Shown in pieces: positions 1 through 64,000 of a stretch of 64,000 bases of DNA. Position 1 is the first letter of the stretch. Every line of letters starts with the position of its first letter. The DNA is from Ulva prolifera (lineage: Eukaryota > Chlorophyta > Ulvophyceae > Ulvales > Ulvaceae), in NCBI GenBank assembly GCA_023078555.1, contig CM041202.1, forward strand, positions 2,290,022 to 2,354,021. Direction: 5' to 3'. Position numbers and translations under genes: made by a program. A model generated the notes under the pieces. The model saw only the letters and a list, made by a program, of their open reading frames with translations, was not told the DNA's origin and ran no database searches.

Positions 1-2620
1 CCAGTTGGACCACGCACATAGCTCCACCGAGAATGCTGCCTGGAAGGCTCGCCTGGCGGCTGCAGGAGACACTGTCACAAACCCTCACCAAAGTTGTGCT
101 CGCCGGTCGCAGGCGGGCGCTGAGGTGCCTGGCCGCGATGCCTTGTTCGGTGCCAGACACCAGTGGCCTCCATGCTCCGACGGGCACGGCAGTGTGCGAA
201 GTGGCACCGAAACGTGGAGGCGACACGCCCGCGCAGTGCAAGCATGCGAGCACAGCGCACCAGCGGCTCCTCCGTGGACTGCAGGATCATGCTCTTCATG
301 GCCTCGACCTCCGCCGCGGCGCGCACGTGCTGCCCCTGCGCGACCATGCGGCGGTGCGCGCGCCGCAGGAGCTGGTTGTTGCGCGACAGTTGCGCGACGG
401 CGCCGACTAGCCCCGCCACGGCGCCGCCGAATGCCGCCTCGACCTCCGCCAGCGTCGCCTCCGAGTCATCGACGATGTCGTGCAGCAGCGCCGCCATGAT
501 GCAGTCTTCCGCCCTGCACGCTGCCCGCGTGGTCGATGCATGGATGCTATGCATGTCAGCTGCACAAACCAGGGCACATCGGCGGCATAGGACACACACG
601 AGTTCAGGGGTGCACGTGTGCGTTCAGCAGGTGCCAGCTGCGCTGTGTTGCGTACTTCTTGAAGCGGAAGCCTTGCAGGGTCACAGATTGTGCAAACCCG
701 TTACGCATGCCCCACCGAGCGGAGTCATCGTGCCAGAGAATGCAAGCAGATTGCGCTTCACAGCTTCTGTGCAGGGATGCAGTGAATGTTAGACACTGCC
801 TTACGAGGGGGGGAATTGCAGGCAACGTCAGCCTTTGTGGAGCGGCAGCTAAGAGATGGGGCAGTGCGCCACTAGATTGATTAGATCTCGCTCAGTGGGC
901 GCAGGCGCAGGCCACGGCTGCGTGAGACCAATCAACACAGTGGGTGACAGCTTTCCCACAGGGTCTCCCGAAGTGTTGAGCAGTGTTCAAATGCTGGTCG
1001 ATCGAGCCAGTCTCGGAATGACAGACAGTGTCATACTGGCCAGACGCAGCACAGCATGGGCATTTAGGCGTGGCATAGCAGACCAAGTCTGCAATGTATA
1101 AAGCAGCATTTGTCAGTAGCGATCAACGAGCACGAAAATCGCTTCGAAGTGCCTGAGGGTTCATGTGTTGTGCATCAGTGCACTGGCCATACGAAAGCTT
1201 GGCTGAAGACCAGGCAGCTGGTGAGACCAAATGGGACCTCGCTGACGAGGCACACCTTCTGAGGGTGAGGTCACCTCCACTGGGGTCAAACAAGTGGAGC
1301 ATCATCTGCTCTGTTATGACTGCTGTTTCAACGCAATGACGGACATATGGGTCACCAGTCTTTCGGCATCGACCAGCATGGGCCCTGGCAGCGAAGTTTG
1401 CTGCTCGCAGACAGACTGGGTGGTCGATATATGCAGTGCCGGTTACATCTACGCCATGGAGAAGTCTTCGAGGGACCTGCATGTAGCTAGAGTCCTTCAG
1501 CAACCAATACCTCTGCACGATGGGTGACATGTGTTCAGCGGTCCTGCTGCCACTGCACTGTCTCGCATGGCGAACCTCGAAATTGCCAAGGAGTGCAGCC
1601 GATGCAGCTGAATGTGTACTTCAGTATGGCTTAAAGGGACCGTGCCGCCTGCCTGACACACTGGGCACAGGTCTGAGAATTACAACAAGTCGTCAGCACT
1701 TGTTGTAATTCCTTTGGGTTCCTTTGCGTCGAAGAAACTAGATAGAAGCGACATTTTCTCGAGAGACAGCTGAAATGAACACATGCACGTTGCACGACTT
1801 GCAGATCGCAGGCTCAAATTGCAGTCTCCAAGCATGTGTACGTGGCATGGCTCCGTACGGGATCATACATCCCACGCCACAGATCTACACGAAGAATCGA
1901 AACATGTGTCAGCAGCATTATTTGTTGCAAACTTTCTGGCGGTGCAGGAGTCGATCATGTGTACATGCCGCGGCCAGAACGAGCGAAGACAGCTGCAGGA
2001 CGCGCACCTCATCGGCTGGCCTTGCACGAAACTGCCATAAGCCAAGCATACATATACAGAACAGGGCGAAGCCTGCAGAAGCCCCTGTTAGCGCCGCTGC
2101 GATCTGTAGCGCAACGTCTTCGTTGATCTGAAGACCTGCACACAGACAGCACAATGCAAGAACATGTTTCATATCAACGGTATATCTGAGAGTGTACAGA
2201 TCTATTTGGTGCAACAGCAATCGCCGCTTCGGGTGAATAGGTCTGCTCGGAGCTTGAGGTTTCTACGGAGCTGCTCCGCATGAGCACAAGAACAACGAGC
2301 ATCTTCTCAACACAATGCTATAGCGTACACCAGTGCATACCGTAACCAGCGGGGCTGATGTCCTCAGCTGCGCAAAAACACTTCGATGACACGACAGCTT
2401 TCGAATACGCACCTGCACCGACGTGCGCACTGCGCACCGGCACCAAACCCTCACGTCGTGACCGGTGGCAATCAAAACCATTCCACTTAAATTCGACTAA
2501 TTGAAGCCGACGACGCCGCAATAGAGAAAGCTGTGCAGGTGTTATTCCGGTCCCACCGAACAAGCTGGACAAGCGTCCTGCTTCTCTGCGTTGCATCGGG
2601 GCCGAATAAAACAGCCGCAT
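1..2620 (-). CDS. RSH: RelA/SpoT homologue (RSH), 5' part, runs off the left edge
   Basis: Stringent-response enzyme that makes and/or breaks down (p)ppGpp, in plants and algae usually in the chloroplast. Four exons fit in phase: 2620-2455, 2135-2008, 1476-1275 and 505-261; the rest lies left of the window. The HD hydrolase domain begins near residue 120. It shows the RKTGDPY block (Arg136), RHCVETA (His146) and LLHDIVDD (His174/Asp175), matching the metal-binding positions of the family. HDxxDD rather than HDxxED occurs in plant RSH2/3-type proteins, and HCVETA also points there. The N-terminus is Arg/Ser-rich like a transit peptide. Exon 2 adds a hydrophobic stretch at about residues 68-90 that could span a membrane, which I do not know from RSH proteins. 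The synthetase, TGS and ACT regions are not visible. The family call is firm; exons 1-2 are less certain. Confidence 0.8.
1677..1711. repeat. Perfect 14-bp inverted repeat, 7-base loop
   Basis: GAATTACAACAAGT, then CGTCAGC, then ACTTGTTGTAATTC, with no mismatch. It lies in the RSH intron between 2008 and 1476. It could form a hairpin in the transcript or be the remnant of a small insertion. No flanking duplication is obvious. Confidence 0.7.
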
Positions 2621-5600
2621 TCCTCAAATTGTATCACATTTCTGTCGTAAATCGGATCTCTGCCGGATGTAGATCGGCACGACGCAACTTACGATAACAC
2701 AGTACTGGGGTTGTAAATTTATATGTGTACACAATTATGCATGATATGCTTAGCAGGGTCTTTGCGGCACTAAATCAATCAGAATTCCTTTCAAGCGCAG
2801 GTGATCGTGCACGGGCGAGTTGTCGCAAACAGCAGAAATGCGAAAGCGACCCGATAGAACTGGGTCTCGTAAAATCGCGAAGTCTCGGAGCATATCACGA
2901 ACTGCACGGGCCACAGGGGATCTGCGCACGTTTGACGTTCACATAATTAAGATAGCACTGGCCGCACACGCTCGATGCACGGATTGGAGAGATAGCTCTA
3001 TGGACAAACATGAAGTCACGAGCAACGACGTCAAGTCACGGGGGCACGCAGCACAAGCATTCGTCTAAACCGCACCGCATTGTACGAGCGAACGGCGTGC
3101 CATCGCGCAAGGGCGTCTCTGCATGTCCTAGAGAAGGTCTACCTAGGTGCCGTTGTAGCCTATTCAGAAGCTGTTGGTAGTAAAGCCGGCAATTTTTTGG
3201 GTAGCCAGCGTCTAATTTGAATTGGTGAATTCATGTCAGTGCAAAGCATCTAGCAGTCGTGGTGAAGGTATGCGACATCAGCTCCAAGCAAGACGCTGCA
3301 CGGCCTGTGCGCCGCTGAACATAACGGTGTATACAATGGACAATTTCAGCTCGACAGTGTGCTCTGCATGCGACATTGCAGGACCAGCGTCCAGCATCTT
3401 GAGCATCTGTGTACGCGCAAGCTGGGCAGACACGCAAGGATTCGATGAAAAAACACGAGTCACCTGTACGGTAGGTCTCGCATAGGCTTGCGCATGGGCA
3501 GAGGGGTCTTTACCTGCATGCTGTTGCTTAACACGTATGCTGTGCAGTCGAGGCCTGTCACCAAACGGGCACTCATGTGCATCCACGCAAGACCTGTACA
3601 GCCACATCAAATGTGCAAGATAGATACAGCAACTCCACCATTCAACAAGGCGACTTCACATGTCATGTATGTCGCCGCAAGCACCGCTTGTCAGATAAAC
3701 AGGCGCCATGCGTTCAATCTGTTCAGCGTTCACATGAGCGGTTCATTGTCAGGGATGATCCACTGTAAGACCAGGAGGTGGGTGGTGCATCATTTCAGTG
3801 CCCCCACTGTTCTGGCACTGGCGCCAGCGCATCACTAATCTTGCGGTCGTCATGAATGATATGCCCTAGAATGCGTTTGCAGTCCAGGCTGAGGTAATGA
3901 CCCCTGCCCCGATTACCGCATATGCGTGTGTAATTGTCCATCTATGACCTTGTCTGAAGACCACAGCAGCGTGGCTGCGCCTCTGGATGAGACCTGTGCA
4001 TGAATGACTGCACTAATGCGGCCACTGACTGTTTGGGCTGTGTATCCCCCATTTGTTCGGAGTTTCTGCAGCGTGAAAATAGACGCATGACAGCAAGTGC
4101 GAAACGCGCATTCCAGATAGCATGGCCAGTTCACCTCCATTGCATAGGCAGACCCTTGACATGATCAGGTTATCGTCCCAACTCTTTATGGAACGTTTCT
4201 GCACTATATCACTGGCCCAGCGCTGTAGCCGCTGATCTCAGAGAATGGCCACCTGATGGAACTGTGTGACCATGATGACAAGTGGTCAAGGGAACAGCTG
4301 CACAGGGAATATAACTACATGTAAACATCTGCAAAGGAACATTGCAATCTCTTCCATTCCTTACCTTCAAAGATATGCTGCTCAAAAGTTCAGGCTCTGT
4401 AAGACAGTTTTGTGCAACGTAGATAGTCTCGTACAAACATGCAACCTGCAGAAGCTCCGGACAAACAAACAGTAGCCGTGGTCCTCAGTGAATCATAGAT
4501 TTATTCGATCGCATACGTGGTGGCTTATTTTTACCAATGCCTTGTGTTGAAAAAGGTGTGCTCGGGTTGTGCTGAGGCCCGTGCAAATTCTTTGGATTGC
4601 AACAGGGAAGCCTTCACAACGGAAATCGCAACAGTCATGCTTCAGTCATGATTACATTCCTGCACTTGAATGACCTGATCATTTCTGTGCATATGAAGCC
4701 TGAGCGCGCTCTCTTTGACATGCAACTGTTTTTCTATGATGGCTACAGGTGCGCGTCAGATACTGCACGAACAGGATGCGTCCTTTCAAGATCTTGCGTT
4801 GGCGATCATCTTCGTGTTGATGCCCATCTTCATTCGGCTGGTGATCCCTGGAATGTGACACATCAAGGAACCTGCTGTCGTAAGTGATTTTTTGCTGCTG
4901 GTTGGCAACCTTCATGTGACGAGCCTGATCGTGCGCACATTCAACCGATTGCAAAAAAAATTAAGTATTGAGCACCGTCTCTTCGTTGACAGTCATGGCA
5001 TCTGGTTTCGGGCTTCATGGGTTTGAAGGACGGTGCGGATCTTTACAGCGGAGTCGACCAACCGTTGCAACATAACGAAAGCCAAAGTTCACGAGAATGT
5101 ATAATTGCAGGTGCTATCAGTTTTGGCGGGATGTGCAATCCGTGTGTCCTTCCTTGAGCCTGCTGTGGTCTTGCTGCTCTGATCACCTGGGTTGCATGAG
5201 AACAAACAGCACACATCCAGCCACGCCAAAGCATCGCAAACTGATAAACACCTGACTTCTCCCATATCGCAGTGCCTTCACGAGACAGACGGTAATTACA
5301 AGCAATGTGGAGATAACATTGAGGATTACATGGAGTGCCTTCACCATAAGAAGGAGGTGTGGTGCTGCAAAATCCTCCCACCACAATGTGTTACGTGTGC
5401 CTCAAACCGCTATGGGTCAGTGCTTTGTGCCGACTCATGTTGGCAAACGCCCATCAGGCGCTTGTACATTGCTTGTGTGCTACAAGGACACAGGCAGGGC
5501 AGGGCATGGACTTCTGCCAATGTAGGTGGCATAGCACCTGTGTGGATCGGGGATCATGTGAAGCAGCCGATGCTTTTGCTCTTGTGGCGGAAGTTCAAAG

Positions 5601-6256
5601 TCTAGTTTAGTGCGTACATACACACGCGCATGTGCGGGTAGGAATGCACGACCGGCATGCCCACGATGACAACTTGATTCTGACAAGCACAAAGTGAGCG
5701 AGTACATGGCAACCTCCGCTGTATCACCTTGAAGAGTTGTCCTGCAGATCAGAAGGAAGAATGCGGTCCTCCTCCACGCATACGAAAAGCAACAAACAGG
5801 AACACATGGCCATGGCGATGGGTCATGACCCAGGGCTTGGAGGAGTGCTCATCAGTACAAGTTCTTGATAGAAACTCTAGAAATTGCACTATGGAGTCAG
5901 GTCCCTTCACAGTGCAAGGTAGGAGGGATGTAGCTGAGTTTAATATGCATTGTGAAATCTTGTTTCCCATGTTATCCCACATGCACATTGTTCCCCATGT
6001 TATACACATGCACAAAGTCAATGTTGGGCATGTTTGCTTTGTCAGTGTGAGTACAGCTGCATATGTGCCGGTGGGTTCCAAGGTGCTACAGCAGCCGCAA
6101 CGCCCTTGAGGTGTGAGCCAGTGTCTTTCCGCACATGGAAAATTGGAGAATTTGTGCGTGGGCCAGAGGTCATCGCTACAAACTGGCTAAATGCATTGCA
6201 TTCAATTGACATGTGTTGCAAACAACACGAACATGTATGAGTACGCCAGACTCGAG
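2621..6256. other. 3.6 kb without a supportable gene
   Basis: Moderate GC and only short, mutually overlapping frames without conserved motifs. It contains one degenerate copy of the dispersed GTTACAAGGACA repeat near 5481-5510. It would hold the RSH promoter (upstream of 2620) and the NDUFS6 3' region. Confidence 0.5.
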
Positions 6257-6847
6257 CTAGTGCATTCCTCCACCTCTCCAATCATCCGAATAGTATTTAT
6301 TGCCTGTGTACTTGCAGACTGCTGGCTTGTCTGCTGTGGTCCCTCTCAAATCGATGTACTCGATCGGGCAACCAAGTCCTTCATGATCGTCCCCGTCTCC
6401 ACCGGTGGATGCGACACGTAGTCCTGAAACCTTTTTTGGGGGCTCTTCACGCAGCATTTCCATCGGCGATCGCTGATCTCCCTGCTTGCGCACATCAGGT
6501 GTCAGCGCAACAAATATTGTGGCCAGCTTCATGATAATTGTATCACATGTCTCGCATTGCACACACGTCATGCTACAGCGCTCCTGCACAATTGCCGAAC
6601 AAATTCGAGGTGCGGAATGACGTGCCTGCAACCACTTGGACGTATGATCCTTGATGCCGTCGTGCACACCAAGCCCGCTAGTAGATCTAAGATCGCCCTC
6701 GAAGGCTTGCCTGCCTTCAGTGATGGTCGGTGTACTGGCTTCGCCTACTTTTTGCAAAGATCCAGCAGCGCGCGCCTGGAACGGTTGACCGCAGACCTCC
6801 ACGGCTGCCATAGCAGATCGCAAGAGCGCAAATCTTGACATGCTCAT
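6257..6847 (-). CDS. NDUFS6: NADH dehydrogenase (complex I) subunit NDUFS6, mitochondrial
   Basis: Small peripheral subunit of the complex I matrix arm, which normally binds one zinc ion. Exon 1 is 6847-6626 and exon 2 about 6484-6257, giving about 149 residues. The N-terminus (MSMSRFALLR...) is basic and hydroxylated like a mitochondrial presequence. The family blocks are HTSKWLQ (plants: HTAKWMQ), SPMEML with PPKKV (plants: SPMELI with PPIKV), CPIEYIDL and PAVCKY. The intron is in frame, so one open frame runs through; removing it restores the plant spacing between KWLQ and SPMEM exactly. Its best donor is GC (CAG|GCACGT); a GT donor at 6621 is the alternative. Three of the four usual zinc ligands are replaced: Ser100 for Cys, Cys113 for His, Thr134 for Cys; only Cys131 remains. 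Confidence 0.87.
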   Translation of the reverse strand: MSMSRFALLRSAMAAVEVCGQPFQARAAGSLQKVGEASTPTITEGRQAFEGDLRSTSGLGVHDGIKDHTSKWLQARHSAPRICSAIVQERCSMTCVQCETCDTIIMKLATIFVALTPDVRKQGDQRSPMEMLREEPPKKVSGLRVASTGGDGDDHEGLGCPIEYIDLRGTTADKPAVCKYTGNKYYSDDWRGGGMH

Positions 6848-8096
6848 GCTTTCAAATTGAAAAGCGTGCCATATGTGGCTGAACGTAGCCGATCTTTGTG
6901 CTACTGGAGTCCCTGCAGCTCAGCTATCATCAGCACTGCGCGCGATGTCTGAAACGCGCTGAAAGACGAACACATGACTTTGCTCCCGCTGAGAAGTATC
7001 GTTGGGGTCCTGACATTCACGTTGGTTGCAGAACAGCAAAATGAAGATGCAGATGCTGTTCCCCCTCAAAGCCACTCGTACATGGCCCCTGCAGCACTGC
7101 TTCATTGGCATCACGTATAAACGCATTGCCGATTCGCCTTGGCTTTCAGAACGATCAGCAGGATCCGGAACACACGTGTGTCCATGACATTGCTTGTTGT
7201 ATTGTATGCATTGCAAATTTGTACACGGTATGCTTTGACTCACCGAGAGAATGCTGTAACGCTTAGCAGGCTTTGGCGAGTCTCGGCCACGACACTTGCC
7301 GGACAGCAGACTGCAAACTCCGCCAGAGAACTCCATATGGAACTCACGGTACACTACATTTGAGTACGGTGCTGCCCGCCTCGCCGCCTGTGTCCCTGTA
7401 ACACTGCAGCTTGGTCTTGAGCGTGGGAGCTATGTGTGTGTCCTTGCCCCCCCTCCTGCGCTGTCCAGAGGCGGAATCATGCTGACGCCGTTCACGGGAC
7501 GACTGCTTGCCGAGGACACATCCAGACACTAATTCAAGAAGGATGTTTTGCAACACGTCCTTGAGGTCTTCTACCCCGCCCCCACAGCCGCCAAACACAT
7601 TGCCTAGGCCTGCCCGGCTCGGACAGACATGCACCGCATTCAGTGCGCATCCCGCACCACTTTACAGCATAACAAATCTGCACAAAACCCCTCACAGAAT
7701 GCCCGTGGGCCAGACCTGGGCACAGCCGATTGAACCACATGTGCACATGAACGCACGCACGGGTCTGCACACCCGGAAATCGGCCCTCAGCATTATTACT
7801 TGATGATTATTACCAAAAAAAAACTGGTTGGGCTCGGAACCAACGCAACGTAAGGATGTCACAACAAATCTCATATATCTCGATCTCTCCCATTTCCGAC
7901 CGCATGAAGCATCGCCGAAGCAAACAGCCAGCTCCTCCACCGCAGCCTGGAGCCTGGTCCACTTCACCACCGCAGCTTCAGGCAGGCAGGTACAGCACTC
8001 TGCGCCGTGGCCGTACAATCATAACACCACAACCCCAAACAGTCCCAAACCCTGAGACCTCCTGCGGCCACGCAGGCCCGCATCAGCTTGTTAGAA
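6848..8096. other. Gap between NDUFS6 and the F-box gene
   Basis: No conserved coding segment. Holds a copy of the dispersed repeat at 7371-7410. TTACA at 7662-7666 reads TGTAA on the minus strand, about 430 bp past the F-box stop, and could be its polyadenylation signal. Confidence 0.4.
7371..7410 (+). repeat. Copy of the dispersed TGTAAC-carrying repeat
   Basis: Begins GCTGCCCGCCTCGCC and ends TGTCCCTGTAACAC. It aligns over about 34 bases with 23131-23164, differing at about six positions. TGTAA is the usual polyadenylation signal of chlorophyte algae, but no plus-strand gene ends here. Confidence 0.5.
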
Positions 8097-11000
8097 TCAG
8101 GCCGGTGTGGCCGGGAGCCACCCGGGCGCGTCCTCATCAGCAATGTACACCGGCCGGAACTCCACGAGGTGCGGGAACCGGCCGAGATTGACGAGATCTG
8201 CGAGCATCAGCTCCCCCTGGTCCTCCACCAGCAGCAACAAGGCCGGCACCCACTCCGGGATCCACGTCCCCGGCCACTTGTTGATCTGGCACCAGCCCTG
8301 GCAGCTCCCCAGCACCTGCTTCTCCTCGTGCTGCCACACGTCCATGTGGAGATTTTCGCCACGGGCCTCCCGGATGTAGCCTGCATGCGTGAATTGCATG
8401 CATTGTGTCACCGGCGGCGGCTGGCGGCGCGAACGGAGGCCGCCGATGGAAGTGGCTGCATGCAGCTGCATCGTATGCACACACAGAGGAGGTGGCCCGG
8501 AGGAGGGGCTTCCGGCGGCAGGCAGGCACGCAGCTAGGGCAGTGCTGTGGCGGTGACGCGTTGGCACACATGCTCACAGGGTCGCCGGGCCTGGCCCGCC
8601 GTAGGCCGCGACCATGCGTGCCCACCGGCTCCCCCGATGGACACCGCATCGATCTAAAGCAACACGTCCAACCCGCTGCTCCCTCCCTCCGTGTGTGTAC
8701 ACGACAAGTACATCAATACCGTACTACATAAGTCCATCAACAAAGAAGGCAGCGTTGCATGGGGTCTAGGTCCAATAAATCTAATGTTTGTTGGGCCAGT
8801 CACCCCAAAAACTGCTGAATATATATACCTAGCTGGGTACCTAGAAAACCCAGCGTTATGCGGTACATGTCGATCGACATAATTTAGTACGGTACTACGT
8901 ATCAACACACAAAGTCAGAGAGGTGGGCAGCTCTGCAGGCGCCGGGTCTCTCTCGTGGAGGCATAGGTGGCAGGCGTGCGGGGGCACAGGCGGCGGTGGG
9001 AAGTCGTGGCGGGGCAAGCGGGAGCGCACAGATCGGCAGCGTGAACTCCTGCCAGTCGAGGGGCCCCCACGTCCAGTTTGCGAGGTCCGCGATTAGGGTG
9101 CACTGCCCCGCCGGGACGTTACGGTCGCCGCGGACCTTCATCACGTGGATCTGCACGGCAGGCACTGGTCTTCACGGGGCCCTCCTCAAGGAGCGTTTTG
9201 GGCGCCGGGGTCAGGGGCAAGGCCGTAGGGGTGTGCAGACATGCTGACTGGACACCAGCTGCTTCAACTGCAGGCGGGACATCGCACCTGGGACCACACA
9301 CGGCATGCGTACATATATATATGTAGTTACAAAGGACAGAGTATGTATGCATGATTACATAAGCCGTATCCATTTGGACATTGACAACTCCATGTGGTCC
9401 CAGTGTGCAGAGTAACGCAGGAAAGTCTGGATTCGCTTAGCCATTTCTGCACTGTACATCTGGGACCACACGGCATATACGGTCCCACTTTTCCGGGGTT
9501 GTCAGTGTCCGGTCCGGATATGGCGAAGCAATTCCAGATTTCCCTGCTTTACTCTGCACACGAACGCAGCTTGCAGCGTGGCAGTCCTAGCAAGTGTGCT
9601 ACATGGGCCGGTTCTATGGCGTGGGGCACGGGCGTGTTTCGCTCACAGAGATGTGCGACTGCCCTGCACACAGACCACGGCAGATGCCGGTACGGAGTGC
9701 GAGCGGAGGCGTGGCTGGAGGGGCGCAGGCGTGGCCACCTCGGGGGTCAGGCGCTGACTGAAACTCTAGTAAACTGTGCAGCAGCGGCAGGCGAGGCTGC
9801 GGTGGTCGTGGTTGCCATGCAGACCATGCGAGGACTGCTGTGCACACACCGCCCCCAGCAGCAGCATACAGATCTGCCGGCACAGGCAGAGGTTGCACCC
9901 TAGCTTGGCATGAGCACAGCACAGGGAAAATCATGCATACATACATACATGAGGACGTAAGTAAATTTGCGTGTGTATTCCTGGCAACGGCTCGCTGCCC
10001 GGCCTCTGTCCTTTGTAACTACACACATGAGAACAGCGCCTTTGTAACTACATACATACATGAGAACAGCGCAGGGAAACAAACAACATCTTTCTCGAAC
10101 AATAGTGCTAGGACCAAGCCTCGCCGAAGCATGTTTCGGCCTCAGCACCGCGCCGGGCGGGCCCTGATCACACAGGGAGGCCCCGCCGTGGCCAGTGCGT
10201 AATGCTCAGACGGGGCCACAGGCCGCAGAGGGCGGGGCGGGCGCACCTGGTCGGTAGATGGGGCCAGCGGCCAGGGGTGTGGCGCAGCGTGCTGGTAGCT
10301 GCCGTGAAGGTGCCGCGGCAGCGACGCGGTGCCGCAGTGGGCGCGTGCGACGCTGACTTCGACAATTTCGTGGCCATGCCCTGGGTAGATGCCCCGCCTG
10401 CACGCGGCAGCATGCAGACTCAGTGATTCTGAGTAACCGTTGAGCTCGCGATTGCGGTAATGGTGGGATATTGTGGGGGACACACGTACGCTTTCTATTA
10501 GAAAGTTTCTAAAGCCCTGGCCTTGGACACCCAAGTGGAGTAGAGTAGGAGGTTGAAGGACATGGCATCGCGTATCGACTGGATCCCAGGCTGCAATGGG
10601 AGGGTCACAGCACAGACTTGCATACACTAGTTAGTGTTCGAATGTACTGCCTTGCGACAACATCAGGATGTATTGCACTGGCCCGGAGCCGTTCGAAGGC
10701 ATCGCAGCAAACAGAGGATTGCCCCAGATGTTGATCACCCACTGCTGCGGCAATCTGATGCTTACACGTCCAGTGTTCAACGGAGATGCAATGTGACCAA
10801 GTGGTCTGGCGAGCCGATGCGTCGAGACGCCACTGCCAATGTAGCATTGGCTAAACAGTAGAAATCTAGCCAGAAAATACAGCCAGTCCACAGACGGCCC
10901 CTCTGCATCATTGGCAAGGACGTGGTTGGATCGTATCCTTGCTATGTTGCAGCTGTCACCAAACATTTGGAGCTCGCGAGTATCAATGACGCAACAGAGT

Positions 11001-12269
11001 TGAACCCGATTATTTAACAGTGCGGCTGCGAGCAACCAGCTGGTGCATTTCAGTGGTTATAGAGTCGGCACGGTTGGTTGATCAAGGCAAACACAGAAGA
11101 CAGGAGGCCTTTATCTGGAGATACAGCCTGAGTCTCCAGCATACATAAACAGGGACTTTCGCACCATACTCCACACAGCTCGTCAAACACGCCCAACACC
11201 CCGGCTTGCGGCCCCGCCCGCAGTGCCGCCTGCAGCCGCGGCCGCCACACCCCGCGCAGCATGCGCTCCGGCGGCACCTGCAGCCGCTGCAGCGTCACCT
11301 CCGCCACCCTGTGCGGCGGAAGATGGACGGGCCCCCGCGCCGCAGCACCGCCCGAATCCCCAGCCCCACCCAGGGGCGGCGCGGACACCATGCCCCCGCC
11401 CCCCGGCATCTGCGACGCGTGCGCGGGCGGCGCCGGGGGTGCCACATCGGCCGGAAGAACAAACTCAGGGCTGTTTGGGCAGCTGCTGCACGGGCGAGGT
11501 AGCGCAGGGGGTTTTGCGCGGTGCATGAAGGCCAGCGCACGCGGCGGGGCTGCGCACGCGCCGTCGCAGGTTTGTGACGAGGGCGTGATGGTTGTCCACA
11601 GGCCAACGAAGAAGTCGCGGGCGAGGTCGATGGCCCGGAAGCGGTGCGTGCTGAGGACGTGGTCCCGCAGGTGGCGGTACATGGGCTGGCTTTGGTCCTG
11701 CAAGGCCGAGGTGATATCGAATCGGCAGCGCGGAAAGAACGTCGTCGCAGAGGCAGGGGCGTTTCGTTAACGGCTGAGGTGCAGAGACAAGCACAGAGGC
11801 TGAGACGACATTGTAGAGGCGCGGCCGCACACATGCATGAGGAAAGCGGTGAACTGTGGTCAGATCCCACAACGTCTGGATGCTCAGTGGCTGCAGGGGT
11901 GCGACATGGAGTCACAGGCCACGCAGGCCATGGCATGATGGACGTTGTGATGCGGCTCTCGGGGCTGGTTCCGACAGCTGTACCCTTACAAATTCCCATG
12001 CCCATCGCAGCATGCATGGCCTCAAGATACGGTGGTGATGGTATAGCAAGGCCACAGGGTGCAGACTCAGTACCGCCGTCTTGCACCCTGTGCGTGCACA
12101 TGCACAGGGCCGCCAAGACCGCCCCGCATGAGAGAGCACTACGGCATCAGTGGGGGGGCGCCTTGAAGCGTTTTTTTGGGCTACCGTCCAGACATTGGAC
12201 CTGGACATTTGGACTTGTTCTATGTGACCGGCTCGATGACCCAACGCTGATGTGCAAAGGCGAACTCGC

Positions 12270-12308
<39 letters not shown>

Positions 12309-15037
12309 ACCGCCCCACGCACTGGCTCCTGCGACGGCCGGGGTGAGCCGATCCTGCTGTCCCGGCCTAGCAAAACTGCAAAGTGTGCGCGCGCAATGAC
12401 AACACGGCAGCAACGGCACAGGCAGCACAACGGCAGCGGCGCACCCAGTCCAGCGCCGTCCGTATCCCGAGCCACCGCGGCGGCAATCCTGCAGCCGCCG
12501 GCTGCGTCGCCACGACCATCCGCACATGCATGGCCTGCGGTCCCGGACCCGCGAGGTCCACCGGCAGCGCCGGATCCCCCGTAGCCACGCGCTCCGGCAG
12601 CGCCACCGCCTTCCGCGCCAGCCACCGTAACCGCGCGGCCGCCGCACCCCCATGCGTGGCCCCGGCACCGGCTCGCGACGAGGCGCTGTTGAGCGCCTGC
12701 TGCGGGGGGGGGCTCTGCGGCAGCAGAGTCGCTGGCCAGAGGATGCGGAGGCGGCGGGGGTGCTCAACGGGGAAGCGCGAGGTGACCGTGCGCTCGTGCT
12801 CATGCATGGATGCGACGGCCTCAGCGGCGAGCTCCGGAGACACCGCCGTGTCGGATTCACTGCCGGTGTGGGAGACCACGCACGCCCCACGGCCCACCTG
12901 CAGCGCGGAGGTAATCTCAGCGCATTGCGGGCGAGCAACCACCTGGACCTACGAGCACCCGGCTCCCGGATCGTCCACCTGGACCCTGTGCCGCCCATGT
13001 GGTGCGCGTGGCCATGCGGCGCTTCTGGGACTCGCCGCCGCTACGCTCCACATGTGAACGCAGTGTACATCGATTCAGTCAATCCTCGTTCACGCGGTGC
13101 GTGGATGACCGGTTCTGATTACATTTGTAATTCTGAGTAATTACGCACACATGCATGCGTTCCGTGCGGGGACACAGCGCGGCCATCGGCGTGTGGATTG
13201 CGGCCACGGTTTGATGCCACATCGCACCGGTGACTGTGACGGCTGCGAGTGTAGAGGGCGCCGCATGACGTGTGCGGTGCTGGAGGCCCGCTGCGCGGCT
13301 GTGCTGCGCACAAGCGATGCTCTTGTATATTTCACGCATGCCTGTGCAAATGTCGAGAACCCCCCCAGACCGAGCAACATAGCGCATGTGTACGCACCTG
13401 CTGCGCCACCAGTTGCTCTGCCCGGGGCTCAGCGTCCCGCGCGGCCTCCACATGCATGGGCGATGCGCCATTACTCTCCTTTGGACACGCACACGCTTGT
13501 CCTGCACTGGTGGCTGGGGGTGCTGCCGCAACGGCAGGAGCGCCGTCTTCTGGTGCCGGTTGCAGGGGGTGGCTACAGATGCCGACATGCCCGGCAGGCG
13601 GCACCGCCGGCGGGCTTTGCAGAAGGTACGGCCGGACGGTCGGTACGGCGGTCGCGAAGAGCCGTGCTGTGGCTTCAAGGGCGCCGGCGGCGTCGGCGGC
13701 GTGTTCGGTGCCAGGGTGTGCGGAGCGCGGCGTGGGGCTGCCGTCAGGCCGAGGGGCCGCCCCGCGGCTTTGCTCTGCCTCGCCCTCGAGGCAGTCTCGG
13801 AAGAGCTCGTCTGCATGCATGCGTACGGCTGGGCCGCGTCGTGTTGTGTGTTACACGGATGAAACGGCGGCAAGACGGGCAGCACCGCGAGGTCTGTGGT
13901 GCGCACACTGTTGTCCTGGCGGGCCACAGGAGGGGCAGAATGGTGTGAATTTCCCCCTCAGACGATCTGCCGTGTCACTGACACAACACGAGCGCTCGGG
14001 GCATGGCAGCGCATTCAAGCATGCCATATCAGGTGTTGCTGCCTTGTCCCTGGCGACGGCGGTTGCTTGGAAACGCTGCTTCACAACAGTGGCAAGGTGA
14101 GGCTGTGTGGGGTGACTATACATGGTACAAACGGCACATATGGCACAAATGGAGGGAACAGCAGGGGAGCAACGCATGTGGTCGTTGTGACGGCCTCCGA
14201 GTTCTGATTTTGTCGTGTTTTGAAGCTGCCACTAAGTCGTTGGTATCTATCTGCTGTATATTGGCGTGTTCAAGCGCGCACACGAAGGCTGCGGTGGGGG
14301 AGGAGGAGCCTTGGCGGCAGCAGGGTGGGAGGTAGTGGATACACGCACATGAGGTGGCACGCAAGTCGGTTCTCATCAGCTCAACCTGCCGGAGTACTCT
14401 TCCGTTGTGATCCAACGGGCTCATGGTATACCCGCCACGTCCATCGGCGTACACTGAGACCAGCTCCCCGTGTGGGTAGGCAGCGGCATCGGTGCGGTAC
14501 CAGATGCCGACTGGCACGCAAGGCAGATGAATGAGCGTGACGTAGAGCTGCCTTGCGGTCGTTAGCCCTAGGTAGTGACGAAGCGCTGAGGGAGAGACGC
14601 TGGTGACAGCGCCGGGATTGAACGCTGCAGACGTCAGCAGCTCCACACATCGATCATGCCACACTCCATCCTTCAGCCACAACATAATCTTGTATGAGTA
14701 TGCCCTTGTACTTGTTGGTGCTTGCGTTGTAGCACCATGCCGTTTGGCGTGTGATGTGTGTCGGAACGTGTCTCCCAGACCCCGAGCTCATGGTGTACGA
14801 GGCATTGTGCACGTAAACTAGCAGCATGTGCAAATTTTCCACGTCATATACCGTCAAGTTATGTGGTAGTGTGCAGCAATCGAATTGACGCACCATGGCT
14901 CTGACGCTGTCGCGCAATCGTTTAGACACGCACTCCAGTCGAGCCAGAGACAGCCCATCCAGCTTACTCGCAACATGAGCAAGCTCATCACCCGCTAGGT
15001 TGTTCATTGTCGACTTCACTGCTTCAGCTATGCCCAT
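8097..15037 (-). CDS. F-box protein with DUF3506/EXECUTER-like region
   Basis: Probable substrate receptor of an SCF ubiquitin ligase. Exon 15037-14894 encodes an F-box (NNLAGDELAHVASKL, then LARLECVSKRLRDSV). Exon 14670-14386 continues in phase (DGVWHDRCVELL, then GIWYRTD, YPHGELVSVYADG), the pattern that follows the F-box in plant DUF3506 proteins. Further likely exons start at 13811, 12897 (to 12445), 11697 and 10397 (GIYPGHGHEIVEV). Exons 9150-9030 (HVMKVRGDRNVPAGQ) and 8380-8097 (GSCQGWCQINKWPG, WVPALLLL) resemble the RGDxNVPAGxxT core and C-terminal part of DUF3506, a region shared with chloroplast EXECUTER proteins. The two end exon pairs join in phase; the order and ends of the middle exons are not settled. 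Middle exons are Ala/Pro-rich. An alternative is two adjacent genes, with the F-box part separate. Confidence 0.6.
8717..8894. mobile_element. Possible MITE with TACCGTACTA terminal inverted repeats
   Basis: A 178-bp AT-richer insert in the last F-box intron (9029-8381). Its left end TACCGTACTACATAA is matched on the opposite strand at the right end by TACCGTACTAAATTA. The ten outer bases are identical. No transposase frame fits. A TA target duplication is possible but not provable from one copy. Confidence 0.45.
9362..9391 (+). repeat. 30-bp repeat shared with 56166-56195
   Basis: The block containing TTGGACATTGACAACTCC matches 56166-56195 at 28 of 30 positions. GGACCACAC-type sequence lies close to both copies (9296 and 9468 here, about 56206 there). 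The two loci probably carry parts of the same non-coding element. Confidence 0.6.
9994..10019 (+). repeat. Copy of the TGTAAC dispersed repeat
   Basis: Ends in CTCTGTCCTTTGTAAC. Its reverse complement is identical over 24 bases to 15247-15270, and 16 of those bases recur at 9326-9341. All three lie in or next to the F-box locus. Confidence 0.65.
12274..12304. repeat. (CA)n microsatellite
   Basis: About fifteen CA units in the F-box intron between 12445 and 11698. Ordinary simple repeat. Confidence 0.9.
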
Positions 15038-16855
15038 CGCTGATCGCTAGTACAAAGCTGCAGCACGGGCCGGTGACCACAAGGCATGCGTGGACGACTC
15101 CCCGATGGCAGCGCAATTGTGTGAAAGACATGCCAAGTAGCCAGTACGTTGGCTGGCGAATTGGCCTACTGTTCCCCAGTTGACGATAGCTGACTTGCCG
15201 ATGCAGACCAGTGTCCTGGCGCTGTCCACATGATGTTGTCCATGCAGTTACAAAGGACAGAGGCCGGGCATCAAGCCGTTCCTAGGAACCCACCCGCAAA
15301 GTTGTCTATGCATGGTTACCGCAAAGCAGTGGTGCTATAGCTGCGACTGCCACGTCGTCGTACACATGCGCAACCAATGCATGCGAGCGCAATCACAGAA
15401 ACCTCAGCGCTGGGCTGCTGCCATGAACAGATGTGCCTTATCTCGTTATCATATCTCGTGTCGGTTTTCTGGGCTCTGGACGTTTCTTGCAGTCGCAGTC
15501 AGTCTCGCTCTAGAGGATTGAATATTAGGGAACTTGCGAGCTGGTTCGGTGTTGGTTGCTCGACTCACCCAGGCGTCTGATGAGGCCCTTTGGCAAGGCC
15601 GAAACATGTTATGCCGCTCCGTGATGTTCATGTAATACAGCATCAACCAGTGAACTTTCTACCTCAGTACATGAACAAACCCAGGCCGCTGCGGGTGCTC
15701 GCAAGGTCCCGGGGCGAGCATCGGGCTAGCTGTGTGTACAGCCGAAGAAATCTTACATGACCTACCGTGGACCAATCAAGAGTAGCCCACATGACATACC
15801 ATATATGGTTGTGTAGTTATGATCTTGAAGAGTGGCCATGAAATCTATAGACCTTCACAAGTGGACGCCGCCTACGTTTCACAGGGGTGATGGGCTGTCA
15901 GCGCAGCCTGGCGACACCACAGTCTAACTGTGCGAATGTCCACACTTGTGAGGACTAGCCCGGCACTCTCTTGTGTATGACCGTATGCATGATCACATAG
16001 CGTGTGTGCAATTGTTAACTGAACTGCCCTGCATGTGCCTCCAATGCAGCCTCCGACGCAACAAAAAAAACGGGGCTGCAATTCTGCTCCAGCCGGATCG
16101 ATACACCTTGCGCCTGACGACACACAGCCTGTCAGGGTGCGTTGTAAACAACACAGCCAGCAAGGCCATTCCCAGCTGCACGCATCAAACAAACAAATCT
16201 GTAGCTGCTCAGGCAGGTACAGCGATGCAGCAGTGTGTACATGCTGTGAACATTCCACCCGATCTGCATGCATGCCATGGCGACCGGGGGCACAGCCGCT
16301 GCCCTCCATCTCCTCTCGGAATGCACATCGCGCCTATAGCCACCACTATCTCGAATGTGCCAGCGTGGGACTACAACTCATGTGGCATACGCAGCGTCGG
16401 CATTTGAATTCCTTGGTGCGGGACGCTACCCTGCAACTCGCCACGTGCCGCCGCCAAACTGAATACCCTCCACACATGCGCCAGGCTGGCGGCGGCGGCT
16501 TAAAGCTGTAGCCCGCTCCGTGTTGGACACACCTGTCGCAGCCGAAATGTCACCGCCTCACTTCTCTTGCACTCGGGAGCACGGGCCAGGAACTCAAGCA
16601 GGAGAACTGAAGCGCGTGCACGTATTCGTCAGTGGGCGCGGTGCAAGCACCACGCTCCTGATTTCCGCAATGCAGACTCCTGCACCCGCAATCGCCACAC
16701 CATGCCCCCACGCGCACAGGCTGCCCCCTCCGCCCCCACTCATGCATGAAACGCATGCATCACATCAAAATTCACACCCCCGCCGTGGGTACGAAAACCT
16801 CCATTCGCGGGCCACCAGTCGCGCTCCGCCGCTCGCGGAGCCGCCCCGGCGGCCG
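15038..16855. other. Gap between the F-box and GCP3 genes
   Basis: 1.8 kb with no supportable coding frame. It should hold the F-box promoter and the GCP3 3' region. A copy of the dispersed repeat lies at 15247-15270, 210 bp upstream of the F-box start. Confidence 0.45.
15247..15270 (-). repeat. Copy of the TGTAAC dispersed repeat
   Basis: Starts GTTACAAAGGACAGAGG on the plus strand. It is identical over 24 bases to the reverse complement of 9996-10019. Confidence 0.65.
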
Positions 16856-19800
16856 TCAGCGGGCGCGGTGGGTGTCCTGGAAGTAGGAGTTGAGGTTGGC
16901 GTGGACGGCGAGGAAGCGGAGGTCGAGGTGCAGCGCGTCGTCCTTGCGCTGCATGAAGGTGTCCACATACTGAGTGTGCTCCTGGTGCAGCGCCTGCGTC
17001 GCGCGCAGCCCGGCGCGCGCGGCCGCCGCGAGGTCCGCCACGAGGCGGTCGTGCGGGTTCGCCGCCGCGCCCCACGCGCCCCCCTGGACGTTCGCCTCGA
17101 TCTGCACACGGCACAGACTCGGTGACATGGACTCCTGGTAGTGACGCGTGGGCGGGCGCATCAGCGCAGGGCAGTGCCGGGATTGCCATGGGGATTGCTG
17201 AGATCGGCACGGATGGGCAGGGGTGCCCGGGGGGGGGGGGGGGGGGGGGCAATGCTTAGCTGCTGGGCGGAAATGGAGATCAATGGTGTCGAGGCAGAAG
17301 TGTGTTGAAGCTAGAGTTGTGAAAAGGATAGAGCATCCTAGCAAAATCGAGCCAATCCATACCACCAGTACGTGGCCCGAATGCCTCATTCAGTACCAGT
17401 TCTCGTAGTAGATGTGGTACTCAAATTCCCTGTGATCATGGCTATGTGGTCATGCAAACATACACACGTCCCGCCCCGAACATAGACTTTGACATCCCGA
17501 CACGGTGGAAGCATGGCATGCGTGCGGCATGCATTGTCCACGCGGGAGCGAGGCGCGGGCGGGAGTGGTGGCGCACCTGCTGGAGCATGCCGGCCTTTGC
17601 GGCGATCTGCGCCTCGGCCTCGCGCAGCGGCAGCACGCAGCGCTGGCAGCAGTCAAACATGCTGTTGAGGATGGTGCGCAGGGCCTCGGTGTGGCTGTCG
17701 AGCATGGCCTTGGAGAGGATGGCGGCGAGGTAGCGGCCGTGCGCGTCCATCACCTCGTCGATGTTACGCGCCTGCACCACCCGCCGGGGTCACGACCAGC
17801 CACTGCCGGTGCTGCACATTTACGTGCATGCAGCATTGTGTAGTCGTGCTTCTGAAAAGTGATTGCCCCGGGCATCGGTGATCCTTGGTAGTGGTGCCGA
17901 GGAGTGCAGCCACAGGACAGCGATGTTGAGCAGTTCTCGTGCCGAGTTGTGATACTGCTGGGCTGTGACACAGTGGCTGAACCCAAATGGACGACACACG
18001 GCTGCTTTTGCTACATGGTAGAAGAGCAATACCCATCCGCCCCGCTGTTAGCTGCCTTATTGCACTAAAACTAGGTGCTTGGCCTCAGGCATAGATAAAG
18101 GGGTGCAACACCCATCTGCCTGATGACGCAGTACAATTTTGCAACGCACGAGACGGGGCGGAAGGCGTGCCTTGTCGACGTCGGTGAGGAGGTCGGCCCA
18201 GGCGCCCTCCACGACCTCCAGCAGCACGTACGCCCGCAGGTGCTGGCAGAAGCTGTTCATGTCCTCCACGAGGCGGTGCGCGTGCCGCAGGAAGAGCCAC
18301 AGCGAGTGCTCCGGCGTGACGTGGTGCCGCAGCCGCCGCTGCAGCTGGATCTCGGACCGCCGCAGCGCCTGCATGCTGTGCTGCGCGCTGACAATCATGC
18401 TGCAGCCCGCGCTTCCACACGCCAGCAGACTGGCTCACACGCGATCCGGAGGACACATGGCGTAAGTTGAGAGGCACAGTGCGGGTACACAATCTGAGAA
18501 AAATCATCCGGGCGTGAGCGATGTTGGCCGATGCAATCCGCCTGCCCTGCGGGTGCTCGCTCCAAGGCTCGCTGCGCGGCTTCTCAGAGGCTCTCCTCAG
18601 GGGCTCCTGCTGCGGCGGGTCGCCCCATTACACTGTGGACTGGCGACCGCAGCTTGGCTGCAGGCTCACCAAGGCACGCCAATCCGTGGCGCACCTGTGC
18701 ATGCCGCATGAATGCGTGATAGGTGGGTGTCGCCACACGCCAGCTGCACCCGGCAGTGCAAGATAAAGATGTTCAGTGTCGTTGCTGCCAATGCCTGTGG
18801 GCCCAAATGCAGACTCACGCGCTGTGTGCGAAACAGCACTCGCCTTGAGGTGTGAAACTTGGCCGTTCCAGCACAGGCTGGGGCACAGCGTGCCCAGCAC
18901 GCGCGCCGCGCACCTGCCACGCCTGCTGCAGCTGGAACTCCATCGTCTTGAGCTTCAGCAGGAACGTCGAGATCTGCTCGTAGCGCATCATGACGCGCTC
19001 CGGCATGAGCGACGCGAGCGGCCCGACGACGGCGTAGGTGACCTGCATGACGTCCGCGACCGTCGCGGCCGCGCCGCCGCCGGGGGCCTTGCGCAGCGAG
19101 AGGCGCTCCTGCACGTCGTCCTCGAAGTGGCGCACGTTGGAGCTGTCGATCGCCTGCTTCAGCCGCGCCGACAGCTCCGATGCCATCACCTGCACCACGG
19201 GCGCGTGTGTTTGTGCGGTGGGTGTGTGGATTGATATCATCTTTTGGTTGCGATTCCTGGGAGTGTGCGGGGGTGCTCTGCGATGCAATGGTGTGCGGTC
19301 TTGTGAGGTGACACGTTTGCGCTGCGCCGATGCGATTAGCGGGGGGGGAGCTTTGAGTAAGAGACGTATACACAGCTGCGAGGCCACAAAAGGGAAAAAA
19401 AGCCGTGGCAAGCATGTAGCCGGTCGCCGGCTCTGCACACTGAAGCTACATCGATCCAATGTGGTGCAGTGCCGGATTAATGCGCTACGATGCCACTGCG
19501 GCAGCATGTGGGGGCCGCGACTGCAACACCGGACTAGAACACCTGTTCAGCGCCCGCAGTTTCAGGTTGACTTGACTCCACTTTTACAAAGCAGACACGC
19601 AAAAGCAGAGGCTGAACTTCCCGGTGTCCGCAAAAGATGTCACAGTTCAGTAACCTGGCAACTTGTGCTGTGGATTTCAGAGCCGTTCACTGTTCTGCAG
19701 CAACACCAGCATCAACAGCTGCAAATCACGCGGCGATACTGCAGCGGCCACAGCAGGCCGGCCATGCCCATGCCTCGACCCAGATTGTGCTCAAGCTTCG

Positions 19801-22800
19801 AATTGCACGGAGGGTCGCATGTGTACACTGCTGGCGTGTTCCCGCAAACTGTGCACATGTAGCGGCTTCGGGGATTCACGACTCATTCATCAGGCGAGGT
19901 TCACCGGGGAACTTTGCACACCTCGCTGGCGCGGCGGGGCAGCAGGTCGGAGGTGTGCTTCAGCAGCTCGGAGAGGAAGTCGCCCTGCGCGAACAGCAGC
20001 AGCGCCTTGAGGGCCTCGCAGTGGCGCATGAAGCCGAGGCGGCCGAGGGTGACGCCCTTCAGGCGGTCGTCCACGCTCGCGCTCGCACGCTCCACCAGCG
20101 CGCGCAGCGCCGCCACCGGCTCGGCCTGCAGCACGCGCGCGTGTGTCAGTGCGTCCTTGCATGAGAGTCGACGGGTGCAATGCTACCGCAAAGTAGGAAG
20201 CCCACGCGCGACACGGTTCCTGCTCACACACACGCAAACAGGCAGCATCTGGAAGCATAAACCGCACCAGCTCGCCCAATGCCAGTGTGTGAGGCCAGGC
20301 CACACACATACCTGGAGTATCTAGCTTTCACTACAATCAAAATTGTTGTTCGAGGTACTCTACTCTGTCGCAAGTGAATGAGATCGTGACAAGATGTTTG
20401 CCTCATGGGATGGTGGTTTCAGGGCGCCTGCGATCTTCGGCTCCGATGACTGATTCATGGGTGTGGTCAACATAGAGACATCCAGAGAGGCAGGTGGATA
20501 TCAACGGTGGCAGCAAGCATGCAAAACATTGCAAGGCAGGCAGGGGCTGGCAAGATCAAGGTGGATGCTACCCGCGCACGGGGTGCTGTCAGTTTTCACC
20601 TGTGCGGATAAAACAGCCAATCGGAACAGCACCCACACCAGCTGCGGGCTTACTCTTGCCGCGCCACGGCCGCCACTCTTACACAGATAGCATTGCTACA
20701 GACACAGAGACATTGCGACCTGGAGAGAGCAATCCCACACCTGCTCACCAAAGTCCGGCGCGACATGCGCCTCCGTCGCAGCCTGCTGCACCCACGCCAC
20801 ATCATCACACTCCCCCCGCAGGAAGTTGATCGACTTGCCTGCCCGCAGGATCCTCTCGGCGAGCTGCTCGTCGATGAACGCCGGCACGAGCGCGAGCCGC
20901 AGCTCGTACGCGCTGTGCCACGCGTCGCGCAGCGGCGCCTCCGCGGCGCCGCCACCACCGCCAGCGGCATCGGGGCACGCGGCGATGAAGAAGTCACCGT
21001 GTGCGTCGTCAAGGCTGCCCTCGTAGATCCAGCGGTTGATCATGTCGAGCAGGGGCACGCACACAGGCCCGAGCAGGCGCTTCGCGAAGCCGCGCTGGAA
21101 CTTGCAGCCGCACGTGGTGAGGCCATGCACCGCCGTCGCGATCGCGCCTCCCTGCACCGCCCAGCCCCGCTTCTCCTACTGGCCCCTATTGCAATATGAT
21201 AATTGTCATCTCTTTTGGGCGGGCATGCAATTGGTGTATAGGTGTCTCTCGGGTGTATATGTGTTTCCTAGCTGCTACACGCCGCAGCAACGTCGTTCCA
21301 GAGGGTCCTCAGACGCGTAGGTGTGTTTCCCATGTACAGCAAAGCTTTCTCTCTGTTGTAGTGCTCAACCAGTGCTCCATACTCGTAGCGATGTGCATGA
21401 AGAACTGGAATGCCACCACAACACTTTCGCAGCTACCGCATTTTGCAGGCATATACGGCAGGCCGCGCCGCAGTGTGCTGCCGCGCACCGATTGCGACAG
21501 CGGCGGCATCACCCACCTGGTTCGCTTGCAGACCATGTGCCAGGAAGCGGCGGTGCAGTGGCCAAGGGCCCTCAGATCTTGCATGCATGAACTTGCGATG
21601 TACTCGAGGAATGCAACCGAGTCACACGACAGAGACAGGATCCAGCGTTCAACGACAGCGCCGGCTCAGGCAGCACACCCCGCACAGCACAGCACACTCG
21701 CACAGCACACTGCCGCGAGGTGGCAGAGCAGGTTCGCTCATATTGCCAGGGTTGTCACCCCTCACTCTCAACTTGAAACACTTGAAACGTCCGAAACAAT
21801 GGGACTGGCCACCCAAGAGCGGCTTTCGGCCCTGGCGCTGCCGCCCCGTCACACCACAGCACACGGCACGCGCAGAGCGGCGCACCTTCCGCCCCTCGCA
21901 CTGCTGCGCCACGTGCGCGAGGATGCGCATGCGCCGGGTGGGGTCGAGCAGCCACACGCGCAGCCGCCGCACGGAGAGGTAGGTGTTGTCGGCGGCGGAG
22001 CGGGGCCGCCGCGCGAGCGCGCCGAGCATCGCCATGAGGCGGTAGAACTCCCGCAGCTCGTGCTGCACGACGGCGTCTGCAAAGGCCTGGTGCACGATGC
22101 CGCGGCCGGCGGTGGCGGGGTTGTGGCTGTAGTAGCCCACCATATCCATCACCTTCCTGCAACGAAAGAAAGGCAGAGGTCGGAAGTCTCGCCTGCAGGC
22201 ATGTAGTATGAATGGCAGGTAGTACCAGCCACACAGGCTTGAGCTACTGCATGGCACAATACCAAGATGGAAATGTTCCTGCAGGCATCTGCGGCGTGCC
22301 TGTGTTGGCCTATTGGGAATTGTTGAATATTCAATACTCAGGCAGCATGTCACAGACAGTCGCAGCATGGGCATACAGGGATCTACAGTCTGACAGCGCT
22401 AGCAGCGACTCGAGTGACCAGACACAGAGCTCTGAAGCGGGCGCTATCTGCCACAAAGGCAGCAGACGCGACGCACCGGGGATGTACAAAAGAAAAACTA
22501 TAGTCTGGGAGATAGCAGATGGGAAGGTGAACGGCGCACTTGTAGAGCCAGCCCAGTTCACACATCAGCAGGATGGTCGACTGCATGCTGCGGGGCAGGG
22601 CCCCCGCGGCCGCGGCCGTGAACTCAAACTCTGAGCTGTCGTTGCCGCGCCGGCGGAGCAGCCGGCCCTGGACTCCCTGGCAGATGATCAGCACATCCTT
22701 GATGATCGCATCCTGGGTGTCTGTAGGTACCTGCACGTCCACTGCCACGTTCAGAGGGCCTCCAGCTGTGGTGGGCTGAGCTTGCTCTGGACGATCTACT

Positions 22801-24776
22801 CTGCGAAGTGTAAGTGATGGCGACCCAGCCTCGTTCAGGCCGAGGCAGTGGGTCTCCTGCACACGGTCCACAACCTCCTCTGATGGCATATGTGGTTGCT
22901 GCCGGACCTGAAGCATGAAGGTGCACACTCGGCACAGTGTTGGCAACCAACACTCGGCACAGTGTTGGTTGTGTTGTTGTGTGTGGGCCGTGGGGTCTGT
23001 GCGTGTGTGTGCTGGTGTGTGGGTGTGTGCTTGGCGGTCTGCGGATCTGTGTCGCTTGCTGCGCCGGTGATGGGTGAGATGTGCGTGGGTGTCTTGGTGT
23101 TTGCTTCATCTGCTTGCTCCTTTTGCGGTGCTGCCCGCCTTGCTACCTTTGTCCTTGTAACACACTCAGCACAGATTGGCATGTCCTTCGGGAATCAGTA
23201 CGTGGCGTTGCCTGGGACGGCAGCAACAGAGCAACAGACGATTTTGCAGCCACACTGGCAAGCACCGGCTGACACCACAGGCATTACTGCTTGAATCCTG
23301 CAGCGATTGCAACGGACGAAAGTGCCAATGGTCCTGGACAGTGGTCGGAGACGATGGCGAGCTGTGGATGATTGGGGCCCGAAGCTGCCGAAGTGCCATG
23401 ATGAACTAACCAGGTGACGTGACACAACTGTGTCGACAGCGCATCGTGACTGGCGAGCTCGCACTGGCGTGTATGTACGCATGCATGGTCCTAAAGCCAG
23501 GACCACAGGAGAATGGCATGAGCGTTGCAGCTGATCCACGCACCCCATTGGCCTCCGCCAGAACATGCCCAGTTAGTGCCAGCACTTGCGGACCTAGTGT
23601 TTCTGCAGGCGTGGTGCTGGCGTCCACTTCTTGTATATTGTGTGTGCCATTCGGATGAATCTGAGAGGCCGTGAATGAAGGGGCATATGAGGCCGTGGGG
23701 CCAGGAGCTGCGCTGGTCGAGGGACCTCGATAAGAAGGAGGTGCATGGTGGCTGGTTGATGGGGCAGCTGGTGGCGAGCTGTGGCGACTGGTCTGACTAG
23801 GAGATGGGTAGAACGAGAATGGGCCCTGCTGTGACGAGTGCATTGATCCTGGAGGAGCAGCGCCATGCTTTGGCTGCAGTGGGGCCTGCATGGCATGATT
23901 CAGCCTGTTAAAGGTGCAACAGGCTGCAAGGACATGGCTGCTGCGAGAAAAGTATTGAATGTGCACAGATGCCCGTAATGAATCTGCCAGCAATTGATGA
24001 CGACCCTGCCTGTACAGATATGCCAGCCAGAGTGAGAAGGAAGCCCATCGGCTGGCTGCATGCAACCTTGTGGCTGAGGTCGATGCTGATCAAAGCTCAC
24101 ATCAATCAGCAATGGCATACGGAGCCTGACTGACGCTGCCTGCAGGTCTGCTTGGGATATCATACGCCTTGACCGCAATGATCCAGCCGTCGCAGAGACT
24201 GCTCAGATATCTGGGGTGGCATAGCTGATGCAGGAACGTGAAACGTGCCAAGTTGGTTGCGTCTGTCAGGCCTCCGATGTTCAATCTGGGTCGTCTGACT
24301 ATGTCTGGCAGGCCATGCAAGACCTGGCTAAGTGTGCTCATCAGACGATCCTGGTCTTCATGCGATAGATTCTGCTTGGCCCGGCTCAATTTGACGGCGA
24401 ATCTGCACTTCATGCCGCGGTTGTGCTTGAGCGTGCAATATATCAACAATCGGCTCTGTGGGGCAATCTGTGGCGAGGGCGCCGCACCCAGGCGCATCAC
24501 TGCCATCTTTGCCAACATATTCTCTAAGCCTGTGTTCGGAGGTGGCCGTCTTTGTGTTTGCTAGCCTTGGTCCAGCGCTACTTGCGATGCGGAGAGCAAA
24601 CCTGGAGACCGTCGTTGGACTCGGACACGCAATTCATCATCTTGCAAAAGCAGATGGGCAGTACCACACCTGTAAGCTTTCTCAGCTGTCACGGCATGAT
24701 CATCGGCGGAGCTGCCAGAACTTGAGACCAGGTGCGGGACCAGGTCCGCCAATGCAGTCTGCAGCGCGTCGTTCAT
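16856..24776 (-). CDS. GCP3: Gamma-tubulin complex component 3 (Spc98-type)
   Basis: Core subunit of the gamma-tubulin complexes that nucleate microtubules. Eleven exons: 24776-24670, 24402 to about 24165, 23885-23586, 22907-22540, 22156-21886, 21151-20741, 20125-19922, 19189-18914, 18368-18171, 17771-17577 and 17101-16856, about 937 residues in all. The start is MNDALQTALADLVPHLV. A Ser/Pro-rich linker follows in exon 3. The GRIP1 region has MCELGWLYKKV, LREFYRLMAML and LSVRRLRVWLLDP, then GGAIATAVHG, INRWIYEGSLDDAHGDFF and AGKSINFLRGECDD. The C-terminal part has ALKALLLFAQGDF, VTYAVVGPL, LVEDMNSFCQHLRAYVLLEV and NIDEVMDAHGRYL. These follow plant GCP3 block by block, and AGKSINFLR followed by CDD favours GCP3 over GCP2. 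The intron after 18171 needs a GC donor (AAG|GCACGC). Ends of exon 2 are the least certain. It diverges from the ZIP gene. Confidence 0.92.
17229..17250. repeat. 22-base poly-G tract
   Basis: Uninterrupted G run in the last GCP3 intron (17576-17102). Transcribed from the minus strand, it is poly-C in the pre-mRNA. Confidence 0.95.
23131..23168 (+). repeat. Copy of the TGTAAC dispersed repeat in a GCP3 intron
   Basis: Runs from GCTGCCCGCCTTGCTACC to TGTCCTTGTAACACACTC. It is antisense to GCP3, so its TGTAA would not act on that transcript. Closest relative is 7371-7410. Confidence 0.55.
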
Positions 24777-25421
24777 GCCGATGCAGCCAGTGTAATCATG
24801 TCAAAATGTTATACGGAAGACTTTATAGCAAGTGCATCAACATTTGGAGCATTCGCCGCGACTGTATACGCATTTGAATACAGTTCTGACAGGCACGCAA
24901 GTGCAAACCGGTCGCAGCGCAAGCATACTCTACCACTAGCCACAATTCCGACGTTCCACTCCAGTGCAACGGTCATCAGTGCGCATGGCAGGCTCTGGTA
25001 CGCCACGAGCAGATGACTCGAACAGTTCACATCAAAAAGTGTCTTAAGTGCAGCGATGGACCACGGAACGCCGTGGCCAACGAGCACAGCGCAACGCGAT
25101 CTTCGCAGCTGGATTCCGCTAGCGTCACGTCACAGGCCTTCCACGCCCTGACATGTTCATATTGCTTCATACTCCTAGCTGTGGATGCTGCGCCATTGCT
25201 GCTTCATCCGATAGCCAATGCGGGAGTGCAGTAGGATACCCCCTGCGATCCAATACAGGGATGCACATTCAGGTCTTGCAAACGCCAGCATGTTCTAACT
25301 GTACCTGGACTTTGGAATCTCATGTGTCAGTTGTAGCTTGGCGCGCTGCTGCAGCGGCCTCCCGCCTGTCGTGCCCGCGGTGACCAGTGCGTGTGTGCCA
25401 AAGAGGAACATTAACAGCGCA
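24777..25421. promoter_or_regulatory. Divergent intergenic region, GCP3 (-) and ZIP (+)
   Basis: About 645 bp separate the two predicted start codons, so both promoters and 5' UTRs must lie here. I see no clear TATA box or repeated operator, and no supportable gene. Confidence 0.5.
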
Positions 25422-28400
25422 ATGCAGAAGACTGCCTTGTGGGCATTGTGTGCACTTCTGCTGCTGGTCGTGACGCAGGTGCGCTGTCAGCCCATTCACC
25501 ATTTGCTTGCCGGGCGCATGTAAATAAGCGTGAACTCACCTGAATTCACATGCGCAACCCGGATGTTGCGCAATGGAGTGTCGGACAACGTCAGTTCCAT
25601 ACTGTTGTATTTTCTTGCAGCTCCGAAACTTTCTGCAGCTGAATTCGTCTAGCAACGGCATCCGTTGCGCTGCTCTCCACGTCGGGCCTGTGTGAAGTCC
25701 GCCAATACACCAGATGAATCACGACAGGATAAATTCTTGCAACAGAGAAAATTGTATTTCGTATGCAATAGTTTTGCTTCAATTGCACAATTGCCTCGCG
25801 GAATATTCGTTGCATTAACCGGCCACGCTGGATCTGCGATGTCGGTTTCGATCAGGACAACCGCTGCGCCCAGGACCATTCACGAATATTGCACAAGTAT
25901 AGCAGAGCAAGGACGTTTCCAGATGTGCGGGCAGGCTGCCTAGGTGATCCGATGTTTCGGATTGGGGTACATGTTGCGTGCAGGCTGCCCCACTAGAGCC
26001 CCTCGGCCGCTTCAAGGTCAGCTTTCAGTCTGGCTCAGATGTATCCGGTACCACCCTCCCCAAGCTCTCACGCGAACTCCCACAGCCTCAGCTTAAGACT
26101 GTTTCAGACACTCACACAGAGGAGCATAATGACATCGTTCCTCATCTCAACTCGCTCAAGGCCGCCCTGCCTGCGCCGGACTCGAGAGTCAACGTTTCAG
26201 ATGTCTTCTGGATGACCACAGTCATGGCCGCAGCATGTGGCCTGGGAGCCATCCCGTTCTTCTTCATTGACAAGCTCTCCAAGGGCTGGGCAGCAATGGC
26301 GAATGCAGTGGCATGTGGTGTCATGATTGCTGCATCATTCGACCTTCTCCATGAGGCAGAGGGCTACGGAACTGCACCTCTCATCCTGGGCCTGGTCACT
26401 GGCTGCCTGTTCATCAAGTTCATGCAAGACTGGCTTGAGCAGTACGAGGACGTCAAGTTCCAGGACCTCCGAGGGGCAGACGCCCATAAAATTCTCCTAT
26501 TTGTGGGGATCATGGCGGCGCATGCAGTGGGTGAAGGGTCAGGAGTCGGTGCGCTGTTTGCCCGCAATGCCATAGCTTGTGAGCGTCACTGTTCGTGGCA
26601 ATTCACAGCCGTTGTTTGCATAAGCAAGTCTGAGCCAGTCCACACCTGCTCTGGCAGAGAGCAGCTCCGCAGTGCATGTCGATGAGAAATCACATTTGCA
26701 CTTCACTGGATGCATGTGACATCACGTCTCCACTTCGAGGCCACCTGGCCGAGCCCTTGCTGCTCTGCATTGCGCTGCCGTGCCGATATGGTCTCAGAGT
26801 CAATCCCTGACTTACTGAACTCAATCACGCCAGCACACACAATGCCGCACCTGGGACGCAAGCAGTGCCCCGTGCCCTCTTGTTCAGCACATGCACACAT
26901 CCTAGTCACAGCTTCCGGGCAGCATTTGGCACATCAATTTAATAGCATTCGGCATTTCAAATCGACAGTTCACGGGCGTCAAAATCCGCAGTCACGTCAG
27001 GTAGAGTTTGCAGCAGCAAGTGTGGCCTGCCCATCCCCGCGGCTGTCACCGCCGCAGCACCCCAGCGGGCACAGTATGCAAGTTTACATGCATGCACCAA
27101 AAACCCATGTGACCCCAGTTTTCCAGTGCCGGAAACATTTGGTAAGGACATGGCAAAGCACGTCGAGGCATACACAAATGTACTGTACTTCTGCAGGGGT
27201 GTCCTTCTGCGGCCGCCGTGGCTGGGCGCATGGTCTGCTCGTCACGCTCGCCATCGGCATCCACAACATCCCAGAGGGCCTCGCGGTCGCGACCGTCCTC
27301 GTCAGCCGCGGCACGACCCCCCGCAAGGCGCTCGAGTGGACGCTGCTGTGCGCGCTGCCGCAGCCGCTGTTCGCGGTGCCGAGCTACATCTTCGTTGACA
27401 GCTTCCGCGCGCTGCTGCCGGCCAGCATGGGCTTTGCGGCCGGCTGCATGCTGTGGATCGTCGTCGCGGAGCTGCTGCCGGACGCCCTCGAAGACATGCC
27501 TGCAGGTCGCGCCCCGCTGCAGGCTGCTTGTCTGGGGAGGGGGGGCGCTGGGGTGAGCGCAGAGCTGGGCGCTGCTGGTTGCTGCGGCGTTGCTTTCTGG
27601 GCCTGGCGTTTGTGATGCAGTGTAGCTGCTGGTGTGTTGAGGAGTCGCAGATGCAGGGGGGAGATTGGTAGTGTACATTTTCCTGTGGTCTGTGCATGGA
27701 TGGCTTGAGAGGGCAGATGCGTGGGTGTGTGCATGCTGAGGCTGGTGTGGAGTTGTGGCGGTGTGCAGGGAATGTGGCGTCGGCGGTGACGCTGTCCGCG
27801 ACGGTCCTCGAGGGCATGCGCTCCATGCTGTCCGCCATCGAGCAGCCAAACGGCTCCCTCTCCGCCACCCTCTCCGGTGACGTAGCGACCATCCTCCAGG
27901 CTGCTGCCGCAGCCGCGGTTGCCGCCGCCGCGGCGGCCGCGGCCGCGGCGGTGGCCGCGCCGCCTGCGGCGGCGGCGGGCACCGCCGCCGCGCAGGGCCG
28001 CGCAGCGGCCTCCGCCGGTGTGCTCGCAGCCGGCGGCGCGTGGACGCTGGTGGCGCTGCTGACGGGGCGGCAGCAGGGGGTGCTTGCGACAGTCGCTCTG
28101 GCGGGGGTCGGGGCGGCGCTCGTCGGCGGGATGTTCCAGCAGCAGGCGCAGATGCTGCGCGAGAGCATGCGGCCGGACCACAACGGAGGTGACCTCGAGG
28201 CAGGCGGCGGTGAGGGGGCACCAGTGCGCCCTCGCACCACCTCTCTGTTTGCCTCAGTGGGGTGCTCTCTCACAGACTTGCAGACTTGTTTCCGCTTCTG
28301 ACGTAGCAATGCATCCATGGTATGGCATACATCGAATCTCTCATCCTGCATGCCAATTTTTTGCAACACGCGCACCCAAGGCAAGGTGACCCGGTATACT

Positions 28401-30338
28401 GAAGATTGGCTCTTCTCTTGTCTCCACGTTGATGTCCGCATGCTTTTGAGTGTACTGCCGTGTCCATGTAGACCTTGGCACGCGTGTTTGACCACACGCC
28501 CGCCGAGACACCTGTGGCCACGTGCGTCGAAGTTCCCCCCACTGCCAGCAGACGGCAGAGGCCGCATGTGCAGAGCGAGGCGAGCTGGGACGTGCTCTCA
28601 ACGGCAACCGGCTCTCCCAGCAGCCTCCTGCCGACCTCCACCGGCGCTCCCGCATCGCACACGTGGGCCCCGCCCTCCCACGCCTACCTCAAGGACAAGC
28701 CCGTGCGGGGCCTCGGCGGCCTTGCGGGGGGCCCACAGTTCACGCTCTCACCCGTGGCGGCGCTCATGTGCCTCCTTGCGCTCCTAGGTGCGCCTGTAGC
28801 CACACCCCACCGGAGATCTCCTTTTCCTGTGGACCCCTCTGGGATCGATGGCCGCTCGGGTCTTGCTTGGTCGTTGATGGAAGGCCGGTCTTTCAGTTTG
28901 TTTGAGGGCAACTTTGCGAATGACTTTGTGCTGGGCGGGGGAGCTGATGAACAGGGTGTTTGCATGCGTTCCGCGGTGTCCGCGTTGTTGGGAGCATGAG
29001 GCGCGTGGGTTGCCATGCATATCCCGCCTGCGGCATTGCAGCCTGCTGCAGCGTAGCATATGCCATCCTGGTGTACAGGAATTGGCAATGCCCCGTACTG
29101 TACCAAGCGATGCATCTACGGTGACATTTCAAAGTTTTCATTGAGTAGCAACCCCCTCCTTGCATCACGGTCCGTCGACTACGTATGCGCTGTGGACGCT
29201 TGCTGTGTAGACTAGCTGCAGCCGGTGGAGCTCGCGCACCGCTGCCACGAGTTTCTGATCGACGACCCTTCAGCACCGCCGTCTCATGGTGCTGGAGCGT
29301 GTGCAGGGCTGGCGGTATGTCAAGGCTGGAGGTTTGCGTACATGGCCGCTGCTCACCCCGCCGCCGGGTTCGCCGCCCGCCTGCTGCTGACCCTGCTCTG
29401 GGCGCTGCCCATCAGCCTCGCGGCTTCAGGTGCCTATCCTCCCCTCTCCTACCACTGTGCAAAGCGTTCACTCAGGGTTCACTTAGTGCCGGCTGCCAGT
29501 GGCAATGCGCATGCATCAGTACTTGCCTAGCTGCGGATACCGGTTGCCCCATGCGGCACAAGTGGCTGACAGCCGCGTCGGTGGTGCTGTGCAGGACTCG
29601 CGCCGCAGCTCGCGGTGGTGGGCGTGTGGCGCACTGTGAGCTTCTCGTCCATCCCGGGCGTCACGATGGTCGTGACCGCGATCTTTTCCATGCTGTGCTA
29701 CCCCGTCGGGGTCAGCACGCCACTGGAGGTGCGCTTTCACCCGCCTTCCAGCTCGCCGTCCGGCTGGCTGCCCCTCGGCGCTGCTGCATTGTGTGGGCAG
29801 TGTTGGGCCTCATGGGGACGCTGTGAGCGTCCTGCTCCGCTTCAACACACTCGTTTGCTGTGCCACATTTGCATGCACCCAGAATCCCGCTGCAATGCGG
29901 CTGTGGACGGTGCTTCGTTGCGCCATGACTCTCGGACAGCCACAGGCTTGCTGTTCCACACGCTGCCGCGCCCTGCAGCCTGGCAAGGGGTCACGGTGAC
30001 TGATAGCGTGACGGGCGGTGTTGCAGCAGGTGTTGTCGCACAATCCAAAGCACTTGTGAAAACAGCATCGTGGATCAATCACGCCGCAACGATTCACGGT
30101 AGGGTGGGGGGTGCAGGTGCCGTTCGACCCCAATGCATGGATGCCGAAGGCATCAGCGGTCGTGGCCGGAGGCGCGCTCACGGCGGCGCTGTGGGCGATG
30201 CTGCCGCAGGCGCGCCGCGCGCACGAGCGGGCCGCCGTCAACGGCGCCGCCTTTGGTGCCGCCGCCGCCGTCGCCGCGCTCGTGCTGGCGCGCTTCGCCT
30301 GCACAACCACCAGCCTCTGCACCGTGCCATTCCTGTAG
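25422..30338 (+). CDS. ZIP-family metal (zinc/iron) transporter, plant At3g08650 type
   Basis: Moves divalent metal across a membrane into the cytosol. Eight exons fit exactly in phase and give 726 residues: 25422-25478, 25984-26548, 27197-27505, 27769-28223, 28472-28787, 29307-29429, 29595-29728 and 30117-30338. Exon 1 is a signal peptide (MQKTALWALCALLLLVVTQ). Metal-binding helices carry HAVGEGSGVG (199-208) and HNIPEGLAV (230-238). LPQPLFAVP and GFAAGCMLWIVVAELLPDA follow as in plant members. Residues about 355-400 are Ala-rich. The C-terminal exons encode several more membrane segments (ALPISLAASGLAPQL, and a last helix ending LARFACTTTSLC) that match the order in the plant protein, so they belong to this gene. 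A second His-containing ZIP motif I expected in the C-terminal half was not found; it may be lost or sit in a missed exon. TGTAA at 30559-30563 may be the poly(A) signal. Confidence 0.9.
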
Positions 30339-30558
30339 CCACAGCACGCGACCCGCAGCAGCCCGCCGCAGGGGCACCTCCTCATCCTGCAGCGTCTTCC
30401 CGTGCTTCTCTGCACGCCCTCCACAATCCATTGTGAAAGGATAGATCCAGATCGGTGTAGCCGGCAAGACACCCTGCGTGCTGTGCCGATTGTTGCTGTG
30501 CTGTGCCATGGGCTGCGAGAGTGCGACGCGCGTGCAAGCAGTGCTGGTGCTCTGTGCG

Positions 30559-30563
30559 TGTAA
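30559..30563 (+). terminator. Candidate TGTAA polyadenylation signal for ZIP
   Basis: TGTAA lies about 220 bp after the ZIP stop, a usual distance for chlorophyte 3' UTRs. It is a single short motif, so this is an inference only. Confidence 0.3.
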
Positions 30564-30859
30564 TGTCACCGCGGTGGTGTTGAGCCGGTATCCTGCACTA
30601 CCAATTCGCAGCAGTAGCGGTCCGCCCGGCTCAGGTCCACGCTCACGGCGTACGGTGAGTGTGTCACGTGCGTGTGGCCGCTGCGAACGCGGTGCTGTCG
30701 CTTGTGCCCGCCTGGCGCAAGCCTACAGGCAGGGGGACTGGCTCATGCAGCTGCTGGCCTGAGCTGGGCTGCGCCATGCTGTGTCATTTGCGGTGCTTTC
30801 GCATGAGGCACGGCTAGTGTGAAGCATGACTAGCTTGAAGACAAGGATACAACGGCGCA

Positions 30860-30893
<34 letters not shown>
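30860..30893. repeat. 34-base poly-G tract
   Basis: Longest homopolymer in the window, about 520 bp 3' of the ZIP stop. Able to form G-quadruplexes and prone to length errors in sequencing. Confidence 0.95.
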
Positions 30894-30894
<1 letters not shown>

Positions 30895-32969
30895 AGCGGC
30901 TGCGACATCAGCTCACGTACAGCGTGCCGCAGACCCTGCGCCATGCAGCCGGGTGCAGACCCTGTTCCAAGCAGCATCGAAGAGCCACAGCTGCCCACTT
31001 CCTCACACCGAACACCGCTTTTGTTGCAATAGCGCTTGCAGTCAGCACTGGCTGGAGTGCTGGCCTCTGGACACAGTCGCACCGCGTCGCTGGCGTGTCG
31101 ATGTGCTGCGTGCCGTGCTGTGTGCTGTGAAGAGCCTCCCACATTCTACAGCACCGCAGATCAGCCTCGGGTCTCCTGTGGCTGCGCTAGGGAGGAGGCT
31201 GTGCAGACGGCAGGCAGCTGCAGAGGGGGGCGCAGATGGGTGGATGTTGCTGCAGCAGATACTGGGCGCGGCATGCATCGATGTAGCCGTGCCGTGTGGC
31301 TGTGTGTGTGTGGTAGGGGTGATGCGGCGAGCTGCAAGGCTCGCGCATGGCCTGGTCGCTGAGGGCTGTGCGCCCTGTGCATGGCGGTGGGTGTGTGATG
31401 CCTCCTGGTATCAGGCGGCTGCCGAGGTGACACCTGCCACCTATCCGAGGGCCTCCAGCTGTTCATAGTGCGTGCGTGTTAGGTAGCCCTGTGTGGTAGC
31501 TGCGTGTTGTGGCTGTGTGTGGTGGCCATTTGTATCTCCGGCTGGGGATACCGGCTGTTTGTGGTGGCTTTGCGAGCGAATTGAGCAGCAGATAACCGGT
31601 GGCTCAAGGAAACAGGCACATGGGGTGTGAGCGCTGGGGAATTGGTCACACGGGAGCTGGGCACCAAGCCGGGGCCCACAGCTCCCAAGGCAGCCGGGTG
31701 GGCTGAGGGGTGGTGCATTATGCAGACAGCAGGCGGACAGTGGGGCTCAGAGCGGAGATGTAACATTCTTTTTTCTACACGGCCTGATTTACAGAGGCAG
31801 TGGCAACAACGTGCGCTGAGTCACCGCCGTCACCGGGCTGTAACATGGTCAGTAGTGGCCCTGGATGGAGCCAGTTCATGGTTCGGTGGCATGCCTTTCC
31901 CTTTGTGGAGATGCCAGAGCTATGTCGCTCTGCGAGGCTCGCCATGTGAGCCTGCTGCACCTGGGAGATGCAGGGAACAACTACCGTGTCGATGTGCAGT
32001 GGCCTCCAGAGCTATCTCGCAGCCTCCCAACGATCATATTGCCGTGTCTGCCTCGGAATAACATGATGTTATCAACGTCATCAACAGGTTTTGTACTGCT
32101 TTCTTCAGCTACTGCCATGGCCTGGATGCGCAAGGCCGCCACGTGATATGTGCTCGATCAAGTCATTCACGACTGTGAGCAATGACGATTGCAGAGGTGT
32201 CGAGATCTGTGCCAGGGATGTGGTGCACGTCCTTTCGGTCCACTTAATCGTGCTCTGCTCAGTGTCACCTCAGTGCCATGGTAGGTTTGGGCACATGCGG
32301 GTGACTGCCAAGACCGAGGCATCTGCACTAGGTTCGTTACCAGATCTCTACAGTTAAAACAAAATTCGGTCAGGAGAGGACGAGGCCTAGGTGAACCTGA
32401 ACTAGTATCACATTGATGACGAAATAGCTAAGGCACTACCACAATGGCAAGAATCACACTTTTTTCAGGCAAGGCTGGTGCAACCTCGCTGACTCAGACA
32501 ATTCTGAGGTCAGCACGTGCCACAGCATTGGTCCACAAACGTGTGCATCTGGTGGCCATCCTTGGCGCAGAGCTGTCAGCCATCGCATGGTTACACTACC
32601 TTGAGACCAGCAGCAGGAGGCTGTCACAGCCAATGCAATGCACCACACACCAACATATGTCGCAAGGTCACTTCAACGCGCCGTGACAAAAGCACAGTCC
32701 CAGCGACGCAGTTCCACGAGGCAACGAATCCTGCCTTGCTGATGCAGTCGTGATCATTCATAGATACGAGTGTACTGAAAAATGCAACAAAGTTTCAGGG
32801 ATGAGGGGCATAACTAGCAAGCAGGCTTCGAAACCTGAATGGTGTATGCCAGAAACTGTTCATTGGGGGCTCACGCCCGCAGGACATGTGAAGTGCGGTA
32901 GTTGGCTATTGGCTACTTGCATCTGTTACTCGCCAGCGGCCTTCGGCAGCTGTTCGACTCTACGCAATT

Positions 32970-33932
32970 CTACGCCTTTGCAACATGGCACATCCTCAAC
33001 GACACAAACGTCACAAAGCAGACGGTCAAAGAGATCATGACAGTCTTCGACGAAAGAAGAGCTAAATACATTGTAGCAAAGCCGACCCCCAGAAACGCTA
33101 GAGCCCCTACTGTGCACACCACTCGTTGCAGCAGTGTCTCCTGAGCGGTGTAAGCCAGCTTGCAGTCGTGACCCTGTCCCGGCTGGTAGTGTGGCAGGCC
33201 CTTGGCGTCTGCTGTGTGCACAGTCTCCCACATCTGTCCCCACAATGTCTCAAACTTTTCCCAAAAGGCATCAAAGGACTCAAACTCATTCGAGTCCAGC
33301 ACCTCTGAGAACCCGCACACCAGAGGTACCCCGAAGCCCACTCTGAGCTCCTTCTCTGACAGCAACCGCTCTTTGCCTCTGGTTATCACGATTTGTAGCT
33401 GCATTTTCCGGGAGTGGCAGTACTTGAGCATGCCTCTCTTCAGGGGCAACGCCTCGGGCAACAGATTTCTATGGCCCTCTGGATATACATTCAGGCCTTT
33501 CTGTGCCGAAGCGGCGATGGCTCGATCAAGCCATTTGTTGAAGGCATCCTTGTCTTTCACTTGATTCCTGTTGAAGAACTTGATGGACTTCAGAACATAT
33601 GCAGATGAAAGGAACACTGGGAAGGCAGCAAAGACAGCCCATCTGGACAGGGTCGCCGCTCGGCCTTCAGTAATGTAGATGTCGAAGAAGAAGTCTGTCC
33701 AGGACCGGTGGTTGTGTATGAACATGATCGGTGCTTCTGTGCGGTGTAGCTCTTTGTCGCCTACCTTCTGCAGGGAGGGCTGGAACCACATGACCACAAA
33801 CTGAGACCATCTGAAAATATCTTCTCTAGTCTTGCTGGGTGACAGGAACTTGACGTAGTACACGAGACATGCAATGGCAAGCGACCAGTACATGAAGCAG
33901 TAGGTAGCAAAAAACGCTGGTAGGAGAATCAT
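32970..33932 (-). CDS. PlsC-type acyltransferase (probable 1-acylglycerol-3-phosphate acyltransferase)
   Basis: Membrane enzyme likely to acylate lysophosphatidic acid or a related lysolipid. The first ATG in the frame is at 33932 (MILLPAFFATYCF), giving 320 residues; the frame itself opens ten codons earlier at a TTG, so an upstream exon is possible. N-terminal residues 1-30 form a membrane helix. NHRSWTD holds the catalytic His75 and Asp80 (H-x4-D), and YPEGHRN (about 150-156) is the EGxR acyl-acceptor motif. A second hydrophobic region ends the protein (about 275-315). Unlike the other genes here it has no intron and is only about half GC, with few of the GC-ending codons its neighbours use. 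Exact substrate cannot be read from sequence. Confidence 0.85.
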   Translation of the reverse strand: MILLPAFFATYCFMYWSLAIACLVYYVKFLSPSKTREDIFRWSQFVVMWFQPSLQKVGDKELHRTEAPIMFIHNHRSWTDFFFDIYITEGRAATLSRWAVFAAFPVFLSSAYVLKSIKFFNRNQVKDKDAFNKWLDRAIAASAQKGLNVYPEGHRNLLPEALPLKRGMLKYCHSRKMQLQIVITRGKERLLSEKELRVGFGVPLVCGFSEVLDSNEFESFDAFWEKFETLWGQMWETVHTADAKGLPHYQPGQGHDCKLAYTAQETLLQRVVCTVGALAFLGVGFATMYLALLSSKTVMISLTVCFVTFVSLRMCHVAKA

Positions 33933-35468
33933 CTCTACGGTGGAGCAACTGTACGAAGCCAAAGAATATACGATGTAACTGAGTGTTGGCTGTGCAAACT
34001 TCGCTGATCAGATGAGCGAACACATGTCAGACCAGACTTTGGCGCGAGCGTCGAAGCGATGTCTCGCCATTGCTCTGTAGAGCATGCCAAGTCGCCTACC
34101 CCAAAACGAATTCCAACAGGAAGGTTTGTAATGCTAACACACAAATGGCAAATACCATTTTTGATGAGTTTTGTGGAGGTCACGATCGGTGTCGCAGAGG
34201 GGTGTGCACCGGCCATTCGATCATGGCATGAGCACTGGGCGGCGCGGGGCGGCGACAAGCATGAGGTTGCCAGTGGCTGACATTTGTTCAGGACATGCAA
34301 CAGGAGCTTTGCACCGACAAGCTGAGCAACACCCCATGCTGGATCTCCTAGCCATCTTTGCCTGGGTGCTGGGGCGGTTTTTAAGGTCGCTTAGCCCTAC
34401 ACTCCATCTGCAAAGCAGTGCTCAGCCTTGTGCTCCGCAAGAGGTGTAACTCGTCTCCCTAGGCAGACCGGAATTGCACTGAATTTGGGTCATTATATCA
34501 GGTTTTGGGGCATCAATGCTGTCTGCTGGCTTGTTTAGTGGGTGCAGGGCCGTGTCCAGGCCAACCGCTGTCTCAGCATGCCTCACCCCATCATTCTCAG
34601 GCAGCCATGCATCGGCACACGTGAACGGATTTGCGAGTAGATGTCAACTAACACGGCTAACCTGTGGCGGTAGGCGCCGCACCTGCGCCTCATCAGCTGC
34701 GTCAGAGGCCGCTGAATCTGACACCAGCACCGAGGAAGGTGCGCTCCACCAGCGCCGATAACCTGCAAGTAAGACCAATGCCACTGAAGTGGATGTCTGC
34801 ACCAGCTGACTTGGTTGCTGTACACGTATACGAGCGGGAGGCCTCGATGTATAGCAGCTCCACGCCTTCAGCGCCTGCCAACGCACATCACAAGCGCATG
34901 CGCTTTAGCAGCTTACCACCGTAAAGATCACTGAACGGTCGCTTTCCTGCTGAAAAGTCGCAGTGAGCGTGAGCGTATCTCAAGTCAGGTACACATTGCG
35001 TACGCTGGCCAATAGTGTATCAACGCCCACTGCCTAGTCTGCCTCACGTACGGCAAAGCATGACTGCTTGTGTGCCTTCTCAGTCTTGTTTCAGTCACCT
35101 GCAGATTTGTATGATATCGGCAGCTGCTGCACCAGATAGGCAGCCCCTCGGGGACTGCACAAGCATGACCACTGTGGACACCCTCGTGGCCCGGAGGACC
35201 TGTTCGACTGAATCCCGCAGCCTATGAGCGGTAGTTACATAGCCAATCATCAATGATGTCCTGCCAGCAGATAGGACTTTCCATGATGATCCTGTTCGAC
35301 TGAGGCACAAACAGCATGTAGCTTGCGTGTCGCAATCATTGACACCTCTCGTGGGCCCTCACCGCTCACACATAGTATGGCAGCTAATCACGACTAGCTC
35401 CACCACAGGCGCAATATCCCAGTGCGTCCCATCAGCCGCCGCCTCGCCGTCGTCACATCGCTTCACCC

Positions 35469-35499
<31 letters not shown>

Positions 35500-35566
35500 T
35501 CCTCCCTTCCTGCCATCATCTGGTTCCGGTGGGTCTGGGTCGCGCATTCTCCGCTGCTTCTCGGAC
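33933..35566. other. Gap between the acyltransferase and TyrRS genes
   Basis: Both genes point away from this stretch, so it should hold both promoters. No supportable coding frame. Ends near a 29-base poly-C tract. Confidence 0.4.
35470..35498. repeat. 29-base poly-C tract
   Basis: Uninterrupted C run upstream of the TyrRS gene, on the strand opposite to the poly-G tracts at 17229 and 30860. Confidence 0.95.
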
Positions 35567-36290
35567 ATGTCGGATCCATACTACAACCACATGCACAAAA
35601 GCAAAACCCTTTGGGCACGGGTTCATGCTAGGCGGTGTGGCTGTCGCGGGCGGCGGCCCTTGGGGCCTCTCCGCAGCTGTGCCTGCGGAGCCTTGCCTGG
35701 ACAGCCGCGCCCATGCGCTAGCCGCATGCCCAGCAGTGCTCCTGGCCACTCACTCACCACACCCACACGCACCAGCACACACCACCTTCCCCCGGGCTGC
35801 AGCCTTCCGGCGGTGGCCCTGGTTCTATCCGCCTGACGCCATATTCGCGTGTACATCGAGGCCAACACAGACACGCCCCTCCCGGCGGCGCCCGGGCAGT
35901 ATCGTGTTCGGCAGCACCAGCTGCGCATGCATCCGGCGTTTCTGAGTGTGGGACGGTGTGGGTTGGAGACATTCGCGCTGGCCGGGTGTGCGTGTGTGGG
36001 GATGGGTGTGGGACTTCGAAGTGATGGTGTGCATGGTTTGTGCCGGCCGGCTGCAGTGTTGTGCTGCTGTTCTGTGCGGACCGGCGGCGGTGGCGTGCGT
36101 GTGCCATCTTCCGATTCTTGTGGTGTGTGTGCGTCCCCTGCGATGCTTTGTACAAGTCGGAGCATTGTATTGTACACCACCCCGACGGTGTGGCTCGGTT
36201 GTGCCTGTGTTTGTGGTGCACGATACTCCTGCCGGTCTCCACGCCGATCCAGCATCGCGGTGTACCATCCCCAGCTCCCGCGTGCTGCAG

Positions 36291-39200
36291 GCGCCGCGGC
36301 GCCGCCGCTGCGCAACGTGCTGGCCGTGCTGCGCGAGCGCGACCTCCTCCAGGACGTCACCTCCGAGGCCCTCGGCCCGGCCTCCGCCGCGGAGCGCCTC
36401 ACTGTGTACGTCGGCTTCGACCCCACCGCCGACGCGATCCACGTCGGCAACCTCCTCGGCCTCATCGTGCTCTCGTGGTTCCAGCGCTGCGGCCACGGCG
36501 CCGTTGCGCTGCTCGGCGGCGCAACCGGCCTCGTCGGTGACCCGAGCGGCAAGAGCGCCGAGCGGCCGGTGCTCTCCGAGGAGGAGGTCGCGGCAAACGT
36601 GGCCGGGATCGGCGGCATCGTGGAGCGGGTGCTTGAGCGGAACCGCGGCGGCCTCGCGCCGGTCAAGGTATGCCCCCTCCCCCCTGAGCACATCCCCCTG
36701 AACAAAGGCCAGTAGCAGCGCAGGCTGTCCAATAGCACAACTATCCCCCCCCCTTCCCGCACCTCTGCACAGCGCCAGCGCAAACTTGTGCAATCACACG
36801 TGTACCCTACAATCACGTGTACCCTACAATCACGTGTGCCCTACAATCACGTGTACCCTCTACGTGTCCCATACAAGGAAAGAGATGGGGAGGCAGGTGA
36901 CACCGCCGGAACGATGCACGAGAATGGCAACACCGACACCACCGCCGCCTGCGGATGTATGCACAGCGGGCTTAGCCGCATCTACGGCAACACACTCGCG
37001 CGCGTGGGTTGTGTGCAGGTGGTGAATAATTACGACTGGTACAAGGGCGTCACCTTCCTCGGCTTCCTGCGCGACATCGGCAAGTACGCACGCATGAGCA
37101 CCATGCTGAACAAGGACTCCGTGCGCTCGCGACTCGCGAGCGACGCGGGCATGAGCTTCACCGAGTTCACCTACCAGCTCCTGCAGGGCTACGACTTTGT
37201 GCACCTCTGCCAGAACCACGGCGTGCGCGTGCAGGCGCGTCCCTCACCCCCCCTCACCCCCCCTCACCCCCCCTCCCCCGGCCCATTCGATGCTGGGTTT
37301 GCCCCGCTCTGCCTGTTGTGCAAGCTGCGCTGTTGTTCACGGCCATGGATATTGTTCTTGGCCATGGTCCGCTGCGTCGGCAATGCGGCGGTCGAGTGCG
37401 GCGATTTTTTGCCACGCAGGTCAGGATGTCGCGGCTGCACGTATATGGATCGGAGTTTGACCGCTTCTGCTCCTGCTACATGCCTCGCTACTTTGTGCAG
37501 CTGTGTCGCGAGCAGGGTAGCTGCCTGCCGCGCAGACGGTGTTGACAGTGCAATGCATGCAGGTTGGGGGGAGCGACCAGTGGGGCAACATCACGGCGGG
37601 GACGGACCTCGTGCGGAAGCTTCTCGGCGAGGAGGCGCCCCAGTGCTACGGCCTCACCTTCCCCCTCCTGGTGCGGCACTGGAACCAGCAGCACAGTGGT
37701 AGTTCTAAAAACTAGCTTCACATGCGCCACATGCATGTGTATTTCGATCGCTGCGCCTGCAGCACGGCCTCTTGCGCCGCACCTCATGCATGCTCTGTCT
37801 GCTGGAGGCGTCTAGCAGTCGAGCGAAGAGGCCTCCACTCCGGAGAGCCCGTGCGGCTACAGGTTACTGAGCCGTCATGCAGCGTGCTGCGTTGGTGAGT
37901 TTGTACGGTCAGCTGGACTGTTAGCAGGATCTGGGGCGTGGTGTTCCGCCCCCGGTGCTGCACCTGAGCTCGGCTGTGAGATGCCATGGCCTGCATGCGA
38001 CCGGCCACAGCACAGCATATGTACTGTGGCTGGTACGCGATGGCCGGTGCATGGGCAGTTCTCGTGTGGCTTGCTCATCAAAGGCACTTGTTCATGAGTG
38101 CACCAGAGCCATCCGCACCCCAACAGCGCCCTGCGCGTTCCCACCCGCCCGCTACACACGCTCGAGTTCCGCATGCATCCGGCGACCTCATCGCGTAGCT
38201 CACAGCGACCGGCGGTCGCTCAGCGAAGCGAGTACAGAGGTCTTCGTGCATAGCACATGTGCACACCCACACCCACACCTGCTTCACTCTACAGTGGTCA
38301 GCAGTGCTGACTCAGCGCATCGTCCCAGGTGGATGCGGAGGGCAAGAAGATCGGCAAGTCCGAGGGGGGGGCGGTGTGGCTCTCGCCCGACAAGCTCTCG
38401 CCGTACAAGTTCTACCAGTACCTCTTCGCGACGGCCGACGCCGACGTCGTGCGCTTCCTCAAGATGCTGACCTTCCTGCCCCTCGAGGAGATCGCGGAGC
38501 TCGAGGCGGCGATGGCGACGCCAGAGTACAAGCCCAACACCGCGCAGCGCGTGCTGGCACAGGAGGTGACGCGCTTCGTGCATGGCGAGCAGGGGCTTCA
38601 GGTGCCGTTCACTCACATAAAACCGATCATGAGATACACGATACATGCCCGGTATACAACCGGTGTACAGATGTAGAGAGAGATGTCGGGCTTCAGCATG
38701 AGTCCCTCGTGGGCAGGCCGCAGGCATCGCCTCACCGTCTGAATCGTGGAGCTGTCGTTCGTGTGGTCGACAGACAATCACAGGCAAGAAGCGTTGTGTG
38801 TGATGATGGAGCGAGGTGCCGGTGTCTGCGCCCATAGTCTTGAGGGTGGCATCAATGCATGGGACCATGCATGTGTGTGAACGGTCGGTGTCCGAGGGGC
38901 GAGGATGGCATGACCGATGCGGAAAAGCACTTGCTGATTGGAGAACAACGCGGATCGCCATTCGGCATACGGCGCCATCTATCCAGAGCATGTGTCCAGA
39001 ACATGTATCAAGAAGCAGGCCCAACGCCCCCCCACTCGCACACGCAACTTCCGCGCCGTCCATGCAGTCCGCGCTCAAGGCGACCGCGGCCCTGAGGCCC
39101 GGCACAGAGACGACCCTGGACGCAGAGACGCTGGAGGAGATCGCGGGGGACGCGCCGTCCATCGAGCTCACCAGGCTGGCCGCGGTGGCGCCGCTCGTGG

Positions 39201-39817
39201 ACGTCCTCGTCGCCGTCGGCCTCCAGCCCAGCAAAGCCGCAGCGCGGCGGTACGCCTCCTCCTTCTCTTCACTTCCCCCTCTCCATCCCATCCACATCCC
39301 CCCATTCCTCCTACCTCTGTCCCCTCATTTACCCCGTGTTTGTTCCCGCTTTCCCTTCGTGTTGTTGTCCTCCGCCACTCCTCCACCTGCCCAACCCCGC
39401 AGCACCGGAGCCGGCGTGGTCACCCGTTGTACGTGTAGGCGCCCTGCAGCTCTGCAGTGTCTACGGGAGGCGTCTGCCGTGCGGTCGTGTTGCTCTCTCG
39501 CGGTGCCACCTCCTCTGTCACGTGTTTGCCACATGAAGTCTGGCAGACCAACGCACATGCTGTCAGGGGCATACACCAGACACGCCACCACCTCCAGATG
39601 CCCCATCGTGCGATCCGCCCCGGTGACGCAGGATGGCGGTGCGCGTGCAGGATGGTGGTGCACGTGCAGGATGGTCAAGAACGGGGGCATCTACAAGAAC
39701 AACGCCAAGGTGTCGGACGCGGCGGAGGCCGTCGCGGAGTCCGACCTCGTCGGCGGCCGCCTCCTGCTGCTCGCCGCCGGCAAGAAGAACAAGATGCTTG
39801 TGCGCATCACCGACTAG
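36291..39817 (+). CDS. Tyrosyl-tRNA synthetase, bacterial/organellar type
   Basis: Charges tRNA-Tyr, probably in chloroplast and/or mitochondrion. Exons: 36291-36667, 37019-37234, 37563-37670, 38329-38601, 39068-39249 and 39670-39817; the first visible exon starts one base into a codon, so an upstream exon with the start and transit peptide lies in about 35560-36240 and is not resolved. Motifs in order: [18 protein letters not shown] (HIGH box as HVGN), [61 protein letters not shown] (KMSKS box), LSPYKFYQY, and a C-terminal S4 domain ([19 protein letters not shown]). Exon phases all agree. The second intron must use a GC donor (CAG|GCGCGT), because the neighbouring GT donor would delete the conserved residues just before GGSDQW. 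Confidence 0.93.
36791..36870. repeat. 18-20 bp minisatellite with CACGTG
   Basis: About four units of CAATCACGTGTACCCTAC in the TyrRS intron 36668-37018. Most units contain the G-box hexamer CACGTG. Copies differ by one or two bases. Confidence 0.8.
37242..37281. repeat. C-rich repeat (CTCACCCCCC)n
   Basis: Three to four near-identical ten-base units at the start of the GC-AG TyrRS intron. A pyrimidine-rich tract beside a weak donor could matter for splicing, but this is inference. Confidence 0.7.
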
Positions 39818-42800
39818 GCGTGGCCCCGCCCCTGCGCCGCTCCTCTGCAGTGCGGGCAAACCCGAGCGTCACCAGCAGCCACCAGCGCGCTCGTAACGCG
39901 GCGCCACAGTACAGCTGTACAGGCTGGGGCTGTGGGGGGCCCACGCCTGCGGGCGCAGGGACAGGCAGCAACACGCGGCATCTTCTCCGGCAGCTGCAGC
40001 TTTGGCTGTAGATATGACAAGCGGGACGGTCTTGGCCAACGGTGTGTGCGGTGGGTTGGAGCGGTGAGTTAGGGCAGCTCAGCGGCGCCTCGTGGGGCTA
40101 CGGCAGCGGCCCCGTGGGTGTCAAGGCCTGGAGCGGGGCAGCTGCCAGCTGCCGTGCGCTCCGCCTCGTCTCGAGCAGAGTTGTCAAGTTACGCTTCGCG
40201 ACTCATGCTCTGATTGACGGGCGACTGGAAGACCTCTTCAACTGCAACGCCTGCAGCAGTGACATACGCCTGAGGGGAACGCATATAGAAGGGATGAAGG
40301 GGGCAGGGGGGGTTGGGGGCCAGCCGCCGGCAACCACGGCGCCCCCATCCCCCTGGCCAGCTCTTCCCACCCTGTGCCATCTGGAGCGCCCCGCCTGGGG
40401 GCCGCTCACGCGCCCAGCCGATCAATCACTGCCTATCTGCCGGTGCCCTGGCTGGAGCGCTCATACTCTGGCTAGGGGTGCACCAGGGTCCGCTCCAATC
40501 GCCGGCTGCTGTAACTAGCACCTGTAGCGTGCCCCCGCTGAGAGAGAGTGAGTGTTGTGCAGCAGGCAGTACTGGCATGCATGTTGACATCAGTGAGCTT
40601 GTTGATGTGGGTGGGTAGGGTGGTGAGCTGCAGCGGTAGGGGACACAGGGTCATGGTCATGTATGGTGCTGAAGGCACAGGCATGAGCATAGCCCCTGCC
40701 TGTGTGCTGCCAGGCGATGCCATAGTCAGTGTGACCCCAGCACTGGCTGTGCTGACTGGCTGGCACTGCTGATGTCATGGTGTCAGCAATTGTGGCAGCA
40801 ATTGCTGTGTGCTGTTGTGCGATGTCTGCTGTGCTCCATGCATCTCCCACTTCCATCTGGTCCTTGTAATCATTGACAATGTAAGCGGCTGTTGATTCGA
40901 ATGAGATTCTTCAGTGGTATCTGTCTTCTCCCGTCAACTCTCTTGAAAATAATTGAGAATGACCACCAGAGCTGTTATCCTATAGGGTGAAGTGGTGGGA
41001 ATGCCCCAAATTGTATGAACCACCGGTGGTTCATGTATGATCATACCATCCCGTGGTAAGTGCAGACCAGAGGCGTCACCGGCAGGTATACTACAGGTCC
41101 AGCCGAGTGCACAGTTGATGCTTGTCCGTCACCGCATGGAGTGACGCTCCCGGTGCAGCTGCTGCTGAGCACTAGCAGCATTGACAAATCTGGCGCTGTC
41201 ATGGACTGTGGTGGTCGAGGGTGGTGGCGTGGTGGCGACTTCCAGAAAAGCTCGAATCACAAGACAAACAGGATACAGAGATGTGCAGAGTTATTGTCGT
41301 TGTTTTGCTTCTAACCGGAGCTTCATCTGATACGTGTACGAGCCACAGCTGTATTTTCCCGGCACGGGTGTTGTGGCGTCACACGACGCATTGCCATGAC
41401 ATGGAACCACGGACGCGGCGAGAGCAGCACGTGGGACATCGCGTGCTCAAACTTGGCTATGCAACGCACCGCGCAATGCATGCACGAGAGTGGACCTTCA
41501 CCAACGCCACCGCGGTGCACCCTCCACCACCACTGCGCCACCCTCCATCACCCCAGGCAATATCCAACAGTGCAGTCGTGCACAAATGGCTAGCCTTGAC
41601 GACCGCGATCATTGAGTTTTAGCAGTATACGACATTATCTTGAAGTTGGTATCCTTTGACATCGACTCGCTGTGCTGAAGGCGTTGGCTGTCAGCCAGGT
41701 TGACGCCGCTTCGCGGCAGCCCCGCGTCACGTTTGGTAAATGGCCAGCAGCCATGCATGATGCTTGCCGTGTTGTGGTGAGTGCGGAGCACCAGCAAACG
41801 GCTGCAGGCATGTTACACGGCCTCGCCGAAGTCAAGCGTTGACCATGCAAGCAGAGTATGTGATACATGCCCAAACTCTAGTGACGTTGATTGCTCTGTA
41901 GCTGCAGGTTCCGCCGGAACATCGCGAACGTAGTTGCTCCTTGCTATTGCGACAGCATTTCGCGTGGGCATGCAAAGTTATATCAAAGCTTCACACTGCA
42001 GCTAATGATTGAATAGTCAAGTTGCTGTTGTTCGTCAGTTGTTTCCGCTACGGGCGCCAACGTGGGGCTGGCCGAGCGTTTAGTGGCAACTCGGCGCAAC
42101 CAAACTGCCTTGAAGGCCGCTTTATGCACTGCACGCCGACTCATTAAGAGACATCATCGATGTTTATGTCTTTGTTAACGTGCTCCGAGGCACATGCCGT
42201 GATCTACAACCGCGCGATGGCTGTGCAGCCGAATTCATATGCAGGCCCGGATACTCAGCCCGTCCACCAGGACGAATGGAACTACGAAAACTCGGGTACT
42301 GTTTTCGATAGCTGTTTCTCGTTGACTGCGATGTCCTCTTGTGACTCATGAGGCAGATGCAGTGGCTGTCTCCTCATGCTGCCACAACATGTCAACAGAG
42401 CCTTGTGCCACCTCTATCCTGATGTTGTGCGTTTATACAAGGCCTCTGATTGTATATTACTTGTGTACACTAGTGAATAACCCGTGGACAGTGTGATGTG
42501 TCAGTTCAGTCCGTTCAACACAAAGTCACTTGCACAGCACCACTGTCTTGCCATGCAGCCTTGCTGCCTCGCTGTACAGCACCATGCCACTGCTGAGGGG
42601 CCTCATAGAGTCGTCAACGTACGTATGTGTTCCCTTGGCAGTTTTGTCAAGATATTGTTCAGCATTGGCTATGCAGATGTGGTGCACTGGGATGTGTCAG
42701 GTGCACATGCCAGTGTCAAGACATGATGAATGCTAACACCACTCCTGTGGTGAGAGCAGTGCACTGCTGGGTGCAAACCAGACCTTGCATGTGCTTCACA

Positions 42801-45111
42801 TTGCTGTGGCATGCCCCTTTCTGTCACACTAGGCGTGCAGTCACGTTGTGCGCCGTGTGCCTTAGCTGCATTCAGCTGGACAAGGCACGAGGCCTCGGGA
42901 TAATCAAGGTGCAATGATCAGCTCGGACTTCGCAAGAGCACATGCATATGTGATGACGGCGTTCGTAAGATCGAGGACGCTCGTCGCGAAGGTGGCCAAT
43001 GTGGTGGCGGAGGGTGGCAGCGAGGTGATCACAGCACAGCCTACCGGGACGCGACTGCGCCTATTTCCCTGCTCACGCTGGAACTCGCGACGAAACTTGT
43101 ACTGCATGAAGAACACATCAATAGCTATCGATACATCATTGTGTTGCGGCAATCGGGGCTGTGTGCGATGAGTTCGTTCTGACCCATGTCCTGTTGGCGG
43201 ACCGAATGGCGGAGGGTGACAGGAGGGTGGAAACCAGTTGACTACCGCGCGGGAAGGTGGTACACCCACACGACCACCGATCACCCGGCCACCATGGTGC
43301 ACCACCACGCTACCACCCACCACCACCACAGTTCACGACAACACCAGATGTGTCAATGCTGCTAGTGTGAGTGAGGCCTCATGAGGGGGCCCCGCCGGCG
43401 TCCGCACGCAGCAGGCAGCAGTTGCGGCCGTGGGCCTGAGCCCTGTAACCGGCTTACAATTGTTCCAGGACCCTGTACACCGCCGAACCCATGCAATTAG
43501 TCATCTCCACCCGAAGCTTGCCCGCGTCGGGGCGCCTCGACGCGTCGAGACGCCCTCGGTGACGATGCGGCCTCGTTGCGGTAGACACCGACAACCCTCG
43601 AGGGATCGCGAGCGAGGGTCAGCGTGCCGCACGCCTAGTCGAATTCTCAAATCGCAGGTGGCGTTCGCTCCTTGCCACGCCTGGTCTGTTCAGATTCTCA
43701 CGGGCCTCGCGGTTTTGCTGGGAGCCCTGTAGCCTACTCGCTCGCGGCGACGGTGCAATCGATTTGCCACCAGCGAGACAGCAAGGCCTGGCAACAGGGT
43801 TTTGTCTTCTTCCATTCACTCTTTTGTAATCCTGAAACTACAAGGCCTGGCAAGCTAAGCGAGCTAGCAGCTGCGCATGCATGCTCGTGGATCCTCGACA
43901 CAGCCAAGAAGGCGGGCTGAGCTGGTCATACCGCTGCATACTATAGCCATACCATTGCCCATGGTATAGTATACCAGTATTATCAGCAATAGTATGGTGC
44001 TGCAGCTGGCGTCCCGGGTGAAGCATAGGTCGACCGGAAGCAAGGGCTATATAGTATACCAGCGCGAGCTCGACAGCCTGAGGTCAGCATGCCCATGTCG
44101 TCGACGGCATGCCGCGCAGCGCAAACTCGTGCGCTGGCGCCAAACCCTTTCAATTCCTCGTCAACGGTGAACTGCAGCCGAGTCGGTGCAAGCGGTGGTG
44201 CCCCTGGCGGGTGTCATATGTGTGCGCACATCGGGGAAATCCCTGCTGCACAGTAAAATGAATTATAAATTGCGCGCTTGCCCCTCGCAATCGCGGCCGA
44301 GAAAGAGCTTTGAACGATTGCACTCATGATCAATGGTTCGTGCGTGCGAGGATCGACGCCAACAAAGGATGTAGTACATACGCCAGCTGGACCGGCGGAC
44401 ACAACGCAGCTGGCGGCGCGCCTTGAAGCAGCAATGCATGCTGCGTGCTGGCCCAGCTGGGTCGCAGCTGGGGTTTCGGCGGGCCAACCTCAGCAGCGTT
44501 GATCCAATCATGTTGCTGGCGATGCATCGCGATGGCGTCACAGATCCTTGATCTTGGAAGGAGCGAAGTTGGAACGGCGCCAAAGCCGCAGACCGGACGT
44601 TCATGCATGTGGCGCCTTACGTGCATCCGTGCCTTGTGTGCAGTATCAGCTGCAGCGCACGGTCACGACTACCCTTGCTACCTGCTTCCATACAGCTACA
44701 TGACTGCCGCGGAAGATCAGCTGCACCAGGTGGACCAGCTGTGGCAGCCACGCTGCAGCTGCAGACGCGCATGTAAACAGCCCTGCAATTCGGGCGAACA
44801 TGCATACATTGTACACAGGGGCATACTCTGCAGGACTTACTGATGCCATGAATTTCGATGCCTCGTGGAGCGAAACGGATCGAGGTATGAAGGCGCGTCG
44901 CATGCGTGCGTCAGAGCTCTGCAGAGGCAGGAGACGTCGCTCCGAGGCTCTCGACGTGGACGTTGTAGCCGCATGCTGTTGGGGTGATGGAACACATACT
45001 TGCTGCTATATGCCAGAATGCTGTGGTTGTCCTTGTTTCCTGCTCGACGGAGGCGTCTTAGTGACCGAACGTTTTCGGAGGAGGTCTAATCCCTTCGACG
45101 TACGGCGTACG
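39818..45111. other. 5.3 kb without a supportable gene
   Basis: Only short frames lacking motifs. Notable are the 20-bp palindrome at 41015-41034 and a CpG-rich island at about 43380-43740 with the 14-bp palindrome CTCGACGCGTCGAG. Exons of the VHL-domain gene could begin here, but none is convincing. Confidence 0.45.
41015..41034. repeat. Perfect 20-bp palindrome
   Basis: ATGAACCACC followed directly by GGTGGTTCAT, with no spacer. Could be a dimeric protein-binding site or chance. Confidence 0.7.
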
Positions 45112-45450
45112 ATGGGGAATAGTCAGCGTCACCAAAGAGAACAGCTCTCCAAGGGGAAGTATGTCACCTACAATCGCAGCACTCATTTACATGGAGTTGT
45201 GAGACGGACGTGTGCTTCATTCGTCAATCGCTCAACGGAGACGCTCAAGTTCATCTGGCTTGACTTCGATGGCAACCCACAGCAATACCATGTGGTCAGA
45301 CCTGGGCGGAAATACCATGTCTACACTTACAACACGCACCAATGGGTAGCTGAGGACCTATCTGGCACAGTTTGGGCTTCACACGTCTACGGTGCGTTTG
45401 TCTCATTTCACGCGGATGCCGCTCGTGCAGCGGTGTGTCGAAATTCGTGA
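45112..45450 (+). CDS. VHL beta-domain protein
   Basis: Small protein built almost wholly of the von Hippel-Lindau beta domain, which in animals binds hydroxyproline of HIF-alpha and bridges it to an elongin/cullin ubiquitin ligase. The start at 45112 (acgATGG context) gives 112 residues. From Trp49 the segment WLDFDGNPQQYHVVRPG, then RKYHVYTYNTHQW, aligns with human VHL 88-117 without a gap. Residues that hold hydroxyproline are kept: Trp49 (W88), Tyr59 (Y98), Thr72 (S111, hydroxyl kept), Tyr73, His76 (H115) and Trp78 (W117). The open frame extends upstream to 44800, but that part is Cys/Arg-rich and unlike VHL. A 60-codon frame beginning at 45392 overlaps the end (see separate entry). The biological target in an alga is unknown. 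Confidence 0.8.
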   Translation: MGNSQRHQREQLSKGKYVTYNRSTHLHGVVRRTCASFVNRSTETLKFIWLDFDGNPQQYHVVRPGRKYHVYTYNTHQWVAEDLSGTVWASHVYGAFVSFHADAARAAVCRNS

Positions 45451-45574
45451 CAAGAGATTGCAGAAGGCTAGAGATGTGACGTGTGACTTCGCCAAGTCCC
45501 GCCGAAATGGGGACAATTTCGAATACGTGCGATGTTGTGTACTCAAGTATGAGGCTGCAGCTACTCATGTATGA
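45392..45574 (+). other. Frame overlapping the VHL-gene end, alpha-domain-like
   Basis: This frame is shifted by one base from the VHL beta domain. It encodes TRMPLVQRCVEIRDKRLQKA, which resembles the elongin-binding BC-box segment of VHL (TLKERCLQVV): it keeps PLxxxC but has Arg at the last hydrophobic position. It may be the true C-terminus, reached by a small frame change, an unrecognised intron or a base error, or it may be chance. Confidence 0.35.
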
Positions 45575-48500
45575 CTGTTCTACGCCGCACAAAGGACGAT
45601 TCCGACCATATTGTTTCCGTCGATAGCGCTAAGTATCATGGAGCAGGCATACATCTGTTCAGCGCAGTGTTTGGTTTATGTGTTGTGTGTATACGGAGCT
45701 CTAGGTGGTGCTGGGCCCAGCTGGGTGCATATCCGTTGTCATATCGCCACGATGTCATCCGGTCGCCGTGATCATTGAGAACTTGCGTCAAAAGAGATCG
45801 CACATGCCGTTACACCATTCGTCAAGCCGAAATGCGCTGTACAGGCCACTCGGGGGTGTGGACTGTTTTCAACAGGCGGGAAAGCTCGATCGAGCACATC
45901 GTTGATCTACGTGACGGCCTCAGGCACCCAGTGTGGGGCAAAGTATTTGGCCACAAATTCTCCAACCGCAATGATCTGTCGACATCAAAGCGAGTGGTGC
46001 CGGCAGTTTCAGCAAAAATCAAGAGCTACAAGCCCAAGACGGCAGACGAAAACGATGACAGCGAAGACGATGAGAGGAACAGCGACCTTGAAGCACCAAT
46101 CAAAAGCCTGGCGTGGTATCATCCAGCAAGGATCTGCAATTGAAGTGTTCCAGCAAGGCGCACAGGGACAGTTCCCATTCGCGCCGCTTGCACACTGCAA
46201 TTGTGTTGCTTTCCATCAACCGCCCACCTGCTTTACACATGCTCGGAATTCTAATTTACGATTGATATTGGAGTGAAATATGATATGGCACGCCAATGCC
46301 GTGACGGCCCCTTGCGATGTTGATGCGGTTGAGCAGGGCTACAAGTGCTTCGCGCGTTGCGTTGGCGTGCAGTACCTGGGGCCACCTTGCCCTCATGAAC
46401 CAGCCAGAGTAGGCGCACCTATGCTCTCTCTCCGGAATCAAAACCTCTTCAAAGCTGTGCCGATGTAGTACGCACTGGAGGTCTTCTTTGCAACAATGCT
46501 TGCCAACCTTCTGGGTAGCTACGTAGATTTGGCTGTTCGCACATGTAACAAGCACCCCATTTCCACTCTGTCATCGACATAGCCAACCGAGGATGTATGT
46601 AGTGCACCTCAGCCTTTGCCAGTACTGAATGCCTGTCATCTCATGGCACACACATGGGAGCAGCAACCTGTCTTCCTGGATGTGTCCACATCTCCATTCA
46701 TTTGCACATCTCGACTTGCAGTGTGGATCCTTGGGAAATGCATGTAAATGCAGTTCCTGTTCATGTCCTATTACGCAGATCTAGTCTAGGCCTGCAGGTA
46801 TTCAACACCCGTCGGCATCTGCCCGTGGAGCCGGCAGGCTGTGTGGTGTCCTTGATCTGAGTTGTTCGCTGGTGGCTGTGACTGTTTTTAAACTACTGCT
46901 GTGTGTCCTGGGCTGGGAGATATTGGCCCCAGCAACACCAGGGGAGGACAAAACAATCAAGCCCAACACCATTGCAGTATGTTGGCAGTCCATCACGATT
47001 GTGTTGGCGTTTCACCGTAACTTGGCCAGCACATCAGCACCAGCCGATGTTGTGGCAGATCACACAGCAGTGTTGTTGATAAAGCTGTTGGGCATGAATG
47101 AACATCAGATATTGCTCAGGTTCATGGCGAGTGTTATCACACAATAGCTGTTATCACACTCATGCTGTAGAGGCTCACATGTCAGATCTCGTCCTACTGA
47201 GGTTTGCTGCCTACTGATAAACCGGGAGTCGTGCACTGAGTGCTGAACGTAGTGGATTATCGCTATGATTTCTGTGTTATAACAAAAGATCTTGTACACT
47301 GTCGGACTCAGGACAGTTTGTAAACACAATAAGACAGTATCGATCCTCTTCACATACAGTCTTCACACCACATGTCAACATGCCCAGATCGCCATGCCGC
47401 TACAGCGCCAGGTGCGCTTGTCTTCGTTAGCTGTGCAGGAAGCAGCGCAGGAGAATAGAGGCCTTCGTCCAGGCCACCACGTTTGTGTTACATGGACAAA
47501 GGCAACAGGCAAACGGCAACTTAGGCACCACGAACGTCCGACTTGGACAGACAACACCAGGCCACAGCCCCACCCAAAAAGACTGCTGCGTCAGTCAGGC
47601 GGATCTGCTAATTACTGCAGCCAGCTTGATACGAGTCCAGGACAACATCATGCGTCCCTGCTGCAAGGAGCAGCTTGCTCTGTCGTCAGCTACTGCTGGG
47701 CTGGAGTTGGATTGCCTAGGTACTACAGGATTACCTAGGTACTACAGGATTGTGTCATATTTTTTTACTTCTGATGTTCTCCTTTCCAGGGCATAATGCG
47801 AGGTGGAACACCTCCTTGGACTTCTGTGCCTCGCAACCGCCATGATTCTCACACATGATGAACAAAGTACACGGGCTCGGGCCATTGCAGCCAGAAAGCC
47901 TAGACTGACAGCATTCCCAACGAACACGCTGCTCAGCCAAAACAAGCACAATTGTGCTTGTAGTTAACTCCAAACACCAGTAATCGTTCACCGTTCTCAT
48001 CCTCACAAAAAACCTGGTGACTAATGGCAACTGGCGTCGAATCGAATATCTGCGACAACAGATTAACGCATCGTATCTTCTCGTTTGCTGTGCGAGGCTC
48101 GAACAAACACTGCAGCCAGACATACCTGTCCTTGAGCGCCACAGTGGCCTTGCGCTTCTGCAAGGTGCTTACTTCCCCCCTGCCCTTGCACCGGCATTGC
48201 AATGAATCATCTGTGTTGTCTGCAGGTTTGCTGATCTAGTGTCACTCTCGCACAGGCCAGGTGAGGCTGCTGTCCGTGCTTGTTCCTCCTGACCAGCCTG
48301 ACCAGCCCCAGAGGCCGAGTGCACTGGCAAATGGCAGCCAGCGATGAAGATAGCCTTTCGCTGTGATTGCTCCAGCAGTTTTGCGTCTCAACGCAACTGT
48401 TCCATGATCAGAAGGCATCATTAATCAACGCAAGTGAGCCAAGGGTGTCCCATAGAAGACTGTCCAGAGTGACTCGACCAAATCCTCAGGAGCCAGCAGC

Positions 48501-49019
48501 CTGTTGGAATGTACCAGCTAGTGTTCCACGACTCCCTGCTTTCCCTTACGGAGGATCCTCTGTGACGACCCTTGCTGTCGGATGGGGGCCAAGTCAGCGT
48601 GCCAGATGCGGGCCACACTGTTGATTGCTTCACAGCACATCATCTCAGACACCCAGCTGCAATACAAACTGCTCTCCAGTGTCCAACGGCCACCATGAAA
48701 TCGCCCCAGCCACTCTCGGTGCCAAAGCAACTTCATGGCCCACAAAGACAGCCTGCCCGCACAGAATCAAGCCCATAGACCGCGCCGGGGCTCGCTGAGT
48801 TGCGGCTGTCCATACACCAGGGTGTCAAAGTCCGACATCTCTACAGGTTGATTCTCGATCAGCTGGCACCGCTCCACACACTGAGCTGTGACCATCCCGT
48901 GACCCGAACCAGCCCAGTGTGGCACGCTGCTGGTGCTCCATGCGCGTGACCAAGACGTCAGACTGAGCTACGTGACAACCTTCCGCCCGAGGCAGCGCAC
49001 GGCAAGCGCATGCATGGCG
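45575..49019. other. 3.4 kb without a confident gene
   Basis: One frame at 45775-46143 (+) has an acidic stretch (ENDDSEDDERNSD) after a Lys-rich part and could be an exon, but no family is recognised. A frame at 46555-46256 (-) is open for 99 codons without motifs. A 20-bp unit containing CCTAGGTACTACAGGATT is repeated twice at about 47714-47751. The dispersed repeat occurs at 47488-47510. Confidence 0.35.
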
Positions 49020-51078
49020 CTACGGCTGCGGTGCGGGCTCCCTGGGCCGCTGCCCGGAGATGCGCCGCCGTGACAAGGCACCGGCAATGCTGCTGAGGCC
49101 GCTGCTGAGGCCGCTGCTGAGCGAGTCGAACGAGGCATGCTTGGAAAGGATCCTCCACAACGACGGCCGCCGCCCGGCCGTGGCCTGAGGCTGCGAGTCC
49201 TGCAGCCACAGGCAGCACCTCTCACGGCAGTGCGCCACTGCTACACTAGGCAACGCACACTTCCACTGCGCCGATGCGGGCGTCCATGCGAGATGCAAGG
49301 AGGGTGCCGGTGACCTTGTGGCAATCCAGACCTCGAGGCACGCGCATTTGCGGTTGCTGCCGGACACAGCCGGGCATCAGCGACCCCCGGAAGAGGTGTG
49401 CGTTTGTAGCACACAAAGGGGGCCAGCGGGTCCAATGGGGCGACCGTCGCAGAGTGCAGTGTTGGGCTGCCAGGCTCAATGACATAGAATATAAGGGTCC
49501 CACCAGCGCCCCAGAGCATCCGTGCAGAGCATCACAAGCACCGCCTTATCACCGCGGCACCGCGCCTGCGGCTTCAAGGTGTAGATCCAGGTCCAGGTCT
49601 GGCGCTATGCAGCACCAGATTCTTGGTTTGGATACAAACCAAGAATTCACATATGAACACCCCCCCCCCCCCCCCCCCATAAAGAAATTCTAATCGTTCT
49701 ATGTGGTCGCGCAACTGCAAAGCCGCACAAGGCGGAATCGCAAGATTGGGGCAGGGACAGCCCAAGGGAACGGGGCAAGGGCACCTTGATCTGCAGCGGG
49801 GACGCCTGCGTGCCCATGCCGAGCTGCTGCACGAGGCTGACGGAGGCGGAGGTGAAGACGTAGTTCGCGTCGGCGTCGATCGTGGCCGAGGCGCCGCAGT
49901 GCTGCTGCAGGACCTCGGCCATGGTCGCGCCTGGGGCGACGCACATGCGGCGGCCGCCTCCGCCGTCAACCTCGATCCAGAAGTCCACAGGGTGCTCTGC
50001 ACGGGCACACGCCGGTGGTGGCGCTGTGGTGGCGCTGGTCACTGCTGGGCAGCTGGGGTTGTGTGTACACAGCTGACTGATATTGACACAGGTGCCTGGT
50101 GCTTCGTTTCTGTGTAAATCATCCCCCAGACCCCACGTGATCGATGTTGGCTGAAACCACTACACGTTGAGGGGATGCGCAACAAGACTTCGCAGTAGCC
50201 TGGCACATCCTAGAGAGCAGATTGTGACGTGCCGTGCATGCGATGTAGCCCATAATTCAGACGACGCTGAAATAGAGTGTCATGCGTGAAATTGAACAAG
50301 TGAGACATGCAGATGTTGTCCAGACATCATGCAGAGTGCAACAGACGACAAACAGGCGGGCACAACTTGCTACCTTGAGACACAAGGCATGCAGCCAGCT
50401 ATCTGCACATTGCCATGCAGTTGAAGCTGTGACACTCGTGACTTCAAGACCCACTCCAGTAGGACCTTGGCACCTTGACCACTGGATGATCTGTTGCGGA
50501 CAATCTGTTGCGGCTATCAAACCAACATCAGAACCACAAGAGATTCAGGACTGCATGTGGTCACGCCTGATGGCTAAACACTGCTGTACAAGCGGGTGTT
50601 CAAGAAATAGAAATAGGTGGTGGTACAGAAAAAGTGTTGAATTATGGGCCACCCGGGTGGGATGCAGCAATATGCAGCCAGACCAAGCAGTCCCGCAACA
50701 AAGGCGCTGACGAATTGGCCGACAATCTCTGCTGTGGTGAGCGTATGTATGAGCAGATGTGGAGAACTGCTGTTGGCAGTGTCCCTGTGTTGACACCTCA
50801 ATGAATCGCTTTGGCAATCGGGATAGGCTGCGGCCAGATTGAAGACATGAAATTTGTTCACCTTCAGCGTACACATGGTAACCATCCGCCAGGTAAAGCC
50901 TGAGATCGTTCAATGGGAGGTCCATGGGGATGCTCAGGTTGTCTCTACCTCCCACATCTGGCCTCAGGTAAAAGTGCTTTGCGTTTGGGATCTCCTTCGC
51001 GATGTCAGCGAATACACCTTGTCTGGGTAGATCAAGAAGCCACTCTTGGTGCCCCGCACCATAAATAGTCAACTGCAT
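49020..51078 (-). CDS. Hypothetical three-exon protein
   Basis: Not recognised. Exons 51078-50862, 49996-49785 and 49199-49020 join in phase with GTGAAC and GTGCCC donors and GCAG acceptors, giving 202 residues. Exon 1 (MQLTIYGAGHQEWLLDLP..., NDLRLYLADGYHVYAE) and exon 2 (VDFWIEVDGGGGRRMCV, PGATMAEVLQQHC) each look like a strand-helix-strand unit of about 70 residues, perhaps two small beta-grasp-like domains. Exon 3 is a basic Ser-rich tail (GRRPSLWRILSKHASFDSL, ALSRRRISGQRP), possibly phosphorylated or nuclear. The first exon is about half GC while exons 2-3 are GC-rich. More exons may lie upstream (see 51978-51096). Confidence 0.5.
49619..49646. repeat. Perfect 12-bp hairpin beside poly-C
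   Basis: ATTCTTGGTTTG, then GATA, then CAAACCAAGAAT, followed 13 bases later by 19 C residues (49660-49678). Lies in the second intron of the hypothetical gene, where the transcript carries the poly-G strand. Confidence 0.75.
49660..49678. repeat. 19-base poly-C tract
   Basis: Uninterrupted C run directly after the hairpin at 49619-49646. Confidence 0.95.
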
Positions 51079-51095
51079 GGCACACAGAAGTCCTG

Positions 51096-51978
51096 CCTTG
51101 TTCGAAGACGTACTGGCACAGCTCTTTGTTCACTGCGCTCGGATTTGATGAGCCGAAAAATTCCCAGAAACTCACCTCTAAGCCCACTCTCATGCTGATT
51201 TCCAATGTCTCAAGGCCAGCTGACACGTGGAAATTACGCTAGTATACGATATGTGAACACCACCAAGGCCCTTCGTTCCCAACCTTATAGTTTCGGAGCG
51301 GCGCCAGTCACTTCCGCGCCCCGATGTGACCGTCAGCCATAGTTTAGCCTGCATCAGTACATTCGTGATTGCATCCCAGATATCGCGGCCCACCAGGAGC
51401 ATCACCACTGTCTTCGGCTCAGCCCGATAGGCACCCCTTCAACATGACACACAAAGCTAATTGCTGTGTAGAGTACAAAACATACATATGAGAGATCAAG
51501 ACTTTTCAGCTTGTACCGAGGGTATCAGTGTTGATAATTCAGCAAGGGTGCACAAGCACAGGCGCGCAAGGTGAACTTCCGTGGAACATGGGCATGACCA
51601 TGTGATGATCAGTGGCAGCTTTCAACAACTGAAAAGGCGATCTTGCTGAGCATTGTTGTACGTTCACTCGTACATTCGTCGTCCGATCGGAGCCCTTCAC
51701 CACTCATATTGCAACGTACAGAGATCAGGCGAGCTACACTATGTCTCATGGAGCCTCTTTGCTTGCAGTTCGGATATTTATTGCATTCAGTGACTTATTA
51801 GCCCCGCGGGGGCCCGTACCTGGCGGAGGAGCTCTGATGACATGGACGTTAATACGTTATTTGCAGCAACGTCGCATCCCATACCCGCTGTCACGCATGT
51901 AACATGAGTGATGATTGTCTTAGCTGCAGATGGTGTCCACGCCGTAGCGGCTTCGAACACCTGCTGAACAGCAGACAT
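51096..51978 (-). other. Possible upstream exons on the minus strand
   Basis: Segment 51978-51820 (MSAVQQVFEAATAWTPSAAK...) ends at CAG|GTACGG and joins in phase with 51411 onward (TVVMLLVGRDIWDAITNVL). A third segment (SMRVGLEVSFWEFFGSSNP) lies at about 51210-51096 in another frame. Together they could be the 5' half of the hypothetical gene, a separate gene, or a decaying copy; joining the third needs introns under 50 bases. No family is recognised. Confidence 0.3.
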
Positions 51979-54174
51979 GTATGTCCGCGACAGTTCAGCA
52001 CATTGTCAACGGCTTGCCATGCTAAGGTGCTGACGAGGACACGACAACGTTGTATCACTACGAGGCTGTCGATTGTTTTCATTGCTTAAGAAGCTTCTTC
52101 CTGCCACTGCATCACCTATGGCATTTCCGTGCGATATTGCCATTGCGTAGAGTATCGCCTGTGCTCGACATACGTACGGGTACGTAACAATGCATGCCAA
52201 TCTGCACAATTGATGGCTTTATTTGGTACGTGCGAGGTATACGCAACCGTGTCCACATCTGGTCTAATTCGTTTCCATTGTCACAGGGAGGGCGGGCGGA
52301 ACTGTCCGCCCGCCTGATGCAGGCGTGTTGAATCGATCTGTTCTTTCAGAGACTTACAGCTTGTATCTCAGAAGAGGTACAAGCCCTCACGGACAGCCTC
52401 CTAGTCCAGTCACAGTCTACTGAGTAAGGCCGGAAGGTGGCAAAGCATCGGTAGAGGGATCATGACGCACATGCTACCCTCTGCTCTTGTGGATTGGTAC
52501 CACATGCATATAGTCATAAGTTAATGCATCTGGCTGCTCGGCAAAAGCTTCCACGACCCGCGGCGCTTCGGCAGTGCGAGCTCGAACCCATCGCGTCTGC
52601 ACCGCTCCAGGCACGCGTGCTTGCATGCCGTTTGCCATGCAAAGGAGAATTGCACAACAAAGCATTCAGGAGCAGTACATGCTGTTGCGGCTCCTGCCTC
52701 TTAGCATCATAGCCTGAGGCTCACTGCATTGCTTCGGTATACCAATATTAATGGTGGCCAGCTCCGAGTCTTGAAGTCGCTATCTATAGCAGTGGCATTG
52801 CGAGGTGCTCCAGGCACGGCGATGCGCGGTCTCTTGGCAGAAAGATATGGCCATCTCTAAGGTGAGTTTCCAATATTCCTGCGTAATCGTCTCGGTGGCT
52901 CTGCTGTCGCAAAGAGCCCGCAACAGGTGTTGCACGCGTTCGCCCACGCTGCAGCTGTTGCTGTGTTGACGCACGCACAGTCACTCCGAAACACACGTAC
53001 GCGACCATAAACTACTACTGCAAGCTGCAGGAAGGCCTCAGATTGCGCTGAACTGTTTCTTAGAGGCTGTTGTATTCATAGCTGCCGGAGTGACGCCCCT
53101 GGGCGAACCTTCTTGCGTATGATGCCTGTCGTGCATGTTAGCGGCAACCCGCTGCGATAAACTTCGCCGAAACGGCCCGACCACACGCACGGAATCACAA
53201 ATCCCGAGAACATTGAGTTCCTCTGGTATTTGCGCCGCCTGCCACCTTGCTGTGCTACTGGGCTCTGCCAGGCCGCTGCTGAGAAGCGATGCCACGTGCA
53301 CTCTGAGGCGTGTCCATGCAGTGCATGCAAATACACCAGCCCTGCTGAGGGCCAGCCTATGCCTTACGAGCACCGCAGCACCGGTGCATGCATTTCTCGG
53401 GCCACCAGCATGCAGTAGATTACTGGGCTCAGGCAGGCTGCCCACGCGCACTCGAAGAGTCCCTCTGCAGCTGATGTCCAGCATAGGCAGGATATGGCTT
53501 TGTATTTTTGTGAGCAGAAGCCTGGCTGGCTCTGAGGCATCCTCTATATCTAGGCTATAATCCGCCCTGACTACAGCCTGGGCCGCCTTCTGGCTGTGGG
53601 ACAGTAGGTGCTGTGCTCGTGGCAAGCAGAGAGATGGTGCTCCAAAACAATAGTCAGCTAGCTGATCAGCCAGACACTAGAGACCAGAGCAATTGGTTTC
53701 AAAGTTGAGGATTTCCAATGGATAAGACCTCTCAGCCACTGGCACAAGATCGCAGTGTCCGATTAAAGGACAAAGTCAAGGACACGGTCCGTGCTGTGCT
53801 GTGCTGTGCTGTGCGTGTGTCCTGAAGATAGAGGTGCAGAGGCGTGCAGACGGCCGGCAGCACCATGAAAAACATACACACACATGAGGATTTTGTGTCC
53901 TGCGCTGCTACCTGCCTCTCGGAATCTGTCCTTGTGACCCACACATGAGGAGGCCCTGCAAGGGCACAGTCTGCATGGTGCTCAACCGGCTGTGGAATGA
54001 TATCATGTCATGACACCGGCCGCTCGTCCAGTGCGCCACAGCACAAAACACACGTACCCTCCAGCCTGACTGCGATCCCCAGAGCCGCCGCCTCGGGCGC
54101 GCACCTACGCCACTCTCGCGCACGCGCCACATCCACCTGCATCAGACCTCACCGGACTGACGGACTCGGCTGAT
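51979..54174. other. Gap before the receptor-like gene
   Basis: A minus-strand frame at 53625-53038 is open for 195 codons (LLSHSQKAAQAVVRADYSLD) but has no known motif, and I do not call it a gene. About five TGTGC pentamers occur near 53792-53816. A degenerate copy of the dispersed repeat lies near 53915-53945. Confidence 0.35.
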
Positions 54175-57100
54175 ATGCAGGCGCAGCACGCCCAGCACGA
54201 GCCGCGCCAGGATGCGCCGCAGTTTGCTGTGCGGCGCAGCGGCCTTGCGATCCAAGGATGCCTGGTAGCCACCCTCGCGACCGCGGCTCTGCTCGCCACC
54301 CCCGCCGGAGCCGCTGCGGCCGCCCACGTAAGCGGCACTGAGGCCGCCAGTGGGTGGCCACAGGCGGTTCATATGGCCTCCTGGAGAGAGGGCTTGCGCG
54401 ATTGTGGACCGCAGCAGCTGCGGGGGTCGGCGTGGGGAGGGCCGTGTCCATCAAGTGGAGGCGACGCGGCCCCGGTGCACTGCCACGGCGGCGCCTGGGA
54501 TGGGGCGTCAGAGGACGGTCGGTGGCCCGAAGCACAGCAAGCAGCACCACAGCACACACATAGTGGCGGAGCAGATCGCGGGGGCCCATGGGATGACGGC
54601 GGGAGCTCGCTACGGCTGCGCGGAGCCGAATCTGTCGCAGCAGCCGACTTCCGCGGCATGCCGCTGTGGCAGGATCACGCCCTCCAGCGCGGTCAGGGTG
54701 CGATGCCCGCGGCGAGATCCGGCACGCCGGCTGCGCGTCACGCTTTCGGCCAGGGGGCCGCTGAGGCGCCCACAGCGCGGCGGAGGCTACAGCAGGCGCG
54801 CCGCGGCGCAGCGGCGGAGACGGCGGTTCGGACGGCCGAGGAGCTGCGGCGGGCGGTTCGGCAGGGGCAGCCGCACATCGTCGTGTTGCGGCACCTGGAC
54901 CTGGCGCCGCTGCGGCCGATTCGGCGGCTGCGCGCGGATTGGGCGCTCGGCTTCGCGCCCTCAACCGTGCAGTCCATCCGGGTGCGATGCCACTCCTAGC
55001 CATATGCTGCGCACTGCGCTGGGGGGAGGGGTGCCCGTTGCCAATACGCACCTCCAGCCACCCTAGCATCCCCTGTCAAACGGTGGCGGCTGGCTCAGCA
55101 TGTGACACACGCCTGGGCCACAGCATTGGTGGGGACAACAGCGGCAATGGTGAACTATGGTGCTGTGGCTATGCGCAGACCAGTCACTCCCATGGTGGTG
55201 CAGAAGTGGTGCGCCCGTACTGGGGCCCTGACGCCACACCTTGTTCACTACACCGCCGTGCATGCATATGCGCAGCTGCGGATGCGAATCCTGATGCGCA
55301 GGCATGGCGGCTTCCAGAACCCGCCACTGTTCCCGTACGCATGAAGCCGCATCTACCGCCCCTCATCACAGCACGCACAGCACATGCAGGGCAACTGCAC
55401 CGGCCCGCCTCCGACCGCGCTCGAGACCGGCTTCGCGGCCCCCCCGCTCCCACCACTGCTGCCTGGCCAATGCCTGCTGTCGTCCCCTGTCAACATTATC
55501 GCCGTGCGCGGCATGCTGTGGCTGGACAGCTTCGTGCTGCGCGCCGTCAGCCGGCCTGATGTCCGCAATGCCACGGCCGCCGGCCCCGCCGCTGCCGAGG
55601 CCTCGCGGGAGGATGCGGCAGACGTCCGGCCGGAAGACGCGCCGCGGCTGGTGACGGTGTCGGACGTTCCGGGGGGCGGAGAGCTGTGGATGACCCGGTG
55701 CTCCCTACAGGGTTCTGCGCAGGGCGCGTCAGGAGCCGGTGGCGGCGCCGTTGTGGGGCTGCATGTCGACGGCCGCGCGTTTGCTGACGGTGCGGCGCTG
55801 CTGCTGCTGTGTCGCTCTCTGCCCACCGCAGCGGGAGTACCTGCTGATGTGCTCTGACAGTTTTTTCTTTTGCTAAAGTCCAATGATCTGGCATTTATTG
55901 GCTATGTGCTTGGCGCCTGCCCGTTTCGAGGTGCGTAAACACTGTAGGACGCCCTGTGTGCCCTGTGAGCCGCGAGAATTACCTTGACAGATATGTCAAA
56001 CGCAAGGACAGTGCAAGTGTACGAATGACAACAAGGCACGGCTGCCCTGCTGCCCTGTGTGCGTGGGCCGGCCCTATGCTATTGGACCCGAGTCAGGCCA
56101 CCTGCCAACATTCTAACATCGTGTCACAGCATTTAAAGTACAGTAAAGTCAGTCTGAATTTACTGAGCCGTATCCTATTGGACATTGACAACTCCGAGTT
56201 AACAGGACCACACATGCCGAAGGGGTAAACCACCTGGAAACCCCCTCAGACGACCGTACGCAACTCACAGCATGTTTCTGCATACTTGAGGTGGACCTTC
56301 AGTATGTGCAGTGTTTGGGTGTCCGATGTTGCACCCCTTGGGTGGGTATGCCTGGGGTGCCCATGTAGGGCCACTGCTGCCTCTCAGGAAAGCTGCAGTG
56401 ATGCAGAGACTCTTGATTTAGGCCAAGTCTGCGTGAGTTGTGAGAAGCTTCTGAGTGCATGTGAGTGCCAGCAGTGCCTGTGCGGAAGTTATCCTACACA
56501 CAGATGTGATGCTTGTCTGCCACCTGTCCCACACATGTCTACACCACCTGCTGGCAAGCTGACTGGACCAGGCTGTGCTGGCTAGGCAGCAGCAATCAGC
56601 AGTCTGCACAGGCTTAGCAGACAGTGGCTGCTGTCTGCTGGCTTGCTGCAAACAGTGAGCACAGTCTGCTGGCCTCTGCTCCAATGCCCTTGCGCTTCAC
56701 ACACCACAGCACACCATGGCAAAACTCTGGATTTTGATATGCACCTTCGCCATGCAGCCATGCACACACCAGGTGCCCATGATGTCCAGAACACTTTCCT
56801 GATGTGGATGGGCTGTGCTCACACTGGCTGGGCCCAGAGCTACATACACTGCTGCTTCTGCTCCTTGTCTGTTTCTCCTGGTCATGCAAGTCTCTGCCTG
56901 CCTCCTGTGCAGAGAGTGCCAGTGCCAGTGCCTCACTCCTGAGGCTGCCCATGCATGGTTTCAGGACACTGTGGCTGGCTGTGCACATGTTGCAAGTGTG
57001 TTACAAGGACAAAGGCAGCAAGTGTCTCCCGGGTGATAGAGTGACAGAGTTGCGCTGCTTGTGTGCTGCAGACACCTTGCTCACTGCCTCTGTGCTATTT

Positions 57101-60100
57101 CCTCTCTTCATAGTCCACAAGTCTTGTTCCACTGCTCGAAGCATCCATGGAGGCCTGGATGACTGAAATTCTGGGCTGCTAGCAAATGCATGGCCCATGC
57201 ATGTATGACTATGCACTGCTCTGGGGTTTGTGCTGGTGGACACCACAACTGTGCACACTGCCCTGCAGCAGTGGCCACAAGTTTGTGATGGCCTGGCTTT
57301 GGGGATGATTTCCGACCAACCTTTATGGTGCTGGGCTGCAGAGGTGATTTGTGGAGAAAGGTGTTCTGTCTGTGGTGTTGAGGTGTGCAATGCTTGCTGT
57401 ACATTCTGCCTCTTTGGCTGCGCCAGTGCGAACACAATTGCAATACAATTGCAATTGTGCCACAAGGACAAAGCCAGGGAGGCAGGTGGTCCACAAACGG
57501 AGGAACCACACAGCCAGCCACACGCTTGTGTGTCCAGGCAGCTGTCCAAGCAGCTCAGGTGTGGCCTGCCAGGCAAGGCCTGGCGCTGTGCCTGGCAGGC
57601 AAGGCTCCCATCTGCGGCATAACGACCCTGGCAGTGCATGCTCCTGAGTGTTGCTCTAGATATAGTATAATTTGAATATTTCGGGGCAGCAGTGGGCTCC
57701 TGCTGGAGCACCAGTCCTATGACCAGCCAGGGAGCATGTGGAAAACATAGGATATGGCTCAGTAAATGTAGATTTACTTTACTTTACATTTCGATGAAAA
57801 CAGGCCCTGCTAGATCCAGAAACGTAGGATCGTTCCTGCGGGCTCCGGTGGTTCTCAACAGAAACCGCTCGCTGTTAGCAGTGTGGCTTTGAGTGACCAC
57901 TGCATCCATCATTCTTAACAGCAGCCGGCACCGACTATGACCTCCCCCGTTGCCCCTGCCTTCAATCTCAAAGGACACCCGGCCAACCATACACCTGTCT
58001 GGCCGCTGTCTGTTGAGTGATCACCCGGCCTGGCATGCATGCAGGATGCACCTTCGCGGCCGGGGCCTCCCCGGCCATCACCATCACCGGCAACCGCAGC
58101 TCCGCCTCCCTCTCCAACTGCACCTTCCTCCACGCCGCCCCTCCGCCTCCCGCCCCAGCACGCAGCACGGCCGCCCCCGAGGCCACCATTAGCCTCGGCA
58201 GCGGGACCGCGCTGCGCCTCGAGGGCGCCGCGTTTGCCGCGGCCGGGCCTGCCGCGGCGGTGCGGGTGCAGGAGGGGGCGGAGGGGGCGGAGGTTTTCAG
58301 CGACTCGGGGGCCGTGGCCGTGCTGCGCGGCGCTGACAATCAGACGACGGCGGAGGCGCCGCAGAGTCTCGCGGATGCGCACAGCCAGGGCGTTTTTCTG
58401 GGGGGCGATGATGCATGGCTCCAGAAGACGCAGCAGGTGCCCCCCTGCGCAGCACTCCAAGTGAACTGCGAACAAAAGAAAGAGTCGGTCGAGGTGTTGC
58501 CGCGCAGTAGTTATTTCCCAACCATCCTCAGGGCCCGGCCACATCTGCAAGGCCACGCTTTTTGCATGCAGGCGATAGGGTTCACCCCCCCGCAACCGCC
58601 CGCAGCCGTAGCTGCTGCGCCCGCCCCTGCGCCCGCCCCTGCCCCCGCCCCTGCCCCCGCCCCTGCCCCCGCACCCGCACCTGCGCCGCTGCGCGCCGAC
58701 ACACCGGCCGACGATGCCTCCGCACCTCCGGCGGCCACCCCCAGCACCGTCTCCATTAACCCTGACGGAGGCCGGGCGCAGACGGCCGAGGCGGCCGTGC
58801 AGCCAGCGCAGCGCGGCACTGCAGACGAGCAGGTGTCGGGCGCCGGCGTGGGAGGGTCCGCGGGCCTGGCCGAGGCGCTGGCTGCAGATGGCGGCGGGGG
58901 CGGCTCCGGGGGCCGGGGGCCCGACGCGCGGGTGCTGGCGGGGCTGCTCGCGGGGGCAGTGGCGTTGGTGCTGCTGCTGGCCGTGCTGGTCGTGCTGTGC
59001 CGGCGGAGGCGCCGTCCGAGGCGGCGAAAGGCACACAAGGTGCGGGCCTTTTTTGCCGCGTTCTCTCGCGCATCGCTGTGCAGTCTTCATCGTGCCTGCT
59101 GTGTTGTGCATGCAGCACGATTTATGGCGTTGCGCAGCAGCCTCTGGTTCCCGCTGGCGCTGTCCGGTGTCTGATGATCCCGCCCAGCACGCATGATGCG
59201 GTGGCCCATGCGGTGGCTTGCGGGGGCCTATGCATGAGGCAGCCTGTTGCCCACGTCTGAATGCTGAGCTGTGCGGCCCAATGACATGGAACAGCTCAAG
59301 CCGATAGAACCACTAGCAGGACTCGCTGGGGCCATGCTGTGATGTCCGCACTGACACGCGCCCTCTGACCTTGACAGCCTCGATGTTAAATGTGTGCACT
59401 CATTTACCTGCAAACCACCGTGCCACACAACAACCCTGCGTAGCATTGTCTAGCGCACTTTTGGCACGCCCCCGGCAGCGCATGCATGGCATGCAGGCGG
59501 CGCGCAAGCCGTCACACAGCCCCCCCTCAATGATCTCTACCAACCCCTACCTCCTCCAGGAGCTTTCGCCGTTTTCTTCCACCACCATCAGCCCCCCCAC
59601 CACCATCAGCGCCCCCGACCCCCTCAGCAGCGCCTCCTCAAAACCGGCACCCCCACGCGCAATAGATTCCGGCGCGGAAGCTGGGTCAGAGGGCCACACC
59701 CGCAGTGACGGCGCTCCCCCCCGCCCGCTGTCCAGCGGCACGCTGCGCGACCCCGGAGAAGACTTTGTGCCGCAGACGTGGCAAACCCCTGCCGCCGGCA
59801 ACCGCAACGGTGCCCTCAGCCACTCCACAACCCTGCCGCTGCCGCCGGGGCCGATGCCGTTGCCGGCCGGCGTCGGCATGCTTGACCTACTGAACAGCGC
59901 GGGCGCGCTCGGGCGCAGCATGCGCAGCATGCCCAGCTCGCGCAGCGCGAACAACGACCCCGCCCGCACCCACACCGACATCTCGGAGTCGCTCGAATAC
60001 ATGGCCAAGCCGCCGTCGCTCGACCTGCTGAGGGACCTGCCGAACAGCGGCGACGGCGGGCCGAGCTCGGAGCTCTACTCTGACGATCTCCAATCGACAG

Positions 60101-62569
60101 GGTCATACTACACGTCGGGGAGTGACGCCTGCACTTTCGCGCAGCACACAGCACAGTTCAGCTCGCAGCAGACGCTGCAGCGCTCCTCGGAGCTCACATC
60201 GCAGCTCTCGCCCGAGCTGGCATCGCCGTCCGGCGCCGGGTCGTCGATCTCGCGGTCATGTTCCCCGGTGTTCTCGCCATGCGCGTCGGCGCGGGAGGTG
60301 GCGATGCGCGCCATGCTGCCGATGCGCGCGCTGCGGCCGGGGCTTGGGCCGGGGTCCGAGAAGGGCGCGGTGGAGCATTCGACAGGCGATGTCGAAGGGG
60401 TCTCCGGGCCGCGGTCGTGCACGCCGAGCGACGCGTCGGCGCCGCTGACGTCAGCGGCGGGGGATACGTCGGCCGGGCAGACGACGCTGACGGTGTACAG
60501 CACGGACGGGACAGGGGTCGACGTGCGCGGCGCGGACGCGCCGCCGGCGGCGAGCGCCGCGCAGGCGGCGCGCGCCGCGCGCGCTGCGCGCGACGTGCGC
60601 GAAATGAAGCGGCGCTTCGGCCCAGCAAGAGACAACGCATGCATGGACCGGCTCGCGTTCATCCTGGCGCAGCTGGACAGCTACACCCGGCAGCGGCAGT
60701 TCATGCCGGGCCTGGTGCTCCTCGGCCATGGCCGGCGGCGACAGGGGGGTGCGTACCTGATACACCCTGCACTCTTGCTGCAGAACTCACAGCTTCTCTG
60801 GCAGCCCTGTCCTCCGCTCATGGTCCCTGTCCAGTCTTCACGGCCACGAATGTGGATGATCGAGTGCACTCAGTGCAGCGTCACCATCCCGCCGCAATGA
60901 ACCAGTGTATGCGCGTGTAAGCTTATCAGACATGCGTGGCTTTGACACGACACGACTCTACCGAGAGCCAGGCGCAAAGCTCTGGAATGTGATGCCGTTA
61001 TGCCCGCATGTCGCCCGCATGGTCAACGCATCTCCCCCCTTAACAGCACAATCCCGACACGCGGCTGCCACGCCGCTCCCCATGCCCGTGACACCTGCTG
61101 CAGCATGCTGTGCTGTGCTGCGCAGGGGAGGCAATTGTCCAGATCGCGCGCGTGTGCGACAGCGGGCGCGAGGTCGCGGTGAAGCTCTACGCGTCGCGCC
61201 GCGGCTTCGAGGCCGACGCGGCACGCAGCTCCAACGGCGGCCACGTGCTGCACCGCCTGATGCCGCGGGTGCGGCGGGCGTACCCTAACGCGGACGTCGC
61301 GCTGCGGGACGTGTGCGGCAACCCCCTGCCGCCATTCATCGTGATGGACAAGGCGGAGCCTCTAGATACCTACTGCAGCCTGCACCAACCTCGCCGCTCC
61401 GAGGCGTTCCGGGTGCGCATATGCGCATGCATGACTGCTGCCGCTGGCGCACATGAATTGAGGGAGATTGCGAAAGTGCGGCACTTGTGCTCGTTGCTCG
61501 CCTTGTTTAATGGCTCGAGAACTCGACAACCGGGGTCGCCGCGCGGCAGTGCAAACTAGCGCGCCCTTCTGTTGCAGCTCACATGCATGCACTGCCGAGC
61601 ATCTCCTTGCGGCTGATTTCAGCAACCCTAGGAGGTGTGCGGGTGTTTCCGTGTCTCTCATACATCGCTGTGCGATAATCCGTAGGCTTGTGAGACAGGG
61701 TGCTGACACAACGGTGGGGAACTGCTGCAGATGATTCTGGCCATTGCGGCAGTGCTGATGGACCTCCACACCGGCGGCCACGCCCACCGCGACCTGGAAC
61801 CCCGCCACGTCATGTGGCTCCCCTTCGAGAACCGCTGGACGCTCAGCGGCCTCGGCAGCGTGGCGCGCATCGGCGCCCCCGCGCCCCTCCCAGACACCCT
61901 CGCCGGCACCCGCGGCCCCCCGGCAGCGCCGCTGTATGCCGCGCCGGAGGCCGTCGCGGCGGCCCGGCGCGGCGACTCGGCAATGCTCACCACGCATGCG
62001 CTCGATGCGTGGGCTCTTGGCGTACTCGTGATCGAGCTGCTTGCCGGGCAGAGTGTCTTCAGGCGGTCCACTGGGCGGGATGCGGTACGAGGCTGCTTGC
62101 ATGTGGCCCATGCATGATTCATGCGCTCTACATATGCATGCATGCCAAGCGGAAATACAAGGCTTGATCTGTTACATGCTCCCCTGATCATGACCATTTC
62201 ATCTACACAGACTATGTATTTTGCTGAGCTTGTGGGGTATCTTGAGGTATGCAAGCGTCATCGTGACCATGAGATGGAGACCCCGGCGACTGCTCCAACA
62301 TGTGCATGTCCCCAAAGTGATTTTACGCGGACATCCTCCTCCATCTACAGGGGCCGACGATGCTGCGCGCTTTGCAGGTCATGGCGCGAATCGCAGGGGA
62401 CGGGGGTGTCCTGCCGCCGTGGGAGCACCCTGACACCCGCGGCCTGCTGCTGGGCACGCTGGGCCCGCTGCGCGACCCCGTGCTGGGCCTGCTGCGCTAC
62501 GCTCCGCACCAGCGCCTCACCATGCATGCGTTTGTGGAGGATTGTGAGCTCGCCCTTGCGGAGCGGTGA
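54175..62569 (+). CDS. Receptor-like transmembrane protein with pseudokinase domain
   Basis: Eight exons fit exactly in phase, 1392 residues: 54175-54981, 55390-55789, 58045-58436, 58572-59039, 59497-60748, 61126-61412, 61731-62084 and 62351-62569. A hydrophobic stretch at about 23-50 acts as signal sequence. The ectodomain has RTAEELRRAVRQGQPHIVVL, sequons (GNCTGPP, RNATAAG, SNCTF, DNQT) and ITITGN/SLSNCTF turns typical of pectin-lyase-like beta helices. A Pro-Ala repeat precedes one membrane helix (about 654-675) and a stop-transfer RRRRRPRRRK. A Ser/Pro-rich juxtamembrane part of about 400 residues leads to a kinase fold. Lys1126 (REVAVKLY), HRD, APE and DAWALGVLVIELLAG remain. The catalytic-loop Lys is Glu1225, the metal-binding Asn is His1228 and DFG reads GLG (1242-1244), so phosphotransfer is unlikely. 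Expected role: sensing a wall or extracellular ligand and signalling through partners. Confidence 0.78.
56166..56195 (+). repeat. 30-bp repeat shared with 9362-9391
   Basis: 28 of 30 bases identical to 9362-9391, including TTGGACATTGACAACTCC. A GGACCACAC motif follows at about 56206, and similar motifs flank the other copy. Confidence 0.6.
57000..57022 (-). repeat. Copy of the TGTAAC dispersed repeat
   Basis: GTTACAAGGACAAAGGCAGC on the plus strand, inside the large intron of the receptor-like gene. A weaker copy lies at about 57458-57485. Confidence 0.55.
58612..58690 (+). repeat. Coding repeat GCCCCTGCCCCC (Ala-Pro)n
   Basis: Six- to twelve-base units in exon 4 of the receptor-like gene encode about 13 consecutive Ala-Pro pairs just outside the membrane. 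Such stretches are extended, often hydroxyproline-glycosylated spacers in algal wall proteins. Confidence 0.85.
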
Positions 62570-64000
62570 CGGCGCTGACCGGGACGGTGCGGCCGGCCAG
62601 GCGGAGGGTTCGCACTGCACCGCATACGCACAAGCCGGTGCTCATAGACCTGTGCTCAAGAAATAAATTAGGTAAGCCGAGGGGGGGGGGGGGATGCCAC
62701 ATGGCTTTGTACAAGGTTAAGCACTCACCCGCACTTGCGGCAGTGTTCGTGAAGGGCTTCCCAGGCCCTCGCCAGTACCTGCCAGTGCGGTGTTGTCTGC
62801 CACCTATTATCTGCCGCCTGGTTGTCCGCGTGGCAGCACAGTGGTACGAGGACAACGGCGGCGAGGTGGGCAGCGAAGACAGCGAGCAGCGCAAGAGCAG
62901 CATGCGCAGCGCGCAGCACACATGGTCCTGCTGTGCATGCATGAGTACATCGGGACATCTGCGCTGCGACACGACACGACACGGACAACTCCGCAGGTTG
63001 GGACCAAGTGATGGTGTGCTGCGAGTGCATGGGCACATCACGGCGGCGGGGGCATGCATGGCGCGAGTGCATGCGGACAGCGGACAGCGCAGCCCGCGGC
63101 GGCGGGGGCATGCATGGCGCAGCGTGAAGGTTCCGCAGGGGCTGGGGGTGCTAAGAGAGAATCTGTGGCGGTTGAAGGGATAACTTTTGATGGGTTGCAG
63201 AGCGTCAAGGGCGTGGCGGGGGAACCCTCTTTACTACCCATGGGTAGAGCAGATGGACCATGAATTGAGCAGTGGCAACAGAGCAGTTATGAGTGGTCCA
63301 GGTGTGTGGTAGTCGTAAGGCGTAGCTGTGTTGCTGTGTTCATTAAGGGGTCAGCTCATGTGAGTGCGTTGCAGCACCTGTTTTGCTGCAGGCACAAGGG
63401 GGATGACCTGCTGCAAGCTCCTGCCGGAGCCTCTTCCTGCCTGGCAGATTTTAGGCAGCCTGCCATTGAGGTTCAGGCATCCTTCGCCATGCGGCTGCTG
63501 GCCAGGCATGCTTCAGCTGGGCACACTTTCTGGCCCATTTGTTGTGTCTTTCGAACGGTATGGTTGAATTCCAGTTTTCTGCTTGTGCCAGTTTTCTGCC
63601 TTTGCCGTCACGGTGGCTGTATGGCTTTATGATGATGCTCTGATAATGCTCATCCTGGGGTCTTGATCACACAACTCGAGTTGTGTAGCTGGCTAGCTGT
63701 AAGCAACGTGTCCACGCTGGCTGTTTGGCTGGCTTCGAGGCACTGCGCTTGCAATTGTCTGCCAGGTGTGAATAGCACAGCTGCCAGCTAGGCTGTGGCA
63801 CGTGGTACCTGCCTGCCACGCATGAATAGAGCAGCTGCCATCCGACTAGGCTGACAATGCACGCTCACAGAAGGCCCGAATGCCTCACTTATCCTGACAC
63901 TGCTTCTCCGTGCAGCTGTCGTGCCAGCGCGAGCTTGAAATCAGCGCACCAGTGCACCAGCGTGCCAGTGCGCTGGCTTTGAGATGTCCCCGACACATGT
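62570..64000. other. Right end, no gene recognised
   Basis: Contains a 13-base poly-G tract (62681-62693) and two exact copies of a 23-base sequence with GGGGGCATGCATGGCGC at about 63041 and 63098. The frames seen are short and lack motifs. It should hold the 3' UTR of the receptor-like gene. Confidence 0.4.

Follow-up and report, generated by a model that had tools for sequence, protein, structure and literature searches.

A predicted receptor-like pseudokinase with a putative beta-helix ectodomain in the green alga Ulva prolifera

The gene at positions 54175-62569 of the window, by which we mean the whole stretch of 64,000 nucleotides of Ulva prolifera DNA analyzed here, is best read as encoding a receptor-type pseudokinase of the cell surface that crosses the membrane once, no longer has the usual catalytic residues and modulates intact paralogues, a reading to which we give about even chances as a whole. 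The gene is almost certainly a member of an expanded receptor-kinase family: in the 88.9-Mb assembly, at least 135 places contain the ectodomain exon and at least 143 the kinase exon, the window included. A preliminary description made from the letters alone had ascribed the DNA to an alga, which fits the chlorophyll a/b-binding family found with 38 matched stretches in the same assembly.

As proposed there, eight exons on the forward strand join in phase into a stop-free frame of 1392 amino acids, and all seven introns have GT...AG borders. No internal stop occurs in the coding frame, compared with 20 and 18 stops in the other two frames of the coding sequence and a mean of 21.8 (minimum 12, n = 300) after shuffling of the bases. 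Among 96 combinations of donors and acceptors that were tried, six stayed open (1361-1392 amino acids); these share all borders except two acceptors, that of exon 5 (59497, 59560 or 59563) and that of exon 8 (62351 or 62378), so that these two edges are uncertain. Hydropathy alone indicated one strong membrane segment (residues 658-676); a second, near the N-terminus (residues 23-41), was weaker. Together with the gene model, this predicts a receptor-like kinase architecture within one protein, consisting from the N- to the C-terminus of a signal-like segment, an ectodomain, a single membrane helix, a long linker and a kinase fold:

54175..54981, forward strand: exon 1, with the start, a signal-like segment (54241-54312), a variable low-complexity stretch and the first conserved ectodomain block
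54820..54978, forward strand: ectodomain block e0, TAVRTAEELRRAVRQG..HIVVLRHLDL, also carried by paralogues (profile match E 5.8e-22)
55390..55789, forward strand: exon 2, ectodomain block e2, GNCTGPPP..PGQCLL..LWLDSFVLR..LWMTRCSLQG
55790..58044, forward strand: intron 2 (2255 bp), containing a high-copy repeat of 137 bp
58045..58436, forward strand: exon 3, ectodomain block e3, CTF..NCTF..VFSD..FLGGDDAWLQKTQQ, predicted short-strand beta fold
58572..59039, forward strand: exon 4, Ala-Pro spacer (about 58613-58697) and membrane helix (58944-59000)
59497..60748, forward strand: exon 5, Ser/Pro-rich cytoplasmic linker with an RRRQGG end at the edge of the kinase glycine loop; alternative acceptors 59560 and 59563
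61126..61412, forward strand: exon 6, kinase N-lobe, beta-3 Lys codon (61182-61184) retained
61731..62084, forward strand: exon 7, kinase C-lobe, HRDLEPRH (61785-61808) and GLG (61848-61856), APE and DAWALG retained
62351..62569, forward strand: exon 8, end of the kinase C-lobe and stop; alternative acceptor 62378

There is little doubt that ectodomain and kinase form one gene. The frame of exon 4 continues open beyond 59039 to a stop at 59172-59174, as would be expected if a membrane-bound ectodomain protein ending at 59174 were followed by a separate kinase gene. However, the order and spacing of ectodomain and kinase are repeated across the genome, and in the compact paralogue L013 about 2 kb hold three consecutive parts, namely an exon for ectodomain and membrane segment, a linker exon with RRQGG at its end, and the kinase; the exon edges agree by eye with those of the window gene. 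The arrangement in L013 disfavors a split near 59040, which the preliminary description had named as an outcome that would refute it, and two adjacent genes are very improbable.

Pairing of the two parts is a feature of the whole family. At least 87 of the 135 ectodomain places have a family kinase on the same strand within 9 kb downstream, whereas shuffling of strands yielded a mean of 44 and a maximum of 61 pairs (n = 1000), and at least 80 kinase places have an ectodomain upstream. Since 119 of 399 and 150 of 351 candidates were scored in the kinase searches, the family counts are lower bounds; the 143 kinase places take in three on contig C23 and fragments of split exons. Among the matches listed, 48 of the 135 ectodomain places lack a family kinase within 9 kb downstream, although some of them may be paired. 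In the window gene, blocks e0, e2 and e3 are located in order upstream of the kinase, as in the family, for which 23, 25 and 22 distinct sequences, respectively, were collected with the window copy counted; a search of the genome with the e2 consensus gave 136 stretches. The architecture is thus no lone invention, as its layout recurs in scores of other family members of this genome.

In a Pfam scan of the whole protein, Pkinase (E 1.5e-11) was the sole family above the cut-off. No LRR, malectin, LysM or lectin domain was found at E values up to 1, in agreement with the earlier view that the ectodomain is not of the usual land-plant types, and Pfam did not call a beta-helix in the window protein. 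The predicted structure of exon 3 (pLDDT 83.6) contains short strands, and that of exon 2 was poor (pLDDT 69.1). Foldseek returned no match at E 0.001 or better for either model: for exon 3, the top row was an N-acyltransferase (E 1.0), with pectate lyases sixth and lower, and for exon 2, nine of 11 rows were right-handed beta-helix polysaccharide lyases at E 3.3 or worse. In a structural second look, pectate lyases came first for the model of exon 3, with low Z and a sequence identity of about 8-13%. The pectin-lyase-like turns that had been proposed are therefore moderately supported by the exon 3 model and the second look, against the missing Pfam call and the weak Foldseek results, and we regard a short right-handed beta-helix similar to polysaccharide lyases as a likely fold. 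Five N-x-S/T sites (271, 329, 419, 427 and 501), all inside the conserved ectodomain core, confirm that sequons are present, but calling the ectodomain sequon-rich was generous.

About 5 kb upstream of another family kinase, at C1:7171709, a frame on the same strand matches Pfam Beta_helix with 45.9 bits; it is a possible canonical beta-helix neighbor and a candidate part of that kinase gene. In a search limited to the stretch's own frames, this frame reached 18.7 bits with the e3 profile.

The window kinase retains the beta-3 Lys, HRD, APE and DAWALG. Compared with its kin, the catalytic Lys is replaced by Glu and the metal-binding Asn by His, and DFG by GLG, exactly as stated in the preliminary description; in exon 6, Asp replaces a conserved Glu that probably belongs to alpha-C. 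Pseudokinases are defined, in the accessible text of PMC4718504, by the absence of at least one of the beta-3 Lys, the HRD Asp and the DFG Asp. With Gly in place of the DFG Asp, the window kinase is, judged by its sequence, very likely a pseudokinase. Losses affect five of ten conserved active-site positions versus two of 26 elsewhere (Fisher p 0.0105, one of eight altered rows tested), and no such concentration was found in the other seven altered rows (Fisher p 0.079 to 0.92). The glycine loop (GGEA) was dropped from the list of losses because GQA stands there in many intact paralogues, and sequencing error was rejected as the origin of the active-site changes, since several separate missense changes in an open frame would hardly arise in this way. 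Regarding the type of kinase, the first member of A3 reached 66.9 bits with PF00069 versus 31.0 with PF07714, and none of the 27 solved-structure sequences at E 1e-10 or better is named RLK; by these comparisons the kinase of the family scores as a general Ser/Thr kinase.

Letters were obtained for 70 of 105 planned C-lobe places, and addition of the window and L027 and removal of L073, a family member broken by an in-frame stop, resulted in 71 places (72 alignment rows, with L026 present twice); one of them, L017 on contig C23, has a kinase identical to that of L016. Of these 71 places, among which the window is counted, 63 have intact HRD, K, N and DFG and eight are altered, so that seven paralogues besides the window have catalytic losses of their own. 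Intact homologues, from which the preliminary description would have concluded that the changes are errors, do exist, but this conclusion is not supported because of the seven other altered paralogues, the 1392 open codons and the concentration of the window's changes in the active site.

In a kinase tree, the 70 family rows (window included) were separated from four generic kinases with a clade support of 100/99. The window grouped with L028 and L036 (support 95/66), although its place is unsure because the tree is built on 97 columns and has 22 open forks and long branches. Seven changes are needed for the eight altered places, only three of which are forced by well-supported branches, and 124 of 500 label shuffles needed as few. 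The end branch of the window kinase is long (0.93 versus a median of 0.15), which also fits relaxed constraint. On this branch, dN/dS was well below 1 as an average over its whole length; the values are rough, being derived from one exon with synonymous sites near saturation. The test of constraint for this copy is a weak one.

Early gene decay, with a kinase failing after duplication and active-site changes as the first scars in a gene with no function of its own, would account for the branch lengths of the altered rows, seven of which belong to the eleven long end branches listed (the eighth, L102, is short, and the intact L037 is long too). It would likewise be in line with the in-frame stop in L073 and with the N-lobe of the window copy, which keeps 10 of 16 conserved positions, the lowest value among the N-lobes scored. 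However, the uninterrupted frame with regular intron borders, the strong scores of all three ectodomain blocks against their profiles, the clustering of losses in the active site and, within its limits as a whole-branch average, the low dN/dS argue against decay, which we consider unlikely; that the gene is functional is rather probable. Loss of catalytic residues with retention of the ectodomain might also indicate a decoy or dominant-negative receptor that binds ligand or partners and blocks signaling, with the kinase fold as a passive tail. The apparently kinase-less ectodomain places mentioned above imply that kinase-less forms may exist, but outside the active site the kinase keeps 24 of its 26 conserved positions, which is unexpected for a passive tail and makes a decoy improbable. 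An active but atypical kinase is more doubtful still: the beta-3 Lys and the HRD Asp remain, CASK is described as active without the DFG Asp (PMC4718504, accessible text) and ILK1 as an active plant pseudokinase (PMC9403797, accessible text), but three metal- or substrate-handling residues are lost together (Lys to Glu, Asn to His and Asp to Gly).

In the modulating receptor-type pseudokinase that we favor, the putative beta-helix would be suited to bind glycans or wall material. The kinase fold would no longer transfer phosphate, yet it retains the HRD His, the beta-3 Lys and APE, and a hydrophobic residue occupies the position of the DFG Phe. The fold may bind one or several paralogues whose kinases are intact and switch them, either as co-receptor or as restraint, and the ectodomain would decide when this pairing occurs. 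Modulation of intact paralogues, taken by itself, is plausible but falls somewhat short of even chances.

More tentatively, a green-algal lineage may have combined a general Ser/Thr kinase with a glycan-binding ectodomain of beta-helix fold and so arrived independently at a plant-style receptor-kinase repertoire that owes nothing to RLK/Pelle. This repertoire would comprise more than 100 genes, some of them in long arrays, and would repeatedly have given rise to pseudokinase co-receptors. Many chlorophytes live with fungi, animals or bacteria, and such a repertoire would serve to recognize cell wall, microbes or partners. With an outer part that varies, a kinase that is conserved and several members lacking catalytic residues, the family would be a separate test of the origin of pseudokinase co-receptors. 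Chlorophytes are credited with a handful of receptor-like kinases in the accessible text of PMC10868138, and the family offers concrete candidate receptors. We did not find a description of the family in the accessible parts of the open-access literature, including PMC11523091, PMC10834447, PMC10868138, PMC11126685, PMC12712428, PMC3446292 and PMC4718504; expanded kinase families with 52 members in total are reported for Asterochloris glomerata in the accessible part of PMC6652019, where prior notice is possible.

The accessible Table 1 of PMC10868138 gives one to about four RLKs per chlorophyte species (two in Coccomyxa subellipsoidea), in contrast to the at least 80 kinase places paired with an ectodomain here, but these counts are not like for like because the criteria applied there were those of RLK/Pelle-type kinases. 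Land-plant RLK ectodomains are mostly LRR, lectin, WAK, DUF26, LysM or malectin domains (PMC10834447, as far as accessible), unlike that of the window protein. PL3 pectate lyases and PL6 alginate lyases, which ranked first for exon 3 in the structural second look, with low Z, have a right-handed beta-helix. Among pseudokinases, STRAD-alpha, the partner of LKB1, is cytosolic. With respect to residue changes alone, it resembles the window copy in having GL at the DFG motif, His at the metal-binding Asn and a preserved kinase-like fold, but in STRAD-alpha the Arg of GLR and the His replace the cation, whereas the third residue of the window motif is Gly and an ectodomain is present (PMC4718504, accessible text). 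Pseudokinases are predicted to make up about 20% of the Arabidopsis RLKs (PMC4718504, accessible text), and BIR2 competes for BAK1 (PMC10868138, accessible text). BIR2-type plant RLK pseudokinases share with the window protein the receptor architecture and a kinase predicted to be dead alongside intact relatives.

The gene at 54175-62569 (+) is, by sequence, a pseudokinase member of a group of receptor kinases with an unusual ectodomain. As the preliminary description had proposed, its eight exons join in phase into 1392 codons with 0 stops, compared with 20 and 18 stops in the two other frames of the same coding sequence and an average of 21.8 after shuffling of bases. Six of the 96 splice combinations listed were open, with only the exon 5 and exon 8 acceptors varying between them. 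By hydropathy, residues 658-676 are the only strong membrane segment of the protein, and a further segment lies N-terminally at residues 23-41; five N-glycosylation motifs lie between residues 271 and 501. Pfam detected the protein-kinase domain (E 1.5e-11) and no other family above cut-off. Intron 2 contains a 137 bp repeat (56134-56270), a short and probably very high-copy element: scoring of 40 out of 1624 candidates gave at least 39 further copies of 93-95% identity. Nearby, at 57747-57790, lies a partial copy of 44 bp in inverted orientation. Among 20 frames of the window compared with Pfam, eight matched, including a VHL frame; the other four named here are ordinary neighbours.

Pfam-matched frames in the window
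18818-22398, (-), gamma-tubulin complex protein
26686-27612, (+), ZIP zinc transporter
32973-34007, (-), acyltransferase
35837-39814, (+), tyrosyl-tRNA synthetase-like exons
44704-45447, VHL beta domain frame (E 7.6e-10)

Searches of the assembly (88.9 Mb, 44 contigs) were run one exon at a time. The window kinase domain matched at least 122 stretches, including four in the window gene itself, and the top-scoring paralogue stretch was 43% identical (among the 119 of 399 candidates scored). A consensus of the C-lobe exon matched at least 150 stretches at no fewer than 143 places. The window ectodomain yielded 33 stretches, three its own, and a consensus of exon 2 gave 136 stretches, which fall at 135 places. 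Profiles placed three ectodomain blocks common to the family, e0, e2 and e3, in exons 1, 2 and 3. Between 7.19 and 8.74 Mb, contig C5 holds 42 of the 143 kinase places listed, as well as 43 of the 135 for the ectodomain; near 9.744 Mb it also carries a broken kinase copy with an in-frame stop (L073). The small contig C23 (14-27 kb) repeats family members of C7 (about 626-639 kb) with the same or similar scores, L016 and L017 being alike in the kinase; C23 probably represents either an alternative haplotype or a copy left unplaced. A dense run of long Pfam Beta_helix frames, many of 800-1080 aa, on C2 (134-570 kb) is apparently a separate expanded beta-helix family.

At 87 or more of the 135 ectodomain places, a same-strand family kinase lies no more than 9 kb downstream (median distance 4.8 kb); 1000 strand shuffles averaged 44 such places and never exceeded 61. 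Among the kinase places listed, a kinase lies upstream at 30 ectodomain places, as expected from tandem arrays, and on the other strand at five. At the paralogous place L013, an exon with e3 and the membrane helix, a linker exon ending in RRQGG and the kinase lie within about 2 kb, and by eye the exon edges match those of the window gene. In the absence of transcripts, L013 is the strongest indication that ectodomain and kinase belong to a single gene. At 48 ectodomain places (e.g. C10, 1.757-1.811 Mb), none of the listed family kinases lies in the 9 kb downstream, and some of these places may encode kinase-less receptor-like proteins.

The catalytic loop was complete in 72 rows, which stand for 71 places, one of them represented twice. 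Of these rows, 64 (63 places) retain all of HRD, K, N and DFG, and eight, the window gene among them, do not. In a tree, the family formed one clade against four generic kinases (support 100/99), and the altered rows required seven changes, three of them forced by well-supported branches. The eleven end branches listed as long comprise seven of the altered rows, the intact L037 and three generic kinases; the altered L102 has a short branch. Most rows are thus intact in these motifs, and catalytic residues have been lost repeatedly.

Comparison with the closest kin bore out the changes described for the window kinase, HRDLKPxN to HRDLEPRH and DFG to GLG, as well as the retention of the beta-3 Lys, HRD, APE and DAWALG; a conserved Glu, probably that of alpha-C, is Asp. 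Losses affect 5/10 conserved active-site positions versus 2/26 others (one-sided p 0.0105, one among eight rows tested), a concentration absent in the other seven rows. Such clustering suits a fold retained for binding better than general decay. Against this reading counts the N-lobe, which is the most degenerate among those scored (10/16 positions kept), and the gene may instead be decaying or the protein may act as a decoy. We propose that the ectodomain recognises a ligand of glycan or wall origin, and that the kinase fold, which would be unable to use Mg-ATP in the normal way, associates with intact paralogues to switch or restrain their activity.

The family kinase scores as a general Ser/Thr kinase, and kinship with RLK/Pelle is doubtful, since the first member of the profile set gave 66.9 bits with PF00069 versus 31.0 bits with PF07714 and no RLK-named entry occurred among the 27 solved sequences matching the kinase at E 1e-10 or better. 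No description of the family was found in the open-access literature searched, and supplements or closed journals may hold prior notice. One review gives 1 to about 4 RLKs for each chlorophyte that it lists (Table 1 of PMC10868138), and about 20% of Arabidopsis RLKs are given as predicted pseudokinases (PMC4718504). At the residue level, STRAD-alpha, with GLR for DFG and His for Asn, provides a precedent (PMC4718504), and BIR2 is a functional precedent among plant receptors (PMC10868138).
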